Of a stretch of 64,000 nucleotides of DNA, positions 1-64,000 are shown piece by piece. Location: the IMG/VR virus record IMGVR_UViG_3300045135_002242, positions 31,790 to 95,789 of that record; one strand, written 5' to 3'. A model generated the notes under the pieces. The model made no database searches and was not told where the DNA came from. It was given only the letters and a program-made list of their open reading frames with translations. This stretch comes from a virus. Position numbers and translations under genes: made by a program. Position 1 is the stretch's first letter; each line of letters opens with the position of its first letter.

Positions 1-738
1 TTAGGCATTCCTTACAAGCTTGCTTCAGACTTATTAAAAGATATCCCTGTTATTGACAAGAAAACTGCTCCTAGAGAAGGATTGCATTCATACCCTTTTA
101 CTGGGGTTACAGCAGAAAGAGTTGAAAAATTTTCTGAACAACAGAGTAAAGCTAAAACATATCTTTACTTGAAGTTGAATAAAACCACCCCGGTACTGAA
201 CGATAAAGTTAATTCCTTTTCTAGCTATCAGCAAGTATATAAAATTTTGCAAAATATTGTTTATATGCCTCCTGTGCGAGGTGTGCCTAAGAAATATCAA
301 GAATATGTAGAAAACCTAGATAACTGGGTAGATTACGAAACATTTATTAAAGACAAGGTAAAATCTCATACATTTAAAGCTTCAGTAGATGTTCGCTTTC
401 CCTTTATACCTAGGGAGGTACTAAATCACAATAATATCCTTCTTTACCCGCAAAAAGTTCAAAACTTTTACAGGAGTTACGAAAAATTTTCTGAGTATAC
501 AAAAGATAAAAAGTATATTGCTGATCCGGATGTAGAGCTATTTCTTAAAGCACTAGGGGGAACTTTTGAGTCTTTACCTATGGATGTTCAAAAAATTACA
601 GACGCCTTTAAGAAAGATTTTCCACTAACAAGTAAACTCCTTTTCAATTTAAGGTATAAATATAATGATGATTTAAACTTTTGTATAGATCTGGCTAAAC
701 TGGAAGACTATCATGCAACACATTCAACTGGACAATAA
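1..738 (+). CDS. Hypothetical protein, 5' end cut off by window edge
   Basis: The reading frame is open from base 1 to a TAA at 736-738 (245 codons seen), so the true start lies outside the window. An internal TTG at 82 has no ribosome site and is unlikely to be the start. I do not recognise a domain; the visible part is mixed, lysine- and tyrosine-rich, with no membrane segment. The next gene overlaps it by 26 bases, so the two are translationally coupled. N4-like phages often carry an rIIA/rIIB-like pair, and the next protein looks vaguely rIIB-like, so this could be the tail of an rIIA-like protein; that is a weak inference. Confidence 0.7.
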   Translation, partial: LGIPYKLASDLLKDIPVIDKKTAPREGLHSYPFTGVTAERVEKFSEQQSKAKTYLYLKLNKTTPVLNDKVNSFSSYQQVYKILQNIVYMPPVRGVPKKYQEYVENLDNWVDYETFIKDKVKSHTFKASVDVRFPFIPREVLNHNNILLYPQKVQNFYRSYEKFSEYTKDKKYIADPDVELFLKALGGTFESLPMDVQKITDAFKKDFPLTSKLLFNLRYKYNDDLNFCIDLAKLEDYHATHSTGQ

Positions 739-1087
739 TAGTTTTATTTTAAATATTAATGGGACTTTAACTACAATAACCCGTAAATCTTTTAACTTTA
801 ATAAAATTAGTAAGCTACTAAAAGAAGAAGCTCCAGAAGAAAATATTGTCCCCCTACTAAAAACTCCAGATCTTTCAAATGGTGTTTATGAAATCTATAT
901 TTTTCCGTCCACTGATGCCATTTTTTATAAACATTTCACTAAGGGCTCAACTACTCCCACAACTCTAACAGTTTTAGGAAACACAAAACAACATAGTTCT
1001 ATCCCTAAAGACTGGGAAAACTACTTTGTGGGTGTATATGCTTCTGAAGCAGATATTAAAGCAGATTGGCCTGAATACTTTTTATAA
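713..1087 (+). CDS. Hypothetical protein (weakly rIIB-like N-terminal pattern)
   Basis: A 124-residue protein starting at an ATG inside the preceding gene. The first 45 residues have the pattern of a short beta strand pair (NINGTLTTITRKSFNFNKI) followed by a helix and acidic stretch, which I recall from the start of rIIB-like phage proteins; the long C-terminal part of rIIB is absent. No catalytic motif is visible. It is followed at 1083-1090 by a TATAAGGA ribosome site for the nuclease gene. Function unknown. Confidence 0.65.
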   Translation: MQHIQLDNNSFILNINGTLTTITRKSFNFNKISKLLKEEAPEENIVPLLKTPDLSNGVYEIYIFPSTDAIFYKHFTKGSTTPTTLTVLGNTKQHSSIPKDWENYFVGVYASEADIKADWPEYFL

Positions 1088-1098
1088 GGAGAAAAAAA

Positions 1099-1905
1099 AT
1101 ATACGATTACTTTAAATATAACAATGGTGAAGATATCACCAAGGGGGCTTTTCGTATTAGTGCTTCCCAAGTAAGCAAGTTTTTTGATACTACTGCACAG
1201 TGGTACCGAGAACATTTAATGGGAGAAACTGGTTTTACGGGAAGTACGGCTACCCATTTAGGGTCTGCTGTACATACAGGGATTGAAATGTATGTACGAG
1301 AAGGAACAGTAAATTATAAAGTTATTAATGACCATGTAAATGCTATTACAGATGTAGAGATTGATAAAACTCACATTTTAAAGCAATATGGTCCTATGCT
1401 AGAAGCTGTTCTTCCTTTTGTGGAAGCAAATAAGCCTACTGAGGTAGAAAAATTTGTCTTTCATGAAATCCTGCCAGGAATCGGGGCCGGTGGCAGCATT
1501 GATGCCTTAAGAAACGATACTATTATTGACTGGAAAACTACGGGAAGTAAATCGCCACCCACAAAATTTTCTAGAAACTATTGGTTTCAGCAGATGACTT
1601 ATGCTTGGGTGTTAAAACAACAAGGAATTAATATTAATTTCCTTAAGCTAGTTTTTATCACTCAAGAGGAAGTAAATAGAGTAAGCGAAAAAACAGGCAA
1701 GCCCCTAAAAGACTACCCCTCTGTTTACTCCGTAGTTACAGAAGAAGTTACAGAGGATAAGCTGGAACTAATTGGGTCCTGTTTAAAATTAATTGCAGAA
1801 TCAGTCCAGGCTTGGAACAATAACCCTGATCTGAGGTATTTACTCGCTCAAGATTACCGTCTTAAGCCAAAACCTAAACCAATTATATTTAATACAAGGA
1901 GGTAG
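1099..1905 (+). CDS. RecB/Cas4-like PD-(D/E)XK nuclease, probable AUA start
   Basis: A DNA exonuclease-type protein of about 268 residues. From an ATG at 1219 only 228 residues would be made, but the frame is open upstream and encodes ISASQVSKFF and QWYREHLMGE, the N-terminal pattern usual in phage RecB-like nucleases. The only start that keeps this and fits the ribosome site (AAGGAG, 1087-1091) is ATA at 1099, 7 bases downstream. Nuclease motifs follow in order: GSAVHTGIE (first helix), GGSIDAL (catalytic Asp), IIDWKTT (D-x-K) and FQQMTYAWVL (Gln/Tyr motif). It sits next to an ATPase and an ssDNA-binding protein, which suggests recombination or replication-end processing. The alternatives are a real ATG misread as ATA, or use of the 1219 ATG. 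Confidence 0.85.
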   Translation: MYDYFKYNNGEDITKGAFRISASQVSKFFDTTAQWYREHLMGETGFTGSTATHLGSAVHTGIEMYVREGTVNYKVINDHVNAITDVEIDKTHILKQYGPMLEAVLPFVEANKPTEVEKFVFHEILPGIGAGGSIDALRNDTIIDWKTTGSKSPPTKFSRNYWFQQMTYAWVLKQQGININFLKLVFITQEEVNRVSEKTGKPLKDYPSVYSVVTEEVTEDKLELIGSCLKLIAESVQAWNNNPDLRYLLAQDYRLKPKPKPIIFNTRR

Positions 1906-1907
1906 TA

Positions 1908-2309
1908 TTGTCTATTACTAAAGTAGCATTTGAAGACTTTGCCAAAAACCCTAAAAGCTATTACAAATCTAAAGTAGCTTTTCCTGAATATCCTATATTT
2001 GTTAACAGTAACGGAATGTTTACAAACTATTATATAAAAGTAGGCAAGCAAGGAAAACTTAACCTGTGCTATGGGCAAAATAAATCTTTTTACCTGTCTG
2101 GAGAGCTAGTCTTTTCTGCTGACCGTGGATTACTAAACAGACAAAAGGTTATTTTACCTACATTATCGTACTTAGGGAGACTACTCCCAAAAACTATAAA
2201 AATATACCAGGATAACTTAGAAACCTACAAAAAAACTTATGAAAACGCAAAAGCCAAACTGGCTACCATAGATAAGTTAAAAAATGACTACCCTGAGCTG
2301 ATACTTTAA
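1908..2309 (+). CDS. Hypothetical protein in recombination block
   Basis: A 133-residue protein beginning with TTG at 1908, placed 6 bases after a strong AAGGAGG at 1896-1902 that overlaps the end of the nuclease gene. It is basic and aromatic-rich, with a probable helical C-terminal half (residues 85-130). No known domain was recognised. Its position between a RecB-like nuclease and a Sak4-like ATPase suggests a helper in DNA recombination, by location only. Confidence 0.7.
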   Translation: MSITKVAFEDFAKNPKSYYKSKVAFPEYPIFVNSNGMFTNYYIKVGKQGKLNLCYGQNKSFYLSGELVFSADRGLLNRQKVILPTLSYLGRLLPKTIKIYQDNLETYKKTYENAKAKLATIDKLKNDYPELIL

Positions 2310-2319
2310 AGGAGTATAG

Positions 2320-2982
2320 ATGTCAGTAAAACTACTAATTTCTGCCGAAGCAAATTCCGGCAAAACTACATTAACCCGCAACCTAAAAAACTCATTGGTT
2401 GTAAGCCATGACGGTAAACGATACCCATTTAAGGTTCCTCATGTTATGGTGCCCTCTTTTGACAATGTAGAAGAGCTTATTGCAACAGTAGTAGATAAAA
2501 TTGAAACTTATAAAAATAAGTTTAAGACCTACCCTGAAACAGTTGTGTTTGATTCAGTATCTAAAATTTTTGACACTATCCATTCTAACTGCAACGAAAA
2601 GTTCAAAGGCTTTACTATTTATAGCGAACTAGATAAGGAAATTACCAAACTAACCGGTTTTATCGAAAACTCTCTTATCGCTAGTGGAATGAATGTCGTA
2701 CTTATTTCTCATGCTCTGTATGACTCAGAAACTGCTAAGTATAGCCTTGTAGGAAAAGGTTCATTTAGCAAAAGAGGTGGGTTCCTTGCCGAGGTAGACG
2801 AATCAATCTTTATTGAGGTAAAGAGCAACAAACGTATTTTGCATTTCCGTTCTACTAAACTACCGGCAAGGACTCTTCAAGAAGACCTAGCAGACAGTAT
2901 GCCTATTGAGGATTTTAACCTCCAAGAGCATATTGAAGTTCTAGCAGCAACCACAAATGAAGTAGACGAATACGCACTTTAA
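2320..2982 (+). CDS. Phage AAA/RecA-fold ATPase (AAA_24, Sak4-like)
   Basis: A 220-residue nucleotide-binding protein. The Walker A motif ANSGKTTL is at residues 9-16 and a Walker B strand TVVFDSVSKIF near residue 80; a SHALYD stretch near 137 fits the sensor/motif region of the RecA-like fold. Proteins of this size and layout are known as AAA_24 or Sak4-like and act in single-strand annealing and recombination together with an SSB. The adjacent ssDNA-binding protein gene (28 bases downstream) supports that pairing. It has a good ribosome site (AAAGGAG) before ATG 2320. Oligomeric state and exact role are inferred. Confidence 0.85.
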   Translation: MSVKLLISAEANSGKTTLTRNLKNSLVVSHDGKRYPFKVPHVMVPSFDNVEELIATVVDKIETYKNKFKTYPETVVFDSVSKIFDTIHSNCNEKFKGFTIYSELDKEITKLTGFIENSLIASGMNVVLISHALYDSETAKYSLVGKGSFSKRGGFLAEVDESIFIEVKSNKRILHFRSTKLPARTLQEDLADSMPIEDFNLQEHIEVLAATTNEVDEYAL

Positions 2983-3010
2983 TCTATAAATTATAATATA
3001 AGGAAATCTT

Positions 3011-3685
3011 ATGAAACTAACCGTATCTAAAAAACCAGAAAACATTAAAGACACCGGCGGTGGTGGTTATATCAACAAGTCTGGTATTTATGACGTAGTA
3101 CTAAACTATGTTCAAGTAGCAGAAACCAAAAATGGTGCCTACCAGCTTAACTTTAACGTAACTAATGGGGGTATGAGCCAAACGCTGTATGGTCCTATCC
3201 TTATCAACAAAGACGGCAAGGCCAACGAAATTACTCAAAACCTTCTTAACCGTCTTTGTATTATTGCCGGTATGGACGACGGGCAAGAAATTGAAACCGA
3301 CACTGTAGAAATGCCTGTAGGTAAAGACCAAAAGCTTATGGAAATGGAAATTATCCCTGAACTTACTGAGCTTGCTGTTAAAATGCGTGTACAGATGGAG
3401 TACAGCCTTTGGCTTAACGAAATCCAAGAACGGAAAAGCATTAAGTCCTTTTATCGTGAGGATGGGGCTACGGCAGCAGAAGCAGAATCAGGAGAGAATA
3501 TCGGCAAACGTCTTGCTCTCGATGAAGAAAAGTATGCTTCTAATGTAACATACCGTGACGGGCTTACGGAAGAAGACGTTACAGCTTGGATCCAGCAACG
3601 GGCTAACGGCTCTAGTGGTAACACAAAGCCTGCTGCAGCAAACCCCACTAAAACTAATACCAAACGCCCTCTTTTTGGCAAATAA
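3011..3685 (+). CDS. Probable single-stranded DNA-binding protein (N4 gp45-like)
   Basis: A 224-residue protein with a predicted beta-rich core (residues 20-130), a linker rich in Ala, Gly, Asn and Thr, and a basic end KRPLFGK. Size, position beside the Sak4-like ATPase, and the layout of a folded core plus a flexible tail fit the N4 SSB. In N4 that protein coats DNA in replication and also activates host sigma70 polymerase at late promoters. Codon use is cleaner and richer in C-ending codons than in its neighbours, as expected for an abundant protein. A TATAATATAAGGA stretch lies just upstream (2991-3004). The assignment is by context and architecture, not by a signature motif. Confidence 0.65.
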   Translation: MKLTVSKKPENIKDTGGGGYINKSGIYDVVLNYVQVAETKNGAYQLNFNVTNGGMSQTLYGPILINKDGKANEITQNLLNRLCIIAGMDDGQEIETDTVEMPVGKDQKLMEMEIIPELTELAVKMRVQMEYSLWLNEIQERKSIKSFYREDGATAAEAESGENIGKRLALDEEKYASNVTYRDGLTEEDVTAWIQQRANGSSGNTKPAAANPTKTNTKRPLFGK

Positions 3686-3696
3686 GGTAGGGTATC

Positions 3697-4851
3697 ATGG
3701 CTGTAAAAGTAACTGATGAAGCGCTAGCACAGCTGTGTGTTGATCATAATTATGACATTCCTTTGATTGTAGAGTCCCTTAAAGTAGCTTATCCAAATTA
3801 TAGCGTAAGACCTAATAGAGTCGTAGAACGTATTAACAAGATGCGGAAAAAAGGAGTTCTTCCTTTAGACTCAGGTAACTATGTTAGTAGTGGAGAAGTG
3901 CTTAAAGGGTCCTCTACTCTTTATGATGAACAAGGGAACGTCAAACTCCAATGGGTAAAAACTGACGTAGAAAAAAAGAATCAGCTTAATGTTTTAAAAG
4001 AACTAGTTGACTCTTATGTAGAAGAACTGCCACAGTTTGAGAAGAAGCCGTATACTCTTACATATGCTTCAAAAGACTTAATGGCAGTCTACCCTTTGGG
4101 GGATCCTCATATCGGCATGAAAGCATACAAAGACGAAGCAGGCAGTAATTGGGACCTAAAGGCCTCCCAAGAAGTGTTTTGCGGGGTTTTTGACAGACTA
4201 GTAAATACTGCACCAGCATGTGAACAAGCAGTAATTGTAAATCTAGGGGACTATTTCCATAGAGATAACGTCCAAGGCGTCACAGAAAGACATAGACATG
4301 CTCTAGACACTGATGGTAACTACATGATGATGGTAGATACCGGCCTTAAGATTATGATTCAAATGATTAACTCTGCACTACAACGACACAATAGCGTAAA
4401 AGTTATTAACATGCTAGGTAACCATGATGATACAGGGGCTATGTTTTTGCAAGCTGCTCTGAAGCACATGTATGAAAAAGAGCCAAGACTGCAAGTAGAG
4501 TGCACTAGCTCTGTTTACCAGTATTTTCAACATGGATCTTCTTTTTTTGGGGTACACCACGGACACACCTGTAAACCCGACAAACTCCCGCTAGTTATGG
4601 CTACTGATAAGCCTAAGGAGTGGGGAACTTCAAAGCATCGTTATTGGATTACTGGACATATTCACCATGATACTCGTAAAGAGTACTCAGGGTGTACAGT
4701 AGAGTCTTTTAGGACCTTAGCAGGTAAAGATGCTTATGCCTACTCCGGTGGCTACAGGGCAGGACAAGATAGTAAAGCACTAGTTATCCATAAAGATTTT
4801 GGAGAGGTGGAGCGGCATACTATTAACATTTCTCAAGTATTAAAACAATAA
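3697..4851 (+). CDS. Calcineurin-like metallophosphoesterase (SbcD/Mre11-type)
   Basis: A 384-residue protein. The N-terminal 60 residues look like a helix-turn-helix, followed by a linker. The phosphoesterase motifs are all present in order: GDPHIG (~131), VNLGDYFHRDN (~186), GNHDD (~247), VHHGHT (~288) and TGHIHHDTRKE (~320), giving the two-metal site. Such phage proteins are usually annotated as DNA repair exonucleases. It follows the SSB gene by 11 bases, which fits a role in DNA processing. The substrate is not shown by the sequence. Confidence 0.9.
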   Translation: MAVKVTDEALAQLCVDHNYDIPLIVESLKVAYPNYSVRPNRVVERINKMRKKGVLPLDSGNYVSSGEVLKGSSTLYDEQGNVKLQWVKTDVEKKNQLNVLKELVDSYVEELPQFEKKPYTLTYASKDLMAVYPLGDPHIGMKAYKDEAGSNWDLKASQEVFCGVFDRLVNTAPACEQAVIVNLGDYFHRDNVQGVTERHRHALDTDGNYMMMVDTGLKIMIQMINSALQRHNSVKVINMLGNHDDTGAMFLQAALKHMYEKEPRLQVECTSSVYQYFQHGSSFFGVHHGHTCKPDKLPLVMATDKPKEWGTSKHRYWITGHIHHDTRKEYSGCTVESFRTLAGKDAYAYSGGYRAGQDSKALVIHKDFGEVERHTINISQVLKQ

Positions 4852-4872
4852 GCACTTTTATAAGTGCTTATT
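4847..4872 (+). terminator. Perfect 11-bp hairpin after phosphoesterase gene
   Basis: AATAAGCACTT and AAGTGCTTATT pair perfectly around a TTAT loop; the left arm contains the TAA stop of the gene. No T-run follows, so it may be a weak terminator, or an RNA stability or processing site, rather than a strong terminator. Confidence 0.5.
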
Positions 4873-4888
4873 ACTTACAGAGGGTCTT

Positions 4889-5536
4889 ATGAATTACTTT
4901 AAAAAAAGAAATATTAATACTGTTATAGATACTCTTCTTGATCACTTAGGGTTTTCAGATTGGTTTATTTCAGGGAGTTTTGCAAACAATCGTATGCGTA
5001 ACCCCTCTGACATTGATATTTATTTTTATACAAAAAAAGGTTACCAAAACGCCACTAGAAATTTGCAGAATAGTACTATTAGCGTATATATGGTAACCCC
5101 CAACGCTAGCAGCTTTATACTTAAAGGTTTAAAGCTACCGGTACAACTTGTTGCTAAGCATTTTGGTACTCCACAAGAAATTTTTAATACTATGGATATC
5201 AATGTATGCAAACAGGCTATTTTATCTGATAAAACTCTAGTACAAGATCCTTCAAGCCACTTTCCTGTAACTTTAAACAAGCCTTCCTACGGCTCTTTTT
5301 CTAGGTATTTTTACTACTTAGATAATTACTACTCCCCCGTAGAGCATTATAAAAAGTCAAAAATTCTTATTTCTAAATATATTACAGATAGTACCCTACT
5401 TTCCCACTATTACAAGGGAGAAGTTAACCACAAACCTACTAACCAATGTCTGTACGAAGCTGCTTTAAAACGGCCTGAGTTATGCTCTTTAATCAAACAA
5501 CAAACTTTATTACATGCTCCAGAGCTATTACTATGA
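4889..5536 (+). CDS. Nucleotidyltransferase-fold protein
   Basis: A 215-residue protein whose N-terminal half has the Pol-beta/nucleotidyltransferase signature: GSFANNR at residues 31-37, then DIDIYF at 43-48 with the paired acidic metal ligands. The C-terminal half is helical and tyrosine-rich. Members transfer a nucleotide to protein, RNA or a small molecule; some phage members are of unknown target. The stop codon (5534-5536) overlaps an ATG at 5533 that is the remnant of the ancestral helicase start, so this gene and the helicase were once coupled. Target unknown. Confidence 0.8.
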   Translation: MNYFKKRNINTVIDTLLDHLGFSDWFISGSFANNRMRNPSDIDIYFYTKKGYQNATRNLQNSTISVYMVTPNASSFILKGLKLPVQLVAKHFGTPQEIFNTMDINVCKQAILSDKTLVQDPSSHFPVTLNKPSYGSFSRYFYYLDNYYSPVEHYKKSKILISKYITDSTLLSHYYKGEVNHKPTNQCLYEAALKRPELCSLIKQQTLLHAPELLL

Positions 5537-5556
5537 ATTTAACTGAAGAACAACAA
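5533..5556 (+). other. Relic of the original helicase start, left beside the homing endonuclease
   Basis: These 24 bases encode MNLTEEQQ and then run into a few codons and a stop. The intact helicase starts MSLNLTKEQQNVV at 6364. The match (start codon, LT-x-EQQ) in the right place, directly coupled to the preceding stop codon, shows that the helicase gene once began here and that the 5616-6383 endonuclease was inserted at its 5' end. Confidence 0.75.
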
Positions 5557-5573
5557 TGTTGTTATTGTTCTTC
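5545..5573 (+). terminator. Inverted repeat followed by T-rich tract
   Basis: GAAGAACAA (5545-5553) pairs with TTGTTCTTC (5565-5573) around an 11-base loop and is followed by TTTTAAATTT. It could act as a weak terminator isolating the upstream operon. Its right arm contains the -35 element of the promoter at 5565, so the two functions may interfere. Confidence 0.45.
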
Positions 5574-5593
5574 TTTTAAATTTGTAGTATAAT
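5565..5593 (+). promoter_or_regulatory. Sigma70-type promoter for homing endonuclease
   Basis: TTGTTC at 5565-5570, a 17-base spacer, and a consensus TATAAT at 5588-5593, 22 bases before the endonuclease ATG. This would let the endonuclease be expressed by host polymerase independently of the surrounding middle operon. Confidence 0.65.
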
Positions 5594-5615
5594 TACAATA
5601 AATTACAGGAACTAC

Positions 5616-6383
5616 ATGAAAAAATTAACACAATCAGAATTTATTGTAAATGCAACAAGTAAACACGGAAGCCTGTACGATTATACAAAAACTAGATATA
5701 TCACTAGCCGTGACTTTATAACCATTACTTGTAATACTTGTTTTAAAGATTTTAATATTAAAGCTAATAACCATTTAAACGGCCAAGGATGTAAATACTG
5801 TGCCGCAGCTAGAACAGCAAGCAAACTTGCGCGAACTTTCGAAGATTTTAAAAAAGAAGCCAGTAAAGTACACAATAGTAAGTATAGCTATGTTGATACT
5901 ACATTAAAAAATAATAAGCAAAAAGTAATAGTAATATGCCCAAAACATGGAAAATTCCAACAAACAGTAAATCATCATTTACGTGGAAGAGGTTGTCCAT
6001 CTTGTGCTATAGATATAACAAAAGAAAAAAATCGTAATAAACAAAATGTATGGAGCTACTCTGGATGGGAAGCCCAAGGAGTATCTTCGAAATACTTTAA
6101 TGGTTTTACCCTTTATATCATAGAATGCTGGAAAGATAACGAGCGTTTTATAAAAATTGGTAAAACATTCATTAATATATCCAAACGATTTCAAGGTCAA
6201 TTACCATATGACTGGAAAGTAATCAAAACTATTACAGGCTCTGCCAGATATATAAGTGAGCTAGAATATGCGTTACATTCCTTAAACATTAACTATAAAT
6301 ATTCACCTAAAATAGCGTTTAAAGGCGATAGTGAATGTTTTTTACTAACTGAAAATTTACACTATGAGCCTAAACCTAACTAA
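5616..6383 (+). CDS. Free-standing GIY-YIG homing endonuclease with zinc-ribbon repeats
   Basis: A 255-residue protein. Two copies of a DUF723-like DNA-binding unit occupy residues 1-135; each has a KYxYxxTxY-type strand followed by ITCNTC or VICPKHGKF and a CxxC ending (GCKYC, GCPSC). The C-terminal half has a Mug113-type GIY-YIG core: FTLYIIECW, FIKIGKT and a conserved Glu in SELEYALHS. It has its own promoter, and its 3' end overlaps the helicase start by 20 bases. Composition is more AT-rich than the helicase. A selfish endonuclease inserted between two formerly coupled genes is the simplest reading. Confidence 0.85.
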   Translation: MKKLTQSEFIVNATSKHGSLYDYTKTRYITSRDFITITCNTCFKDFNIKANNHLNGQGCKYCAAARTASKLARTFEDFKKEASKVHNSKYSYVDTTLKNNKQKVIVICPKHGKFQQTVNHHLRGRGCPSCAIDITKEKNRNKQNVWSYSGWEAQGVSSKYFNGFTLYIIECWKDNERFIKIGKTFINISKRFQGQLPYDWKVIKTITGSARYISELEYALHSLNINYKYSPKIAFKGDSECFLLTENLHYEPKPN

Positions 6384-7794
6384 AGAACAACAAAACGTAG
6401 TTGATTTCATTACCAGCAACGACGAAAATAAGCTAATTTTAATTGACTCTGTAGCAGGCAGCGGTAAAACTACCCTACTTAGAGCTATTGCTAACACTAT
6501 TGATAACAAATCTGGTTTGTACTTAGCATACAATAAAGCTATTGCTACGGAGTCAGCTAAAAAATTCCCAAAAAACATTGAGTGTAGAACTACCCACTCT
6601 TTAGCTTATAGGGCTACTGTAAACTCCCTAGGGCTAAATGTAGGGTTTTTTGGTCCCAAACAAATTACAGACAAGATGTCTTATACTAATAAAACAGCTT
6701 TAGTAGAGGATATTAAAGAATACTGCCTATCTAGTTACCTTACTTATAAAAGCTTTGCAGATAATACAGGCAGGGCTAACACAAAACTAGTGAATAAGTA
6801 TCTGGGTAAAATGTTGAGTGGTGATATTGATTGTACTCATGACTTTTACCTCAAACAATATCATATCGGCCTAGCAACGGGGACAATTTCAATTCCTGAT
6901 TACCATCTGGCTATGCTTGATGAGGCGGGAGATTTAAACGAAGTCACACTAGAAATTTTTAAGCTTATTTCTGCAAAGTTAAAAGTTGTTGTGGGGGACC
7001 CCCACCAAAATATTTATACCTTTAACCATACAATTAACTGTTTTGAAAAATTAAAAGGGCAGGGTACTACTTTTAAGCTTTCTAAGTCTTTCAGGGTTCC
7101 GCAAGTTATTGCAAAATCTGTTGAAAAGTTTTGTAAAGCTTATCTAAACCCTGAAATGGAATTTGAAGGTATTGACAATTGTCCTACTGTTATCACTACT
7201 AGAGGTTATATTTCTCGCACTAACAGTGGCCTCATCAATAAACTAGTGGAGCTTAATAGGGATGGAACTCCTTATGGATTAGTACGTAAAGCGCAAGAAA
7301 TATTTAAAGTCCCTCTTATGGTGGCTGGTTTAAAGTATGAAGGTAAAATTTATGACCCAGCTTATAGGCATATCCAAGAAGACGTAGATGGCTGGTTTGA
7401 AAATACTAACAGCATCAAATCTCAACATCCTACTTTATTTGGGTACCTTAAAAGCAAATACCCTGATGACCTATCTTTAATTCAAGCAATTAACCTTATC
7501 TCAAAACATTCTAAATCTGGTATTTTTAATGCATATGCAGAAGCAAAGAAGCATGAAAACACTACTCAAGATTTTATGTTGTTGACAGCACACTCATCAA
7601 AAGGCTTAGAGTTTGATGAGGTAATTTTAGCTCCAGACATGAATATGTCAGTAGGAGAACTAATCGGTGAGCTACAACAAAACCCCGATAAGAAGTTAAA
7701 CACGTTTGAAAAAGAATCTTTAAACCTATACTATGTAGCCTGTACTAGGGCCCTAGTTCGTTTAAGAAATGCAACTCATTTGGTAGGTTTGTAA
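6364..7794 (+). CDS. SF1 DNA helicase, UvrD/Dda-like
   Basis: A 476-residue helicase expected to unwind DNA at the phage replication fork. Motifs visible in order: SVAGSGKTTLL (motif I, residues 30-40), MLDEAGDL (motif II, with Gly where many have Gln), VVGDPHQNIYTF (motif III), LTAHSSKGLEFDEVIL (motif V) and LYYVACTRAL (motif VI). N4 carries a Dda-like helicase (gp37) next to its DNA polymerase, and the same neighbourhood holds here. The stop codon overlaps the start of the exonuclease gene (TAATG). The 5' end was probably rebuilt when the upstream homing endonuclease inserted. Confidence 0.92.
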   Translation: MSLNLTKEQQNVVDFITSNDENKLILIDSVAGSGKTTLLRAIANTIDNKSGLYLAYNKAIATESAKKFPKNIECRTTHSLAYRATVNSLGLNVGFFGPKQITDKMSYTNKTALVEDIKEYCLSSYLTYKSFADNTGRANTKLVNKYLGKMLSGDIDCTHDFYLKQYHIGLATGTISIPDYHLAMLDEAGDLNEVTLEIFKLISAKLKVVVGDPHQNIYTFNHTINCFEKLKGQGTTFKLSKSFRVPQVIAKSVEKFCKAYLNPEMEFEGIDNCPTVITTRGYISRTNSGLINKLVELNRDGTPYGLVRKAQEIFKVPLMVAGLKYEGKIYDPAYRHIQEDVDGWFENTNSIKSQHPTLFGYLKSKYPDDLSLIQAINLISKHSKSGIFNAYAEAKKHENTTQDFMLLTAHSSKGLEFDEVILAPDMNMSVGELIGELQQNPDKKLNTFEKESLNLYYVACTRALVRLRNATHLVGL

Positions 7795-8456
7795 TGAAAA
7801 TACCCCGCAGTATAGACGTCAAATATGAATATACTAACGATCCGTGTAAAGCTAGTTGTTGGTTACAAGATATTCCTGATACTTTTGCTGCAGACTTAGA
7901 AACAGCTATTAGGTATTCCCAAGAGGAGGTAAAAGAAGCTAAGCTTAAAGCTGCTGATACTTCTTTACCTAAAAAAGAGCAAATCTATAACCAATCTATT
8001 GCTAATGCTACCGCCTTAGGGCATCCATATCACTGTACTATTACCCATTGCAGTATTGCTAGTGAGGAGGACTTTGGCAGAGTTTTTATTATTGATAGTC
8101 AAGATATTGCTGATGTAGTATTAGATTTTTTAACTACTACAGACAAAACCCAAGTATGGCATAGATACGCCTATGATGGCAGGTTTATTAAATACTATGG
8201 TGGACAGCAGCCAAAAAATGTACAAGATACTCAAATATTTGCTAAAACATTAGTTAATCACGTAGAAGTTTTTAAAGCTTCTACCGGTCTTAAAGACTTA
8301 GCAGGAGCTTGGTACGGAGACTGGGGCATATCCTCTGAGCACTTTACTTTAGAGCAGCAGTATGAGCCTAAAGTAATTAAGTATGCGGCTATCGATGCTT
8401 GCGCAACTTTTAAGCTATGGAGATACCTTAATGAATTCATCGGAAAAACCTCTTGA
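7794..8456 (+). CDS. DNA polymerase 3'-5' proofreading exonuclease (DEDDy), separate gene
   Basis: A 220-residue DnaQ/Pol I-type exonuclease domain encoded apart from the polymerase. Acidic catalytic residues lie in AADLETAI (~residue 32), RYAYDGRFI (~122), QDTQIF (~143) and YAAIDACATFKLW (~202; the form of the last motif is atypical). In most family A phage polymerases, including N4's, this domain is fused to the N terminus of the polymerase; here a stop, a small gene and a new start separate them. Its start overlaps the helicase stop. Confidence 0.88.
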   Translation: MKIPRSIDVKYEYTNDPCKASCWLQDIPDTFAADLETAIRYSQEEVKEAKLKAADTSLPKKEQIYNQSIANATALGHPYHCTITHCSIASEEDFGRVFIIDSQDIADVVLDFLTTTDKTQVWHRYAYDGRFIKYYGGQQPKNVQDTQIFAKTLVNHVEVFKASTGLKDLAGAWYGDWGISSEHFTLEQQYEPKVIKYAAIDACATFKLWRYLNEFIGKTS

Positions 8457-8682
8457 GATTTTTGATCAAACTCACTACGATAACACTTTTTATTTTTGTG
8501 AAAAAGATCACCCTTTTATCGCATTTACTACGGTTTTTTGCCCTTGTTGTCTACTTCATCAATCCAATGCTACTGCTACAGCTGAGCTAGAAGAGGCAGA
8601 ACAGATGTACGAAGATACTTTAGAACGGTTAGAAGAGTTAACTATCAAAGCAAAAAACACAGCACCTGAGATATTAGTATAA
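8431..8682 (+). CDS. Small acidic protein between exonuclease and polymerase
   Basis: An 83-residue frame starting at ATG 8431, preceded by GGAG with 8-base spacing, and overlapping the exonuclease end by 26 bases in another frame. It contains a possible metal-binding pattern (FCEKDHPF ... FCPCC) in the first half and an acidic coiled-coil helix (residues 50-80). A longer frame from 8383 exists but lacks a ribosome site. Function unknown; it could bridge the split exonuclease and polymerase, but this is only a suggestion from position. Confidence 0.65.
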   Translation: MNSSEKPLEIFDQTHYDNTFYFCEKDHPFIAFTTVFCPCCLLHQSNATATAELEEAEQMYEDTLERLEELTIKAKNTAPEILV

Positions 8683-8690
8683 GGAAAAAT

Positions 8691-10502
8691 ATGTATAGCC
8701 CTTGGGATCAACTACCTGCCCCAGAACCTAGCTCTATTGAGTATCCTTTGGGGCATTTTTACCAAAACACTGCTAAGTATCTTATCAAGGATACTGTCCG
8801 TATTATGGATAATGGTCTTAATATAGACTTTGACAAAGTTATTGAACTTGAAGCTGTTCTTAAAGAGCAGCTTGAAGAAGTAGGCAAAGAACTAAGCCAA
8901 AATCCTTTAATAAAAAACTACTTGGAACAAAGATATTCGTCTCAAGTTAAAGAGTACATTAAAGATAGAAAATCTAAAATGAGAGACGTTTCCTACTACC
9001 TCAAACCTTTTAAATTTAAAGATATGACTCATCGTAGCTACTTTATGGATGAGTATGCTAAATTACAAGGATGGGGCAGTCCTGAGGAAAAACTTCCAAC
9101 AGGTGTTCCTAAATGGTCTGTAAAACTAGTTAAGCAATACGCAAAAACTAACAGATTATTAAGGATGATGTTGGAAGGTAAGAGTCCTGGCCCTACAAAT
9201 ATTATCAATAAAGCTATGAACAGACTAGCCCAAGATAAGGCAACAATCTACAACGAAAAGTATGTTAGCCAAGTAAAAAAGCCAGAAGTACCTTTTCCTA
9301 AGTTTAATCCTAGTTCTCCCCAGCAGAAACAAGAGTTGTTTAAAATGCTTGGTATAGAATCAGAAGAAACTTCAAAAGACACAGGACTGCCCAAGTGGGA
9401 TAGAGCACAAGTAGAACGAGTTAATGCTGAAACAGACAATCCAGATGTAAAACATTTTACTCAATGTTTTATTGATCATTCTTTTGCAGCTATTATTAAA
9501 AATAACTTCATCGAAGCTTTCTATAACTATACGGTAGAAGGTCGTTTATATGGCCAATATAACCTCCTAGGAGCTAAATCAGGCAGGTATACTAGCTCTA
9601 ACCCTAACATGCTTAATGCCCCCTCTACAGGCTCTAGATTTGCTAAGCCAGTTAAAAAGTGCTTTACTGCCCCTTCTGGTAAAGTAATTATGGCTGCAGA
9701 TTACAACGCCCTAGAAGATAGGGTTATCGCCTCGCTTTCAAGAGATACTAACAAATGTGATATCTTTCTTAAAAACTTAGATGGGCACTCCTTGAACGCT
9801 CTAGGTTATTTTCCAGACCGCATTAAAAATCTTATTACTTTGACTGGAGATGTGCCTACCGATGTTAAAGCGTTTAAAGAACTAGTGGATAATGGAAACT
9901 CAGAGGCTAAAGATATCAGGCAAGAGTCTAAAGGGCCTACCTTTGGCCTAGCTTATGGCGCTTTCCCTCCTAAAATTGCAGCTACTTTAAAAATTACTTT
10001 GGAGCAAGCTACGGAAATTTTTAATAATTACCATAAAGTTTTGTATCCAGGTATTACAGAGTACCGTGAAAACTACGTACTGCCTATTGCAAGAGAGAAT
10101 GGTGAGATCCACCTAGGTTTAGGGTTTACCTTAAAAACGGATGATGCAGATAGGGATATTAGAACTTTGTCTAACGCTACTTGCCAGTTTTGGTCTATCT
10201 TAACAGCTTTGACTATTAATAAAATGCATAACCTTATTGACCAAGCAGGCTACGAAGAAGATGTAAAAGTTATATCTACAATCTATGATTCTATTTACTT
10301 TGAAGTGACTAGTGACCCTAAAATTATTAAATGGGTAAATGATAACCTTATTAAAGTCATGGTAGTAGACTTTATGGAAAATCAAACAATCAGTAATGAA
10401 GCAGAGTGTGAGATTGGGTATAACTGGGCAGATATGGAAACCCTACCTATCAATGCTTCTGTACTACAAATCAAACAAGTAATTAAAAAGTTACCTAAAT
10501 AA
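8691..10502 (+). CDS. Family A DNA polymerase (no fused exonuclease)
   Basis: A 603-residue polymerase that copies the phage genome. Motif A is AADYNALEDR with the metal-binding Asp at residue 337; motif B is R410-QES-K414-GPTFGLA-Y422-G; motif C is TIYDSIYFE with Asp 533, where Tyr replaces the usual His before the Asp. The N-terminal 300 residues form the thumb and lack exonuclease motifs, which are on the separate gene at 7794. The start ATG follows TATAAGGA (8678-8685). Confidence 0.95.
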   Translation: MYSPWDQLPAPEPSSIEYPLGHFYQNTAKYLIKDTVRIMDNGLNIDFDKVIELEAVLKEQLEEVGKELSQNPLIKNYLEQRYSSQVKEYIKDRKSKMRDVSYYLKPFKFKDMTHRSYFMDEYAKLQGWGSPEEKLPTGVPKWSVKLVKQYAKTNRLLRMMLEGKSPGPTNIINKAMNRLAQDKATIYNEKYVSQVKKPEVPFPKFNPSSPQQKQELFKMLGIESEETSKDTGLPKWDRAQVERVNAETDNPDVKHFTQCFIDHSFAAIIKNNFIEAFYNYTVEGRLYGQYNLLGAKSGRYTSSNPNMLNAPSTGSRFAKPVKKCFTAPSGKVIMAADYNALEDRVIASLSRDTNKCDIFLKNLDGHSLNALGYFPDRIKNLITLTGDVPTDVKAFKELVDNGNSEAKDIRQESKGPTFGLAYGAFPPKIAATLKITLEQATEIFNNYHKVLYPGITEYRENYVLPIARENGEIHLGLGFTLKTDDADRDIRTLSNATCQFWSILTALTINKMHNLIDQAGYEEDVKVISTIYDSIYFEVTSDPKIIKWVNDNLIKVMVVDFMENQTISNEAECEIGYNWADMETLPINASVLQIKQVIKKLPK

Positions 10503-10575
10503 AATCGAGCAAGGTGTTCCTTTCCACCTGTGAGCCTTTTCGGTGGGGTGCTCAATAATCACCGAAACTAGACTC

Positions 10576-10604
10576 TTGTTATTTACTAACTTCATTGCTA
10601 TACT
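10576..10604 (+). promoter_or_regulatory. Sigma70-type promoter before Dps-like gene
   Basis: TTGTTA at 10576-10581, 17-base spacer, TATACT at 10599-10604, 28 bases before the ATG at 10633. The 130-base gap upstream of the ATG (10503-10632) also contains inverted pieces (CCACC/GGTGG and GAGCA/TGCTC) that could fold as an RNA hairpin ending the polymerase transcript. Confidence 0.6.
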
Positions 10605-10632
10605 TTGATTTTTGCTGTGAAGGATTTTCTCT

Positions 10633-11061
10633 ATGAAAAAATCAATGTCTGTTGAAAATATGCTTGGCGGCTGTATTACAGATATGCTATTTTATATTAA
10701 TCAACTGCATCTCACTCATTGGCTTACTCTTAAAAACCATCATCATGTAGTAGTTGGTACTCTTTACTCTGAACTAGAAGAAGAACTAGACAGCTTAGCT
10801 GAGCAGTTTTTAGGGGCCTCTTTGCCCGAAATGAAACCAGAAGAAGCGTTGCATTTATCATATGGCGTAAAAGAGCCTCGTTACTACAAGGTAATAAAGA
10901 GTGAGGCTGATATTATTGCTCTTGTTGATGAAATTACAAGACGTGCCCAAAAAGGATTAAAATTGGTAGAAGATAATCCTAAATTTTCTTTTATGAGAGA
11001 TTCTATTATGGATATGATCGCCGTGCTTCATAGCGCTAAATACCAAATCACCCAAGAGTAA
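10633..11061 (+). CDS. Dps/ferritin-like protein (DUF5856-type)
   Basis: A 142-residue helical protein. The stretch QLHLTHWLTLKNHHHVVVG followed by LYSELEEELDSLAEQFLG has the order of the Dps ferroxidase region (H-x-x-HW, then D-x-x-AE), a pattern I know from DUF5856 phage proteins. Whether it binds iron or forms cages cannot be told. The gene stands alone: it has its own promoter (10576) and a strong terminator (11082), so it is a self-contained unit between the DNA polymerase and nucleotide metabolism genes. It may protect DNA from oxidation, which is inference. Confidence 0.65.
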   Translation: MKKSMSVENMLGGCITDMLFYINQLHLTHWLTLKNHHHVVVGTLYSELEEELDSLAEQFLGASLPEMKPEEALHLSYGVKEPRYYKVIKSEADIIALVDEITRRAQKGLKLVEDNPKFSFMRDSIMDMIAVLHSAKYQITQE

Positions 11062-11081
11062 TTACAAATACATTTTTAACT

Positions 11082-11106
11082 AAAAACCTCCTACGGGAGG
11101 TTTTTT
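11082..11106 (+). terminator. Rho-independent terminator
   Basis: CCTCC (11087-11091), loop TACG, GGAGG (11096-11100), flanked by A5 and followed by T6. This is a clear intrinsic terminator after the Dps-like gene. Confidence 0.85.
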
Positions 11107-11125
11107 GCCCTAAAGGATTACCTAT

Positions 11126-11536
11126 TTGTTAACATTTAACCTACCAATTTACTGGACTCAGCACTATAAAACAAAACCTGATAAGACTGTTTTAGCTTCT
11201 ATGAATTGGTACCGTAATGCAAATTACTATGCTCAAAATAACATGAAAAAAGATTTCCACGCATTAGTAGATTCACAGCTTTCAGGTGAGGCTATTAAAA
11301 ACGCTTATACTTTGAATATGGAAATTTATTATAAGAACCCTTCCTGTGACGGAGCTAATATAGCACCTTTGGTAGAAAAATTTGTTTTAGACGCTCTTCA
11401 AGCTGCTAATGTCGTAGTAAATGATAACGTAAACTACCACAAAGGAAGTACTTGGAAAATAGTAGAACAGGACAAAAATAACCCACGATGCCTCGTTACA
11501 GTTGTACCAATTAAACTTAATTCAGGAGACCAATAG
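11126..11536 (+). CDS. RusA-like Holliday junction resolvase-fold protein
   Basis: A 136-residue protein starting with TTG at 11126 after an AAGGAT site. The middle has the RusA pattern of a strand, a segment normally KxDxDN (here SCDGANIAPLVEKF), a helix LDALQAANVVVNDN, and a later strand. One of the usual Asp residues is Asn or displaced, so catalytic activity is uncertain. RusA-like enzymes resolve branched DNA before packaging. It is coupled to the reductase gene (stop TAG overlaps GTG start at 11536). Confidence 0.6.
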   Translation: MLTFNLPIYWTQHYKTKPDKTVLASMNWYRNANYYAQNNMKKDFHALVDSQLSGEAIKNAYTLNMEIYYKNPSCDGANIAPLVEKFVLDALQAANVVVNDNVNYHKGSTWKIVEQDKNNPRCLVTVVPIKLNSGDQ

Positions 11537-13263
11537 TGCTTGATTTTGCTAAAAAACTATTAAAAAAACATTATTGTAGACCTAACGAGTCTATTAAAGA
11601 AGCCTTTAAACGTGCTAGCGATTGTTTTGCTTCTAACGATTTACATAGCCAGCGACTGCAAAGCTACCTAGAAAAAGAATGGTTTATGTATAGTTCTCCC
11701 GTTTTAAGTAACGCAGTGCTGCCAGGAGAAAAAGTTAAAGGACTACCTATTAGCTGTTTTTTAACTTTTGTACCAGACAGTATTGAGGGCCTGTGTGCTC
11801 ACACCACAGAAGAACGTTGGTTGTCTGTTAAAGGGGGTGGTGTAGGAGGCCACTGGAGTGGTGTTAGAAGCATTTCAGATAAGACCCCAGGGGTCAACGG
11901 CTTCCTGCACACTGTTGACGCCGATATGGTGGCTTATAGGCAAGGCAAAACCAGACGAGGCAGTTACGCAGCGTACCTAGATGTAAGCCACCCAGAAATC
12001 GTAGAATTTATTAAAATGCGAACACCTACGGGGGACTTAAACCGTAAAAATCTAAATCTACACCATGGTGTTAATATTACAGACGCTTTTATTGAGGCAG
12101 TCAACGAAGACTTAGATTGGTCATTAATTGATCCTCATAACCAAAAAGTAGTTGAAGTTGTTAAAGCTAGGGCTATTTGGGAAGAAATTCTTGTAGCTAG
12201 GTTCCGTACTGGTGAACCTTACATTAACTACCTTGACGAAGCTAACAGAAAAATGCACCCAGCTTTAAAGGCTGCAGGGCTAAAGATTAATGGCAGTAAC
12301 TTATGTAACGAGATTCATTTACCTACTTCTGAAGACCGTTCAGCAGTTTGCTGCTTATCTTCTGTTAATTTAGCTAAATTTGATCAGTGGAAAGATAATC
12401 CTTACTTCATTGGGGATCTTATTGAAATGCTTGACAATGTCTTGCAATTCTTTATTGATAATGCCCCTGATGAACTCAGCAAAACTAAATACTCAGCAGA
12501 AAGGGAACGTTCCTTGGGGTTAGGTGCTATGGGCTTTCACGACTACCTAATGGCTCACGGTATTCCTTTTGAAAGTAGCTTAGCTATTGCTGTTAATAAG
12601 AAAATGTTTTCTACTATTAAAAATAATGCCTTAGCAAAAACTACTCAGCTGGCTTTGGTTAGAGGTCAGGCCCCAGACGCTATTGGGTATGGTGTTAGAA
12701 ACACCCATCTTTTAGCTATCGCTCCTAATGCTAATAGCTCTATTATTTTGGGGGTATCTCCTTCTATTGAGCCAAGGTCCTCCAACTGTTATACCCATAA
12801 AACCCGTATTGGAAGCCACTTAGTTAAAAACCCTGCACTAATGGATGTATTGACTAGTTATAATAAAAACTCTAAAGAAGTATGGGACTCTATCATGGAA
12901 AATGATGGTTCTGTGCAGCACCTAGATTTTCTTTCTAAGGACGAAAAAGATGTGTTTAAAACAGCTTTTGAGATTGACCAGCACTGGGTAGTAGAAATGG
13001 CAAGAAGTAGGCAAGAGTACCTGTGTCAGGGGCAGTCAGTTAACTTGTTCTTCCCAGCAGGAGCAAATAAAAGTTATGTAAATGCAGTACACAGAAGAGC
13101 GTTTAAGCCTGCTGATAATGTAGGACATCCTCTCAAAGGCGTATACTACTTACGTACTGAGTCTAGTAAAAAGACAGAAAAAGTGAATATTAAGATTGAA
13201 CGTCAAGCACTACAAGATGGAGTGCAAGGCTCACTTGATACGTGTTTGGCCTGTGAAGGTTGA
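11536..13263 (+). CDS. nrdA: Ribonucleotide reductase large (alpha) subunit, class I, without ATP cone
   Basis: Reduces ribonucleotides to deoxyribonucleotides together with the beta subunit at 13373. At 575 residues it is much shorter than cellular NrdA (about 750) and lacks the N-terminal ATP cone, so allosteric activity control by ATP/dATP should be missing. Active-site parts are present: LPISCFL (first redox Cys), NGSNLCNEIHL (Asn, radical Cys, Glu), AVCCLSSVNL (second redox Cys), IAPNANSSIILGVSPSIEP, and a C-terminal CLACEG pair that hands over electrons. GTG start at 11536 overlaps the preceding stop. Boosts dNTP supply for phage replication. Confidence 0.93.
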   Translation: MLDFAKKLLKKHYCRPNESIKEAFKRASDCFASNDLHSQRLQSYLEKEWFMYSSPVLSNAVLPGEKVKGLPISCFLTFVPDSIEGLCAHTTEERWLSVKGGGVGGHWSGVRSISDKTPGVNGFLHTVDADMVAYRQGKTRRGSYAAYLDVSHPEIVEFIKMRTPTGDLNRKNLNLHHGVNITDAFIEAVNEDLDWSLIDPHNQKVVEVVKARAIWEEILVARFRTGEPYINYLDEANRKMHPALKAAGLKINGSNLCNEIHLPTSEDRSAVCCLSSVNLAKFDQWKDNPYFIGDLIEMLDNVLQFFIDNAPDELSKTKYSAERERSLGLGAMGFHDYLMAHGIPFESSLAIAVNKKMFSTIKNNALAKTTQLALVRGQAPDAIGYGVRNTHLLAIAPNANSSIILGVSPSIEPRSSNCYTHKTRIGSHLVKNPALMDVLTSYNKNSKEVWDSIMENDGSVQHLDFLSKDEKDVFKTAFEIDQHWVVEMARSRQEYLCQGQSVNLFFPAGANKSYVNAVHRRAFKPADNVGHPLKGVYYLRTESSKKTEKVNIKIERQALQDGVQGSLDTCLACEG

Positions 13264-13277
13264 TAAAGGAGTAAACT

Positions 13278-13373
13278 ATGAATACTTATATTGGGACAAA
13301 ACTAGTTAATGTTGTTCCTTGGCTGGCTTCCCAGACTGATGTACTTTCTGAAGATTGGAGTATTGTTGACTAA
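13278..13373 (+). CDS. Tiny 31-residue protein between reductase genes
   Basis: ATG at 13278 follows AAAGGAG by 6 bases and the TAA overlaps the nrdB ATG by one base (TAATG), so it is well placed for translation. The start MNTYIGTKLVNVVPW resembles the opening of a small phage protein family (YIGTK-xxx-A-x-P) that is usually 50-60 residues long; here the second half is missing. It may now serve mainly to couple translation into nrdB. Confidence 0.6.
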   Translation: MNTYIGTKLVNVVPWLASQTDVLSEDWSIVD

Positions 13374-14302
13374 TGCTGAATGAATCTAGTAAAACATACA
13401 AACCTCTAAGGTACCCTCAAGCAGAAGAGTTTAGACTCCAATCAGAGGACATCCACTGGATTGTAAAAGAAGTAGAAATGACAAAAGACCTTGAGGACTT
13501 TAAGGCAGCTTCTTATGAAGAAAAAGAATTCATCAAAAATATTTTGTCTATTTTTACGCAATCCGACTTTAACGTTGCTGCAGGGTATTTGCCTCTAATC
13601 AATAAGATTAAAAATAATGAGGTAAGGGGTATGCTCACAAGTTTTATGGCTCGTGAGTTTATTCACCAAGAAGGTTATGCCCACTTAAATGAGTCATTAG
13701 GATTCCCCGATAGCTATTATACAGACTTTTTAGAACACCAAGAAACCTTGGAAAAAGATTCTTATATGTCTAATACCTTGTTTGAGAGTTTTGGTCTAAA
13801 ACTTGCTAAAGGGATTCTACTGGAGGGTATTAGCCTTTTTGGTAGCTTTATTATGCTTAAGAACTTTGAGCGTGTAGGTAAGTATCTAGGTATGTGTACT
13901 ATTAATGAGTGGTCTCTAAGAGATGAATCCCTACATGTAGAAGGTAATGCTTGGCTATTTAGGACTTGGTGCCAAGAAAACCCTGAAGAGGTGAATGATA
14001 CTTTTAAACGTCATATCTATACTATGGCTAGAGAAATCGTAGACCTAGAAACTAGCTTTATTGATTTCGCTTTTGGTACTTATTCCCCTCCTAACTTAGA
14101 AAAAGATGATGTAAAAGAGTACATTAGGTACATCGCAGATCGCCGCTTAGTTCAGTTGGGTCTTAAACCTAATTTTGATAGAAGCACAAATCCGTTACCT
14201 TGGATGGATGAACTTAATAATGGCAGCTCATTTGCTAACTTTTTTGAAAAACGGGTAACAGATTATAGCGTTGCAGGAATGCAAGGCGAATTTACCTATT
14301 AA
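13373..14302 (+). CDS. nrdB: Ribonucleotide reductase small (beta) subunit
   Basis: A 309-residue radical-generating subunit. Metal ligands and the radical site can be read: Asp in TQSDFNVAAG, Glu and His in REFIHQEGY, the Tyr four residues after that His (radical Tyr position), Glu in LLEGISLF, and Glu/His in RDESLHVEG. It is therefore a tyrosyl-radical (class Ia/b-type) beta subunit. It is translated after the 31-residue peptide with a one-base stop/start overlap. Works with NrdA at 11536. Confidence 0.93.
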   Translation: MLNESSKTYKPLRYPQAEEFRLQSEDIHWIVKEVEMTKDLEDFKAASYEEKEFIKNILSIFTQSDFNVAAGYLPLINKIKNNEVRGMLTSFMAREFIHQEGYAHLNESLGFPDSYYTDFLEHQETLEKDSYMSNTLFESFGLKLAKGILLEGISLFGSFIMLKNFERVGKYLGMCTINEWSLRDESLHVEGNAWLFRTWCQENPEEVNDTFKRHIYTMAREIVDLETSFIDFAFGTYSPPNLEKDDVKEYIRYIADRRLVQLGLKPNFDRSTNPLPWMDELNNGSSFANFFEKRVTDYSVAGMQGEFTY

Positions 14303-14304
14303 TA

Positions 14305-14324
14305 GGTAAGGGGTAACCCTTACC
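14305..14324 (+). terminator. Hairpin after nrdB
   Basis: GGTAAGGG and CCCTTACC pair around a GTAA loop, directly after the nrdB stop. No T-run follows, so this is a possible weak terminator or mRNA stabiliser; the next gene starts 25 bases on. Confidence 0.5.
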
Positions 14325-14349
14325 AATTAACTTAATATAAGGAACATTA

Positions 14350-14679
14350 ATGACTGACGACCTTTTAAAAACCAGAAGCAAAGACTATGGTAATTTTCAC
14401 ACTTTAGCTAATCTATCTCAAACACTAAATTCAATTATTGCACAACATTATAATAACGTACAGCAACAAGAATTTACTCCTATGCCTCATTTCATGGCAG
14501 AAGCCCTTCAAATGATTTGTCATAAGATTTCTAGAATTGTTAATGGTAATATTTATTATGACGATAGTTGGAAAGATATCGCAGGTTACGCTCAATTAGT
14601 AGTAGATATTTTAGAAAAAGCTCAGACGGCTGAAAAAACTAATGAACTAAATAACACAGAAAAAGCCGAGGAAACTTGA
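14350..14679 (+). CDS. DUF6378-type phage protein
   Basis: A 109-residue helical protein with the pattern TRSKDYGNFHTLANL at the start and MICHKISRIVNG followed by DSWKDIAGYAQLVVDIL, which is the common layout of DUF6378 phage proteins that sit near nucleotide metabolism genes. Biochemical role unknown. The ATG is preceded by TATAAGGA (14336-14343), and the stop lies 1 base before the ClpP-like gene start. Confidence 0.75.
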   Translation: MTDDLLKTRSKDYGNFHTLANLSQTLNSIIAQHYNNVQQQEFTPMPHFMAEALQMICHKISRIVNGNIYYDDSWKDIAGYAQLVVDILEKAQTAEKTNELNNTEKAEET

Positions 14680-14680
14680 T

Positions 14681-16114
14681 ATGGCAGAAATTTCTTTTGA
14701 ACTCCCCCGAGACGTTACTCGTATTTGGGATTTACCGGTACCCATTATTGTAAATAATGATACTAAAACTATTAAAGCATACCTCACAGGGGCTATTGAC
14801 GAGCCTTCTCTTTACAACGAGCTATGCTACTTGCTGGATGAAGCATCTTCGGATACTACCGTAGATATTTTTATTAATACCCCTGGAGGAGTTGTAGACT
14901 CCGCTTTTATGATTGCTAACGCCATTAAATCCTCTAAAGCTAAAGTGGTAGGTTATCTCTCAGGGACCGTCGCTTCAGCAGGTACTATTATTTCCATGGT
15001 GTGTGATGAGTTGAAAGTTACTCCCCACCTTTCATTTATGATCCATAATTATTCTGGTGGTATGGCAGGTTGACTAATAGCCTTTTGTAGAAGTGATTCT
15101 ACATCAAAACTCACTTAAACGGGGAAACTCTGACCGTGTAATGACGAAGACAATCCCGTACTAAATTAATTTTTCCACATTGGTAAATCAATGTAAGTAT
15201 GGTATAATAAGGGACATAAAAGCTTAAAACATAGGAGTATTTATGTTAACCCAAACCTTATTAAAAGAAAAACTAAACTATGATCCAATAACAGGTATAT
15301 TTACTTGGAAGCAGGGTAAATATAAAAACAAACCTGCAGGAACAATAGCAGGTAAGTTACCTGACCAAGGTTATGTGCGTATTAATATTGACAAAAAAGA
15401 ATATAAAGCACATAGATTAGCTTGGTTATATATGTATGGTGTATTTCCTCCTAAACATTTGGATCATATAAATAGGAATCGTGAAGATAATTCTATTGCA
15501 AATCTTCGTATAGCTGATGATTCTATAAATAGCAAAAATAAGACTATTTATAAAAACAATTCAACCGGATTCCATGGCGTTACTGCGCATGGTAGCCGTT
15601 GGAGAGCAAGAATTAATGTCAAAGGTAAAAAAATACATTTAGGCATATTTGACACAGCAGAGGAAGCTGCAGCTTGTAGAAAACAAGCAGAGCAAAAATA
15701 CGGATTTCACAAAAACCATGGAAAAATTATAAATGTCTAACGACTATCCCGTAAGCCAATAAAGGGAGTACACTACAAGCAAACGGTAGTGGAAATAGTG
15801 AGAATCCTTATAGGATTTTGATATAGTCTAGACTGCATAGAAATATGCAGAAGTTCATGGAAGCTTTCCCCTGAGAACTGGCGTAGAGGTTGCGTTCTAC
15901 GTTGAATATACCGAAAGGTCATGAAATGAAAGCGCGCCAAAAATTTACTGATGACCATCTTAACGAGGCCTTTAAAACTTACTATACAGGATTTCTGACA
16001 GAAGAAGAAATGGATAAAGTAATTGAAGGCACAGACCTATGGATGGGCACTGATGAGGTGGTAGAGCGCTGGAATAATCGCACTAGCTACACTAAAGGAG
16101 AAACTAATGACTGA
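14681..16114 (+). CDS. ClpP-like serine protease, two exons split by a group I intron
   Basis: Exon 1 is 14681-15070 and exon 2 is 15914-16114; joined they encode 196 residues, close to normal ClpP length. Exon 1 holds the oxyanion Gly region NTPGGVV, the nucleophile Ser in GTVASAGTIIS and the His in MIHNYSGG. Exon 2 opens KGHEMKARQKF and ends with the ClpP-type helix and a GTDLWMGTDEVV segment that should supply the Asp. Without splicing, translation stops at TGA 15071-15073, just after the His motif, giving an inactive fragment. Likely roles are prohead maturation or degradation of host proteins. The join keeps frame exactly. Confidence 0.88.
15180..15208 (+). promoter_or_regulatory. Sigma70-type promoter inside the intron
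   Basis: TTGGTA (15180-15185), 17-base spacer, TATAAT (15203-15208), 34 bases before the endonuclease ATG. It would drive the intron endonuclease separately from the protease operon. Confidence 0.6.
15243..15740 (+). CDS. Intron-encoded HNH homing endonuclease with AP2 domain
   Basis: A 165-residue protein. Residues 1-95 carry an HNH_3-type nuclease: the AHRLAWLYMYG helix, HLDHINRNREDNSIANL with the catalytic His-Asp and Asn, and an N-K-N-K end. Residues 100-155 are an AP2-type DNA-binding unit (TGFHGVTAHGSRWRARI, then HLGIFDTAEEAA). This combination is standard in phage intron endonucleases, which cut intronless alleles and spread the intron. Ribosome site AGGAG sits before ATG 15243. Confidence 0.92.
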   Translation: MLTQTLLKEKLNYDPITGIFTWKQGKYKNKPAGTIAGKLPDQGYVRINIDKKEYKAHRLAWLYMYGVFPPKHLDHINRNREDNSIANLRIADDSINSKNKTIYKNNSTGFHGVTAHGSRWRARINVKGKKIHLGIFDTAEEAAACRKQAEQKYGFHKNHGKIINV

Positions 16115-16328
16115 TCCCAATTCTTTTGAGGATATGATGTCCTCTTTTACAAATGTTTTACAGCCTGGGGGCGCTTCGCTCCCTCGCTGCTCTGAAGGCA
16201 AACAACTAAGTATTGATGAAGAGGTAAGAAAAGTAACCCTTGGCCTTTTAAAAGAAGAAGTGCTTTCTGACGCTCAAGTAAAACTACTAAGCACTTGTTT
16301 AAACTACATTACCGCTATTAGGTACTAA
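16107..16328 (+). CDS. Small hypothetical protein
   Basis: A 73-residue protein whose ATG lies within the end of the protease exon 2, after AAAGGAG. Helical, with an acidic C-terminal part. It contains a GC-rich hairpin at DNA level (16167-16183) unlike the surrounding AT-rich sequence, encoding the odd GGASLPRCSEG segment; that piece may be an insertion. No known domain. Confidence 0.65.
   Translation: MTDPNSFEDMMSSFTNVLQPGGASLPRCSEGKQLSIDEEVRKVTLGLLKEEVLSDAQVKLLSTCLNYITAIRY
16167..16183. other. GC-rich 7-bp hairpin with 3-base loop
   Basis: GGGGGCG, loop CTT, CGCTCCC (one G-T pair). On the minus strand the centre reads GCGAAGCGC, like the CGAAGCG centre I recall in N4 virion polymerase promoters. 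It lies inside a coding frame, so it may be coincidental or an inserted element. Confidence 0.35.
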
Positions 16329-16329
16329 T

Positions 16330-16674
16330 ATGGACCCAATTAAAGGAATTATCCAGTTTAATAAGGATCGTAATCTTACCAAGTTTGACCCTGTTGCAGA
16401 GTATGCTATGCTGGAAGAGGAGCTCTTAGAGTTCTATGCAGCGTACTCTGCACAAGATACCTATGAAATGGTAGATGCCCTCTGTGACCTCATTGTGATC
16501 GCTACAGGGGGCATCCATAAACTAGGGTATGATCCTACAGAAGCTCTGTCTGAAACAGTAAAAGAGATTACTAGCAGGCAAGGCAGCTTAAACCCCGACA
16601 CAGGTAAGTGGGAGAAAGATCGTAATCAAGATCCCAAAACTCTGTATAAAGCCCATTATTGTCCTTTGAGGTAG
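16330..16674 (+). CDS. MazG-like all-alpha NTP pyrophosphohydrolase
   Basis: A 114-residue helical protein with the metal-binding signature EEELLEF followed by EMVDALCDLIV (E-x-x-E then E-x-x-D), as in MazG/HisE-type enzymes that hydrolyse nucleoside triphosphates or ppGpp-like molecules. Such genes are frequent in marine phages and sit beside nucleotide metabolism genes. ATG at 16330 follows the previous stop by 1 base. The substrate is unknown. Confidence 0.8.
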   Translation: MDPIKGIIQFNKDRNLTKFDPVAEYAMLEEELLEFYAAYSAQDTYEMVDALCDLIVIATGGIHKLGYDPTEALSETVKEITSRQGSLNPDTGKWEKDRNQDPKTLYKAHYCPLR

Positions 16675-16676
16675 TT

Positions 16677-16955
16677 ATGGAATTTTTGGTATTAGGCCTT
16701 GTAGTAGCTGTAAACTTTATTATTATAAAGATGAAGTTAGACCGTAAACGTTGGGAAGATGCTGTTTTTGATCTTCTTACTATGCTTACGGTTATGGCTC
16801 TTTTTAGCGGGTCATATGCGGGCCTTATTGTCGGATCCGTAGCGTCACTATTTATTAGTCTTTACTTTTTTGCGAGCCCCCCTAAGTTTTTTAGCGGTAA
16901 AGAGGGGCTCTTACATACCTTTATTAAACGAGCTAAAAGGTCTGATAAGCTATGA
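16677..16955 (+). CDS. Small membrane protein
   Basis: A 92-residue protein starting at ATG 16677 after a GAGG site; an in-frame TTG at 16659 is a weaker option. Two to three hydrophobic segments (residues 2-18, 34-52 and 55-68) and a basic C-terminal tail indicate an inner-membrane protein. Its stop overlaps the next gene's ATG (ATGA). Possibly lysis- or superinfection-related, from position and type only. Confidence 0.7.
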   Translation: MEFLVLGLVVAVNFIIIKMKLDRKRWEDAVFDLLTMLTVMALFSGSYAGLIVGSVASLFISLYFFASPPKFFSGKEGLLHTFIKRAKRSDKL

Positions 16956-17122
16956 TTGCTAACTTACTTCAATCTATTGGTATAGTATTTACATTATTAA
17001 TTATTGCATTTGTTGTAGTGATTTCTATGTATTTATCTTACATCATAGGAGTAAGCATAGTAATTATAGCTTTAATATTTATTACTTATCATATTACCTC
17101 TGCACTTAAAAAGAATAAGTAG
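16952..17122 (+). CDS. 56-residue double-span membrane protein
   Basis: ATG at 16952 overlaps the preceding TGA, ending with TAG at 17120-17122. Almost the whole protein is hydrophobic: one span at residues 8-27, a short turn, a second at 29-48, then a basic KKNK tail. This is the shape of a small holin-like or membrane-regulating peptide. It is the last gene of the rightward operon and its end overlaps the end of the opposing 1390-residue gene by 17 bases. Confidence 0.65.
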   Translation: MIANLLQSIGIVFTLLIIAFVVVISMYLSYIIGVSIVIIALIFITYHITSALKKNK

Positions 17123-20100
17123 ACTCTTTTAGCAGCGCTGGTGTAATAAAGTTCATAAAGTTTTCTGCTGGGCTGTATATTGGAAATACATTTCCTGGCC
17201 CCAGAGAATCTCCATACCAGTCTTTTACTAGGAAAGATTGTTCATGGATACTAGGAAAACCTCCCAAGAAGCCAAACGCAGCAGCGCCAAAAGCGGCTTT
17301 GAGGGGGGCCCTACTACCGCTCTTTATAATAATTCTTTGAATACGCTTAACATATTTTGTGAACATCAAAATACCTACCCGGTTTAGGTACTCTTCTATT
17401 CTGCTGGACGGCTTTGCATAGTTAATAAAATCCTCAACTAGTTCGTACTCTCGTTGTGTTTTAGCCTCCTCAAGAAACTGCTTTCGCTCTGTTCCGGTTA
17501 GGCGTTGTTTAGGCTTATAGTCTTTGCGTTGTTTTTCCAACCACCAAGCCGGTAGCATACGGTGACCATCAGCCTGTTTCTGAGTAATTTTTTTCTCTAA
17601 TTGATTTTGCACATCCCTTGCCATTAAATCATTAGTTTCTAGAAACTCATTTGCAACTCTATAAAACATGGTACGTCTGGTAATAAACAAAATGTCTAAA
17701 CCATCACGTACAAGCTCAGGAGCTTTTTGCAGCTGCTCATCAATAGCACTGGTAATACGGTTAGTATCACGAGCACCCTCATTAGTAACGTCTTCTACGT
17801 TTTGGTCAAGACCCAGTTGAACTAGTTCGTCAATGGGGCTATCTTTCATTCTACGTTTCGTAGCGCCCAGCTCCCCCTGGACCTTAACTAATTCCTGCTC
17901 TACCGCGCTTCTACGCTGGGCCGATAGTACGTCTCTACGCTTAGCCGCATTCAATTCCCTTTCTCTATTTTCCAGTTCCTGTACTCTTTTAACATCTTTG
18001 TCATAAGCCTTAATGTTACGGTAACTTTCTACGTACATTTTTATAACTGTGATTGGGTCATACCCTCTCATTGCGGCGTACACAAGATTAGCAAAAATAT
18101 TACTTAACAAGATAGTTGGCATTTTCAAAAGAATGTTAGTTTTAACAATCTTAATCATTTCCACCCACATCATTTCTGCAAATTTGATAACTTTCATCAA
18201 TACAGGTGGAGTGATTTTTGCCAAGCCAGGGAAATTTGCAATACTGATATGGCTGTAGCCAAAGAATAAGTGGTGCAAGTCTGCTCTTACAGCTAAAGTC
18301 TCATCTGCCCTATTTTGAATAAACTGTTGAAACTCTCTTGGCAGCATGTAGTACAGTTTACGCATTTCTGGGTCAGGAGCTTTAGGCCCAATAATTGTGT
18401 AATCAGTTATCCCATCCTTACCTTTCGATCCTGCATTCCAGTTTTCGTACATATCTTTTTTTAAGATATCTAGTGCTCTGTTGTTGTGCTGAGCACTCAT
18501 ATCCTTATCAAGGAGTGTACCAAAAGATCTAGCCATTACTTCAGATATTCTAGTATCTTGTTTTAACAACTCTTTTTTGGTAGCTTTATCCATCATGTAA
18601 CGGTAATCTACTACTTTCCCGTCTTCATTAATGACAGGCACAACACCAAATACTGTGTCAGTAAAATCGTATTCACCTTCTTCCATTTTCTTTGCACGAG
18701 CCGTAGCTTCTCTTTGGATATTAGCGATATCTCTTTTAGCTCTTTCCTGAATAATTCTACTACCAATATTTCCTGCGTCTTTGTAAGACAAATCAGTAAC
18801 AGTCGTACCTTTAGATTTAATCTGGTTCAGACGTACACCGCCACGTAAACGATCTGGTCTACTAGCTGTGTCAGTAACGTACAGCGCCATAGGTTTGTTT
18901 CTTGAGTCACCTGCCCTAGGAGCTAGCTTAGCCCTAAACACAAAGCCTTGAGCTTCCATAACTGCTCTCTCTTCAAGAGGAGCTACTTCCATCATAATAC
19001 TGTCATCAAAGACTTCACGAGTATAGCCTTTTATCTTGTTAGTCTTTTTACCCTTAAATACAGTCTCGTCAGAGTTTTTCTTAAACCCTTCTACTACATC
19101 AGCAACATGCTGAACACCTTTCCAATCCTTTTCCATAAGATCAGCAACCATCATACGCTGGTCTTTGTCAGTATTCTTAAGTGCAACTAATGTCGCTAGT
19201 TCGTCAATAGCTTTAACAACGTCAGCATTAGGTTTTTTACGATGAGAGCTGTGGATACCACGTGCAATATTAAACGCATTAAGGTTTTGCTCTGGCGTAC
19301 CTCTATGAGTAGCCATGTAAATACCTAAGCCTACTGCCTGGTTAGAGTGCCAGTTATAGTGTTCACCATCAATGTCTTTGAGAGCGCGTTTAGTGTCTTT
19401 AATAAAACGATCCAACGTCTCATCATCAACTAGGAGCTTACGTAGCGTAGCGTTATCATAGATAGTCTTACGAATATCCATATATTTTGCTACTGAATCT
19501 TTACCAAACAAAGCCGCTAAGTCTGTATCTGCAATTACTGCAGTCAGAGCTTCTTCATCTAGTTTAGTAACTTCTGTAGTTTCACCAAACTCGCTAAGAG
19601 TATTCTTACGAACTAGGTCAATCTGGTTGTTACGCAGTTTATCAATGTAACCTGACTGCAGTGCCAAGAACTCAACTACTTTTTGTGTGCTGTCTGTAGC
19701 AAACATACCACCAATAATTTCACGCAACGCACTATCAGGTTTCATACCCCACGCAGTAGCAACCCCACCCATAGCTCTAGTGTATGCTGGGTTAACAATA
19801 GACAACCCAATAAACTTAGCCACCCATGTAACTTTACCGTATAAAGTATCTGGAATAGGTTCTAGCTGTTTACTTACAGCATCGCCTAAAATCTTATTTT
19901 TACCTTTATCTAAAGCTCTAGCAGCCTTATCCTCTAGGCCGTTAACTACGTCAAATACAGCTGTTAAGAAGTTACCTTTTTCTGACAGGTCACGATTAGC
20001 TTTAGTATTAATTTCTCCTAACCTGAAAGCTAGGTTGACTAAAGCGTCATGTACATTGTCGTGTTTTTGTTTTAGCGTAAAACCTTTTAGAATCTCTAAT

Positions 20101-21278
20101 ACTGTGCTAAAGAAATCGTTAATTCTTTCTAGTATACGACGGGTATCTTTGCCTTCTTTAATCTTTACGTATTTAAGAGCATTAGCTACTTCTGGTACTG
20201 CTAGTGCTTTAGCAATAAACTCGTAGTCTGCGTTTTTACCTGTAAAAATGTAGTTATATAACCACTTTGCCTGGGCTTCTTCAGCTACCTTATCGATAGA
20301 CTCCTTAGGCATAAAATTTTTCCAAGTAACTTGTTTACGCGCAGTCTCAATAAAATTTGATAATTGGCGTTTAAGTTTAATGGCTTCAGGTACGTTAGAA
20401 TGCATAGCGGACGCAGTCATGGAGTGAATAACTTCTTCCATGTATATAGATGCTTCTGACTGTTGGTTGCCTTTAGCACGGGGGGCGCTGTTAACAGCCA
20501 TATCAATACGTCTAGCTCTAGCAACACCTTCAGAACGATCTGCATCCTCCTTAACGTATAGCTCTAGAGAGCTAAAGAACTCTGGGGACATACGGTCAAT
20601 TAGGTCTAAGTAAACGTCTAGCTCTTCTTGGCTAGCTTTCTTACCACCTAGCAAGTGCAGTTTCTTAAGCATATTCTTCATATGCTCTTGGCTGCCGTGT
20701 ATGTAGTCTTTATTACGGTATTCTTCTTTCAGCTTCAGCTTTGTGTCACTACTGCCAAACACCACTTCAAGCTGTTTTGCCTGCTCTTGGTTATAGTTGT
20801 AATTATCTAGAAACTTACGCAACCCTGGTATATTAATGTAGGAACCAGGCTTTTTACCCTCAAGGCTTTTGCCATCTGAAGATAAAAGAAAAGTATAAGC
20901 TTCAGGTAACCCATCCCGTAAAAACTCAATACGAATACTGCCGTTGGCAACAAGTTTTGCGCCAAGTAAGGTGCCTTCTTTTACTTTTTTAGACGTACCA
21001 TAAGTAAACTTAAAGGTAGCGCCAAATACTTCTCTAAAAGTACTTTCTAGCAACTCTTGTTTAGCAGTATTCTGTTTTTTTACAGCCCCTTGGGCCTCAA
21101 TATAAGAAATGTTATTCTCTTCGGTAGCTTTCTTGAAAGCGTACAATTCCTCTAGAACTTCTTGAGCCTCAACTGTCTCAATCTCAGCTAAAGTTTTATC
21201 TTTAAGAATTTCTTCGTAGTGTTTGATAAAGTCTTCAACAAGGTTACCAAACATATTTAAACTAGTACAAGAAGACAT
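17106..21278 (-). CDS. Virion RNA polymerase C-terminal domain, as a separate 1390-residue protein
   Basis: The 1390-residue protein starts at ATG 21276-21278, overlapping the stop of the 2431-residue gene (TAATG), with AAAGG 5 bases upstream. N4 virion polymerase is one chain of about 3500 residues with a C-terminal domain of about 1400 after the catalytic core; this product has the matching length, place and strand. It is helix-rich (long coiled stretches near 1080-1130) with a hydrophobic stretch at about residue 1055 and an end PIYSPAENFMNFITPALL. No polymerase motif is present. In N4 this domain is tied to packaging of the enzyme in the head. Expected to be a virion protein injected with the DNA. 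Confidence 0.75.
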   Translation of the reverse strand: MSSCTSLNMFGNLVEDFIKHYEEILKDKTLAEIETVEAQEVLEELYAFKKATEENNISYIEAQGAVKKQNTAKQELLESTFREVFGATFKFTYGTSKKVKEGTLLGAKLVANGSIRIEFLRDGLPEAYTFLLSSDGKSLEGKKPGSYINIPGLRKFLDNYNYNQEQAKQLEVVFGSSDTKLKLKEEYRNKDYIHGSQEHMKNMLKKLHLLGGKKASQEELDVYLDLIDRMSPEFFSSLELYVKEDADRSEGVARARRIDMAVNSAPRAKGNQQSEASIYMEEVIHSMTASAMHSNVPEAIKLKRQLSNFIETARKQVTWKNFMPKESIDKVAEEAQAKWLYNYIFTGKNADYEFIAKALAVPEVANALKYVKIKEGKDTRRILERINDFFSTVLEILKGFTLKQKHDNVHDALVNLAFRLGEINTKANRDLSEKGNFLTAVFDVVNGLEDKAARALDKGKNKILGDAVSKQLEPIPDTLYGKVTWVAKFIGLSIVNPAYTRAMGGVATAWGMKPDSALREIIGGMFATDSTQKVVEFLALQSGYIDKLRNNQIDLVRKNTLSEFGETTEVTKLDEEALTAVIADTDLAALFGKDSVAKYMDIRKTIYDNATLRKLLVDDETLDRFIKDTKRALKDIDGEHYNWHSNQAVGLGIYMATHRGTPEQNLNAFNIARGIHSSHRKKPNADVVKAIDELATLVALKNTDKDQRMMVADLMEKDWKGVQHVADVVEGFKKNSDETVFKGKKTNKIKGYTREVFDDSIMMEVAPLEERAVMEAQGFVFRAKLAPRAGDSRNKPMALYVTDTASRPDRLRGGVRLNQIKSKGTTVTDLSYKDAGNIGSRIIQERAKRDIANIQREATARAKKMEEGEYDFTDTVFGVVPVINEDGKVVDYRYMMDKATKKELLKQDTRISEVMARSFGTLLDKDMSAQHNNRALDILKKDMYENWNAGSKGKDGITDYTIIGPKAPDPEMRKLYYMLPREFQQFIQNRADETLAVRADLHHLFFGYSHISIANFPGLAKITPPVLMKVIKFAEMMWVEMIKIVKTNILLKMPTILLSNIFANLVYAAMRGYDPITVIKMYVESYRNIKAYDKDVKRVQELENRERELNAAKRRDVLSAQRRSAVEQELVKVQGELGATKRRMKDSPIDELVQLGLDQNVEDVTNEGARDTNRITSAIDEQLQKAPELVRDGLDILFITRRTMFYRVANEFLETNDLMARDVQNQLEKKITQKQADGHRMLPAWWLEKQRKDYKPKQRLTGTERKQFLEEAKTQREYELVEDFINYAKPSSRIEEYLNRVGILMFTKYVKRIQRIIIKSGSRAPLKAAFGAAAFGFLGGFPSIHEQSFLVKDWYGDSLGPGNVFPIYSPAENFMNFITPALLKESTYSF

Positions 21279-24200
21279 TATTTACCTTTACATAAATTCT
21301 GAGTAAGATCTGTTAACTGAGGGTAAGTTACGCCGCTAACTTCCATTTCCTTATCAATATTATACCCTTTAGGTTCTAGTTTCTCAACTGGTTTGTGGTT
21401 AATCGTGCCAGCTTCAACCGAGTAAACGCCTTCTGCTGTGCCTGCCATATGCATGATTTTAGCGCCCTTATTAAGGTCACCGTAAAGCTCTTCACGTTTA
21501 GAAGCTACTTCATTAGCCAGCACAGCAAAGCTATTATAGTTACCAATTACAAAGTTCTTAAGAGAAACTTTAATAGGCTTACCCTCTTCATTTTTATCAT
21601 CAATTAAAATCTTACTATATTTGCTTTCACCTGTCGGGATCATATCAGCAAATCTACCGAGGGATTTACCAATTTCATAAATAAAACTATAGTTATTGTT
21701 AACCTCTAGTACTTGCTTATTATACTCTTTTTGCGCTTCTGCCATATGTACTAATGGAGGCATAATCGCATCATGAATTAAAGTAATACCTCGAATATTT
21801 GCTTGGGCCAACCCATTAATAGTTTGTGCCATAATAGCGCCATCAATATAGTGAATAGGTACTACAGAGCCTGCTGCTACTGCTGCAGTCATCTGTTTAA
21901 TCATATGACTAACACGAATATCTTTCTGCCCAAGCTTTTCCTGGAGAGCTTTAGAGAGGTTTGCACGAACGGGTTTACGACCGCCGTAAGAACCGTATGG
22001 AGAACTGGTTTGTACCGCATACACGCCTATGCCATCCCCTTCCATAAACTCTTGTTCCATGTTACTTAGTGGACCTTTAATCATTGGCCACTGCTGCTTC
22101 AGGTCTTCGTAAATCTTGTTTTCCATATCAATGGTGACAGGACCTTTCTTACGAGCTTCTTTCAGCTTCTCTTCAAAGGATACTGAAAACATTTCAAACA
22201 TAGCACGGAACGCAGAGTTTACTTTGTCTTGGGCATTTACAAAGGGCCCAAATTGCTCCATCAAAATCTTTTCAACTTTAGCGCCGTATGACCCTTCAAT
22301 CATCTGAGACAAATATCTATCCATAGAGTACTTAGCCCCAGGCACTCTTATCTGGTGCATAGGTTTATTACGAATAGTATCCTGCAACTCTTCCAAACTC
22401 ATTTTGTCATTAGCGTAAACTTTCATCAAGTTTAGGATAGGCTGGTCTTTTTCTTTAGTACTCTTCAAATCAACTTTAGCCATCTCTTTAGCTAAGCCTG
22501 TCATCATGTCACCAGTAAGAAGATTCTTACGAATAGACTTGATAGACGCAGAATAATTAAATGTCATAAATGGGTATTTGAACAAGTTACGCAACGCTTT
22601 ATCGACATTACCTGCAGTGTCTACTTTAGGTAACGCACCCAGCAAAGCTTCCCATAAGTTTTTATTATAAGGACTATCATTAATGATATTACCTTTTTGT
22701 TCTTTGGTTTCAGCTAATAAGTCTGCAAAAGATTCATCAATATTATCAGAAAACTTAACGTCTTTAGCTAGGGTTTGGTAACTATCTCGCACATTACCTG
22801 AGTCAAGAATATCATTCATACTCTTATCCGTGACAGCTTTTAAAACTTCATCAATATCAAACACCACACCAACTTTCTGCAGCCATTTTTCCCTGTCTGC
22901 AATAATCGGCATTTGCATATTCTTCAAACCAAAACCACTAGTTACTGCGTCAAATTCAGCAGTAATAGCGCTAGTAACTTTACCTTTAAGAGAACCTTCT
23001 ACAAACTTAAACGCCTGAAGTGCATGGCCTAGGTGCTCAATCTCAATACCTAGGGGCTTAAACTTCCCAGTTTTTAGTAGTGCTCGCCTAGCCGCTTTAA
23101 TCCTGGCAGGAGTCTTAAGACGAGTAAGGATTTTCTCCGCAAACTTGTTAATTTTTGCTGTGTCTTTTTTGTCAGTAGCAAAACCAAAAGCTTGCGCTAA
23201 TGCAAAATTAACTTCCTTAGTGACATCTTTTCTGCCAACTTTAAACTTATTACCTTTACGAATATACGTAGCAATATGGGATGCAGGTTGTACTGCAAAA
23301 CGATGTAGGTGCTTATCGGTCTGTGGATTGATAGTGTTGCTATCTACAAAGAAACGACCGTTTTTAGAGAAAAAGTAGTTAAACCACATAGATATAGAGC
23401 TGCCCTTAGACTTAGTCAGCCATTCCATCTCTTCAAATGACTTTTCAATGCCTCGGTTGATAGACTCTTGCACTTCTTTTTCCTCAAAAGAAAGTTCTTC
23501 GTATTCCGAGCTACCAATCTCTATGTACCCTAGACGTATCTTAATCAACTCTTTATTGTCAATCATTTCACGCATTAAATCTAAATCTGCAGTCCACTCA
23601 GTATCCATCGCTTCTTTGATAGCGTCTTGAGAAGGGCCTGGAATATTAAGACCTAGGCGCTCTTTACGAATCTTAGCAACCGCTTTGTTTTTAACCTTAT
23701 CTTTTGGAGGATGAAAACTAGGTTCTTTACGATTAACATCGATGTCAGGAATTACTTCCGCAATTTCTTTAGCGGCTGCAGCAATTTTAGTAAGACGTTG
23801 TTCAGTTTTTTCCTTAGCTTGAATAAAGATAACTTTGGCACCAGCGCCTCTATCTAAACCTTTACCCGTTTTTTTGAGCACTGTCTTTGCAAACTCTGCA
23901 GCGGTTAACGAGTTATCAAGTTCAAGCAATCCATCAGCTACGCCCATAAGCAGCGCAGTCTGGCCAAGATCCGCAACTAATGCATCATAGGATTGGGCAT
24001 CAGATTCACTATCTGATTTACGTGCCAAGCCCAACATGCTAGCAACGTCTTTACCAATGCTATTGGCAATAGTTTTATATAACAGCCCTTTATCACTAAG
24101 CATTTCTACTGCTTCACGACTAATCTGAGTTTCATCAATACCAAGAATCTCAGCAAGATCCGCTTTAGTTTTCTTGCCTTTTTTGAGTAGATAGCCACTG

Positions 24201-27200
24201 TTTTTGATAAAGTTGTTAAGCCCAAGTTGAGCCGCAATAGCAACGTTTTCGTTAACCTTCATGTCTTGGTCAAAAATCAAACTGGACGCTGGGCTATTTG
24301 TAAATGACAAAATACTATTTTTAGTACCGTTAAAATCTAGGTTTGGCTTATCAATAGCAGCCTCAAGAAGCTTAACTGCCTGATTAACCATACTGTTAAA
24401 CTTTACCCCTTGTTTGCCAGCAATACGCATCTCTTTAGCAGGTAAGGTATTAAATGGTGTAGCCTTATTTACTGTTACATAGTTATTAGGATCAAGATCA
24501 AGTACTTGGTAGGATACTTTTACGTTACCATTTTCGTCTTTTGGTAAGTTATAAAGGTTAGTTGTAGGCCTAACAAAATCACCGGTCTTTTCATTAAAAT
24601 AGGTGTAAGCTTTCTTTTTATCTTTACCAATAGCATTATACAGCATATCTTTAGCAATCTGCATAGGCTTGATTCCCAAGGCTTTAGCTGTTTCTTTTAA
24701 CCATTGATTAAAGTCTAGTTCACCACGCTTAGCCTCTTCCTGAGCGCTTTTCCAATCAACTAGGAAATCTTCCCCGTCCATCAATTCTTTAATCTTAGTT
24801 TCTACTTGCTTAGTGCCTTCAATTGCCGCAGCCATGGTTATTTTACCGGCTTTAGCTCTTTCTATTACACTACCCATTGCTTCGCTAAGATCTAAGGATT
24901 CTAGCCCATGTTCTAAAGCAACTTCCAGCAGCTCTTCGTAAACCTCATTAGACTGTTTTGCAGTTTGTGATTTATAGTAATCCCGCATTGCACTAACACC
25001 TTTAGGGAATAAGGCTTTAGCTTCTTCAACAGTCTTATTATATCTATCTGCCTGAGCCTCAGTAACTTCCCCTGCTTCTAGCGCAGATACTATTGTGTCA
25101 CTACTAATAGAGGCTTCTAACTCCATAGCTTTAAGCACACGACGACGTAAACGTACCTTTGCTATTTCAGCTTTCTTAGCTTTAGCTTGTTTGCTTCGAA
25201 TAGGTTCGGCTTTTGCTTTAGGTAAGTACTTAGTGACACCATCTTCTTTAACTTTCTTAAAGTGGTAGTTAGAAAGTAAACGGTGTAAGTAATTATTTTT
25301 ACGAGAACCTGCATCAACAACAATAGTAGCACCGGCTTTGTAGGCTTTTTCAAGTTCTTTACGAACCTTGGAATCTTTACTAAAAGATTTAGCGTTAGTA
25401 TTAATAACTACCACATCATTTTCAGTATACTCACCCGTATTAATCTTAGAGCCATTATCCTGAGCATAGTCACCTTTACTGCCCCACTGAGGACTTGGTG
25501 ATTCTCCTATAATAGCCTTTGTAACACCAACTTTTTCGTAGAATTTGCGGTCTGCGTCACGACTATTTTGTTTGCTTGGGTTAGGACGTACAGTAATACC
25601 TGCAAGAGAACTAGGGTTATCTTTTCCTAAAATTGCGTCTACTTGTTTACCATAGAGCTCTTTGGTACGTGTCAGGTAGTCAATGTTATCTTGAATAGTA
25701 TCGCTTAACGCTTGAGAAGACGGATGTACACTATACACACCATCATTAACAGATACAGATACAAAGTTGTCTTTATAACCAGGAATACGGTAAGTTTTTT
25801 TAGGTTTGACAAAAATAGTTTTACCAGCAGCGGTCTGCTCATTGTAGTTATTTACATCCGCTTTTACCTGATTTAGTACAGAATCGTAGGCTTCTTTACG
25901 AGTTTCCTGAGAAACTAAGAAACGATCCACCTTGTCCACTAACCTAGCGACTGCTTTACGGCTAGGGTTAGGGGTGTTAACAAGAGTGCGGAGCTGATTG
26001 CGATAAGAGCTAGCGCTACGCTCACCAGTGCCCAAGGCCTCTTCGTGTACTGTGTAGGCATCTTTACCTTTAATACGTGCTTTACGGATTGTCTCAAAAC
26101 GTAGCGCAGGAACTTCATTAGCTTCCATGTAGGCTTTAACAGCCTTTTCTTCCTCAGCAGTAATATCTAGTTGCCCGTCTTTAACATCCATAGTGTTAAC
26201 AAACTCAGTAACTACGTCTTCAGGAGTAAAGCCTGACCCAAGAGTAGGTTGGTCTTCATCAGTTAAAAAGTTACGGAAAATTTCACGTTTAGATTTACGG
26301 AGCAGCTTAAGAGCTTCTTCGTCAGTATCTTTAGCATTCTCCTGTCCCCTACGAGACTCGAGAACTGCTTCTGCTTTTTCGATTTCATCGTAAGCAGCGC
26401 GATATCCTGTAGAATCTTTTTTCAGCTCTTCAACTAGGTTAGGTGTCGGTACTACGGATTCATCCGCATCTGCAAACATGGTAGCTGCAGCTTCTGTATC
26501 ACTAAACATAGAACTGTATTTAGCAACAGTTTTGTCCGCAAAAGTATCAGCAGCTTCACGTCTAGCTGTAATCTCTTCCTCAGATGGCTCTTCTTCAGCT
26601 ACCTGAGTGTCATATACAGAAGGTTCTGGTGCAGTAGCAGATTCAGACTTTTTAATTTTTTCCCCAAGTGCTCCGCCTGCTTTGCTAATCCCACCCACAA
26701 CTTCTGCTGTAGCAGGTAGTACTGCACCAATAGCCTCAAACTGTGGGGCACCTCCGGCACCTGCTAGCGCTGCTATACCAGCTTCTGTAGTATTACGCTC
26801 GTCCTGCAAAAAAGCCGTAAATTCTTCCACATCGCTAAACTTCTCTGACCCGTACCTAGAGTTGAACAACTCCATCATAGTTTGCGAGTATTCTTGTGCT
26901 GCCTCTTTACCCATATTTATTGCCGTAGCAGCACTACCTGCAGCCATTGCTTTAGCTACTTGAGCGAACTCACGGTTGGTCATTGCTTTTACTGCAGGAA
27001 TTGCAGATGCAATCATCCCAGGATTTTTAATAATACTAAAATCAACCAGTTTATCTAGGTTCTGGTTTACCATTTGAACAGCAAAACGCCCAGCAAACCA
27101 CTTAGCCTTCTCAGCACCCTCTAGCTCTACACCATTGTTGTTTTTAACAAATTCATTATATTGACTATTCACCTGCCCCATAGCAGAAACCATAAAACCA

Positions 27201-28573
27201 GACTGTGCGGTAAGGGCAGCTTTAGCCCCATCTATCGACAAGAAAGCTGCAGCCTTCTGCGCTCTAGCAGCAGCTTTAGTAATCTCTCCGGCTTCTACTG
27301 CAGTATCAATTGCTTTAGCCGTCTTTGCGAATTTAGAGCCAACACCAATAGCTTTAAGGACTGCTCCTGGGGTAACCCAGGAAGCTAGCATACCCATGCT
27401 GGTGCCCCACATCTCTGGGGTAATAAATGCTTCTAGGGCACCATTACCAGCAGCCCTCATACGCTCCGCTACAGTAGCATCAGAGTCAGCAACAACCTCC
27501 CACTGCTTACCAATCTCTTCCATAGCACGTTCGGCTTGTACCGGGTTATAACCAAAAAAGTCCTGTACTGCTCTAGTATTGTCTTCAGTTTCCCCAATAT
27601 CATAAAGCCCTGTTAGATCTCCTACAGCATCTACAGGGCTTACAATAAGAGAATCTACAAAACTAGAGCCTAAACCTGCAAGAGTATTACCTACTCTATT
27701 AAGAAAACCCCCTCTATCGGCTTCACGCTCTTGCATCTCGCGCACAATATTGGATAAGGCTGCCCCCTTACCTACAGTGCCTTCAGAAGAGCGTAGTTGC
27801 TGTACATCCGTAAGATAGCGCGTAAACAACTCTTGTCCGAGAGTTTGATCAATTTCGGCAGGAGCACCTAATAACCCTTCACGACTAGAGTAATACTCAC
27901 TAGCACCACTACCATAGGCGTCAGATAATTCAGGATCCCCATAACGATCTTGTACAATTCTATCTTTTAAAGCCGCTTCACGTCCATGGCCAAGGCCTTC
28001 TAGCATAGTAGCTACATCATAAGGTAAGAGGACATCTAAACGCTTGTCTTCTACGTCTACACCATACTCTCCTGGAGCCCACCCATAGTCTCCTGGAAAC
28101 CCGGTATCTTGGTAACGAGCTTCAGAACCTTCAATACTTCCCTTTGCCACCCCAAACTTTACTTCCCTACCTCTATTCTTGGTACCAAACATGTACAAAC
28201 GTCTAGTAGGTCCGGTGTAAGATTCACCAGTATCGTAAACTACATTACCTGCCTCATCTTTAGTTAAGGTATAGTTATCTAGTCCGTACTGAAGTAAGCT
28301 TTGATATTCTTGGTCACTAAGATCATTCCAGATCTTATTTCTGTTACTTTCTAGCCTGCCGCCACCCAAATCAGTATAAGAGTTATCTAAAGACGCTCTC
28401 TGATTTACCTGAGACATCCGCTCCAGTTTATCTTCTTTAGCTTGAGCTAGTCGCTGACTACGTTCTACGGCTTCATTGCTTGTACCAAAGTTCTCAAAAG
28501 ACACATAACTTTCAGTAGGAGTTACGTCTGCTAGAGTTTCTTGAGGAGTGTCCCAGTTGTTTAGATCGGCCAT
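21278..28573 (-). CDS. Virion RNA polymerase, N-terminal plus catalytic domains (2431 residues)
   Basis: A giant single-subunit, T7-like RNA polymerase carried in the particle and injected to transcribe early genes. Motif A is TAEFDAVTSG with Asp 1875; motif B is R1995-NLF-K1999-YPFMTFN-Y2007, with the same R/+4/+12 spacing as N4; motif C is TLIHDAIM with His 2267-Asp 2268. The two Asp residues are 393 apart, against 392 as I recall for N4 (Asp559-Asp951 of the core). The first ~1300 residues are helical, alanine-rich, with Gly/Ala hydrophobic patches (350-560) that may help cross membranes. The chain ends about 163 residues after motif C, where N4's core also ends; the rest is the next gene. 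Confidence 0.93.
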   Translation of the reverse strand: MADLNNWDTPQETLADVTPTESYVSFENFGTSNEAVERSQRLAQAKEDKLERMSQVNQRASLDNSYTDLGGGRLESNRNKIWNDLSDQEYQSLLQYGLDNYTLTKDEAGNVVYDTGESYTGPTRRLYMFGTKNRGREVKFGVAKGSIEGSEARYQDTGFPGDYGWAPGEYGVDVEDKRLDVLLPYDVATMLEGLGHGREAALKDRIVQDRYGDPELSDAYGSGASEYYSSREGLLGAPAEIDQTLGQELFTRYLTDVQQLRSSEGTVGKGAALSNIVREMQEREADRGGFLNRVGNTLAGLGSSFVDSLIVSPVDAVGDLTGLYDIGETEDNTRAVQDFFGYNPVQAERAMEEIGKQWEVVADSDATVAERMRAAGNGALEAFITPEMWGTSMGMLASWVTPGAVLKAIGVGSKFAKTAKAIDTAVEAGEITKAAARAQKAAAFLSIDGAKAALTAQSGFMVSAMGQVNSQYNEFVKNNNGVELEGAEKAKWFAGRFAVQMVNQNLDKLVDFSIIKNPGMIASAIPAVKAMTNREFAQVAKAMAAGSAATAINMGKEAAQEYSQTMMELFNSRYGSEKFSDVEEFTAFLQDERNTTEAGIAALAGAGGAPQFEAIGAVLPATAEVVGGISKAGGALGEKIKKSESATAPEPSVYDTQVAEEEPSEEEITARREAADTFADKTVAKYSSMFSDTEAAATMFADADESVVPTPNLVEELKKDSTGYRAAYDEIEKAEAVLESRRGQENAKDTDEEALKLLRKSKREIFRNFLTDEDQPTLGSGFTPEDVVTEFVNTMDVKDGQLDITAEEEKAVKAYMEANEVPALRFETIRKARIKGKDAYTVHEEALGTGERSASSYRNQLRTLVNTPNPSRKAVARLVDKVDRFLVSQETRKEAYDSVLNQVKADVNNYNEQTAAGKTIFVKPKKTYRIPGYKDNFVSVSVNDGVYSVHPSSQALSDTIQDNIDYLTRTKELYGKQVDAILGKDNPSSLAGITVRPNPSKQNSRDADRKFYEKVGVTKAIIGESPSPQWGSKGDYAQDNGSKINTGEYTENDVVVINTNAKSFSKDSKVRKELEKAYKAGATIVVDAGSRKNNYLHRLLSNYHFKKVKEDGVTKYLPKAKAEPIRSKQAKAKKAEIAKVRLRRRVLKAMELEASISSDTIVSALEAGEVTEAQADRYNKTVEEAKALFPKGVSAMRDYYKSQTAKQSNEVYEELLEVALEHGLESLDLSEAMGSVIERAKAGKITMAAAIEGTKQVETKIKELMDGEDFLVDWKSAQEEAKRGELDFNQWLKETAKALGIKPMQIAKDMLYNAIGKDKKKAYTYFNEKTGDFVRPTTNLYNLPKDENGNVKVSYQVLDLDPNNYVTVNKATPFNTLPAKEMRIAGKQGVKFNSMVNQAVKLLEAAIDKPNLDFNGTKNSILSFTNSPASSLIFDQDMKVNENVAIAAQLGLNNFIKNSGYLLKKGKKTKADLAEILGIDETQISREAVEMLSDKGLLYKTIANSIGKDVASMLGLARKSDSESDAQSYDALVADLGQTALLMGVADGLLELDNSLTAAEFAKTVLKKTGKGLDRGAGAKVIFIQAKEKTEQRLTKIAAAAKEIAEVIPDIDVNRKEPSFHPPKDKVKNKAVAKIRKERLGLNIPGPSQDAIKEAMDTEWTADLDLMREMIDNKELIKIRLGYIEIGSSEYEELSFEEKEVQESINRGIEKSFEEMEWLTKSKGSSISMWFNYFFSKNGRFFVDSNTINPQTDKHLHRFAVQPASHIATYIRKGNKFKVGRKDVTKEVNFALAQAFGFATDKKDTAKINKFAEKILTRLKTPARIKAARRALLKTGKFKPLGIEIEHLGHALQAFKFVEGSLKGKVTSAITAEFDAVTSGFGLKNMQMPIIADREKWLQKVGVVFDIDEVLKAVTDKSMNDILDSGNVRDSYQTLAKDVKFSDNIDESFADLLAETKEQKGNIINDSPYNKNLWEALLGALPKVDTAGNVDKALRNLFKYPFMTFNYSASIKSIRKNLLTGDMMTGLAKEMAKVDLKSTKEKDQPILNLMKVYANDKMSLEELQDTIRNKPMHQIRVPGAKYSMDRYLSQMIEGSYGAKVEKILMEQFGPFVNAQDKVNSAFRAMFEMFSVSFEEKLKEARKKGPVTIDMENKIYEDLKQQWPMIKGPLSNMEQEFMEGDGIGVYAVQTSSPYGSYGGRKPVRANLSKALQEKLGQKDIRVSHMIKQMTAAVAAGSVVPIHYIDGAIMAQTINGLAQANIRGITLIHDAIMPPLVHMAEAQKEYNKQVLEVNNNYSFIYEIGKSLGRFADMIPTGESKYSKILIDDKNEEGKPIKVSLKNFVIGNYNSFAVLANEVASKREELYGDLNKGAKIMHMAGTAEGVYSVEAGTINHKPVEKLEPKGYNIDKEMEVSGVTYPQLTDLTQNLCKGK

Positions 28574-28588
28574 TAACTAAAACCTTTA

Positions 28589-28628
28589 TAAATAAAAATG
28601 CTACGAATAGTATAACCTACCCGTAGCA
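28589..28628 (-). terminator. Terminator-like hairpin just before virion RNA polymerase gene
   Basis: On the minus strand TGCTACG and CGTAGCA pair (28622-28628 with 28599-28605) around a 16-base loop and are followed by TTTTTATTT. It lies only 25 bases before the polymerase ATG, so it would attenuate read-through into that gene. The loop also contains TATACT, a possible -10. Confidence 0.6.
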
Positions 28629-28663
28629 AATAGTACAGTAAATATAGAATAGTCGTTAAGGCT

Positions 28664-28849
28664 TTACTGCGCCTTTAGTGACCTTAATTTAGATAGTGCT
28701 CTTTGTAAATCAAATCTTACATTATCGACTGCAGTACGATTATCATTAGGATTGTACTGTTGCAAAATACTTCTAAGATTATTTACTGCATTTTCCTGAG
28801 CTAGGGCCCTTCTATCCACTAAGTCTTGGTTGCGAAGACTAGCAGTACT
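28664..28849 (-). other. In-frame 61-codon extension beyond the amber stop of the 587-residue gene
   Basis: Directly after the TAG at 28850-28852 the same frame stays open for 61 codons to TAA 28664-28666. The peptide is helix-forming (e.g. RRALAQENAVNNLRSILQ and DLQRALSKLRSLKAQ), like the rest of the protein, and no start codon with a ribosome site lies in it. It may be made by amber read-through, or be the severed end of the gene. Confidence 0.55.
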
Positions 28850-30613
28850 CTACGGAGGAGTAGTCCTAGCTGGTGAAGCTACAGAAGGACTGCCTACACC
28901 TGGGTGAAAGTCTCTGGGAGGAGTAGGGTAAGAAGCATTAGTTCTTTTAAGAAGCTCTTCTTTTAGCTGTTTTAGTTTAACCTTTTTTTGCTCAAAGTTT
29001 TCTAAAGCTCGCCTAGACATCTTTGCAGGATCGTAAGTACCTTCTCTTACCATTCCGGCTATACGCTTCTCCACTTCCGCTATAGCATTTTCAGTATCTA
29101 GAATTTCTAGACTGATTCTTTCATTTCGATTAGGCTTCCCATCCTCTCTCACATTTACATCAAAAGCAGGTCCAAGTTCAGCAGCCAAGGTCCTAGCAAT
29201 AGGGTTTCCTAAGTTACTCTCCCCCAGCTGTCTTTCTAGAGTGTTTACTGAAGGTTTAGTCCCTCTCTGCAATACAAACGTATCTGGATCTGGAGTGCCA
29301 TCAGGGTTATTCATCTGATTATCCCTACTGGGGATTAAACGGTCAAATTCAGGATTTAATGGCAGTCTAGTGCCCCTTGGAGTAAAGCCAACAAGGCTTT
29401 TTTGCAGTTCTTCTAAGCTACGTCCTTGAATAGGTGTGTATTTGTATTCATCTCTGTCAACATACTTACTACCAGAAGAATTTGTACGCATACCTCTTTG
29501 CAAGGCCTCTGCTTGTTGTACTACTTCTCCAAACTCATCACTTGTTGTGGAAGGAAATCTCTTACCTCCTACAAGAGAAGTCTTAATGCCATACTTAATT
29601 GCAGCTGCAGCTACATCAGGAGAAATGCCTTTATCTAATAGGATATCAAACCCTTCTTTGGCGTCGTCAGTATCCCACCAACCAATATCAATATCAGCTA
29701 TGTCTGACATAGCCTTTAAAGCGTCTTTTATGCCTGCCCTATCATTAGAGTATCTTTTACCTCCTGCGTTAGCTCTGCTAATATAATCATCATAAAGATC
29801 AATATTTTTAAGAACTGTGTCATTAATGGCCTGCACCCTAGCATCTTCACCAGCTCTAAGTTCTTGTTTAGTAATACCTCCAACAATATCGCCTAGGTAC
29901 TCTTTAGTCTTAGCAGGGTCCATACCAGCTTTTACAGCAGGATCCATACGACCTAGTAAGGCAGTTACACGCTCTCCCTTCGTCAAACCTTCGCCAGTAC
30001 TGATACGATTTTGAATTTCTTCTAGCCTGTTACCATAACGCTCTTCTACAAAGTTATTAATAGCAGCCTGAGTCTCCTTAGGGGTAAGGTCAGAAAACTC
30101 TAATTGATCCTTAAGGTTAATAAGGTCTAACTCACGTTGGGCTACCGCTCTATCTAGATCTCCTGGAGTAAGGCCAGAGGACTCCATACTTTTTCGAAAA
30201 GCCTGCGTAGCCGCCTGGACATCTTTACTACTACCACGAAGAAAAGCTTCGGTAGCTTTCATTTCTTTATTAGTTTCATCAATAACTTGGTTATAAGCGT
30301 CTTGGAGACCTTCAGAATAGTCTCCTAGAATGTACTTATCAGGAGACTCGGTTAGTGTCCACAGAGCTTCTCTGGCTCCTTCTGCTTCAGCAATTTTAGC
30401 AAGACGTTCTTTTTCAGTCGCAGCTGCTCTGGCGTTGTGTATATCCCAACGCCTTTTGTTTTCCGCATCAGCTGCTGCTTGACGAACAGCTTCTGCCTCA
30501 TTAGCTGCCTGGTCTAGGTAGCTTCCCGAAAGGTTAGCCAAGGACGTACTAATATCTTGCGTCCAGTTAGTACCACCTCCCGGTACTGTTACATAAGTGC
30601 CTTGTCTAGCCAT
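28850..30613 (-). CDS. Internal virion protein, helical (587 residues)
   Basis: A 587-residue alanine- and glutamate-rich protein, largely alpha-helical, with coiled-coil stretches at residues 30-85 and 530-560. It ends in a proline-rich tail (SYPTPPRDFHPGV ... ARTTPP) before an amber stop. It lies directly upstream of the virion polymerase gene in the late operon, where N4-like phages place proteins ejected with the polymerase. No enzyme motif seen. See the in-frame extension at 28664. Role as an ejected internal protein is inferred from position. Confidence 0.75.
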   Translation of the reverse strand: MARQGTYVTVPGGGTNWTQDISTSLANLSGSYLDQAANEAEAVRQAAADAENKRRWDIHNARAAATEKERLAKIAEAEGAREALWTLTESPDKYILGDYSEGLQDAYNQVIDETNKEMKATEAFLRGSSKDVQAATQAFRKSMESSGLTPGDLDRAVAQRELDLINLKDQLEFSDLTPKETQAAINNFVEERYGNRLEEIQNRISTGEGLTKGERVTALLGRMDPAVKAGMDPAKTKEYLGDIVGGITKQELRAGEDARVQAINDTVLKNIDLYDDYISRANAGGKRYSNDRAGIKDALKAMSDIADIDIGWWDTDDAKEGFDILLDKGISPDVAAAAIKYGIKTSLVGGKRFPSTTSDEFGEVVQQAEALQRGMRTNSSGSKYVDRDEYKYTPIQGRSLEELQKSLVGFTPRGTRLPLNPEFDRLIPSRDNQMNNPDGTPDPDTFVLQRGTKPSVNTLERQLGESNLGNPIARTLAAELGPAFDVNVREDGKPNRNERISLEILDTENAIAEVEKRIAGMVREGTYDPAKMSRRALENFEQKKVKLKQLKEELLKRTNASYPTPPRDFHPGVGSPSVASPARTTPP

Positions 30614-30627
30614 AGTATTTATTATCC

Positions 30628-30993
30628 TTAAAGAGCGTTAAACGAGCTAATATTTCTATTACGTCGGGCTTGTTCATCTCTAGCTGTATCTAGGTTGAAT
30701 TGCAAAGCTTGGTTCTGCAGCTTAGCATTTTTTAGCAAAACAGGTAAAGAAGCTGCCTGTAATAAGGTGGAGGCTAAACCTGTGACCCCCGCCATTTTAT
30801 CAGGGTTACTGAGCCAACCCCCTGAAACGCCTCCAGAAAGGCTGTCTCTTAACGTACTATCCATACTAGTTTTGGCAAGAACATCTTCTGGAGACATAGT
30901 ACCTGCCATAAGTTCCTTCCTAAAATCTGCGTTTCGGTTAGCGAAGTAACTGTCTAGTTCAGAGTCCTTTTTACCAAAGAGGGAAAAACCCAT
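30628..30993 (-). CDS. Small internal virion protein-like
   Basis: A 121-residue protein with N-terminal FSLFGKKD, a Gly/Ser-rich middle with a weakly hydrophobic stretch (residues 68-85), and a helix KNAKLQNQALQFNLDTARDE ending in QARRNRNISSFNAL. That end pattern is common in small internal head or core proteins of podoviruses that come just before the large ejected proteins. Its own promoter lies at 31038. Confidence 0.65.
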   Translation of the reverse strand: MGFSLFGKKDSELDSYFANRNADFRKELMAGTMSPEDVLAKTSMDSTLRDSLSGGVSGGWLSNPDKMAGVTGLASTLLQAASLPVLLKNAKLQNQALQFNLDTARDEQARRNRNISSFNAL

Positions 30994-31037
30994 ACTTATA
31001 CTCCTTATTAATAAGTGTAATTTTGCGCAATTAATTT

Positions 31038-31066
31038 ATTATACTATATAATTAATATATTATCAA
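31038..31066 (-). promoter_or_regulatory. Sigma70-type promoter for internal virion protein genes
   Basis: TTGATA (31061-31066), 17-base spacer, TATAAT (31038-31043) on the minus strand, overlapping the end of the 626-residue gene. A TGCGCA palindrome lies just downstream at 31024-31029, the same word as in the ParB-region cluster. Confidence 0.65.
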
Positions 31067-32924
31067 ACGCTGAATCGCTGTAGTCAGCTTTGCGTAATGC
31101 CTGTTTAGTGGTCCTCTGAATATTCCCCATAGCCAGTGTTCCTCCCCCTCTTTCATAAGGCAGATCGAATTGCTCAGTATATATAGACCAATCAGCAGTA
31201 GCAGGTCTTGCATATACTCTAGCAAAATGCATAAGAATATCGTTTTCTCTAGATAACTCCTGAGAAAGCTGTTCCCATTCGGCCTTTAAATCTCTGTTCC
31301 TATCATTTAAAGACTCAAGCTTTAGCTGCTGAGGTAGCATAAATAGGTTAACCATTTTATCTAAAAATGATAGACTGCTTTCAGTAAGGTTACCACTAAC
31401 TAGGTCTAAAGCACCTTCTATAATTTTTTCTACAAAGTCCGTAACCCGTTCTTTTACTGCCTCTTGCAGACCTTGCTCTAAACTTTTTTGCAGGGCCTTT
31501 GATAAACTATTTACAAGTAAAAATAAGCTAGCAATCATAACTAGGGGCTCAATAGTCTTATTTACTTCCATAAAAGCTGCTGCCATGCCTTCCATACCAA
31601 GAGCAGAAAAAGCCAAAGAAAACAAAACCAGTACTAAACTAGCTGTAACAATAGCAGTGGCTAAGGCTTGCGCAGTAAGAGCTGCATTCCCTAAACTTAC
31701 TACTACCGCCACTACGAAAACAATAACGGCTAAAGCTTTTTTCCACCACTTAACCTTCTTTTTTGTGTAGCCTGTATCAATAAGCCTAACAATATAGGAA
31801 TTAAGCTCCTTAAAGGTTAAGTTGTAGGCTCTTGGGTTACTAAATACATCTGCTTTTAAATAGTAAAAACCTAAATAATAGTACCATAAATTACTATAGT
31901 CAGTATTCAGTTCCTCTGCCTCATCCTCAAAAAGGCGATAAGTACGGGTAACTAGGTCTGGATCCGTCTCTAGGTCACTAGCGTCCATAGCACGTATGGC
32001 TTGGCTAGTATAGTAAGAATTAGGAAATGAAAACTTTGGGGTATTGGCACTATAAGTAAGAGCAGAATGGTCTTTTAAAAGATCATCTACAATACTTTGG
32101 ACAATACTGGAACTACTGGCAAATTGGGTGTAAGGAAGCTCTAAAGTAACCACATAAGTATGATAGACCCTACCTTCTGTTGTAGTACCTATGCCTATTT
32201 CAACATCTTTAATATTAGTAGCTATAGTACCATCTTTCAAGGCATAACGCGCTATGGTAGCCAACCAAGGATCATTAGGTGTTAAGTCGTCTTCATCAGG
32301 AGTAGTAATTTTGGTAACAGGGTCAGTAATACTTCCTTTATTGATAACACCAACACCTTGTTGGGATATTAAACTAGTGTCCCACAAAGTTTCGTAATTA
32401 TTTTGAATAGCTGAAATTAAAGTTGGTAAAGACCAGTAAGGATTTAGTACAGTAGTAGTAGTAGGAATAAAGTCTCTGCCTGCACCTGTACCTGCATTTA
32501 TATCAGCCTCAATAACTATTGAAGTAGTGAGCGTCAGCCCTTCTGGTAAAGGGCCATCAGCGTAGTCCCACCACATAGTATTAAGGTTACTAGCAACAAA
32601 GTCCTTGTAGTTACTCTCTAGCTCAGCAGCATCCGCAGCAGGAAGTTCGCTACCTTTATTTTTATTTAAGTATACAAAAGCGTTTGTTACACCTTCTGGA
32701 TCAGAAGAGTTTTCAATATCATTATAAATACCTAAGTATTTAAACAGCTTTTCATAATTAGAAGGACGTGATGTATCAGGGTAGTAGTACCTTCTAATAG
32801 GTAGTACTTCTACTTCCCCAACAGTAGTGGTTCCCCATAAGCGTTTAAACTTACGGGCACCTCCGACATTTTGAATAAAGTCAGCTCTAAGAAGTTCACC
32901 AAGATCAGGCTGAGGACGTTTCAT
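31044..32924 (-). CDS. Virion structural protein with hydrophobic central segment
   Basis: A 626-residue protein in the block between the second tail fibre and the internal proteins. Residues 1-390 look beta/mixed and acidic. Around residues 395-490 are three to four hydrophobic spans (LAVIVFVVAVVVSLG, ALATAIVTASLVLVLFSLAF, PLVMIASLFLLV) after a KKKVKWWKK basic stretch, then a helical end. Such a hydrophobic patch in a virion protein suggests membrane insertion during DNA entry, for example forming the channel for the giant polymerase. Family not recognised. Confidence 0.7.
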   Translation of the reverse strand: MKRPQPDLGELLRADFIQNVGGARKFKRLWGTTTVGEVEVLPIRRYYYPDTSRPSNYEKLFKYLGIYNDIENSSDPEGVTNAFVYLNKNKGSELPAADAAELESNYKDFVASNLNTMWWDYADGPLPEGLTLTTSIVIEADINAGTGAGRDFIPTTTTVLNPYWSLPTLISAIQNNYETLWDTSLISQQGVGVINKGSITDPVTKITTPDEDDLTPNDPWLATIARYALKDGTIATNIKDVEIGIGTTTEGRVYHTYVVTLELPYTQFASSSSIVQSIVDDLLKDHSALTYSANTPKFSFPNSYYTSQAIRAMDASDLETDPDLVTRTYRLFEDEAEELNTDYSNLWYYYLGFYYLKADVFSNPRAYNLTFKELNSYIVRLIDTGYTKKKVKWWKKALAVIVFVVAVVVSLGNAALTAQALATAIVTASLVLVLFSLAFSALGMEGMAAAFMEVNKTIEPLVMIASLFLLVNSLSKALQKSLEQGLQEAVKERVTDFVEKIIEGALDLVSGNLTESSLSFLDKMVNLFMLPQQLKLESLNDRNRDLKAEWEQLSQELSRENDILMHFARVYARPATADWSIYTEQFDLPYERGGGTLAMGNIQRTTKQALRKADYSDSAFDNILII

Positions 32925-33802
32925 TAGACATACGTGGGAATAGCGTCATCGGTAGTAGTAGTAGCCGCTCTAAGGTTTTTAGCAGTATCTAATACAGTAT
33001 TTAAAAGTACTTCGCCAGGCTGACCTGGCCCAAACTCTGCATATTCAGCCGCAATAGCACTACCTAACATAGCTGCAGAACCTGTTAATGCGTTTGCCCA
33101 AGCATTATAAGTATACCCTTTGGCCTGTTCTTTCGCAATTTCACGTTGATTATCGCTAAGAGGGGTATAAGTACCGTGATTAGCGGTAACGGTAGCAATA
33201 CCTGATTCAGTAAGGCCAGTGTAAGAGTAATTACCATAGTTTACATAAGTATCAGCAACAATTTTATGAACAGCTGCTTGAGACTCTGCTACCTTTTGTG
33301 TAACTAAAGTGCTTTCTTGGTTAACTTTCGCAATTTGCGAATCTGTAAGCAGCATATCCTTATAAACTTTACCGTCATTACCCAGAGATGTAATCTCATC
33401 TCCAGTAAATACTGCAGTACCGTACATACGTTTAGACTCTACTTTAGCTAAGCGTGTAGTATTATTAATTTGGTCTATTTGAGCGGTTTTGGTTAGCACT
33501 TCTTGATCAAGAATATCAAGCTGTTTCGCTAGTTCTAGCTTCTTTAATGCAACATCTTTTTCCGCACTAGCCCAAGCCATTGCAGTACTTAGGCTGGAGC
33601 TATTAATGTTGTTAACCACCCCTCCTACGATATTAGCAATAATTTCTGCTTTTTGTGATTCGTCAATAGAGCCATTATCCACCAGTTCCTGGATAGTTTC
33701 TTTAGCCCTGATGTAAGCAGAATTGCTGGATAAAGCCTGCTTAACTAGGGTCTCAAACTTTTCTGCTACATCTAATTCGTTAGTAATTGTGATAGTAGCC
33801 AT
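32924..33802 (-). CDS. Helical virion protein
   Basis: A 292-residue protein, helix-rich and alanine-rich, with a coiled-coil region at residues 80-125 and an alanine-rich stretch near 240-260. The stop overlaps the start of the 626-residue gene. It resembles the next gene (33804) in overall style (repeated AxxxQxxIA helices), so the two may form one complex. Taken as a structural or ejected protein by location. Confidence 0.65.
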   Translation of the reverse strand: MATITITNELDVAEKFETLVKQALSSNSAYIRAKETIQELVDNGSIDESQKAEIIANIVGGVVNNINSSSLSTAMAWASAEKDVALKKLELAKQLDILDQEVLTKTAQIDQINNTTRLAKVESKRMYGTAVFTGDEITSLGNDGKVYKDMLLTDSQIAKVNQESTLVTQKVAESQAAVHKIVADTYVNYGNYSYTGLTESGIATVTANHGTYTPLSDNQREIAKEQAKGYTYNAWANALTGSAAMLGSAIAAEYAEFGPGQPGEVLLNTVLDTAKNLRAATTTTDDAIPTYV

Positions 33803-33803
33803 A

Positions 33804-34340
33804 TTACACTACCTCGTATTTAGGGGAATAAACAGCATTAGGATCTGCTACCTTGTCTGCTTCCGCATTTTTCATTACATTGTCTAAACCAAGCTTAGCA
33901 GCCTGTTTATCCTTAAGAACTTGTTCCGTATACTGTAAAGCTCGTCTAGATACACCATCAAGCAGTGCTTCAGAATCCTGAGTTTGAAGAAGATCTATCT
34001 CTTCCTGTAACTTAATAAGCTGTTCTGGGAGGATGTTATCTACCTCATACTGCTTAGCTAGTCTTTCCACTTCAGCAATTTCTGCCTGTTTAGCTTTTAA
34101 AGCAGTACCTGCTACAACATCGTCAATTTGAGCTTCTGTAAGCTGTTCCTGCAGTACAAATTGAATACTTTGTTGCAGCACTGACTGAATGCTACCTAAA
34201 TAGACTGTAGCGTAGTCGCTGCCCGTAATTCTGTTGTTAAGATATTGAGTTTCAATCTGGTTATTAACTGCTGTCATCAGCTTGTCAAATATACCCGTAC
34301 CTGAACTATTTGTAACACTATCTAGTTGGAGGTCTGCCAT
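33804..34340 (-). CDS. Helical virion protein
   Basis: A 178-residue glutamine- and alanine-rich coiled-coil protein; segments such as SIQSVLQQSIQFVLQEQL and EIAEVERLAKQYEVD indicate long helices. It is the first gene of the internal-protein group and is preceded by an extended -10 promoter (34371). Probably a virion component; no family recognised. Confidence 0.65.
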   Translation of the reverse strand: MADLQLDSVTNSSGTGIFDKLMTAVNNQIETQYLNNRITGSDYATVYLGSIQSVLQQSIQFVLQEQLTEAQIDDVVAGTALKAKQAEIAEVERLAKQYEVDNILPEQLIKLQEEIDLLQTQDSEALLDGVSRRALQYTEQVLKDKQAAKLGLDNVMKNAEADKVADPNAVYSPKYEVV

Positions 34341-34370
34341 AGTAATTCCTATAGGTTAATTTCATTAGTT

Positions 34371-34379
34371 ATTATATCA
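34371..34379 (-). promoter_or_regulatory. Extended -10 promoter candidate
   Basis: TGATATAAT on the minus strand (TG-n-TATAAT), 30 bases before the ATG of the 178-residue gene. No good -35 at 16-18 bases. The 93-base gap 34341-34433 holds nothing else that I can recognise. Confidence 0.45.
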
Positions 34380-34433
34380 GCTTTTAAAATAATTGCACTT
34401 TATTATTTAGAAGGTACGAGATGGGTGTAATTA

Positions 34434-34817
34434 TTAGCTAGGGGGCACAGGCCAGCTTACATTGTTAGGATCGTTAGTTATACTAGGGAGATCTCGAAGA
34501 GCTTGACGGTAAGCGGCCCAAGCATCTTTGTCTGCAGTTGCATCTGAGAGCTGAGTCCAATCTGTAGCCGCAAGTTTCCGGTTTCTCTCAGCCCTGAAAT
34601 GGCGCCAGAGTTTCTGCTCGTCGACTGGAGGGACATAAGGCAACAGCTCATTATTCTCTCCAATCTTGTATTTATCCGGATCTATAATAAGCCCTTCCGG
34701 AACTTCAATAAAGGTTTCACCCTCTTGCGTGTTCAGCTCTCGCATAGCCTCAGGCATATTTACTACTTGGCGAATAATACCTGTTTGGCTATCAAAAAAA
34801 GCATACGTCTTATTCAC
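34434..34817 (-). CDS. Tail fibre assembly chaperone (Phage_tail_APC-like)
   Basis: A 127-residue protein. The last 50 residues carry the typical pattern WRHFRAERNRKLAATDWTQL, then AWAAYRQALRDLP and a WPVPPS end, as in phage tail assembly chaperones. It sits 6 bases after the 925-residue tail fibre gene, as usual for such helpers. Probably assists folding or attachment of that fibre. Confidence 0.85.
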   Translation of the reverse strand: MNKTYAFFDSQTGIIRQVVNMPEAMRELNTQEGETFIEVPEGLIIDPDKYKIGENNELLPYVPPVDEQKLWRHFRAERNRKLAATDWTQLSDATADKDAWAAYRQALRDLPSITNDPNNVSWPVPPS

Positions 34818-34822
34818 TTTAC

Positions 34823-37600
34823 TTACCTCGCAGTTTGGAAGACGATTAGGTCCAGCTGCAATGTTGTATCACCTACACCAACAGCACGGTAGTACCTCGT
34901 TACACCATTGTTTTGACCAGTCACTGCGATAGCAGACCCAGAAAAATTAATTGTGTTGACGTTTGGTGAAGTATCAGGACCCAACTCCGTCATATCCAAC
35001 AATAGGTTGTTCGTAGTACCAGAAGAAGTCTCTTTGTAGATACGAACACCTGTCAGTGGTTGAGGGTCAGTATCCTGTGTCTTATATACAGCCATGACCA
35101 AAAGATCAACCCGAACACCCTGATTATTAGTGATAGCAATCTCTTTATCGTTTGTCCCACCGATAGAGGAGTATGTGATAGAGACAGCTTGATCAGCAAT
35201 CTTAAGAGTATTTACCGACAAATCTTGTATTTTTGCACTATCTACAGCCAGGTCTTTTATTTTTCCGGTATCTACCGACAAGTCTTCTATTTTAGCTGTG
35301 GTAATAGCAGCATTTCTAATTTGTACAGTATCAATAGCCCCATTTGCAATGTAAGTAGTAGCATTCCCTTGAGTTACCTGATCTAAGGCAGCAAACGCCC
35401 CAACACCTGTAATCCCTCCTACGCCAGTAAGATCGCTTAGAGAAGAACCTGCAGCTAAGATAATATTACCATTGGCATCCTTAATAGACAAACCTCTTGA
35501 GTCTATTTTATCTGCAGTAACAGTTTCAGAAGCGATATGGGTGCCTTTAATAGTTCCATCAACAACCATATTACCATTAACAGTAAGCGCTGTATCAGAA
35601 ACCCAGCTGGATCCGTTATAAGTATAAATATGAGTCCACCCAGCAGTACTACTAGTATTTGTTAGAATTAGGGTGTCGCCGTTTATCTCATTGTCATACG
35701 CAGAAGGGGCTGTAGCATTCCAGTAAGTTGCTAAAGAAGAAGAACTGACTCCTGTAGGAACTGTGGTGCCAAGATTTAAAGCATAATTAAATACTGCTGT
35801 ACCCCTTGCACCAGTAGCTCCATCTGCCCCTGTAGGACCGGTAGGGCCAGTAGGGCCGGGGTCTCCCTGATCGCCTTTAACAGCTAGCAATTGCCAATTA
35901 TCGCCGTCTACAGGGATAACTCCTGTTTGCGTAGTTAAGGAGGTATAGCTAGAACCATTATACGTTACAGTATCCCCAAATACGTATTGAGTATCTGCTG
36001 AATAAGCGCCCTTAGGCTCATTACGAGTAGCTTCAGTGTGTTCCACACCAAGGTACAAACCAAAAGGAGTTACAGTAAAGGAAGCCTCTACACCAGGGTA
36101 TGAAGGGCTTTTAAGGACAAAGCGTTCAGCGTTTACCCAAAATTCACTATCAAAAGGATTACCTTCTGTACCATCACCTCCAGTAGCTAGGGTGTTAAGC
36201 CCAAAACCGGATTGGTAGTAGGAACTATTAATACTAACTGTACTGTTATAGGAAAATTTACTTTCTACCCCAAGACCTACGGCATCAGCATAAGCGTTAT
36301 TAGAAACTTCTAATTCTCCCAAAGCTGTTGCTACGGAGCCACTGGGATCACGGACGTCATTTTCTAGGTCTACAAAAAAAGTACTATTGGAAATAATACC
36401 ATTAGGCCCGTTTTGTTGCCAACTAACCCCATTAAACGCATAATATGTATAATCTTTAGCAATGGGATCATAAACAGCAAGCAAATCACCATCTGCCACG
36501 TAAGTAGTCCCTGACGAGACTGTTGGCACAGCAACCCAAGTAGTGGAAGGTTTATAGTATAATACCCCATCAGTTTTGTACCAGTATTTAAAGCCTGGGT
36601 CAGGAGTAGTAGTACCACTCCACGCAAAAAACTGAGACACTTTTCCATCAGCAGCTTCTTGTGCTTGAGCAGCATCACTTAACGCTTGAAGAGCATCTTT
36701 ATCTGTAATGGCATTCCAGCTGTCAGTAGAACTAATGTAGTAATAGCTTTCATTAGTATCTGTCTGGTACCAGATATCACCATCTCTTGTTAACTTTTCC
36801 TCTGCAGTCCACAAACTCTTTGGATCATTGGTACTTAAGTTAAACCAGTACTCAATTTTTCCATCAATTTGATTTTCTAAAGTAGTGAGCCTAGATAACA
36901 TACCAGTACCGTCTGGGTCATTGGAAGAGTCTACCCCAACGTAGGTCTGAAGACCACTAACAGCGTCTGCCGTGCCTTGAAGGTTAGCTTCTTGGCTAGT
37001 AAAACTAGCGGTAAGGGCATCCACATCACTAGCGATAGCGCTATCGGCATTAGCAAAAGCAGTTTCTACGCTTGTGATACGAGAATCAATAGTATTGTTA
37101 AATGATACAGATAAGTCTGTAATATCCTGAATAATAGAGTTCTCACTTGTAGCAACTGCAGAAGTAAGTTCTACTTTGGTAGCATAAGTATTTTCGTAAG
37201 TAGCGTTTAAAGTCTCTAGCTGTGTAGCAATCAAACCGTTAACTAAAGCATCAAAGTTAATTTGTTCTACATAACTATTAGCTGCAGTATCTAAAGCGTC
37301 AATAGCATTACGAACATCTTGAACTAGGGAATCGTAATCTGTAAGACCGTTAGCAACCGCACTGGCTACAACATCATCAATAATACCTGTTAACCAAGAA
37401 GGGGCTTCTTCAGTACTAATAGAAGCGTATAAACCATCTCCTACAATAGAGTACTCTTTTTTGTGGGCTTCTACAATCGACTCTTGTTCTTGAGTATCAA
37501 CAGAATGCAAGTTAGAGGCCACTAAACTAGTGGTGTCGTTAAGATCAATTTCAGTAGAATCTACACCTACTTCTACGCCACTAGTTACTTCAGTCGACAT
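34823..37600 (-). CDS. Tail fibre / host-recognition protein (925 residues)
   Basis: The N-terminal ~230 residues are an acidic alpha-helical coiled coil (AIASDVDALTASFTSQ-type helices). The middle (~250-420) repeats short WYKTDG/YYAFNGVSW-type modules. A DUF1983-like part around 460-540 includes FWVNAERFVLKSP and GLYLGVE. A carbohydrate-binding-like module (YVFGDTVTYNGSSYTSL) is near 560, then a short collagen-like run (GPTGPTGPTGADGATG) and a beta-rich end with repeats of DLSV/DLAV and K/QIxDL (~790-830). This layout fits a trimeric fibre that binds the host surface. Followed by its chaperone. Confidence 0.85.
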   Translation of the reverse strand: MSTEVTSGVEVGVDSTEIDLNDTTSLVASNLHSVDTQEQESIVEAHKKEYSIVGDGLYASISTEEAPSWLTGIIDDVVASAVANGLTDYDSLVQDVRNAIDALDTAANSYVEQINFDALVNGLIATQLETLNATYENTYATKVELTSAVATSENSIIQDITDLSVSFNNTIDSRITSVETAFANADSAIASDVDALTASFTSQEANLQGTADAVSGLQTYVGVDSSNDPDGTGMLSRLTTLENQIDGKIEYWFNLSTNDPKSLWTAEEKLTRDGDIWYQTDTNESYYYISSTDSWNAITDKDALQALSDAAQAQEAADGKVSQFFAWSGTTTPDPGFKYWYKTDGVLYYKPSTTWVAVPTVSSGTTYVADGDLLAVYDPIAKDYTYYAFNGVSWQQNGPNGIISNSTFFVDLENDVRDPSGSVATALGELEVSNNAYADAVGLGVESKFSYNSTVSINSSYYQSGFGLNTLATGGDGTEGNPFDSEFWVNAERFVLKSPSYPGVEASFTVTPFGLYLGVEHTEATRNEPKGAYSADTQYVFGDTVTYNGSSYTSLTTQTGVIPVDGDNWQLLAVKGDQGDPGPTGPTGPTGADGATGARGTAVFNYALNLGTTVPTGVSSSSLATYWNATAPSAYDNEINGDTLILTNTSSTAGWTHIYTYNGSSWVSDTALTVNGNMVVDGTIKGTHIASETVTADKIDSRGLSIKDANGNIILAAGSSLSDLTGVGGITGVGAFAALDQVTQGNATTYIANGAIDTVQIRNAAITTAKIEDLSVDTGKIKDLAVDSAKIQDLSVNTLKIADQAVSITYSSIGGTNDKEIAITNNQGVRVDLLVMAVYKTQDTDPQPLTGVRIYKETSSGTTNNLLLDMTELGPDTSPNVNTINFSGSAIAVTGQNNGVTRYYRAVGVGDTTLQLDLIVFQTAR

Positions 37601-37952
37601 ATACTTCTGGAACCTTTGCTATAAAATCACCATTGTTGACGGTAGAACATTCAATAAGCAGTTTATAAACAGGCTTTAGGTAATAACGGTCAACCTTACC
37701 ACCTTTATCTCCGGTTAAAGTAGCAGTTTCAGCTGCCGTAACTACAAGAGAGGTTTTACCATTAGTCGCATCAACTACTGTTAAGTTTTTAGTTAAAACT
37801 GTAGTGTCATTACTTAAGTCAACTAGGTGTGCTTGGAACGTATCACTTACCTCAATTGTCATTGGAAGGGTAGAACCATCAGCTTTGATGGTAAAGATAA
37901 AGTTGTTATCTAAACCTTTAGTAATTACAAACTTTGAAATATCACAACTCAT
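37590..37952 (-). CDS. Small beta-rich structural protein
   Basis: A 120-residue protein predicted to be an immunoglobulin-like beta sandwich (NFIFTIKADG, TFQAHLVDL, TSLVVTAAETATLTG, YLKPVYKLLIECST). This matches the style of baseplate or fibre adaptor N-terminal domains (BppU-like). It overlaps the fibre gene start by 11 bases, suggesting that it attaches that fibre to the particle. Confidence 0.65.
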   Translation of the reverse strand: MSCDISKFVITKGLDNNFIFTIKADGSTLPMTIEVSDTFQAHLVDLSNDTTVLTKNLTVVDATNGKTSLVVTAAETATLTGDKGGKVDRYYLKPVYKLLIECSTVNNGDFIAKVPEVYVD

Positions 37953-37994
37953 GGTCTATCCTTTTAGTAAAAGAAAGGGCCTTAGGCCCCTCCC

Positions 37995-38495
37995 TTAAAT
38001 ATTTTCGTAAGAAATAGTATATCTTGGACGAAGTTTAACAGAAGCTAGACCAGTTTTATTATCCCGCATGTGCAGAGGAATCTGAACTTGTTCTAGTGTC
38101 TTGAGGTGACCTTGAGCTACTTCAATCTTCTCGTTCAATGGGAGAATGATGGTACCTAGGTCAAAAAACTCATTAGAGCAATTAACCGTACAAGTAGTAG
38201 TTTGGTTATTTACTCGTTGGTCATTGTCGATAATAGTAACAACTCTGGTTTTTCTAGCAGCTTTTTCGCGCGCTTGTCGTTTAGCCGCTTTAGCGTCTAC
38301 TACGGCAGAATCGGTAACTACGTCTTTTTTCGCTTTTTCTTTTTCGGCTACAACTGCTTCTAGAGCCGGTCCAGAGGTTTCTTGCTCTTCATAAGCTTGT
38401 TCAATTTTTTCTTGAAGCTGTCCTGCAGAAATATTCTTATGGTATTTTACGTTCAGGTCGTCTGCTTCTTTTTTAAGTTCTTGTAAAGTTGACAA
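37995..38495 (-). CDS. Protein with HeH/LEM-like N terminus, head-associated
   Basis: A 166-residue protein. Residues 1-36 form a helix-extended loop-helix (LQELKKEADDLNVKYHKNIS, then AGQLQEKI), a pattern seen at the start of many phage head proteins. A basic alanine-rich linker (residues 75-85) leads to a beta-rich C-terminal part. It lies next to the major capsid gene and has its own promoter (38540) after the capsid terminator. A decoration or head-completion role is possible. Confidence 0.65.
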   Translation of the reverse strand: MSTLQELKKEADDLNVKYHKNISAGQLQEKIEQAYEEQETSGPALEAVVAEKEKAKKDVVTDSAVVDAKAAKRQAREKAARKTRVVTIIDNDQRVNNQTTTCTVNCSNEFFDLGTIILPLNEKIEVAQGHLKTLEQVQIPLHMRDNKTGLASVKLRPRYTISYENI

Positions 38496-38539
38496 AATCT
38501 AAGTCCTTATAGGTTGTTTAGAGGGTTAATACAGGCATT

Positions 38540-38568
38540 ATTATATAAAACTGCCAAAATGTTGTAAA
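38540..38568 (-). promoter_or_regulatory. Sigma70-type promoter after capsid gene
   Basis: TTTACA (38563-38568), 17-base spacer, TATAAT (38540-38545) on the minus strand. It restarts transcription immediately after the capsid-gene terminator and reads into the 166-residue gene and the tail fibre genes. Confidence 0.7.
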
Positions 38569-38580
38569 GATAATTCTAAT

Positions 38581-38608
38581 AAAAAACCCCCCCTGGGAAG
38601 GGAGGGTT
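38581..38608 (-). terminator. Terminator after major capsid gene
   Basis: Minus strand AACCCTCCC and GGGGGGGTT pair around TTCCCA and run into TTTTTT. A clear intrinsic terminator 21 bases after the capsid stop codon, which would help give the capsid gene a separate, high transcript level. Confidence 0.85.
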
Positions 38609-38629
38609 CTTAGCAAAAAGTGTTAAAGC

Positions 38630-39814
38630 TTAGGCAGAAGCCGAAACCAGAACTTTAAGCAGTTTTTCTTCTTCCAGGATAATACCTGCGTAGAAGAAGT
38701 TATAGGAGAAGAAGCCATTGGTACCATATGGGTTGGCGTTCTCAACAACTTCAGGCGACTTCGAGTTAAACTTGATCTTACCTTGGCCTTTCAGACCAAC
38801 AGTAGCAAACGCACCTTGAGTCGGGAAGAGGATTGGGAAGACATCAAAGTTACCGCGATCTGCCTCAGTTGCAGAAGTCAGGTCCGTAGCACCAGTAATT
38901 GCCAGAGTACCAGCGTAGTTCTGCGGAGGCACTGCACCTTGACCAGCATACACAACAGCAGCTTCCGACTCGATAAAGCGAACTTCGTGCATTGCACCAA
39001 CTTCACCTTCAGCCATGGAGCCTGCAGAAGCGTATTTGTGGACAGGGATATAGACAAACTCGGTCATGCCGTTATCCGAAACAGTACCACGAGTCAGAGT
39101 TTCAAGGTCACCTTTAACGTTGGCCCCGATAACTGCATAGTAGGCTTTAGCCACTGTACGCGTATCGATTTTGGTGGAACCAGTCACCATCGAAGTGTTT
39201 TTCTTGGCGCGGTTGCGTACCAGTTTACGAACAGCCTTACGGATCAGGTCGTAGGAGACAGTGGAGTCCTCATCAACTTCACCAATAGAGGTAGCCGAAC
39301 CAGCATACATAACAGTACCAGTACCCAGCATATCTAGCTGCATCAGGTCTTCCATACGCGAGTTAGCTAGCTCACCAAGCTCTTCACGATAACGAACCTG
39401 GATAGCGTCTTCCGAAAACAGATCAACTTCGTCGGTGTAGTCAATCATTTCACCATAACGGGCAAGGCTCGTTTCCATGGTAATTTTCTGCAGCGAGCGC
39501 TTATTGACAGCACCAGCACCTTCAGCAAGGCTAGCGTTAGTCAGGGCAGTGTTGACATCGGTAATCGAACGAGCCGAAAGGAAACCCTTTGCAGCAAACT
39601 CTGCATCATCAGGTGCACGATCATACATGTGCAGGAATTTGGAGATCTTAAAGGTCTTACCCATTTTCTTGGGCATCGACTTGCGATCTGCAAACTGACC
39701 GTAAACATTAACGCGGTTAGCCGCTTTAATACCTGCTCGGTCGTAGAAGTGTACAATAGTATTTGCACCAGCCGTTGCGGTGGAAGTACCATTACCATAA
39801 ACGTTAGTAGCCAT
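38630..39814 (-). CDS. Major capsid protein (N4 gp56-like)
   Basis: A 394-residue protein close to N4 capsid length (about 400). Recognisable stretches: FYDRAGIKAANRVNVYGQFA, GKTFKISKFLHMYDRAPDD, YGEMIDYTDEVDLF, FVYIPVHKYASAG and the end GFFSYNFFYAGIIL. Gene order (scaffold upstream, terminator downstream) fits. Codon use is strongly biased to C-ending codons and the gene is visibly GC-richer than its neighbours, as expected for the most abundant phage protein. Forms the icosahedral shell. Confidence 0.92.
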   Translation of the reverse strand: MATNVYGNGTSTATAGANTIVHFYDRAGIKAANRVNVYGQFADRKSMPKKMGKTFKISKFLHMYDRAPDDAEFAAKGFLSARSITDVNTALTNASLAEGAGAVNKRSLQKITMETSLARYGEMIDYTDEVDLFSEDAIQVRYREELGELANSRMEDLMQLDMLGTGTVMYAGSATSIGEVDEDSTVSYDLIRKAVRKLVRNRAKKNTSMVTGSTKIDTRTVAKAYYAVIGANVKGDLETLTRGTVSDNGMTEFVYIPVHKYASAGSMAEGEVGAMHEVRFIESEAAVVYAGQGAVPPQNYAGTLAITGATDLTSATEADRGNFDVFPILFPTQGAFATVGLKGQGKIKFNSKSPEVVENANPYGTNGFFSYNFFYAGIILEEEKLLKVLVSASA

Positions 39815-39862
39815 TTTTTAGTCCTCTATAATAGCTAGGGCGTATTGCCCACAAAGATAAAT

Positions 39863-41077
39863 TTACATGTCATCCTGTAACTTCTTATACCATTCATCAA
39901 ACGCCTCATCTGAGTCATCTAAATAGTCAATTACAGCACGACTTGCCGCAGCAGTTTTAGTTGGGGCTGCAGCTTTACGCTTTGCAGAGGCTTGTTTTGT
40001 TGCGGTTCGCTTTTCCGTTTTAGCTTTAACTTCTGCTAAACGAGCCTTTTCTTTCTCGTCCGCTTCCATTTTAACTTTACGTGCAGCTTGCCGCTCCTCA
40101 TAAGCTTCCTGCTCGGCAACTTGGTTAAAGTGCTGTTGAGCAGCTTCCTTATAGTAATCTAAGTCGGACTTTTTAGCTCCATCATATACCTTAAGCTTTT
40201 CAGCTAGGGGCTGTAATGTACCGTACATACCGCTTTTAACGTCTGTATGTAGCAGCCTAATCATCTCTGGGTTTTCTGCCATGATTGACCATGACTTATC
40301 ATCCCATTCCTTAGACAAAATACTATGAGTAGTCGCATACTCTACATCTCGACTGATATCTTCAACGATATCTTTAATAGCCAAGGCACTATCGTCTCGA
40401 CCATAATCCTTAGCAACATAAGAACTATCTGCTTCTGTATCTAATTCGAGGGTATCGGTACCTGTTCGCTTTAGTACTTCAGTAATAGCAGCTTTGTCAC
40501 CCTTCAGCACGTCAATCATAAGACTTACATCTTTATGATCTAGTTTAGCCTCTTCAATTGCATCAATGGTTTTACGCCAAGGTTTGATAACTTGCATCTT
40601 TTTGGTGTAGTCCATTGCTTGGCCAAAGATACGAGGAAACTGGTCTACAATCTCTTTACTAGAAAATTCGTAATCTTTGCCGTTTGCACGGAATTTATAA
40701 GACTCTGCTGGTCGCTCATCCCCATCATCTTCATCAGCATCTTCGGAACTAGGTTCTTCATCTGTTTCAGAGCCCTCGTCAGTAACCTCTTCATCAGTTT
40801 CAGAATCGTCTTCGTCTAATACGTCATCAGTTTCAGATTCTTCGCTAGCATCATGGTCAGATTCCTCAAGCTCCTCTTCAGGTTGATCAGGACCATCGTT
40901 AATTTCTTCTTCATTCGAACCAAGATCTTCTTCAAGATTTTCTGGTTCTACAAATTCTTCTGTCTCAGAAGCATCAGCCTCTAAATCAGTATCCGGGGAA
41001 AGTTCGGTAGCTTGGGCCTCTTTAAAAGCTGCCTCAAGCTCCTCATCTGACATATCCCACAAATCATCTTCTCTCAT
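39863..41077 (-). CDS. Scaffold-like protein with very acidic N terminus
   Basis: A 404-residue protein. Residues 1-125 are extraordinarily rich in Asp, Glu and Ser (e.g. EEELEESDHDASEESETDD) and should be unfolded. Residues 125-330 form a folded part starting SYKFRANGKDYEFSSKEIV. The last 80 residues are a basic coiled coil rich in Lys, Ala and Arg, then a short acidic end. An acidic, helical protein placed directly before the capsid gene is typical of scaffolding proteins that bind capsid with a charged C terminus. It lies 48 bases upstream of the capsid gene. Confidence 0.75.
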   Translation of the reverse strand: MREDDLWDMSDEELEAAFKEAQATELSPDTDLEADASETEEFVEPENLEEDLGSNEEEINDGPDQPEEELEESDHDASEESETDDVLDEDDSETDEEVTDEGSETDEEPSSEDADEDDGDERPAESYKFRANGKDYEFSSKEIVDQFPRIFGQAMDYTKKMQVIKPWRKTIDAIEEAKLDHKDVSLMIDVLKGDKAAITEVLKRTGTDTLELDTEADSSYVAKDYGRDDSALAIKDIVEDISRDVEYATTHSILSKEWDDKSWSIMAENPEMIRLLHTDVKSGMYGTLQPLAEKLKVYDGAKKSDLDYYKEAAQQHFNQVAEQEAYEERQAARKVKMEADEKEKARLAEVKAKTEKRTATKQASAKRKAAAPTKTAAASRAVIDYLDDSDEAFDEWYKKLQDDM

Positions 41078-41088
41078 GGTAATCCCCC

Positions 41089-41388
41089 TTACTCAGACTC
41101 GTCGTCTTCTTCAGCAGGAATAGTACCTAGGTTTTCAATCGTCACAAAGAAGTCCTCAAGGCTAGAAATAGCAATAAGATCTTCCATCACAGCGGTTCTA
41201 TGACCACCAGCTACAATAGCATCTTGGGCTAATAGACTAACACCATTAACAGCTTTATCTTTAAAGTAACCCTCAAGGATTACACGCTGAAAATCTTTAT
41301 TTTGTTTTAGTCTTTCAAGGGAAGCCCACATGCCTACCCAGTATTGATTTTCGACTTCAAGAATTTGTTGGTCACTAAGGTTGTTCAT
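41089..41388 (-). CDS. Small hypothetical head-region protein
   Basis: A 99-residue protein with helices (YWVGMWASLERLKQNKDFQR, then FKDKAVNGVSLL) and an acidic end EEDDESE. It is 11 bases upstream of the scaffold gene and downstream of a likely promoter (41455). Proteins of this layout commonly lie next to scaffolds in marine phages. Function unknown. Confidence 0.7.
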   Translation of the reverse strand: MNNLSDQQILEVENQYWVGMWASLERLKQNKDFQRVILEGYFKDKAVNGVSLLAQDAIVAGGHRTAVMEDLIAISSLEDFFVTIENLGTIPAEEDDESE

Positions 41389-41454
41389 TAAGAATCCTTC
41401 GTATGTTGGTTAAAGTGTAAAGTAAGGAAATAATTTATATTATCTCTAAAAGTT

Positions 41455-41484
41455 ATTATATACTAGTTAAATTATTAGTTACAA
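41455..41484 (-). promoter_or_regulatory. Sigma70-type promoter for scaffold/capsid operon
   Basis: TTGTAA (41479-41484), 18-base spacer, TATAAT (41455-41460) on the minus strand, just after the end of the lysine-rich small gene and upstream of the 99-residue, scaffold and capsid genes. Confidence 0.55.
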
Positions 41485-41622
41485 CTACTTTTTTACTTTT
41501 TTCTTGTATTTTTTCTTTTTTCTTGTTTTCTTCTTGTTATTTATAGCGCCAGCATAGTAGTGTTTAGTGTTTTGTCCTTCTCCGGAACCATAAACCATTT
41601 GCTGAGCTAAACCTTGTTCCAT
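41485..41622 (-). CDS. 45-residue protein with lysine-rich tail
   Basis: Start ATG at 41620-41622, three bases after the stop of the 207-residue gene; TAG at 41485-41487. The first half reads MEQGLAQQMVYGSGEGQNTK; the last 16 residues are almost all Lys (KKKTRKKKKYKKKVKK). Translational coupling and an uninterrupted frame argue that it is real. The tail would bind DNA or acidic protein, for example the acidic scaffold or packaged DNA. At DNA level it forms the long T/C-rich tract visible at 41488-41540. Confidence 0.6.
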   Translation of the reverse strand: MEQGLAQQMVYGSGEGQNTKHYYAGAINNKKKTRKKKKYKKKVKK

Positions 41623-41625
41623 AGC

Positions 41626-42249
41626 TTATTTACTTCCAAGGCCTCTTAAAGCTCTTTGTAAATCAATCATAGGGTAATTAGTATAAATTTCAGGAAGCCC
41701 ATCTGATACCATAGCATCATTGCTCAGAAAGGAAGATGTAGGAGGACCAACTACCCCGGGAAGAGCAAAAGCACTAACCTGAGGTTTACTAGCTTGACTA
41801 GGTAGCTGTTGAATAAGGGCAGCTACATCGGTAACTAGTGGGGCTTTAGGGGCATTAGTTCTGCTAGCTTTACGATCATCCTTATAAACAGCAGTACTAT
41901 AAGGACCTTTAGTTCTTTGCGCCTTAGCGTCATCCATGTAGGTAGTTCTATTAGGACCCCTAGTCCTCTCGGTTTTAGCGTCATCAGCGTAAACAGAGAG
42001 AGTATTACCGTAAGGTCCTTTAGTTCTTAAACCTTTCTCATCATCTCTATATTCAGGGGTAACCTTAGACTCATTAACTACAGCAGTAGTTGTGGCAGGA
42101 GCGCTTACTTTAGAGTTAGCTGTTCGTTGCTTTTTTTCTGCTTTAGTAAAAAACCTGCGAGTCAGAACAGGATTGCCTTTTCCGTCAGTTACAACAGACC
42201 CATCACCACTTTTTACAGGAACCCACTCAAAGTCTACATTTTCTTGCAT
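41626..42249 (-). CDS. Repeat-containing structural protein (207 residues)
   Basis: The middle (residues 60-135) consists of repeats of about 19 residues with the core DDxKxxRTxGP(Y/N): DDEKGLRTKGPYG, DDAKTERTRGPNR, DDAKAQRTKGPYS, DDRKASRTNAPKA. The repeats imply an extended or solenoid-like rod. The start codon lies in a 23-bp tandem repeat (42240-42296) that multiplies the start region. Located between the head genes and cell-wall hydrolase; function unknown. Confidence 0.7.
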   Translation of the reverse strand: MQENVDFEWVPVKSGDGSVVTDGKGNPVLTRRFFTKAEKKQRTANSKVSAPATTTAVVNESKVTPEYRDDEKGLRTKGPYGNTLSVYADDAKTERTRGPNRTTYMDDAKAQRTKGPYSTAVYKDDRKASRTNAPKAPLVTDVAALIQQLPSQASKPQVSAFALPGVVGPPTSSFLSNDAMVSDGLPEIYTNYPMIDLQRALRGLGSK

Positions 42250-42296
42250 TTACTTATTCCACTTTCTTGCATTTACTTATTCCACTTTCTTGCATT
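42240..42296. repeat. 23-bp tandem repeat over a translation start
   Basis: Two perfect 23-base copies (42240-42262 and 42263-42285) followed by an 11-base partial copy (42286-42296). Each copy holds ATGCAAGAAA on the minus strand, so ribosome site and start codon are duplicated; only the copy nearest the gene (ATG at 42247-42249) is followed by the open frame. Confidence 0.9.
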
Positions 42297-42317
42297 TTTA
42301 GCAAATTGCGCTTGTTT

Positions 42318-42455
42318 TCATACTGAAGCTAGTCTAGAAGCTAATCCCTCTTCAATAGCAGCTTTGGTAACACCTTTGTGCCCATGACGTTTAGCCCAAG
42401 CTGTAAACTTACCACGGTTCTCAGGTTTAATTTCTATTTTGTACTTTTTAATCAT
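42318..42455 (-). CDS. Small conserved phage protein with premature UGA
   Basis: ATG at 42453-42455 after GAGGAA encodes 45 residues (MIKKYKIEIKPENRGKFTAW ... LASRLASV) to a TGA at 42318-42320. The same frame continues for 14 more codons, KQAQFAKNARKWNK, to TAA 42273-42275. I recall this family from marine phages as a single protein of about 60 residues ending in just such a QANFAKNAxxW segment, so the TGA lies inside the gene. Either the protein is truncated or the UGA is read through. Confidence 0.6.
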   Translation of the reverse strand: MIKKYKIEIKPENRGKFTAWAKRHGHKGVTKAAIEEGLASRLASV

Positions 42456-42630
42456 TGCAGTTCCTCAGAAAAATACAGCGTAGTAGAAAAGTTTACATTA
42501 GCATACCTATTATTAAAACTTACCCCACTACCGGCTGCCTCATAGTGCTATACCCCTTAGCTGGACTGGTAAGTTATTTACGGGGTTAAGCGTTTGCTCG
42601 CCTACTAGCTATTTTATCGATTAGCTCCCC
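42456..42630. other. Non-coding gap
   Basis: 175 bases between the small UGA-interrupted gene and the cell-wall hydrolase. I see no frame, no tRNA and no clear promoter; a TATGCT (42500-42505, minus) lacks a matching -35. Confidence 0.5.
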
Positions 42631-43305
42631 CTAGTTACCATACCCAAAAATGTGGTTACCTAGGGTTTGCCAGTCGCCACCAGCTTCTTTTCCCCATTTA
42701 GGTGTAGAAACTTTTGGGTTATAGTAATGAGTAGCTTTACCAACTGGACTTTCATAGTTTCCAGATAGTATAGCATCAGCAACAGCGTAAGCAGTATCAG
42801 AAGGCTTAATTAGGCCCATATGCTGTCCCTGTTCGCCGCCTGCGTACCCTGTTACAGAATTCCAAGCAGAAAATTGTCCAGGCTGTAAAATAACGTCCCT
42901 AAGACTATTTCCATAATTCTTGGAGTTAACTCTATTAGCAATTACAGAACCAACTGCAAGCATACCATCATAACCTTCTTTGCCGGCTTCTGCGGCAAGG
43001 GTTTTCGCAAGTATATCTCTTACGGGTGTGTCAGCAGGAAGAGGGGCATTGCGCCTAGGTACAGGTCTTAGAGGCCCTGTAGTAGCGTTTTCTGCAGGAG
43101 CTTTTACACGTTTTGCATTTTTAGGTCGAGCTTTAGGGCGCAGACTTTCTGCAAGACCAAGGCCTTGTACTTCAACCTGCCTAGGCTTATACCTAGACTT
43201 GGCAGGAGCATCGGCGGAAATGTTTTTAATTATACTTGTAATATCATCATCTAGTCTTTTCCTATCACCTAAAAAAGGGGAAGAATCACCATAGTATCCC
43301 GACAT
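42631..43305 (-). CDS. Cell wall hydrolase (SleB/Hydrolase_2-like)
   Basis: A 224-residue protein from ATG 43303-43305 (AGAGG ribosome site); a longer TTG start at 43344 would overlap the HNH gene and is less likely. The N-terminal 95 residues are a basic, disordered linker. The C-terminal 130 residues carry the Hydrolase_2 pattern: LAKTLAAEAGKEGYDGMLAV, VGSVIANRV, FSAWN, and ATHYYNP, as in SleB-type lytic transglycosylases with the catalytic Glu in AAEA. In a late virion block it may act on peptidoglycan during DNA entry. Confidence 0.85.
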   Translation of the reverse strand: MSGYYGDSSPFLGDRKRLDDDITSIIKNISADAPAKSRYKPRQVEVQGLGLAESLRPKARPKNAKRVKAPAENATTGPLRPVPRRNAPLPADTPVRDILAKTLAAEAGKEGYDGMLAVGSVIANRVNSKNYGNSLRDVILQPGQFSAWNSVTGYAGGEQGQHMGLIKPSDTAYAVADAILSGNYESPVGKATHYYNPKVSTPKWGKEAGGDWQTLGNHIFGYGN

Positions 43306-43321
43306 AAAATTTACCTCTAAT

Positions 43322-43807
43322 CTACCATTTAACCTTGTTAGCAATTTGTTTACACATATTAATAAACTCGTCTTGGGTGTAACCTTGTTTGCACATATTA
43401 ACCATAGAAGTAACCCACTGTAGATTTCCTTCTACGTATCCCTCACTACTATCAATGCGATCTAAAGAACAATTATTTGATACTTCCATCGCATCTAAGT
43501 CTTCACCAGATAAGGCACATTGAAAGTCTTGGTCAATTAGTAACTGAGCTAAGTAATCGAATGATACATTCCATTCTATGCCCCTAGTCTCAGCACCTGT
43601 CTTGTATTTATGCACAAATGAAGCACGTAATACACCTTTGTAATAACCTTTATGTGCATTGTTTTCAGGATTACGATTGCTACACTTCTTGCATAGCTTT
43701 CCTAATTTCTCAGACTCTACAGCATAGTTTTTACGCAGGTAACTCTGCTCTTCATTACATGAAGGACAAGGCTTATACCAACGCCCATCTTCTCCAAGCC
43801 TCACCAT
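43322..43807 (-). CDS. HNH-like endonuclease
   Basis: A 161-residue protein. A zinc ribbon (CPSC ... CKKC) fills residues 14-42; the nuclease core is CALSGEDLDAM, then SLDRIDSSEGYVEGNLQWV and VNMCKQGYTQDEFINMC. This is a divergent HNH family frequent in phages, often free-standing between structural genes as a homing endonuclease. It starts 4 bases upstream of the preceding stop, and its end abuts the hydrolase ribosome site. Confidence 0.75.
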   Translation of the reverse strand: MVRLGEDGRWYKPCPSCNEEQSYLRKNYAVESEKLGKLCKKCSNRNPENNAHKGYYKGVLRASFVHKYKTGAETRGIEWNVSFDYLAQLLIDQDFQCALSGEDLDAMEVSNNCSLDRIDSSEGYVEGNLQWVTSMVNMCKQGYTQDEFINMCKQIANKVKW

Positions 43808-44067
43808 TTTTCACGATTCGACCAATATGCCGCAGACATTTTACCTTTAGCGATATTTTTAGCGTGTCTTGCTTTAAACGACTTACGACGAGCTGCATAA
43901 GCCTTAGACTCACCTTTTTTCTTAGGAGAGCCTTTTACGCCTTGCTGTCCAAAACGAATAGTTTTTTCTTTACCATTTTCACATGCTTTAACAACATGAG
44001 ACTTAGTTTTGTGCTTAGGGGTACGCCTAGGCTTATTACAAGCTAGCTTTTCCGCTAATCCAGACAT
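43801..44067 (-). CDS. Small basic conserved phage protein
   Basis: An 88-residue lysine- and arginine-rich protein with segments HKTKSHVVKACENGKEKTI, RFGQQG and FKARHAKNIAKGKMSAAYW. I recall this block from many marine podo- and myoviruses, always near the portal, with unknown function. The start overlaps the stop of the next upstream gene (ATG/TAA). Its charge suggests DNA binding in the head. Confidence 0.75.
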   Translation of the reverse strand: MSGLAEKLACNKPRRTPKHKTKSHVVKACENGKEKTIRFGQQGVKGSPKKKGESKAYAARRKSFKARHAKNIAKGKMSAAYWSNREKW

Positions 44068-44345
44068 TACTGCATACCACCAGCACTTACAGCCGCTAAA
44101 CCTTGGTTAGGTTGGCTTTGTGCGGCCATTTGCTGTTCTAGCATAGCAATAGCTTCCATGACTAGCTGTTCTGGTACTCCAGCGTCTACAAGCTCTTGAG
44201 GGTCAACGCCTTGCATCAACAAAGCCATAATCTCTTCAATAGTAGGCATTTGCTGCCCTTGAGCCATCATGTTTTGCCCTTGTGGTGCCATAGTTTGTTC
44301 TTGGGAAGCAGCAGGAGCTGCCATTGTTTGTGCTAAACCAGCCAT
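44067..44345 (-). CDS. Methionine/glutamine-rich small protein
   Basis: A 92-residue protein whose first 35 residues are low-complexity Ala/Gln/Met (AAPAASQEQTMAPQGQ), followed by a small helical bundle (PTIEEIMALLMQGVDPQELV, then PEQLVMEAIAMLEQQM). Such proteins are often found next to phage portals. Function unknown. Confidence 0.7.
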   Translation of the reverse strand: MAGLAQTMAAPAASQEQTMAPQGQNMMAQGQQMPTIEEIMALLMQGVDPQELVDAGVPEQLVMEAIAMLEQQMAAQSQPNQGLAAVSAGGMQ

Positions 44346-44371
44346 TATATTTTCCTTTAAAAATGCTAAAT

Positions 44372-44731
44372 TTAAGTGTACCCTGGGTCCATATTGTTAT
44401 TTCTGGCAGTTGCGGCCCCTAAATAATCGTTTACTGCATCATATACACCAGAGTCTTGCGTAGGCATCCAGTTTCTAGCGGCTACTGCGTAGTCACTTTC
44501 AGAAGGTTGTCTACCTGTCATAGTGTCCAGTTCATCAAGTGTGCGTTGTCTATCATAATCAAACTTTGTAGGAGAAAACTCAGAAACAAGTTTATTAATC
44601 CTATTTTGCTCTTTTATAGAAAGGGCTTGTTGTACTGCTTGCTCCGTAAGCATGTCCCGTTCCATAGCATCCAGTATTTGTGCTTTTTGGGCATTGATTT
44701 GATTCTGTTTGGCTTTTTCGATATAGCTCAT
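44372..44731 (-). CDS. Hypothetical protein next to portal
   Basis: A 119-residue helical protein (glutamine-rich coiled stretch at residues 5-45, then DRQRTLDELDTMTGRQPSES). Its ATG overlaps the portal stop codon by 4 bases, so it is translated with the portal. No known domain; probably a head component. Confidence 0.7.
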   Translation of the reverse strand: MSYIEKAKQNQINAQKAQILDAMERDMLTEQAVQQALSIKEQNRINKLVSEFSPTKFDYDRQRTLDELDTMTGRQPSESDYAVAARNWMPTQDSGVYDAVNDYLGAATARNNNMDPGYT

Positions 44732-46725
44732 TCTACTACCCCAATGTTTTTATCTCCAGCATTTTGCTGTACTAGCATTTGCTCAAGGTTGGCTTTATGT
44801 TTAGCAAAGTCAGCTTCCATTCTTTGCGCATGTTTGCGATCTTCTCTTTCAACTTGCTCCAAATGAAGGAAACCCTCATCCTCTTTAATGAACTTAAGAT
44901 CGGTCATGTCTGCTTCGCTAATAAGTTTACGGGCTTTGGCTGCTTCCACAGCTGCCTTATTTTTCTTAAGCTCTGCGTCAATAGTGTTTTCGTTGGCCCT
45001 TGCCATTTTGTCAGAAATATCAGCCTTAAGCTTTTCATTTTCCAGAACTAGTCTCTCTAGCTCTAGACGTTTTAGTTCTTCTTGTACTGGGTCAGGTTGA
45101 GGTTCATATTCACGGATACGCTTAGCTTGTTCAGGCATCCGCATTAGTTCCATAATATCCGCCATAATGCTACGACGAATACTAGGATCTTCATTAGGCC
45201 CTAAAGTCTGCAGAAGGAAAGAAAGCTCTTGCGACTTAGCTGCATTATCTTCAGCGGTGGATATGCTAATATCTAGGTCGATGCGCCCCTCAAGATCGTC
45301 TTTTCTTACTGGTACGTACTCTTCGTTAGTAACACGCACAATTTCTTCGTCTTCTAAAAACTCTGCATTGTAGCTCATCCACTTTCGGATAAGAGGTTTA
45401 ACCAGATTTTCTGCAATGTTACGCACAATATTCATACGGCGAGTTGCAGTAGCATCTAAAGCGCCCCTAGCACCAGTGGCGGTGCTCCCTAAGCTGCCAG
45501 CGTTAATGCCACCACTAAAAGACTTAGTACCGGTAATAGACTCAATTTCATTGTTCATTAGCCCAATCATATCAAAAGCGGAGCCAGGGATGCTGTTATA
45601 GCTACCTTGCCAAAAGTCATTGGGTGTACCATTAAACTCAAAGTTATTACCGGCAATAAACTTTTTACGGTTAACTTGATCTAGGGCACCTTTACGTACA
45701 GCTACTTGTCCGTTATTGGACTGGGCCATGTTATCAATAATACCGCGAATAATGGCTGTTTTAACTTTCTGATTGTCACCAATCAACTCAGCGTTTGCTT
45801 CGCCATGAATCTTAAAGGGGATGCTATTAAAGGGTACTACAATAAAAGGGGGCTTACCATCAGGATAAGGGTTTGACTGCAAGCGGATAATAGTATCATC
45901 AATCCAAGAACACACGATAGGTTCAGCAATACCATCACCATTAATATCGTAGTTACCCCAGTACTCGTAAACAACCATTTTTTTACGAGGCTCATCTTCA
46001 AACTTAAAATAAGTAGGGTCAGTAGGGATATTGTAGTAATCGTAGTCGTTAGAACGGCCTGGTACAACTTTATCTAGGTTTTTGTACCTGCCATCTTTTT
46101 TCAGGGTAGATAAATCTGTTTCGTAACGGTAGATAACAAATTGAGCACTATCTAGGTCATCTTGGCAAGTTGGGTCTAAGTATACATCATGATTACGGCA
46201 CACTTTAGCAGTTGGTTGGTTTTTAACTACTACAGTTTCAGTTACCTCTTGCTCTACAATAACTTCCCTACCTTGATCATCTACTGCAATAGCTTCCGCT
46301 ACTGTAGTAACTTCTTTGTCTTCATAGTCCCAACCTGTTTGAATAACTAGGGTGCCTTCTTGGTCAAGTACCTTGACGGCTTTAGACATAAAGTTATAAC
46401 GATCGAATTTGCGACAAAACTGAGCATTAAGCAGTAATTCGTTTTGTCTAGCGGACAGCTCATCTTCAAAAGTAATAGGAGTACATTTAATAACGTCTGA
46501 TGTACTAACAAAGGGGTCTACAATAGTAGCGTGCTGCCACTCAGATTGTTTTTTAATATCCCTAGATACAATGGCGGACTTACCTTTTTGTTCGTTACCA
46601 TAAGGTTCGCCATTATACTCGGCACGCCACTTATAAATAGCCGTGTCCTGCTCCCTTTTAAGGATGTCTGCTGCTTTTAAATCAGCCTTTAGGGCGCTGA
46701 GTAAGGTAGATTTATTAATTTTCAT
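44728..46725 (-). CDS. Portal protein (N4 gp59-like)
   Basis: A 665-residue protein forming the ring through which DNA enters and leaves the head. Characteristic stretches include KSAIVSRDIKKQSEWQHATI near the N terminus, FNSIPFKIHGEANAELIGDN in the middle and SFSGGINAGSLGSTATGARG followed by MNIVRNIAENLVKPLIRKW; the last 120 residues are a coiled-coil barrel (LKRLELERLVLENEKLKADI and following). Length and order match N4-type portals. Its promoter (46757) is a perfect sigma70 consensus. Confidence 0.92.
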   Translation of the reverse strand: MKINKSTLLSALKADLKAADILKREQDTAIYKWRAEYNGEPYGNEQKGKSAIVSRDIKKQSEWQHATIVDPFVSTSDVIKCTPITFEDELSARQNELLLNAQFCRKFDRYNFMSKAVKVLDQEGTLVIQTGWDYEDKEVTTVAEAIAVDDQGREVIVEQEVTETVVVKNQPTAKVCRNHDVYLDPTCQDDLDSAQFVIYRYETDLSTLKKDGRYKNLDKVVPGRSNDYDYYNIPTDPTYFKFEDEPRKKMVVYEYWGNYDINGDGIAEPIVCSWIDDTIIRLQSNPYPDGKPPFIVVPFNSIPFKIHGEANAELIGDNQKVKTAIIRGIIDNMAQSNNGQVAVRKGALDQVNRKKFIAGNNFEFNGTPNDFWQGSYNSIPGSAFDMIGLMNNEIESITGTKSFSGGINAGSLGSTATGARGALDATATRRMNIVRNIAENLVKPLIRKWMSYNAEFLEDEEIVRVTNEEYVPVRKDDLEGRIDLDISISTAEDNAAKSQELSFLLQTLGPNEDPSIRRSIMADIMELMRMPEQAKRIREYEPQPDPVQEELKRLELERLVLENEKLKADISDKMARANENTIDAELKKNKAAVEAAKARKLISEADMTDLKFIKEDEGFLHLEQVEREDRKHAQRMEADFAKHKANLEQMLVQQNAGDKNIGVVE

Positions 46726-46756
46726 AAGCTTATAGTACTCTTAAATTTGCGCTTTC

Positions 46757-46785
46757 ATTATAACAACTGATGTCTTTAGTGTCAA
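46757..46785 (-). promoter_or_regulatory. Perfect consensus sigma70 promoter before portal gene
   Basis: TTGACA (46780-46785), 17-base spacer, TATAAT (46757-46762) on the minus strand, 32 bases before the portal ATG. Every hexamer base matches the consensus. Confidence 0.85.
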
Positions 46786-46816
46786 TTTAGTTAGTAATAA
46801 GGCCTAATACGTAAAC

Positions 46817-47143
46817 CTAGGTTTTTAGTAACCACCACAAAAACCCTGCAGCACCTGTAATTAAGGCTGTCCAAAAAACCTCAATTTTACTAATTACGTT
46901 AGTATTCTTATCTTGGACTTTTTCAATTTGCCTATTACGTTCTAGAAGATCTCCAATATTTTCTTCTTGCTTGTCTGCCCTAGATTCTAGAACCGCAATG
47001 TCTTTTTTAACACTAACAATTTCAAATTTTAAATCAGCCAGTTTTGCTACAGAGTCCGCCATAGATACCATAGAAGTAGTCATTACTTCCATTTTAGCCT
47101 CAAGTTTAATTACAGCATCTCTAATTTGTGTATCGTTACTCAT
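46817..47143 (-). CDS. Coiled-coil protein with C-terminal membrane anchor (XhlA-like)
   Basis: A 108-residue protein: an N-terminal helix, a long coiled coil (residues 10-80) and one hydrophobic segment near the end (FWTALITGAAGFLWWLL, residues 89-105). This is the layout of haemolysin XhlA-type proteins that work with holins. It lies in the lysis region, downstream of a promoter with an embedded palindrome (47221-47250). Confidence 0.65.
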   Translation of the reverse strand: MSNDTQIRDAVIKLEAKMEVMTTSMVSMADSVAKLADLKFEIVSVKKDIAVLESRADKQEENIGDLLERNRQIEKVQDKNTNVISKIEVFWTALITGAAGFLWWLLKT

Positions 47144-47220
47144 GACACTTTCCCATTAAACTTAAAACTAGTGGAAATAACATAGTAAACCCTTAAATAT
47201 TTAATAAAGTAAATATAGGT

Positions 47221-47250
47221 ATTATCCACTATCTACCCGAGGTAGATCAA
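47221..47250 (-). promoter_or_regulatory. Promoter with palindromic operator-like site, lysis region
   Basis: TTGATC (47245-47250), 18-base spacer, GATAAT (47221-47226) on the minus strand. The spacer and -35 contain a perfect inverted repeat, ATCTACC-CGA-GGTAGAT (47231-47247, plus-strand reading). It could bind a dimeric regulator, or fold into a 7-bp, 3-base-loop hairpin. Confidence 0.5.
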
Positions 47251-47289
47251 GCTATTTCTATTAAAAGAGCTAAATATTTATTACATATG

Positions 47290-47670
47290 TCACGATTTAA
47301 AAGTACCTAATAAACCCCTAACAATTTCTGCAGGGGAGGGTATTAAAAACCCACACAGAAGGCCAAAAACTAGTATTAACCAAGTAGGTACCTCGTTAAC
47401 TACGACTGTATCTGCCCTTTCCGTAAGCACCTGTGAAGAATTATTAGACTGGTCTATAGTATTTACTTTTGCATCAGGTTTAACACTTACCGAAGAGGCT
47501 GTATTATTTGTAGTACCAAGAGTTTGGGAGTTTGTTTTTCCTGCTTGCACATTAGCTGCAACATTAGGACCTCCTCCGGCCAAAAAGCTTGGCAACTTAC
47601 TGCAACTAGGTGAGCTAACCAAAACTAGTAAAAGTAAAGGTAAGTAATGGTTATATGAAAATTTAAACAA
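47290..47670 (-). CDS. Lipoprotein-like membrane protein, possible spanin-type lysis protein
   Basis: A 126-residue protein with a signal-like N terminus (YLPLLLLVLVSSPSC, Cys 23 at a lipobox-like site), a Gly/Asn/Thr-rich middle (GGGPNVAANVQAGKTN and onwards) and a C-terminal hydrophobic span (TWLILVFGLLCGFLI). I recall the GPNVAANVQAGK-TN segment from lysis-associated proteins of other phages. Dual membrane attachment would suit a unimolecular spanin, which is inference. Confidence 0.65.
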   Translation of the reverse strand: MFKFSYNHYLPLLLLVLVSSPSCSKLPSFLAGGGPNVAANVQAGKTNSQTLGTTNNTASSVSVKPDAKVNTIDQSNNSSQVLTERADTVVVNEVPTWLILVFGLLCGFLIPSPAEIVRGLLGTFKS

Positions 47671-47717
47671 AACTAATTCCTTACTTCCTTTTCCTAAAGA
47701 CTGCGCACAGCAAAGTA

Positions 47718-47927
47718 TTACTCTGTTGTTTTCTTTTCTTTTGCCGTAGCGCTAAGGACAAGAGAAAGCACTGCTACACCTATCCCAGAATACATAATCC
47801 AGTCATTTTCTGCTATAAAACCTTTAGTAGTAAGGACACCACCGACAGTACTAAGAAGATGCCGAAACTGTCCAAAAACTACGGGGTTGCGAAGACGATT
47901 AATCACGTGTTTTACTTTATCAAGCAT
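47718..47927 (-). CDS. Holin-like protein
   Basis: A 69-residue protein from ATG 47925-47927 (GAGG ribosome site). RHLLSTVGGVLTTKGFI followed by a hydrophobic span MYSGIGVAVLSLVLSA and a KEKK tail fits small phage holins of the Pam3-gp28 kind. It directly follows the endolysin gene, the normal holin-endolysin pairing. Expected to control timing of inner-membrane permeabilisation. Confidence 0.75.
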   Translation of the reverse strand: MLDKVKHVINRLRNPVVFGQFRHLLSTVGGVLTTKGFIAENDWIMYSGIGVAVLSLVLSATAKEKKTTE

Positions 47928-47928
47928 A

Positions 47929-48615
47929 TTATGCCTCATTGTATGAGATTTTAGTGTTGTTATGTTTCATATAAACTTTTTTTATGGGGCCTGAATAATT
48001 TAGTGACATACGGGCTGCAATAAGGCGAGATTTGGCTATACGAGTTACAGTAACCGCGTTACTTTGGTTGCCGCCTAAAACATAAAAATGTGTCTCATCT
48101 TCACCATAATAGAAACCGACATGCCCTTTCCAAGAACTGGGAGAGCCTCGCCAAAATACTAGGGTGGCTCCATAGCAAGGTGTAACTTCTTTACCCCACA
48201 GCTTCCAATTCTGCGCCCCAAGAGGGTTTTTAGGGAGTACGACAGAAGAGTCAGTAATACGGTGGCAGGTTGCAACAAAAGCGCCACACCAAGGAATTTC
48301 GCGAGGATCAATCCAACTAACGGACTTGTCGAACCAATCCACAAGCCGCGACGTGTCGCGCCCCTCGTGCAAACCCAGTACAGATAGGGCAGCATCCATG
48401 ACCTCACTGGATGATTCTCTGGAAGGCTCGGCGGCCCTACGGAGCGCCGCGTAAGTCAGTGGCCCCACGTACGGACGCGCACGGAAGCCTATAGATCGTT
48501 TGAACTCTACCACGGCGGCATCCGTGTTAGGGCCTCGCAGGCCGTCCAGCTTGCCGGGACTAAACCCAAGGCGTTTCAGCGTTTTTTGTACGAATAGCCA
48601 ATCAACTTTAGTCAA
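47929..48615 (-). CDS. Endolysin: peptidoglycan-binding plus CHAP/NlpC-type amidase
   Basis: A 228-residue protein from TTG 48613-48615, chosen because AAGGAG lies 6 bases before it; a longer upstream frame overlaps the next gene and lacks a ribosome site. Residues 1-65 are a PG_binding_1 unit (VQKTLKRLGFSPGKLDGLRG). Residues 75-215 are a cysteine peptidase domain of the TIGR02594 type with Cys in IPWCGAFVA and His in WKGHVGFYYG. The first half of the gene is clearly GC-rich, the last third AT-rich, so it looks like a hybrid. Confidence 0.88.
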   Translation of the reverse strand: MTKVDWLFVQKTLKRLGFSPGKLDGLRGPNTDAAVVEFKRSIGFRARPYVGPLTYAALRRAAEPSRESSSEVMDAALSVLGLHEGRDTSRLVDWFDKSVSWIDPREIPWCGAFVATCHRITDSSVVLPKNPLGAQNWKLWGKEVTPCYGATLVFWRGSPSSWKGHVGFYYGEDETHFYVLGGNQSNAVTVTRIAKSRLIAARMSLNYSGPIKKVYMKHNNTKISYNEA

Positions 48616-48907
48616 GGGGTTTCTCCTTATGTAGGACGAAGAACAGAGTTTCTGTCCTGTCGTATATGACTTTGCCTGCACAGTTATAGTGCAAAACGAT
48701 ATGGATTCCAATTCTCCCAGGCCGCAGATTATCGGGCATGTCCAGAGACAGCCATATTGATCCAGGGACACTACCAACCTGAGAAATTGGGGCGATTTTG
48801 GGCCCACTTAACTTAAGACCGTCCCCACCTTCAAAGACGCTAGAACCCTCCACAAATACGCAGTTAAGGCCCCAAGGTGTTTGCCATAGGTGCCGTACCA
48901 AACCCAC
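48608..48907 (-). CDS. Hypothetical protein in GC-rich lysis module
   Basis: A 99-residue protein starting with GTG at 48905-48907, overlapping the endolysin start by 8 bases. It looks beta-rich (SIWLSLDMPDN, IGIHIVLHYNCAGKVIYD), with no membrane segment. Composition is GC-richer than most of the genome. No domain recognised. Confidence 0.6.
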   Translation of the reverse strand: MGLVRHLWQTPWGLNCVFVEGSSVFEGGDGLKLSGPKIAPISQVGSVPGSIWLSLDMPDNLRPGRIGIHIVLHYNCAGKVIYDRTETLFFVLHKEKPLD

Positions 48908-48915
48908 AGATCTAC

Positions 48916-49080
48916 CTATGTACCCATTGGGCTGCCAATATGAAAGATTTTACGGGTTTCGGCATGCTCAGTGCCCCTAATGTTAGCGTGTGGCGGAACA
49001 GGCACATCTTTCATCTTAACCCAGTTCGGATTTGACTGTTCCTTTTTGCATACCCTAAGTTTACCAAGAATTCCCAGCAA
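48916..49080 (-). CDS. Small hypothetical protein
   Basis: A 54-residue frame starting with TTG at 49078-49080, three bases after the stop of the frameshifted gene upstream, ending TAG 48916-48918. Contains KKEQSNPNWVKMKDVPVPPH and HAETRKIFHIGSPMGT; proline-rich and basic. The tight gene spacing on both sides supports it; no function is known. Confidence 0.5.
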   Translation of the reverse strand: MLGILGKLRVCKKEQSNPNWVKMKDVPVPPHANIRGTEHAETRKIFHIGSPMGT

Positions 49081-49083
49081 ACC

Positions 49084-49315
49084 CTACTCTTTTCTTTCTT
49101 CACGTGGTGTGTACTCAAGCTCTTCATCGAAGTCAGGATTAAGCACTTTGTGCTCTTGCACAGTTCTATCGGCGTCTTCAGGCACGGTAATGTATCCGTT
49201 GTCCACATCAATCCGGTCTTCGACCCGTGCATCGGAAACGTTAATCTGCAGCACATCCCCCTAGTTTTCTCAGGCAATATACTTTAAATTCCGCTCGTAT
49301 TGTTGGTTGAGCCAT
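49084..49315 (-). pseudogene. Frameshifted fragment of a neck/fibre-type structural protein
   Basis: ATG at 49313-49315 with AGGAG reads MAQPTIRAEFKVYCLRKLGG, then stops at once in frame 0. In the +1 frame the protein goes on LQINVSDARVEDRIDVDNGY and further to TAG 49084-49086. The two parts together match the opening of a common phage structural protein (R-x-F-x-x-Y-x-LR-x-LG ... INVSD-x-QVEDRI). The shift happens at a run of five G, so one G too many is the likely cause. About 76 residues in all, so also truncated against the full family. Confidence 0.6.
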
Positions 49316-49330
49316 TACTTTCTCCTATTA

Positions 49331-51727
49331 TCAGCATGCCATCAAAACACAAGGCACACAATATGATCCGTCATCATATTTAGCAGTCACATGAGTTGAG
49401 GTCACTTTTGCAATTGTGCAAGATCGGATAAGGTCATCGTCCTGTGGCATCGCCGTACCATCACCCGCGCTCATCAGAAGGTCGCCGCGCTGAACAGTTG
49501 TTCCTTCGGCAATACGGATGATAAAGTCGCCGGTCATGGCAATATTCATATCAGGATCATAGTTTCCGTCCTCATCTTGGTCCCAATTGACGAAAACACC
49601 TGCCACATTTTTGTCTCCAACAACGGAAGAAATTTCCATTTTGTTCAACTGTTCATTTTCTTCTGGTGTACCGTCTTCACCTATCCATTCACACATTTCA
49701 TCCAAGTTCGTCAGAACAGTTCCTTTTAGCAAGTTGTTGTTTGTCTGGCTTGAATCTGGCAATTGTGAAAATCTCGCCAAGTGTCCACCGTTATATGAAA
49801 CGGTTGTACCGGAAACAGAAATAGATCCTTCAATACTGCCTGCCGAACGGAAACGCATTAGTTGACCATCACTTGTCACGTTAATGTTACAGGTATAGTT
49901 TGCAGAGGAAATATTCAAGTTGCCGTTGGCAAGAATAGTTGCTCCGGTTACGTTGTTGGTTGCTGGATTGTTGTTTGTGGTATCAAAATATGCATCACCC
50001 TTCACGTCTACGCCATAGTCTCTGACGGCAAACGTTTCTGTCAGGGACGTTGCCACGCCCGAGGTGACATTCGCTTTAACTTGAAACCCAATTCTCGCGT
50101 CTGTGGTAGCATCCGTGTTAACTGTAATTCTACCAGCATTACCAGTTTGGTCTGGTACCCCGTGGTTGTGGTTGAATGCGATATTTGAGTTACCTTTGCC
50201 ATCGTTCAACGTAATTGCAACACTACCGCCAGAACCGACAACAAGATCGCCAGACATTGTGTCACCAGTGACGTTCACAAAACGGCTATCGGCTTCGGAT
50301 TCGGTATAATACCTTCCATCGTGGGTGTGGCTGTCATTTGCAACAGTTGCTGTAATAGTAATATTACCTAAGTTAGTCATAGTAGCTGAACCAGAAACAT
50401 CGCCTGAAAGCGTAACTACAGGGTCTGGTTTATTAGTTACATTTGCCCAGTCTAAGTAGTAGCTACCATGCTGACCGTCTAGTAGATCTGCGTCGAGTCC
50501 ACTACCAGAGCCATCTACAGTTTTAACTTCGGTTAAAATCTCAGCAGCGGTCTGATCAGCAGTAGCGCCTGCTTCAATACCATCAAGCTTAGCACCATCG
50601 ACTGAAACATCCCTACCATCTACTGTCCCTGTAGTAATTAGGTTAGGAACAGTGAGATCACCAGTCATGCTATCACCCGTGTTCTTCACGAAAGCATCAG
50701 CATTCTTCCAGTAGCTGTTAGCAGCATCCCAAATAATGGTTTCGCCATCAGAGACAGAAGTAATTAGAACATTATGGAGTTCTTCGAGTTCATACCCATT
50801 ACTAATCCTGACAAGGATAATACCCTCTGTGGCATGAGTTCGTACCACCCACCCAATATGAACTAGGTGGGCAGGAGAGTCGGGTTTAGTTGCTGTAAAA
50901 GTACCAGAGCTGCCTAACCAGATAGCCGCACCTTCAGTGAGCGATGAGGTATCAAGGCCATGCACTAAACCATTAGTAGTAACACGCCCTGTAGAGTTAT
51001 TAACAAAGGTTTCAGTAGCAATAGCAAAAGTAGTAGAAGAATCATTCTCATTACTGTTATCAGCAAGGTCAACAGTAGGTTTATCCCCTGAAGCCCCTGT
51101 TACCTTAACTACTGCACCATTATTAATGGTAGCTCCCGAAATGTTGCGTACGGGGTTACCAAGTTCTTGTCCAAACTGATAAGATACTCCATTACCAACA
51201 TCAAGAGAAATGGTTTGATTATCCACATTCCATGTTAGAGTGCCTTCTGTACCAGCACCCCCAGTAACTTTAATACTATCAGTAGTAAGGGAGGCATGAG
51301 TTACATTATCAGTATCACCGACACCCAAATTAGTTCTGGCTGTAGGGGCATCAGATGCTCCTGTACCACCATTAGCAACAGATAAAGCTGTACCTGACCA
51401 ATTACTATTATTAACTAGTGTCTGATTTTCAAGTAGGTATTCTAACAATCCAGCAGTAAGTCTAGAAGAAATCTTAGATCCTGCTGCCCAAGCTACTGCA
51501 GTAGTATTATCGTATCCACGAATAACAGTTAGAGTAGTTCCGGTAATATCTGTACATAAAACAATTTCATGCGCGGTATTAGTAGGATTAGACAAAGTTA
51601 AGTATACAGAATCACCTGCAGACAATACAGGAAACTCACTAACATCATTAACCTCGATAATGGTGCTTGCATTAGAAATTGCAGATACAATTGTAGTATC
51701 TGCATTATTTGCGTACTTAACTGCCAT
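49331..51727 (-). CDS. Tail fibre protein (798 residues), mosaic
   Basis: The N-terminal ~110 residues (MAVKYANNADTTIVSAISNA, TIIEVNDVSEFP) form an attachment domain. Beta-rich repeats follow with VKVTGASGD, LDADLLDGQHGSYYLDW and SVAITLNDGKGNSNI, typical of phage fibres with long stalks. The end (GDLLMSAGDGTAMPQDDDLI ... DGSYCVPCVLMAC) resembles the intramolecular chaperone or tip of self-processing fibres. Base composition changes near 50335: the 5' two-thirds are AT-rich, the tip-coding part is GC-richer, indicating a swapped tip. Probably the receptor-binding fibre. Confidence 0.85.
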   Translation of the reverse strand: MAVKYANNADTTIVSAISNASTIIEVNDVSEFPVLSAGDSVYLTLSNPTNTAHEIVLCTDITGTTLTVIRGYDNTTAVAWAAGSKISSRLTAGLLEYLLENQTLVNNSNWSGTALSVANGGTGASDAPTARTNLGVGDTDNVTHASLTTDSIKVTGGAGTEGTLTWNVDNQTISLDVGNGVSYQFGQELGNPVRNISGATINNGAVVKVTGASGDKPTVDLADNSNENDSSTTFAIATETFVNNSTGRVTTNGLVHGLDTSSLTEGAAIWLGSSGTFTATKPDSPAHLVHIGWVVRTHATEGIILVRISNGYELEELHNVLITSVSDGETIIWDAANSYWKNADAFVKNTGDSMTGDLTVPNLITTGTVDGRDVSVDGAKLDGIEAGATADQTAAEILTEVKTVDGSGSGLDADLLDGQHGSYYLDWANVTNKPDPVVTLSGDVSGSATMTNLGNITITATVANDSHTHDGRYYTESEADSRFVNVTGDTMSGDLVVGSGGSVAITLNDGKGNSNIAFNHNHGVPDQTGNAGRITVNTDATTDARIGFQVKANVTSGVATSLTETFAVRDYGVDVKGDAYFDTTNNNPATNNVTGATILANGNLNISSANYTCNINVTSDGQLMRFRSAGSIEGSISVSGTTVSYNGGHLARFSQLPDSSQTNNNLLKGTVLTNLDEMCEWIGEDGTPEENEQLNKMEISSVVGDKNVAGVFVNWDQDEDGNYDPDMNIAMTGDFIIRIAEGTTVQRGDLLMSAGDGTAMPQDDDLIRSCTIAKVTSTHVTAKYDDGSYCVPCVLMAC

Positions 51728-51737
51728 CAGTTATACC

Positions 51738-52169
51738 TTAAGAAATAGTTACAGTCCAGGCAATAGTAATAGTGTCATCGGCACCCTTGTTCACGACAGG
51801 GAACACTGTACGAGCCAGCATAGTGCCACCTGTATCAGCAGTAAACAGACCTGCTTCGGTAATAGCACCAGTACCATCACCGGCAAGCCAAGTACATTCA
51901 TAAGATACCTGAGCTCCTGAGTGGGTACCCCCAGAAGTAGTAAGAGCGTTACGGTCTAGTTCAGCTTCAAGAGCAGCATCGCCTACAGCCGCCGCAGTTG
52001 AACCAGTACCAACACCCATATGAGTGACAGGAACTACAGATCCACCCTGCAAGTTCTGTGCAACAAGTTCTTTACCAGAGGTAACAACTAAGTTTTTGAT
52101 ATCACGCACGACTTCACCGTTTACGGAGATAGTCAGTGCACCTGTTAGAGATAGCTTATCATTAAGCAT
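51738..52169 (-). CDS. Tail-associated structural protein
   Basis: A 143-residue beta-rich protein: LTGALTISVNGEVVRDIKNL, HMGVGTGSTAAAVGD, ELDRNALTTS and an end TITIAWTVTIS. This pattern occurs in small phage proteins that join fibres to the tail tube or form a collar. It sits 10 bases upstream of the 798-residue fibre gene. Codon use is mildly biased, suggesting good expression. Exact role unknown. Confidence 0.7.
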   Translation of the reverse strand: MLNDKLSLTGALTISVNGEVVRDIKNLVVTSGKELVAQNLQGGSVVPVTHMGVGTGSTAAAVGDAALEAELDRNALTTSGGTHSGAQVSYECTWLAGDGTGAITEAGLFTADTGGTMLARTVFPVVNKGADDTITIAWTVTIS

Positions 52170-52181
52170 TGATTTTCTCCT

Positions 52182-53849
52182 TTACCCGAAGGCGCTAGTG
52201 TTAAACGCATATGCGTTGAAAGTTGATGTAAATCCAAATAGTTGTACAACAGATGCTACATCACTAACTAAAAATACATCGGAAATAGGTTTGTTCTGCA
52301 TTATAACAGATTGTTCAAGTAAAATACAACCATCTTGGAGTACTTTATGAGCTGATGTAGCAAGAGAATCTACTACATAAGATACATTGAGTTTAGAGGC
52401 GTCAATAGCCCTAGCAGCAATTATAAAATCGTCTAATGCTACTGCGTCGTTAAAGCGTCTAATATACGACACTGTATAAGATGAGCTATCAGTAACTAGG
52501 GTGCTATCTGCTTTATGTAGCAACGAAGAAGTAATAGGTTGGTCATCAATAGTAGCAGCGTCAAAAGTAGTCTTATTAATAGATGTAACTAATTTATCAC
52601 CCGTAATAACCACATCATTATAAACAGCATGAAGAATTAGCATAAGAAGATCAGCCGTAAATACTGCATCTGCTGCTATCTTAGTAGAGTTTATACTATT
52701 ATTGTCAGAAGCAGTCATTACATCTTCTGGCATAGAAATAAATAGGGCTAGGGATATTAGATCTAGGGTGGTTATATCTTCTAGTAAGGTTTTCGTAGTA
52801 TCGATTGTATTATAGTCTAGATTACCAACAGTATCCCGCGTAGTTTTGTTGGTATCTACCTGCAAAGCATCCTCAATAGATGAGGTATCAAATAATGTAC
52901 GAATAAACTGCACAGTAACTGCAAATGCATCAGAGGTATAAGAGGAGTCGGCAAAATGCTTTCCTAGGACACTAGTTATATACTCTAGAGTAGTTACACT
53001 GTCTGGGGTTACTGATTTACTTAAACCTAGGGCTAGATTGTCGAAAGACGCAAGTGTTTCAAATAAGTTCTTACCAATATCTGTAATATACTCGTCTGTA
53101 ATAATAGTAGCATCTACTACAGGTTTAGTAAGTAATAGGTATTTTAAATCTTCAACAATACCAATATCCTGTAGTGGTTTTATTATTCCATAATTTGCCT
53201 TATCTTCTACAGCTGCTATATTGGTTTTAACCCCAGTATAGTGCTTATCTACAGAAGAAAAATCGTCTATTACTACATAATCAGCAAAGTTACGTACAAA
53301 TGTAACAGCTCTATGAACAGAGTCATTGGTAGTTACTGCATGTAATAAAGGTTTATTAGTGGCTAAACCAACCTTATCTTTTACTGCGATATAGTCTGCA
53401 TAAGCTTTGGATAATATAAATGTTGCCATATCAATAGCAATGCTAGTATCTTTAATTACTTTATTTAATGTTACTTCATTAAACTCTAGTATATCTACAA
53501 TATTATCAGCCGCTTGTTTGCTAAAAGCAAAACTAGAGGCGTCAGAAACGTCGTATAGGTCAGAAAGGGCTTTATCCGTTGTTACAATAAACTGTTCTAC
53601 TACTTGTGCTATTTCCCTAATAATTTGGTTCTTAGGGTGGGAATCAGACACAATACCCACTGCTTCTAATGAAGCATAAGAGATATCTTCTACTTCAATA
53701 TTAGAATGTTGTAGGTCAGCAACAAGTTTTGCGTATAAAGTTTCTGCAACTTCTACTGATGTATGCGTAACATCAGTAACAAGTTTTGCGTATAAAGTTT
53801 CTGCAACTTCTACTGATATATGCGTAACATCAGTAACTTTTAAGGACAT
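52182..53849 (-). CDS. Repetitive tail/appendage protein (555 residues)
   Basis: A protein made of many short related units of about 19-38 residues in which D-x-x-x-x-x-D and -DxVTxxD-like turns recur (e.g. ADYIAVKDKVGLATNKPLLH). The first 60 residues are three 19-residue repeats (TDVTHISVEVAETLYAKL type), two of which are nearly identical at DNA level. Such regular units fit a rod or sheath-like appendage around the tail; N4 has an appendage and sheath in this gene region. No enzyme motif. Confidence 0.75.
   Translation of the reverse strand: MSLKVTDVTHISVEVAETLYAKLVTDVTHTSVEVAETLYAKLVADLQHSNIEVEDISYASLEAVGIVSDSHPKNQIIREIAQVVEQFIVTTDKALSDLYDVSDASSFAFSKQAADNIVDILEFNEVTLNKVIKDTSIAIDMATFILSKAYADYIAVKDKVGLATNKPLLHAVTTNDSVHRAVTFVRNFADYVVIDDFSSVDKHYTGVKTNIAAVEDKANYGIIKPLQDIGIVEDLKYLLLTKPVVDATIITDEYITDIGKNLFETLASFDNLALGLSKSVTPDSVTTLEYITSVLGKHFADSSYTSDAFAVTVQFIRTLFDTSSIEDALQVDTNKTTRDTVGNLDYNTIDTTKTLLEDITTLDLISLALFISMPEDVMTASDNNSINSTKIAADAVFTADLLMLILHAVYNDVVITGDKLVTSINKTTFDAATIDDQPITSSLLHKADSTLVTDSSSYTVSYIRRFNDAVALDDFIIAARAIDASKLNVSYVVDSLATSAHKVLQDGCILLEQSVIMQNKPISDVFLVSDVASVVQLFGFTSTFNAYAFNTSAFG
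53721..53834. repeat. 57-bp tandem repeat coding 19-residue units
   Basis: Two near-identical 57-base copies, 53721-53777 and 53778-53834 (one base difference seen), in the 5' end of the 555-residue gene. A third unit further in is diverged in sequence but has the same length of 19 residues. Confidence 0.9.
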
Positions 53850-54277
53850 TAGTAGTCCTCACGCACAATAAAGCGTAGTTGTTTAAATACAGTAACAATA
53901 TCCCCATTACCGTATGTAACTTCTACCTCCCCTGTAAACTCGCCAGCAGTGTCTAATGCAGTACTAGTCCAACCCATAAATACGCTACCTTCGGTAGGAT
54001 CTCCGATAATAAACATATCTAATACTTCTTTAACCACAGAAGAACCTTTTGGTCGAAGCTTTAACTTTATAGTAGCACCTGTTAAATCAATAGGCGCCCA
54101 TGTAGAAGAATCTGTAGCATCTAGTACTGCACCGGTTGCAGCAGTATTGCTGTCTCTTAATGTCATGTTAACTTGAGGCAGCGTATCCCCACGTACCAGC
54201 TTAATAGCGTCATGAAAGGTTTCATATTGCTCTAGATTTACTGATGCGGTAGTAGAGCCTGTAGATAGTAATCCCAT
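53849..54277 (-). CDS. BppU-like beta-sandwich tail protein
   Basis: A 142-residue protein with IKLVRGDTLPQVNMTLRD, PIDLTGATIKLKLRPKG and GEFTGEVEVTYGNGDI, the usual core of BppU N-terminal-type domains that hold fibres to a baseplate or tail. Start and stop overlap the neighbouring genes by one base each. Likely the adaptor for the 555-residue appendage or the fibre. Confidence 0.75.
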   Translation of the reverse strand: MGLLSTGSTTASVNLEQYETFHDAIKLVRGDTLPQVNMTLRDSNTAATGAVLDATDSSTWAPIDLTGATIKLKLRPKGSSVVKEVLDMFIIGDPTEGSVFMGWTSTALDTAGEFTGEVEVTYGNGDIVTVFKQLRFIVREDY

Positions 54278-54900
54278 TAAGCAAATCCTCTGTCTTTAAG
54301 TCTATCCGGCATGTGCCAAGAGTCTAACGAATATGCTACCCCTAACTTACGAGCTTCTTGACAGGAGCGGTCAAACCTAATCCAATGAGCATTGTTTTCT
54401 GCTTGCCCATCTCCTCTGATACCTAAGTGCCCCTTATACCCAATATAATGCAATAAAGGACTCACCAACGTTTCTGGTAACTCTAGCTCAGCGTCAAGAT
54501 CATCTACAGTGTAGCTTGTCGGCTTAGCTACATAAACAATAGAAATAAACGTTCTATCCTCTAAAAAAGGTACTTGAACTTCTGTATGGTTGGGAAAAAA
54601 TATACCCATTTCAGCGGCAGTGTCATTAATAGCAATATCGACCAAAGGCGCATCTGGCTTATCTGCCGTCCTGTCACTATCATCGTATGCTTCTAAGGCA
54701 TACATATAATCACTAGGCAAACTATACCTATTTTCTGTAGTCAGTGTGATTACATGTTCTTTTGTTTTTAGGGGGAAACGTTTATACAGTTCTAACATTC
54801 CTAAGTTAAGAAATGTCACAATAGCCGCATCATTGTCTTTTACCGCTACACTATTTAGTTCACTATAACGCGCAGCATCTACTACTTCTTGTAATTTCAT
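54277..54900 (-). CDS. Head-tail adaptor (N4 gp67-like)
   Basis: A 207-residue mostly helical protein with MKLQEVVDAARYSELNSVAV, FLNLGMLELYKRFPLKTKEH, a central beta insertion (SLPSDYMYALEAYDDSD) and a C-terminal helix block. It is the first gene after the terminase, the place of the N4 gp67 virion protein, and its style matches head-completion adaptors that bind below the portal. Driven by the promoter at 54958. Confidence 0.7.
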   Translation of the reverse strand: MKLQEVVDAARYSELNSVAVKDNDAAIVTFLNLGMLELYKRFPLKTKEHVITLTTENRYSLPSDYMYALEAYDDSDRTADKPDAPLVDIAINDTAAEMGIFFPNHTEVQVPFLEDRTFISIVYVAKPTSYTVDDLDAELELPETLVSPLLHYIGYKGHLGIRGDGQAENNAHWIRFDRSCQEARKLGVAYSLDSWHMPDRLKDRGFA

Positions 54901-54957
54901 AAAAAATTCCTAAACTGCTTAGTTACTATGGCAAAAGCGTAACGTCAATCAAAGTAA

Positions 54958-54986
54958 ATTATACTCACATAGATTAAATAAGTCAA
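54958..54986 (-). promoter_or_regulatory. Sigma70-type promoter before adaptor gene
   Basis: TTGACT (54981-54986), 17-base spacer, TATAAT (54958-54963) on the minus strand, 58 bases before the adaptor ATG and just after the terminase stop. Eleven of twelve hexamer bases match consensus. Confidence 0.8.
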
Positions 54987-54998
54987 CAATACAACCTA

Positions 54999-56561
54999 TT
55001 AAAATACCGTACTAAGCTGCTCTACCTCATCCTCTTCATCCCATATAGATTCCCATATAAGTCCGTCTGAAGTTACTTCGGTATTAGTTCTGCTATACTC
55101 ACTAGAGGGTAGATAAATATCCATCTCAGAAAGCTGATTAAGCAGGTCAACAGCATCATCATGGGCTAGAGCTTTAACACCCCCGGCCAAGGTAAACCTA
55201 CTAAGCTCATGCACTAGTTCTTCAACCAAAGTCAACAATCTAGGTGAATGCAGTTTAGCTAGTTCTGGTTTAGGCAGCCAAATTTTATTTTGTTTAAATT
55301 TAGGCTGAACGCCTGTAACAAATCTGTGCACTTTATCTTTAATAGGTCTAATCCCTACATCTTTACTTCCTGGCTTTTTAGCAAAAGTAAACCACACGTT
55401 TCTTTTCATCATAATTTCTTGCATGATAGAAATAAACCCTCCTTGCTGGCCTGAGCTTTCAATACCAACACTGATAGGGTTCCACTTTCTTACATAGCGA
55501 AATAAATCATCAATATTTTCTTGCATTGTCTGTCTAATACACTGACCATCTACTAGCAACCAATCACTATTACTGGATACCGCCCATACCCCAATTGTAG
55601 AAAAGTCAGCAGATTTTTTAGTGCTGGTAGCAAAATCCGTAGAAATATAAAAGTTGTAGCTTTCTTTATTCTTTTTAATAATATCCGGATCGTACCATTG
55701 AATATCCTCTTCATCAACTAGTAGGGTGGTTAGGTCAGTAATCTCAAGCATAAATTCTTGAAAAAAGTCTTGAGCCTTACCAGCAGCTTTATACATTTCA
55801 TACTTATCTAGTACCGCTTCATATGGAAAACGGTCTACCCAATTACCTATAAACTCATTTTTTTCGCAAGGAAACTTTTGGGCAATAGGAAATTTATGTA
55901 CTGCCCACTTTGGGTTATTGCTCAACTGATGAATAATATCTCGTTCAGAAATAGGAGTACCAATAAAGAAAATCTTAAACCTAGTGGGGTGTAAGGCCGG
56001 AATTACGGATTTATAAAAGTTATCATTAATGGTATTTTGGATTGTTTCAGAATTAATAGCATCGTTAGTAGTAATATCATCAAGAATAACAATATCAGGA
56101 CGAGCGCCCTTATAACGAACACCACGAATGTTGGTACTAGCGCCATAACCTTTTAGGTTTAGTTCTACACCATCTGCGTTAGCTAGCTCCATTTCTGAGT
56201 CAGTTTTACGTTTTACCTTGATTAACTGACGAAGCAGTTCAGATCTATCAATTTTGCCTGCAAGGTTACGAAAAAAGTTTTTAGTACCATTTTCCATGCT
56301 ATCGCCAATAAAAGCAATAAACTGCACTTTACCAAAGTTGTGTAAATTACCCATAGCAGCAATATAAAGAACAAACCACTCCATCATAGTAGACTTAGCA
56401 CTACCACGAAAAGCCTCAATTAGTACCTGCTTATCTTTACTAAAATACTTATCTGCTAACCTATAATGGATTTCTGCATTAGCATTATCTTCTACGTTAG
56501 CTGCACGAATAAAAGCAATAAACTTCATCGATTCTTCGCTAGGCACATATGAATCTGTCAT
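54999..56561 (-). CDS. Terminase large subunit (N4 gp68-like)
   Basis: A 520-residue packaging motor and nuclease. ATPase domain: Walker A FRGSAKST at residues 51-58, Walker B IVILDDITTND near residue 165, and a coupling motif around KIFFIGTPISE. Nuclease domain: the first Asp in FYISTDFATSTKKSADFSTI, a middle acidic site in VGIESSGQQGG and the last in AHDDAVDLLNQL. Cuts and pumps DNA into the prohead. Its start overlaps the end of the small upstream gene by 4 bases. Confidence 0.95.
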   Translation of the reverse strand: MTDSYVPSEESMKFIAFIRAANVEDNANAEIHYRLADKYFSKDKQVLIEAFRGSAKSTMMEWFVLYIAAMGNLHNFGKVQFIAFIGDSMENGTKNFFRNLAGKIDRSELLRQLIKVKRKTDSEMELANADGVELNLKGYGASTNIRGVRYKGARPDIVILDDITTNDAINSETIQNTINDNFYKSVIPALHPTRFKIFFIGTPISERDIIHQLSNNPKWAVHKFPIAQKFPCEKNEFIGNWVDRFPYEAVLDKYEMYKAAGKAQDFFQEFMLEITDLTTLLVDEEDIQWYDPDIIKKNKESYNFYISTDFATSTKKSADFSTIGVWAVSSNSDWLLVDGQCIRQTMQENIDDLFRYVRKWNPISVGIESSGQQGGFISIMQEIMMKRNVWFTFAKKPGSKDVGIRPIKDKVHRFVTGVQPKFKQNKIWLPKPELAKLHSPRLLTLVEELVHELSRFTLAGGVKALAHDDAVDLLNQLSEMDIYLPSSEYSRTNTEVTSDGLIWESIWDEEDEVEQLSTVF

Positions 56562-56779
56562 AAAAACTCCTCGGGGTACTCGGCAATCGTCATTTTCCGC
56601 AGTATCTTAATACAAGTAGCATACTCTGAAAGAGGGATAGAGTAATTTTCTCCGATATGCACAATATTGTTAGCGTCAACCCAAATAGGGTTGGATGGTT
56701 TGGGAATTGTAACTGAATCAGCTGTTATACTACCACTAGTTATTTGCCCACCAGTAATAAGCCCATTGCTACTAATCAT
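56558..56779 (-). CDS. Small hypothetical protein between terminase genes
   Basis: A 73-residue protein. The first half (LITGGQITSGSITADSVTI) is a Ser/Thr/Gly-rich beta repeat like fragments of fibre proteins; the second half is mixed. It overlaps both neighbours by a few bases, which supports translation. Possibly a remnant of a fibre module now used as a coupling gene. Confidence 0.6.
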   Translation of the reverse strand: MISSNGLITGGQITSGSITADSVTIPKPSNPIWVDANNIVHIGENYSIPLSEYATCIKILRKMTIAEYPEEFL

Positions 56780-57494
56780 TTACAATTTCACCTTCGATAA
56801 TGTCATCGTTAATGACTTTCATAGCTCCCAGCTCTTTTAAACTAGTGGCCCCGGCTTCTAGGTGTTTAAGGGAGCGTCCTGCAATTTCCGCTAGCTGATC
56901 ATTAAGCTGCTGTACTGCACTAGATTCACTTACGCCAACATCCAACTCCATCTTAATGTTTTCAGGCCCTTTAGTTGCTGCAAGTAACTCTTTAGCGGCA
57001 TTAATCTTATCTCTGTCGTACTTCCCATTTTCCATAATAGTAGCTAGTACACCAATAGCCTTGTATCTATGCCCAGTAAAAATGAGATCTAGAGGTACCT
57101 GACTAGCTGTAAGAATGTCTGTTACAAGCTTAGTACGGCGATACCGTGAAGCGGCACTGGTTAGCTCTGTGTATTTGGGGCTTTCTGTAGGAAGATTTAT
57201 TCGCTCCTTTACAAAATCCCTATCCGCAAACACCTTTTTATACGCTTCAGTGTAGTTAGATTCATTGGTCATCAGATAAGCACAGAACCGAATAGCATTC
57301 AAGTATTCAGGTACAGAAGCTCTAGCATTCTTAAGAACACTCTCATAAGTAGCTGCAGTCTGGATTAGTGATTCGCCTTGAAACTCAGGGTCATCCAAAG
57401 AAGCATTAATAATGTCTACGGCTTCTTGAGTAACAAAGTTTTTCTTTTTAGGCAACGCGCGTTTAACGTCTTCAAGAGTTAAAAGCTCTCCCAT
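56772..57494 (-). CDS. Probable terminase small subunit (N4 gp69-like)
   Basis: A 240-residue helical protein from ATG 57492-57494 (AAGGAA ribosome site); a longer frame reaching 57605 overlaps the upstream terminator and gene and is unlikely. Helices such as LIQTAATYESVLKNARASVP and an acidic C-terminal tail are visible. It immediately precedes the large terminase as gp69 does in N4, so it probably recognises the genome ends. No diagnostic motif. Confidence 0.65.
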   Translation of the reverse strand: MGELLTLEDVKRALPKKKNFVTQEAVDIINASLDDPEFQGESLIQTAATYESVLKNARASVPEYLNAIRFCAYLMTNESNYTEAYKKVFADRDFVKERINLPTESPKYTELTSAASRYRRTKLVTDILTASQVPLDLIFTGHRYKAIGVLATIMENGKYDRDKINAAKELLAATKGPENIKMELDVGVSESSAVQQLNDQLAEIAGRSLKHLEAGATSLKELGAMKVINDDIIEGEIVND

Positions 57495-57534
57495 AGTGTA
57501 TTCCTTGTAAGTATTGTTATGTATATTATTTATC

Positions 57535-57563
57535 AGTATAACAAAAAAATGACCCCTAAACAA
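57535..57563 (-). promoter_or_regulatory. Promoter candidate for packaging genes
   Basis: TTGTTT (57558-57563), 17-base spacer, TATACT (57535-57540) on the minus strand, 41 bases before the terminase small-subunit ATG. It overlaps the terminator hairpin, so the unit ends one operon and begins the next. Confidence 0.5.
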
Positions 57564-57570
57564 GGGGCCA
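57543..57570 (-). terminator. Terminator of ParB-led operon
   Basis: On the minus strand TGGCCCC and GGGGTCA pair around TTGTTTA and run into TTTTTTT. A clear intrinsic terminator just after the 79-residue gene. Confidence 0.85.
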
Positions 57571-57573
57571 TTA

Positions 57574-57813
57574 TTAGGAGGAAACATATGAAAACAGATC
57601 ACCACTGTCGTATGTAGGATTATATTCTATATACTCAGCAGAGGCAACTAGGTTTTTATATCTTTTCCATAATTTCTGTGCCCTAATGTTTGCAGCTCTT
57701 ATCACATTAGGATGTACATCTAGTGGGAGATAGTCTGGTATATTATTTATTTGTTGGAAAATAAGATCAAACTCCTCATCTGGAGTCCTTATTTTACTTT
57801 TATTGACTCGCAT
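57574..57813 (-). CDS. Small hypothetical protein
   Basis: A 79-residue protein, helical and basic (RAANIRAQKLWKRYKNLVAS), last gene of the four-gene ParB-led operon. It overlaps the preceding GIY-YIG gene by 14 bases. No domain recognised. Confidence 0.65.
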   Translation of the reverse strand: MRVNKSKIRTPDEEFDLIFQQINNIPDYLPLDVHPNVIRAANIRAQKLWKRYKNLVASAEYIEYNPTYDSGDLFSYVSS

Positions 57814-58186
57814 CGATTAAGTTTTCTCCTGCCAGTAATTTTTCATAAGCTTCTACAACTAGATTCAAATCTACCTCGAAAAATTCGGTAGACCCGCTAA
57901 ACTTCTTTGCAAACTTATAGTTATACTTCTCAAAATACTTATGAAGCTGTGCCTCTTTTTCATAAACATCTGAAGTTTTTTTAAATCTTTTAGGTCTACA
58001 ATAGGGAAACTCTCGGTACTTTTTGAATATACTAACGAGTATTTCAGAAACTCGCTCCTCAATAGTTCTACCAGTAACCCCAATTTTAACTAGTGCCTTA
58101 CCCTCCAGCTCAAAATATACTAAATATAATATACCCGGGTCTTCTCCGGCAGACACTTTTTCTTTTGTTACTTTAAACTTCACCAT
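57800..58186 (-). CDS. GIY-YIG-type nuclease (T5orf172/Mug113-like)
   Basis: A 128-residue protein with the GIY-YIG core in divergent form: PGILYLVYFELEGKALVKIG followed by VTGRTIEERVSEI (Arg position), EAQLHKYFEKYNYKF (Glu) and STEFFEVDLNLV. Stand-alone proteins like this nick DNA or act as small homing or anti-host nucleases. Being inside a tight operon with ParB-like and small genes (start/stop overlaps of 1-14 bases) it is more likely a regular phage gene than a mobile one. Confidence 0.75.
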   Translation of the reverse strand: MVKFKVTKEKVSAGEDPGILYLVYFELEGKALVKIGVTGRTIEERVSEILVSIFKKYREFPYCRPKRFKKTSDVYEKEAQLHKYFEKYNYKFAKKFSGSTEFFEVDLNLVVEAYEKLLAGENLIDASQ

Positions 58187-58404
58187 TACACAAAATACTC
58201 AGGAAAGTTTTGCATATCTTTTTTAGAGTGTTTGCCTTGCCTATCCCTATAAAAAGCAGGCCTAGACTCAATATAAGCTAGTATGCACTCTATAGCGTTA
58301 TCCATACCCCATTCATAGTCATTAACAAAACCTATTTTAGGGTCTACTTCCAAGTCTTGAAGCAAACCAACTAGTTGCTTATGCACATTCTCTACTGTTT
58401 TCAT
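58186..58404 (-). CDS. Small hypothetical protein
   Basis: A 72-residue protein with helices LVGLLQDLEVD and WGMDNAIECILAYIESRPAF and a basic end. Its start overlaps the ParB-like gene stop by 4 bases, and its stop overlaps the next start. Function unknown. Confidence 0.65.
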   Translation of the reverse strand: MKTVENVHKQLVGLLQDLEVDPKIGFVNDYEWGMDNAIECILAYIESRPAFYRDRQGKHSKKDMQNFPEYFV

Positions 58405-59120
58405 TCTACTATCTGGTACTTATAATTCATAAGCTCCGCCACTAACACACTAAACATTTGTTCTTTACTGTTACTGGTACGGAACGCGCTAACTAGGTCC
58501 TTATGCTCCTCTCGTCCAAGCTCGGTAGTTATGTGACTAGCCACACTGTACTGCATAGCCTCTACCTGTTCTGGCTTAACAATCTCTACCTTACCCGCTT
58601 CTTGCTCTTTTTTAACAATACGGGCTAATGTATTTACCTTATTAGTTGTAACCTTATAACCCTTATCAGGATCTATGATAGCTACACTATCCCCATCAAA
58701 TAATGGCCGCACTAGTTCAGGTTTATGCTGTGCTATATATTTAAAGTTCTGGTAACTACGGGTGCTAACTCCCCATTCCGTCGCTACTTCCCTATTACTT
58801 TTCCCAGTACGTTTTTGATCAAAATAAGCACTAGCTAGTTTTTGGGTCTCAGTTAAATTACGTCTAGTATTAAGGCTTTTAACAACTTTAACTACTTCCT
58901 GCTCTGACAGACCCTCCCCTATCTCTCTAGTCTTAAGCTTAATACCTAGGGTATTACAGGCTAGTTGCCTGCATCTTCCATCTACAATCTTACCTTTCCA
59001 AAGTACAACAGGATCATTTTGCCCATTCTTAAGTATGTCTTGAGTTAAGGCTGTTTGCTCTCTTTCACTTGCCATAGCTACTATATTAGCTAGGGGATGC
59101 ACCTCATAGCATTCGTTCAT
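58401..59120 (-). CDS. ParB-like DNA-binding protein
   Basis: A 239-residue protein. The N-terminal 90 residues have the ParB/Srx fold pattern HPLANIVAMASEREQTALTQ, ILKNGQNDPVVLWKGKIVDG and RCRQLACNTLGIK with the C-box-like DGRCRQ; a helix-turn-helix follows (GKSNREVATEWGVSTRSYQN). No ParA is encoded in the window, so plasmid-style partition is unlikely; regulation or nuclease action fits better. Five TGCGCA palindromes lie directly upstream, across its promoter, and are probable binding sites. Ribosome site AGGAGG. Confidence 0.85.
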   Translation of the reverse strand: MNECYEVHPLANIVAMASEREQTALTQDILKNGQNDPVVLWKGKIVDGRCRQLACNTLGIKLKTREIGEGLSEQEVVKVVKSLNTRRNLTETQKLASAYFDQKRTGKSNREVATEWGVSTRSYQNFKYIAQHKPELVRPLFDGDSVAIIDPDKGYKVTTNKVNTLARIVKKEQEAGKVEIVKPEQVEAMQYSVASHITTELGREEHKDLVSAFRTSNSKEQMFSVLVAELMNYKYQIVE

Positions 59121-59143
59121 ATATTCCTCCTATTGCCGCTGAC

Positions 59144-59172
59144 ATTATATACTTTGCGCACTTATTGCGCAA
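59144..59172 (-). promoter_or_regulatory. Sigma70-type promoter of ParB-like gene
   Basis: TTGCGC (59167-59172), 17-base spacer, TATAAT (59144-59149) on the minus strand, 23 bases before the ATG. Two TGCGCA sites overlap the -35 and spacer, so binding there would repress it. Confidence 0.65.
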
Positions 59173-59244
59173 CTATTACCTTGTTTTTGCTGAGTGCGCA
59201 AAAGAGTATATAAATATATTATAATTTTACTGCGCAGGTGCGCA
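59155..59244. promoter_or_regulatory. Cluster of five TGCGCA palindromes
   Basis: TGCGCA occurs at 59155, 59166, 59195, 59231 and 59239 within 90 bases. The first two are one DNA turn apart (11 bases). A second TATAAT (59220-59225, plus strand) lies between the third and fourth. The density far exceeds chance in AT-rich DNA, and the cluster sits between divergent operons next to a ParB-like gene, so an operator or partition-like site is likely. Confidence 0.75.
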
Positions 59245-59315
59245 ATATTGCTACATCCATAAGGGGAGTACTGATCATGTTAAAGGCGAGTTATACTAAA
59301 AATTTTTAAAATTTT

Positions 59316-59330
59316 GTAATGGGGCATTAC
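59316..59330 (+). promoter_or_regulatory. Hairpin promoter candidate for virion RNA polymerase
   Basis: GTAATG, loop GGG, CATTAC: a perfect 6-bp stem with a 3-base purine loop, 109 bases before the first early gene. N4 virion polymerase recognises hairpins of 5-7 bp with 3-base loops placed just upstream of early genes. The match in form and place is good; the specific bases differ from N4. Confidence 0.5.
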
Positions 59331-59394
59331 TCCTACTGTCGTCACTTTCGGAATAGGTACCCCCCGGGCTTTGCCCTTAGGGTCCCTTTTTCTG

Positions 59395-59419
59395 GTCCTT
59401 ACGTGGCGCAATGATGCAC
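59395..59419 (+). repeat. Early-region repeat, copy 1
   Basis: Begins GTCCTTACGTGGCGCAATG and lies 20 bases before the first early ATG. Copies 2 and 3 are at 59772 and 59808. Shared core GTCCTTA-YGTRGYGCAATG. Could be part of an early promoter or leader RNA. Confidence 0.6.
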
Positions 59420-59438
59420 CCTAATAGGAGATGATCAC

Positions 59439-59687
59439 ATGATCAACAAGAATTCTTTCGCTAAAGCAAAAGCTTCCGCACCAGTCAAGCTGACTGCTGA
59501 TGAGTTAATCGAGCGCCTGAACGGAGCTCTAGAATCCGCTCCCCAACAGGAGCAGTACGCCGCGATCAAAGATCTCGTCAACAATGCTGCAGTAGCTACA
59601 TTGAAGGCGCACTTCGAGATCGAAGAGTACGTCTCAACGCATCGAATGCGCTGGGACCTGATCAACGCGTACAACGCGGATCAATAA
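59439..59687 (+). CDS. First early gene, small hypothetical protein
   Basis: An 82-residue, alanine-rich helical protein from ATG 59439 (AGGAGATGATCAC upstream). It is GC-richer and uses cleaner codons than the middle genes. Followed by a strong terminator (59691-59722), so it can be expressed alone and early, in the position of small host-takeover proteins in N4-like phages. No domain recognised. Confidence 0.75.
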   Translation: MINKNSFAKAKASAPVKLTADELIERLNGALESAPQQEQYAAIKDLVNNAAVATLKAHFEIEEYVSTHRMRWDLINAYNADQ

Positions 59688-59690
59688 ACA

Positions 59691-59722
59691 TGAGGAGGCC
59701 TTCGGGCCTCTTCAGTTTTTTT
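59691..59722 (+). terminator. Strong rho-independent terminator
   Basis: TGAGGAGGCC and GGCCTCTTCA pair over 10 bp (one G-T) around a TTCG tetraloop, followed by G and T7. Confidence 0.92.
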
Positions 59723-59771
59723 CTCTACACCTAATAAGATATTACACTTTTACACTTACACCAATTAAGCT

Positions 59772-59833
59772 GTCCTTATGTGGTGCAATGGGGCATTCAG
59801 TTAGGATGTCCTTATGTAGTGCAATGGGGCTGG
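59772..59833 (+). repeat. Early-region repeat, copies 2 and 3
   Basis: Two copies starting at 59772 and 59808 (36 bases apart), each GTCCTTATGTRGTGCAATGG and then GGC. Copy 2 also contains AATGGGGCATT, found in the hairpin at 59316. They precede the 59874 gene after a terminator, so a new transcript probably starts here. The gap 59723-59873 shows nothing else. Confidence 0.65.
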
Positions 59834-59873
59834 CAAGCTAGCTCTGGGAATCATTAACATAAGGGAAACAATC

Positions 59874-60107
59874 ATGGAACTGGTACTAATCATCGTAATC
59901 GCAATCGCAGTCTTGGCTTACTATGGCTTCATGCAAAGTCTCGAAGTAGGTGCAAATATGGCTAACCGTGAAGTAAAGCATCTGGATGATGTGCATATGG
60001 TAAGCATGGTCGAGCGTACAGCCAAGCTGAATGATAAGATCAACGACGAAACTATTGCTCAAGCAGCGGAAGTCAAAGCCAAGCTTGCAGCAATGCGTGG
60101 TGAATAA
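59874..60107 (+). CDS. Early membrane-anchored small protein
   Basis: A 77-residue protein from ATG 59874 with an N-terminal membrane span (LVLIIVIAIAVLAYYGF, residues 3-19) and a charged helical cytoplasmic part. Good AAGGGAAA ribosome site. Typical of early phage proteins acting at the host membrane; target unknown. Confidence 0.7.
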   Translation: MELVLIIVIAIAVLAYYGFMQSLEVGANMANREVKHLDDVHMVSMVERTAKLNDKINDETIAQAAEVKAKLAAMRGE

Positions 60108-60193
60108 CCTAAGCCGAAGTCTAGTCTGGGGTAATCTCGGATTAGGCTTTCGGTTTGGCCATAAGATAGAATGTCGAGAAGGAAAGGGCTAAC

Positions 60194-60316
60194 ATGTTCA
60201 AATATATAGAAAAACTGGAAGATAATATCATGTCCAGCAAGATAGGAGCAGCTGTGTTGTCTCTCTCAGTAATACTTACAACAACATCAGCAATAATCAC
60301 AATCTTAGCCATGTAA
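60194..60316 (+). CDS. 40-residue membrane peptide
   Basis: ATG 60194 follows AAGGAAAGGG. Sequence begins MFKYIEKLEDNIMSSK, then a single hydrophobic span AAVLSLSVILTTTSAIITIL. TAA at 60314-60316. Small size, clean start and GC-balanced codons support a real early peptide. Confidence 0.6.
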   Translation: MFKYIEKLEDNIMSSKIGAAVLSLSVILTTTSAIITILAM

Positions 60317-60440
60317 AACAAAACAAGTACACGTAGATACACTTGTCACTGATCTTGTTAGATAACTTAGGTACAATTAAACGCAGTAAAACACTGCAAC
60401 ACCTAAGTACATAGCAGCAGAGCAGAACAAAGGGCCAACA

Positions 60441-60548
60441 ATGAGCAAAGCATCCACTATCCGCAAAGAAGTAACTCGTCAATCCGGCGGAACAGCATAT
60501 ATCTATGCCGTAGTAAACGGTGTAGTAACCATGGTAAAGAAAGGATAA
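60441..60548 (+). CDS. 35-residue early peptide
   Basis: ATG 60441 to TAA 60546-60548; begins MSKASTIRKEVTRQSGGTAY and ends VVNGVVTMVKKG. It reads like a small beta hairpin with basic ends. AAAGGGCC before the start is a fair ribosome site. The 124-base gap 60317-60440 before it contains TACAAT near 60371 without a matching -35. Confidence 0.5.
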   Translation: MSKASTIRKEVTRQSGGTAYIYAVVNGVVTMVKKG

Positions 60549-60552
60549 AACC

Positions 60553-60810
60553 ATGAACCTCAAAATGCAAGCAACTACCGTACCGGGACTCTATGTAGCA
60601 CGCCATGAGTCAGCACTCCACCTAGTAATGTCTGATATTGAACATATCGGAGAAGAGGAACGTCCCGTACTGGAATGGTTGGGGCAACTCCATAAACACG
60701 GAAGGTATGCAACACTAAAGGATAAATCTTGGACAATCGACTTGCAGGTTGACTCAGATTACACCTTCACCGCAGACGAATTCCTTGTAAACATGATCGA
60801 AGAGGACTGA
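60553..60810 (+). CDS. Early hypothetical protein
   Basis: An 85-residue protein from ATG 60553 (AAAGGATA ribosome site). Alternating short strands (ATTVPGLYVARHESALHLVM, DLQVDSDYTFTADEF) suggest a small alpha/beta domain. No family recognised. The next gene starts 3 bases after its stop. Confidence 0.65.
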   Translation: MNLKMQATTVPGLYVARHESALHLVMSDIEHIGEEERPVLEWLGQLHKHGRYATLKDKSWTIDLQVDSDYTFTADEFLVNMIEED

Positions 60811-60813
60811 TCA

Positions 60814-61038
60814 TTGTACTACCCTAAGCCCATCATCAAACAAGCTTACTTGGCAATCCTAGCAGAAAAGGATACAGAAACTAGGCGAGAAGATATCCAA
60901 GCAATGTGGGAAGATATTGAGATGGAATGTGCCATCTATGAATCCGAAACAGGAGCCTACGGGGAAGTAGGTTTCGAATCATACTGGTACGAAGACGTAC
61001 TAGACCAAGTCGAAAAGACTTATAACATCAAAGTATAA
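60814..61038 (+). CDS. Early acidic hypothetical protein
   Basis: A 74-residue protein starting with TTG at 60814; GAGGA lies 7 bases upstream, inside the preceding gene's end. It is acidic and helical (AILAEKDTETRREDIQAMWE, then EDIEMECAIYESETGAYG). DNA-mimic or inhibitor roles are common for such early proteins, but nothing proves it here. Confidence 0.6.
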   Translation: MYYPKPIIKQAYLAILAEKDTETRREDIQAMWEDIEMECAIYESETGAYGEVGFESYWYEDVLDQVEKTYNIKV

Positions 61039-61063
61039 CCCAGTTCATACGAAAGGAAACAAT

Positions 61064-61711
61064 ATGAACATCGAAGAACTCAAAGCCAAAGTAAAAGCAC
61101 TCAAAGATGCTAACGATGTCAAAATTCGTGAGGCTGCGGAAGTAGCTCGTCTTGAGGCTACTTTGAAACTAGAGAGCAGTAAAGAGCTGTTCAAAGCTCG
61201 TGTAAAGATGGCAGCTATCAGCCACCAAACCGCAAGCCTTCAAAGCCTCGTTGACGAATGTGCAGAGATCGTTGCATCTGTACCTGTGTACAACCAAAAG
61301 ACCCGCAACAACCGCGTCTGGGCAGGAACACACCGTTACAACATGGGTAATCAAATCGATCTGCTATACCAACTAGCTACCGGTATCCTCTATGCTTGTG
61401 CAGAACATAAACAGTTGCTGCTTACGCATACAGGTTTGGACATGGAGGCAATACAAACCTTTGTAGACGCCTTTGGTACACCTAGCTACTATAGCCGCAA
61501 CTACCATACCATCGTAGAAGCTAAGCCCTATCAGGTTGATGTACTACAGTCGGCTGTAGCAGTGCTGCAGTCTGAACTGGGGGTAGTGGTAAACACTTCT
61601 GCCTTGACGGAAGACAACCTAAAAGCAGAATATGATCGAGCAGAAGTGACAGCAAAGAACAACTTTGATCTAGCGGAAGAAGCTATCAACGATGCCGACC
61701 TAGTTCTGTAA
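61064..61711 (+). CDS. Early hypothetical protein (215 residues)
   Basis: An N-terminal coiled coil (residues 1-60, e.g. ELKAKVKALKDANDVKIREA) leads to a mixed domain containing NQKTRNNRVWAGTHRYNMGN and a C-terminal helical part. No enzyme motif. It comes directly before the RNA polymerase II genes after a hairpin, with AAAGGAAA before the ATG. Confidence 0.7.
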   Translation: MNIEELKAKVKALKDANDVKIREAAEVARLEATLKLESSKELFKARVKMAAISHQTASLQSLVDECAEIVASVPVYNQKTRNNRVWAGTHRYNMGNQIDLLYQLATGILYACAEHKQLLLTHTGLDMEAIQTFVDAFGTPSYYSRNYHTIVEAKPYQVDVLQSAVAVLQSELGVVVNTSALTEDNLKAEYDRAEVTAKNNFDLAEEAINDADLVL

Positions 61712-61720
61712 AAACAAAAG

Positions 61721-61741
61721 TGAGGGGCGTAAAGTCCCTCA
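61721..61741 (+). terminator. Hairpin before RNA polymerase genes
   Basis: TGAGGG and CCCTCA pair around a 9-base loop. No T-run follows, so it is more likely a weak attenuator or stabiliser than a full terminator. Confidence 0.45.
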
Positions 61742-61769
61742 TTAACCTTTAATGTAGCTGGAGATAAAC

Positions 61770-62519
61770 ATGCGAGAAGAACTACTAAACGGCAAACTTC
61801 CGTTTCCTGGAAAAGCAATTCTTGAGCTGTATGAAGAAGAAGCCAAAGAGATGGTAAGCTTCTGGGATGCCATATGGAAAAATTATCTGCGCAAGCAAGA
61901 TACTAATGGAATCTTCTGGTATGAGAAACTAGGGAGAGTCCCTTACAACGCCTTAGTTCGTGCCTTGTGCCAACATGGTTGGATTACCAGTAACTCTTTG
62001 CCTGGGCGTAAATGGGCTAGCGTAGAACTTAATACTGATAAGCTTTTGGAGTTCGTTACCGTAGACGAGCTTCAACAAATCAAAGCTAATCATCAGTACC
62101 AAAAATACCTGCTAGACTTTAAGCAACCAAGGGCAGCCACACTTGTAAGGCAGAACGGAAAAACTAAACGTACTGGATTAGTACGTACAGGCTTTCGTGA
62201 CGCAGGTGCAACCCAGTTTGGTTACGATATGGCTAAACTAAAGGAGTATGAAGATGCTGTAAAGCTAAACCTTACTAAGTCTATGGATAAGATCCGTAAC
62301 GACTATCCTGAGATGCAGTGTGATAGCGCAAGTTATGACAACGTATCATGTGGTATCTTTGACTGGCACTCAGACAATGAGCTAGAGGTATTCACTACTG
62401 GTGAGAACCTCAACGACAGCAGAGGACGGGCTATCAGCCAATGTCTGAAGAAAGTAGCTAACCCTATCAGTATGAAAGACTTCAGGGCTGCTCTTGTAAT
62501 CACATATGAAGAGGACTAA
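61770..62519 (+). CDS. RNA polymerase II subunit 1 (N4 RNAP1-like)
   Basis: A 249-residue protein corresponding to the N-terminal part of a T7-like polymerase. Near the end is NLNDSRGRAISQ, the D-x-R-G-R motif that in T7 polymerase binds the hybrid, followed by PISMKDFRAAL. It lacks motifs A, B and C, which are on the next gene. N4 RNA polymerase II is a dimer of two such proteins (about 270 and 400 residues) that transcribes middle genes; size and order match. Its stop lies 4 bases before the chosen RNAP2 start. Confidence 0.88.
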   Translation: MREELLNGKLPFPGKAILELYEEEAKEMVSFWDAIWKNYLRKQDTNGIFWYEKLGRVPYNALVRALCQHGWITSNSLPGRKWASVELNTDKLLEFVTVDELQQIKANHQYQKYLLDFKQPRAATLVRQNGKTKRTGLVRTGFRDAGATQFGYDMAKLKEYEDAVKLNLTKSMDKIRNDYPEMQCDSASYDNVSCGIFDWHSDNELEVFTTGENLNDSRGRAISQCLKKVANPISMKDFRAALVITYEED

Positions 62520-62523
62520 ACCA

Positions 62524-63639
62524 ATGAAAACTGAATGTAATGCCGTATTCCTGTTTATCGCAGAACTCACCGGTAGCTTCAATCCGGGAACAGGTACTGT
62601 AGAAGATAAAATCCTAGATGGTCAACTTGATTACATCAAAGGAAATCTACCGGAACTGGACCTAGAGCAGGAGGAAGATCGTAAAGATCTGCATGAAATG
62701 TTGTGGCTTGAACGCCTCTACGAAGAACTAGATAGGTACTTTGAACTAGATTCTTCAGATATCATGACTCGTTTCGAAGCAATCGAGAACAATAAGTACC
62801 GAACTGAAACTTATCGTTGGACAGTGCCTATTGAACTAGATGCAAGTGCGTCAATGCTTCAATACGAAGGTATCCTTCTAGGGGATAAGAGGCTAATGGA
62901 AATGACTAATGTCATCGGAAAGACTCTACAAGACCCCTGGAAGCTTGATGGTATGTCACGTACTATGCTGAAGAAAGCAGCAACACCTATGCTCTACGGG
63001 TCTGCTAGAGCTTGTCATGAGCTGTGGCAAAGCAACAATATCAGCTATACAGCAAAAGACATTGAGCTGTACTCTAAAGAACTAGCGGATGGTCCTTTCG
63101 GGCTAGCAAACTTGCTAAAAGAGTTCATCATTAATAACGCAGATCCAAAAACAGAAATGAAAGTAAAGATCTGGAATGAGGAGTTCAAAATCAGCTGCAA
63201 CCGCTACCGAAATGTGGGAGAAAAGACTAAAGCATACAAGATCTGGGATAGCGTTGATGAACAATACAATATCGTATTGCATACTGATACAAAGAAAGTA
63301 CCTGATCTAAAGCAATTTAAACGTTACTTCATGACCCTACTTGTCCATAATTTAGACAGCCAAGTAGCAAATACTGTTATCGGTAAAGTAATGGAAAAGT
63401 ATGATTGGGGTATTCCAATTCATGATGCGTTTATTGTCTCCCCTGCTGCTGCAGAAGACGTACGTCGTTGGTATGCTGAAGAACTAGAGAAGATCTACGA
63501 GAATCGTAAACAGATTCTAGCAGATTTCTTCAAAAGCATTGGCATTACCTCTGCCGCAACAAAGCAATGGGAAGACCTTAAAACTAAGGTTGTACCGTTT
63601 GAAGGTGAATTCAAAGCTAGCCCAATGGCTCTTAAATAA
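62524..63639 (+). CDS. RNA polymerase II subunit 2, catalytic (N4 RNAP2-like)
   Basis: A 371-residue protein from ATG 62524 (GAGGA 7 bases upstream; an earlier ATG at 62506 has no ribosome site). Motif A: PIELDASASMLQYEG with Asp 106. Motif B: R146-TML-K150-KAATPML-Y158-GS. Motif C: IPIHDAFIVSP with His 300-Asp 301. These form the palm and fingers of a T7-like RNA polymerase; the thumb/N-terminal part is the separate RNAP1. Transcribes middle genes in N4 phages together with accessory proteins. Confidence 0.93.
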   Translation: MKTECNAVFLFIAELTGSFNPGTGTVEDKILDGQLDYIKGNLPELDLEQEEDRKDLHEMLWLERLYEELDRYFELDSSDIMTRFEAIENNKYRTETYRWTVPIELDASASMLQYEGILLGDKRLMEMTNVIGKTLQDPWKLDGMSRTMLKKAATPMLYGSARACHELWQSNNISYTAKDIELYSKELADGPFGLANLLKEFIINNADPKTEMKVKIWNEEFKISCNRYRNVGEKTKAYKIWDSVDEQYNIVLHTDTKKVPDLKQFKRYFMTLLVHNLDSQVANTVIGKVMEKYDWGIPIHDAFIVSPAAAEDVRRWYAEELEKIYENRKQILADFFKSIGITSAATKQWEDLKTKVVPFEGEFKASPMALK

Positions 63640-63644
63640 CTAAT

Positions 63645-63681
63645 AAGGTCGATACCCGAAAGGGTGTCGGCTTTATTTTTT
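63645..63681. terminator. Bidirectional terminator between RNAP2 and DUF1127 genes
   Basis: A 13-bp stem (63645-63657 with 63662-63674; G-T pairs included) and GAAA loop, followed by ATTTTTT on the plus strand. The minus-strand gene's stop codon is within the right arm, so it can end both converging transcripts. Confidence 0.9.
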
Positions 63682-63849
63682 GGCTAAAGCAGCTTCAAGG
63701 CCGTAAACCTTATTATAGATCTCAGCTCTACTAACTCCAATATCCTTAAGCTCTTTATCGCTCATATGGTGTAGCTGCCAATAAGCGGCTCTACGTTCTT
63801 GCACTTCCATCAAACTAGCCATTAAGGTCTTAAAAAATCTCTTAATCAT
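63673..63849 (-). CDS. DUF1127 (YjiS-like) small protein
   Basis: A 58-residue protein from ATG 63847-63849 (AGGTAA ribosome site; an upstream TTG at 63864 is weaker). RRAAYWQLHHMSDKELKDIG followed by VSRAEI is the DUF1127 core known from proteobacterial chromosomes, where some members affect phosphate, carbon and RNA metabolism. In a phage it may alter host regulation. It runs against the early operon. A TTGTTA lies upstream (near 63896) but no well-spaced -10 was found. Confidence 0.85.
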   Translation of the reverse strand: MIKRFFKTLMASLMEVQERRAAYWQLHHMSDKELKDIGVSRAEIYNKVYGLEAALAKK

Positions 63850-63950
63850 AGCATTACCTACCAATATAATTAAACTAGAGTAATACTAGCATCTAACAAG
63901 GCAAGGCTGCTCTAGCTTTTTTTGCATGCTTGCTATGATATAAAGGAATA

Positions 63951-63981
<31 letters not shown>

Positions 63982-64000
63982 GATTTATTATATATGAAAT

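What the first reader, a model, noticed from the sequence alone, without database searches (positions are those of the whole stretch)
17106..28573. Virion RNA polymerase split into two proteins exactly at the end of the catalytic domain
N4-type virion polymerases are known as single chains of about 3500 residues. Here the chain ends about 163 residues after the catalytic HDAI motif (N4 core: about 155, from memory), and the next gene, with its own ribosome site and a TAATG overlap, encodes 1390 residues, the size of N4's C-terminal domain. The C-terminal domain could therefore be packaged and injected as a separate subunit, or made in a different ratio. The ATG frame of the second gene is closed two codons upstream, so a simple local frameshift would not fuse them.
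Basis: partly seen in the sequence, partly recalled or inferred. Interest (0 to 1): 0.85.

Follow-up and report, generated by a model that had tools for sequence, protein, structure and literature searches.

The report
Split phage polymerase with terminal cysteine couplers
A giant RNA polymerase that some phages inject into bacteria is made in two or three pieces whose only cysteines sit at the ends that would join, which suggests the pieces are stapled into one thread by disulfide bonds for injection.

Summary
The N4-type virion RNA polymerase (vRNAP) is encoded as a 2431-aa piece ending with the polymerase domain and a 1390-aa C-terminal-domain piece. The split is real and old: it recurs in Alteromonas phages AD45-P1 to P4 and about 16 further contigs.

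The larger finding is cysteine placement. Fused vRNAPs are nearly always cysteine-free. In 25 split systems (28 junctions, 53 pieces, 90,967 residues) 56 of 58 cysteines lie within 6 residues of a junction end, on both sides of every junction. Middle pieces of three-piece systems carry one at each end. Splits at other domain boundaries follow the same rule, even where 3.5-6 kb of other genes separate the two genes. So does the unrelated injected polymerase of crAss-like phage phi14:2: its three adjacent virion proteins hold exactly four cysteines, all at facing ends. A fused vRNAP nested inside the split clade has none.

Most likely the pieces dock tail-to-head and are joined by an interchain disulfide, so they thread through the phage tail as one chain and come apart in the reducing cytoplasm. 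The sequence pattern is shown; the bond is inferred. I found no report of this in the papers searched.

The parts
21278..28573 (-). vRNAP piece 1 (2431 aa): N-terminal domain plus single-subunit RNA polymerase domain; single Cys at residue 2428, 4th from the C-end
21287..24601 (-). RNA polymerase (catalytic) domain, residues 1325-2429 of piece 1
   Evidence: domain HMM match; profile alignment to N4 gp50
21290..21292 (-). TGT codon of Cys2428, the only Cys of piece 1 (tail ...DLTQNLCKGK*)
   Evidence: invariant column in A4
21276..21280 (-). TAATG stop/start overlap between the two genes
21285..21289 (-). AAAGG, ribosome-binding-like site for piece 2
   Evidence: direct reading of sequence
17106..21278 (-). 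vRNAP piece 2 (1390 aa): C-terminal domain (C1 + C2); single Cys at residue 4
21267..21269 (-). TGT codon of Cys4, the only Cys of piece 2 (head MSSCTSLN...)
   Evidence: invariant column in A3
21024..21278 (-). putative docking head, residues 1-85 of piece 2: helix 7-26 then helices 32-53 and 57-85 in the AlphaFold2 model; Cys4 caps the first helix
   Evidence: mean pLDDT 59.7 overall; 10-residue block means 62-88 over residues 11-90
20424..20438 (-). position of the C1 HExxH motif, degenerate here (EEVIH); intact in N4 gp50 (HELVH 2228) and most relatives

Best explanation
The vRNAP is made as separate chains, each ending at a boundary between its folded 'beads', and the chains are put back in order after translation. 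The C-terminal tail of one piece docks on the N-terminal head of the next, and the lone cysteine on each side forms an interchain disulfide. The result is one tail-to-head thread that can pass through the narrow phage tail like the ordinary single-chain vRNAP. In the reducing host cytoplasm the bond would open and free the polymerase piece from its C-terminal domain (which autoinhibits N4 vRNAP, PMC12633501). SHOWN: real conserved splits at bead boundaries; Cys-poor chains; Cys on both sides of every junction and almost nowhere else; the same scheme at three different boundaries, with inserted middle pieces, with non-adjacent genes, and in crAss-like phages. INFERRED: physical docking, the disulfide, co-injection, and reduction in the host.
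For: (1) Window: 2431 aa with only C2428, 1390 aa with only C4. (2) Panel of 25 split systems: 28 junctions, 53 pieces, 90,967 residues, 58 Cys, 56 of them at junction ends and on both sides of all 28 junctions (first 22 systems). About 670 Cys would be expected at the 0.74% of the window's other genes. (3) Fused vRNAPs: nearly all of the several dozen examined have 0 Cys, N4 gp50 included; N4 and Achromobacter vRNAPs were already reported Cys-free, explained by the need to pass the tail (PMC3915230). (4) Three-piece systems: the middle piece has exactly two Cys, one per end (L005 776 aa, L014 408 aa, L082 641 aa); for L014 this was written down as something to look for before looking. (5) Different split sites: N-terminal domain | polymerase in cultured Alteromonas phages PT11-V19 and R22Y (1000/2082 and 1008/2083 aa), L088 and L155; C1 | C2 in L010. 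(6) Non-adjacent genes: L155 (3.9 kb apart) and L088 (3.5 kb) still carry the pair; the L155 N-piece was predicted and then found. (7) Fused L020 lies inside the split clade; keeping the splits as one clade without it is rejected (p-AU 2.8e-5); it lost the junction segment and both Cys. (8) L155 and a non-polymerase polyvalent protein pair (L164/L168) share a homologous tail (57 aa, 39%, E 5e-9) and head (70 aa, 36%, E 4e-9), each with its Cys, while no other significant similarity was found: a matched, portable coupler. (9) crAss-like phi14:2: gp078 1797 aa (Cys = last residue), gp077 2180 aa (Cys 3 and 2179), gp076 1421 aa (Cys 3), all annotated as MS/MS-detected virion proteins; gp077 is PDB 6vr4. 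(10) Cys sits at position 3, 4 or 6, never 2, with both TGT and TGC codons: a residue-level constraint that fits a side-chain bond.
Against: No biochemical data: nothing shows the bond exists, and virions assemble in a reducing cytoplasm, so it would have to form late or after lysis. Exceptions: internal Cys in L082 piece 1 (1510), L155 piece 2 (1371) and crAss001 gp50 (1334), whose C-side Cys is also 9 residues from the end. Fused L053, L095 and L152 have 1-2 internal Cys. Breaks without Cys exist in L059 and L064 (one sample with scattered Ns, homology nearly continuous across the break, probably errors) and in Shigella phage pSb-1 gp101-103. Phylogenetic non-independence makes the raw probability far too small to take literally. 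AlphaFold models of the ends are low confidence.
Confidence: 0.72

Rival explanations
1. One chain is still made by stop-codon read-through or frameshifting, or the split is a gene-calling or sequencing mistake (suggested for AD45-P1 in PMC10654107, which joined the two ORFs).
For: GenBank marks AD45-P1 to P4 'potential frameshift'; adjacent genes overlap or nearly overlap in most systems.
Against: The split is seen in many independent genomes at 28-57% identity; a second frame closed upstream; whole extra genes between the pieces (L005, L014, L082); 3.5-6 kb of unrelated genes between the pieces (L088, L155); each second piece has its own start; likely error breaks (L114, L064, L088 3' end, pSb-1) lack the Cys.
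Confidence: 0.03
2. The pieces are independent subunits and the terminal Cys do something else: each binds a third virion protein, a metal or a lipid, or makes homodimers.
For: No direct evidence for pairing between the pieces; a lone terminal Cys can anchor to many things.
Against: Cys occur on facing ends and are absent from the outer ends; middle pieces have exactly two; tail and head of L155 are matched by homologous tail and head in another pair; the seven window proteins just upstream in the same operon (28850-37600), probable co-ejected proteins among them, have no Cys. Homodimers would not explain junction-specific ends.
Confidence: 0.15
3. Docking between tail and head is the real link and is non-covalent; the Cys only helps packing or gives a transient bond.
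For: Head predicted as helices; hydrophobic residues recur at -3/-7/-11 before the tail Cys and +2/+6/+13 after the head Cys.
Against: Flanking sequence is poorly conserved across deep lineages while the Cys is kept at every junction in the panel.
Confidence: 0.1

Closest known systems
N4 gp50 and Schitoviridae single-chain vRNAPs (PHROG 2206; PMC12633501)
   Same: Same domain order, same polymerase and C-terminal domains, Cys-poor, same operon position next to putative ejection proteins.
   Different: Here two or three chains; each has a lone Cys at the junction end; the single-chain members have essentially none.
Alteromonas phage AD45-P1 to P4 vRNAP
   Same: Same split place, 41% and 53% identity, same Cys arrangement.
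   Different: Deposited as 'potential frameshift' without CDS and treated as a gene-calling mistake or read-through in PMC10654107; the Cys were not remarked on in the passages read.
Crassvirales cargo RNAP proteins (phi14:2 gp076-078; crAss001 gp47, gp49, gp50)
   Same: Giant co-packaged injected RNAP proteins in three pieces with Cys at the facing ends.
   Different: Their polymerase (PDB 6vr4) belongs to another RNAP superfamily (from my own knowledge, not tested here); crAss001 has one extra internal Cys.
Docking domains of modular synthases (from memory)
   Same: Work alike in principle: a C-terminal tail of one giant chain recognises the N-terminal head of the next and sets the order.
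   Different: No homology tested; those are non-covalent and not exported.

Membership tests
N4-type vRNAP (Schitoviridae gp50) | single-subunit polymerase domain with catalytic residues | tested here: met
   Domain HMM over residues 1325-2429; profile alignment pairs N4 EADGVTNG with EFDAVTSG and AKNPLTITIYG with FKYPFMTFNY; the HDAI Asp is invariant in the split clade, its pairing with N4 D1948 is inferred.
N4-type vRNAP (Schitoviridae gp50) | C-terminal domain C1+C2 | tested here: met
   hhalign probability 100, E 1e-85 against the fused set; PHROG 2206 positions 2293-3375. The HExxH of C1 is degenerate in the window.
N4-type vRNAP (Schitoviridae gp50) | one chain of about 3500 aa | tested here: not met
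   Two chains, 2431 + 1390 aa.
N4-type vRNAP (Schitoviridae gp50) | no cysteine | tested here: not met
   Exactly one Cys per chain, at the junction ends.
N4-type vRNAP (Schitoviridae gp50) | packaged in the virion and injected | not testable with these tools
   Needs virion proteomics.
Disulfide-coupled multi-chain injected polymerase (proposed) | Cys on both facing ends, chains otherwise Cys-free | tested here: met
   28 of 28 junctions; 2 other Cys in 90,967 residues.
Disulfide-coupled multi-chain injected polymerase (proposed) | actual interchain disulfide | not testable with these tools
   Non-reducing gels or mass spectrometry needed.
Split intein or protein trans-splicing | intein halves; catalytic Cys directly at the splice junction | tested here: not met
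   No intein family among the Pfam or PHROG matches; junction Cys of the second piece is at 3, 4 or 6, never directly after Met.

The most novel reading that the evidence does not exclude
Terminal-cysteine tail-to-head stapling is a general phage device, evolved in or shared between unrelated lineages (Schitoviridae-like phages, Crassvirales, polyvalent-protein podophages), that turns several giant proteins into one covalent but reducible thread for injection, with swappable cargo 'cars' such as the extra HExxH middle pieces.
Probability: 0.55. Interest if true: 0.95.

Novelty: new variant of a known kind. Interest (0 to 1): 0.9.

Why it matters
How phages push several megadaltons of folded enzyme through a tail channel only about 35 angstroms wide, in the right order, is an open question (PMC12633501). 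A reducible staple between successive chains would answer part of it, would be a new way to build a giant injected machine from parts, and makes a sharp prediction for well-known phages (phi14:2, crAss001, AD45, R22Y) that one non-reducing gel can test. It also shows that split vRNAPs have been deposited as frameshifts, treated as mistakes, or dropped by length filters.

Tried and rejected
Frameshift or read-through (rejected: extra and non-adjacent genes between pieces). Intein or trans-splicing (no intein match, Cys in the wrong place). Nucleotide-level cause such as a ribosome site rich in TGT (rejected: TGT and TGC both used, spacing varies, non-adjacent genes). Pfam on the halves and middle pieces gave nothing significant. 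PDB profile search with piece 1 gave nothing, while the C-terminal domain hit N4 vRNAP. hhalign found no similarity between the PT11-V19 N-piece and N4, so its identity as the N-terminal domain rests on position and size. Scan with PT11/R22Y found no further relatives. tblastn with the coupler heads alone found none in annotated phages. AlphaFold models of both ends are weak. L059 and L064 examined as counter-examples: probably sequencing breaks, not proven.

Full report
1. The observation. PHROG 2206 (virion RNA polymerase) is matched by the first protein at profile positions 314-1884 and by the second at 2293-3375. A polymerase-domain HMM built from N4, other fused vRNAPs, five split vRNAPs and PT11/R22Y covers residues 1325-2429 of 2431, so the split is at the end of the catalytic domain. 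The second protein aligns over 1053 columns to the C-terminal domain of N4 gp50 and four other fused vRNAPs. The window is part of a 95,789-bp virus record.

2. It is real. Alteromonas phages AD45-P1 to P4 have the same split with 41% and 53% identity. GenBank calls it a 'potential frameshift' and gives no CDS. PMC10654107 noticed the two ORFs in AD45-P1, suggested a gene-calling mistake or read-through, and joined them. About 16 further contigs show it, down to 28% identity.

3. The cysteines. The 2431-aa chain has one cysteine, residue 2428; the 1390-aa chain has one, residue 4. The same is true of each split relative first examined. In 22 systems, 50 of 51 cysteines were at junction ends; with later systems the count is 56 of 58 in 25 systems, 28 junctions, 53 pieces and 90,967 residues. 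Other genes of the window have 0.74% cysteine, which would give about 670. Fused vRNAPs are almost always cysteine-free: N4 gp50 has none in 3500 residues, and nearly all of the several dozen others have none; exceptions are L053 (2), L095 (1) and L152 (1). Earlier authors noted the absence and explained it by injection through the tail (PMC3915230; PMC10747016). So cysteine is avoided in these chains except where a chain has been cut.

4. Tests that could have failed. (a) After seeing L005, a gap between the two pieces of L014 was noted as a place to look for a middle piece with two terminal cysteines; the 408-aa gene there has exactly Cys3 and Cys407. L082 has a third such piece of 641 aa. 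(b) Phages PT11-V19 and R22Y are cut elsewhere, between an N-terminal 1000-aa protein and a 2082-aa polymerase protein, and again carry single cysteines at 997 and 6 (1004 and 6 in R22Y). (c) L088 and L155 have the N-terminal piece 3.5 and 3.9 kb away from the polymerase piece, with other genes between; the L155 N-piece was looked for because its polymerase piece begins MSYRKC, and it is a 1017-aa protein whose only cysteine is residue 1014. In L081 a polymerase piece begins MSTDAC and the contig ends before any N-piece. (d) A last scan brought one new split (L132), which fits, and about a dozen new fused proteins, all but one without cysteine. (e) Likely sequencing breaks (L114, L064, the 3' end of L088, pSb-1) have no cysteines at the break.

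5. Fusion removes the cysteines. Fused L020 sits inside the split clade; a tree that keeps the splits together without it is rejected (p-AU 2.8e-5). Its sequence runs from the polymerase to the C-terminal domain without the junction segment. The alternative, parallel splits around an ancestrally fused L020, would itself mean repeated independent gain of the cysteine pair. In the wider tree the split label needs at least five changes.

6. Matched ends. L155 and a different giant pair in another virus record (L164 1389 aa, L168 2167 aa; the latter with an ADP-ribosyltransferase polyvalent domain and no polymerase match) share 57 residues at the tail and 70 residues at the head, both with the cysteine (E 5e-9 and 4e-9), and no other significant similarity. 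That tail and head were kept as a pair is the best hint that they bind each other. The head of the window's second piece is modelled as helices beginning just after the cysteine (modest confidence).

7. Outside the family. In crAss001, gp47 has its only cysteine 3 from the end, gp49 its only one at position 5, and gp50 has one at 5, one 9 from the end and one internal. In phi14:2 three adjacent genes, annotated as virion proteins detected by mass spectrometry, encode 1797, 2180 and 1421 aa with exactly four cysteines: last residue; 3 and 2179; 3. The middle one is the polymerase of PDB 6vr4. crAss001 was looked up as a check on an unrelated injected RNA polymerase, after the rule had been formed. 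Bayfield et al. (PMC10172136) report disulfides between tail hub and ring proteins; none is mentioned for the cargo proteins in the passages read.

8. How it would work. The 2025 cryo-EM study of N4 vRNAP (PMC12633501) describes beads on a string: N-terminal domain, about 100-residue linker, polymerase, 23-residue linker, then C1 (HExxH) and C2, ejected through a channel about 35 angstroms wide, with the C-terminal domain autoinhibiting the polymerase. The cuts seen here fall at these boundaries, and the extra middle pieces of L005 and L014 resemble C1. The simplest reading is that the string is replaced by docking plus a disulfide. Inferred steps: bond formed in the virion, joint threading, reduction in the cytoplasm, release of the polymerase.

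9. Limits. No bond has been observed. The systems are related by descent, so the raw probability is not a p-value; the weight rests on several different split sites, the three-piece cases, the non-adjacent genes and the crAss-like phages. Exceptions are listed above. Novelty rests on the open-access library and the papers read; one directly relevant paper (phi14:2 polymerase structure) was not held.

Noticed in passing
KF005317-KF005320 and NC_021532 (L001:8624-20306): All AD45 records carry no CDS for either vRNAP half, only a 'potential frameshift' feature, so these proteins are missing from protein databases.
   Followed up: yes
L115 (CALIBI010000067.1): A close phage relative (57% in the second piece) is mis-binned in a MAG labelled Sulfolobales archaeon; it also has the Cys pair.
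   Followed up: partly
G002 record, L164:9867-14036 and L168:7468-13971: Second giant protein pair in one 101.7-kb record: 1389 aa (only Cys 1386) and 2167 aa with ART-PolyVal domain (only Cys 6). Extends the coupler beyond vRNAP, or the record is chimeric.
   Followed up: partly
MT774382 (L171:33028-46410 and 46391 onward): crAss-like cr10_1 has a 4460-aa protein with 7 Cys (one 11 from the end) followed by an ORF with Cys at 5: similar ends but a chain that is not Cys-free.
   Followed up: partly
window 20424-20438: The HExxH motif of C1, conserved in N4 gp50 and most relatives, is lost in the window and its nearest kin (E-E-V-x-H).
   Followed up: partly
L005:14181-16511, L014:8265-9491, L082:7361-9286: Middle pieces carry HExxH motifs (two in L005), resembling a duplicated C1 domain in L005 and L014; possible injected metallopeptidase.
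   Followed up: partly
L035:1105-1107: In-frame TGA inside the polymerase piece, in the segment before the HDAI motif; error or mutation.
   Followed up: no
L053, L095, L152: Fused vRNAPs with one or two internal cysteines, exceptions to the Cys-free rule.
   Followed up: no
PMC10654107 methods: The N4-like virus survey dropped vRNAP hits under 2500 aa, which would discard many split vRNAPs, the window's included.
   Followed up: no
window 34823-37600: Tail protein with a weak chitin-binding module (CBM5/12, below the curated cut-off) and a collagen-like stretch.
   Followed up: no
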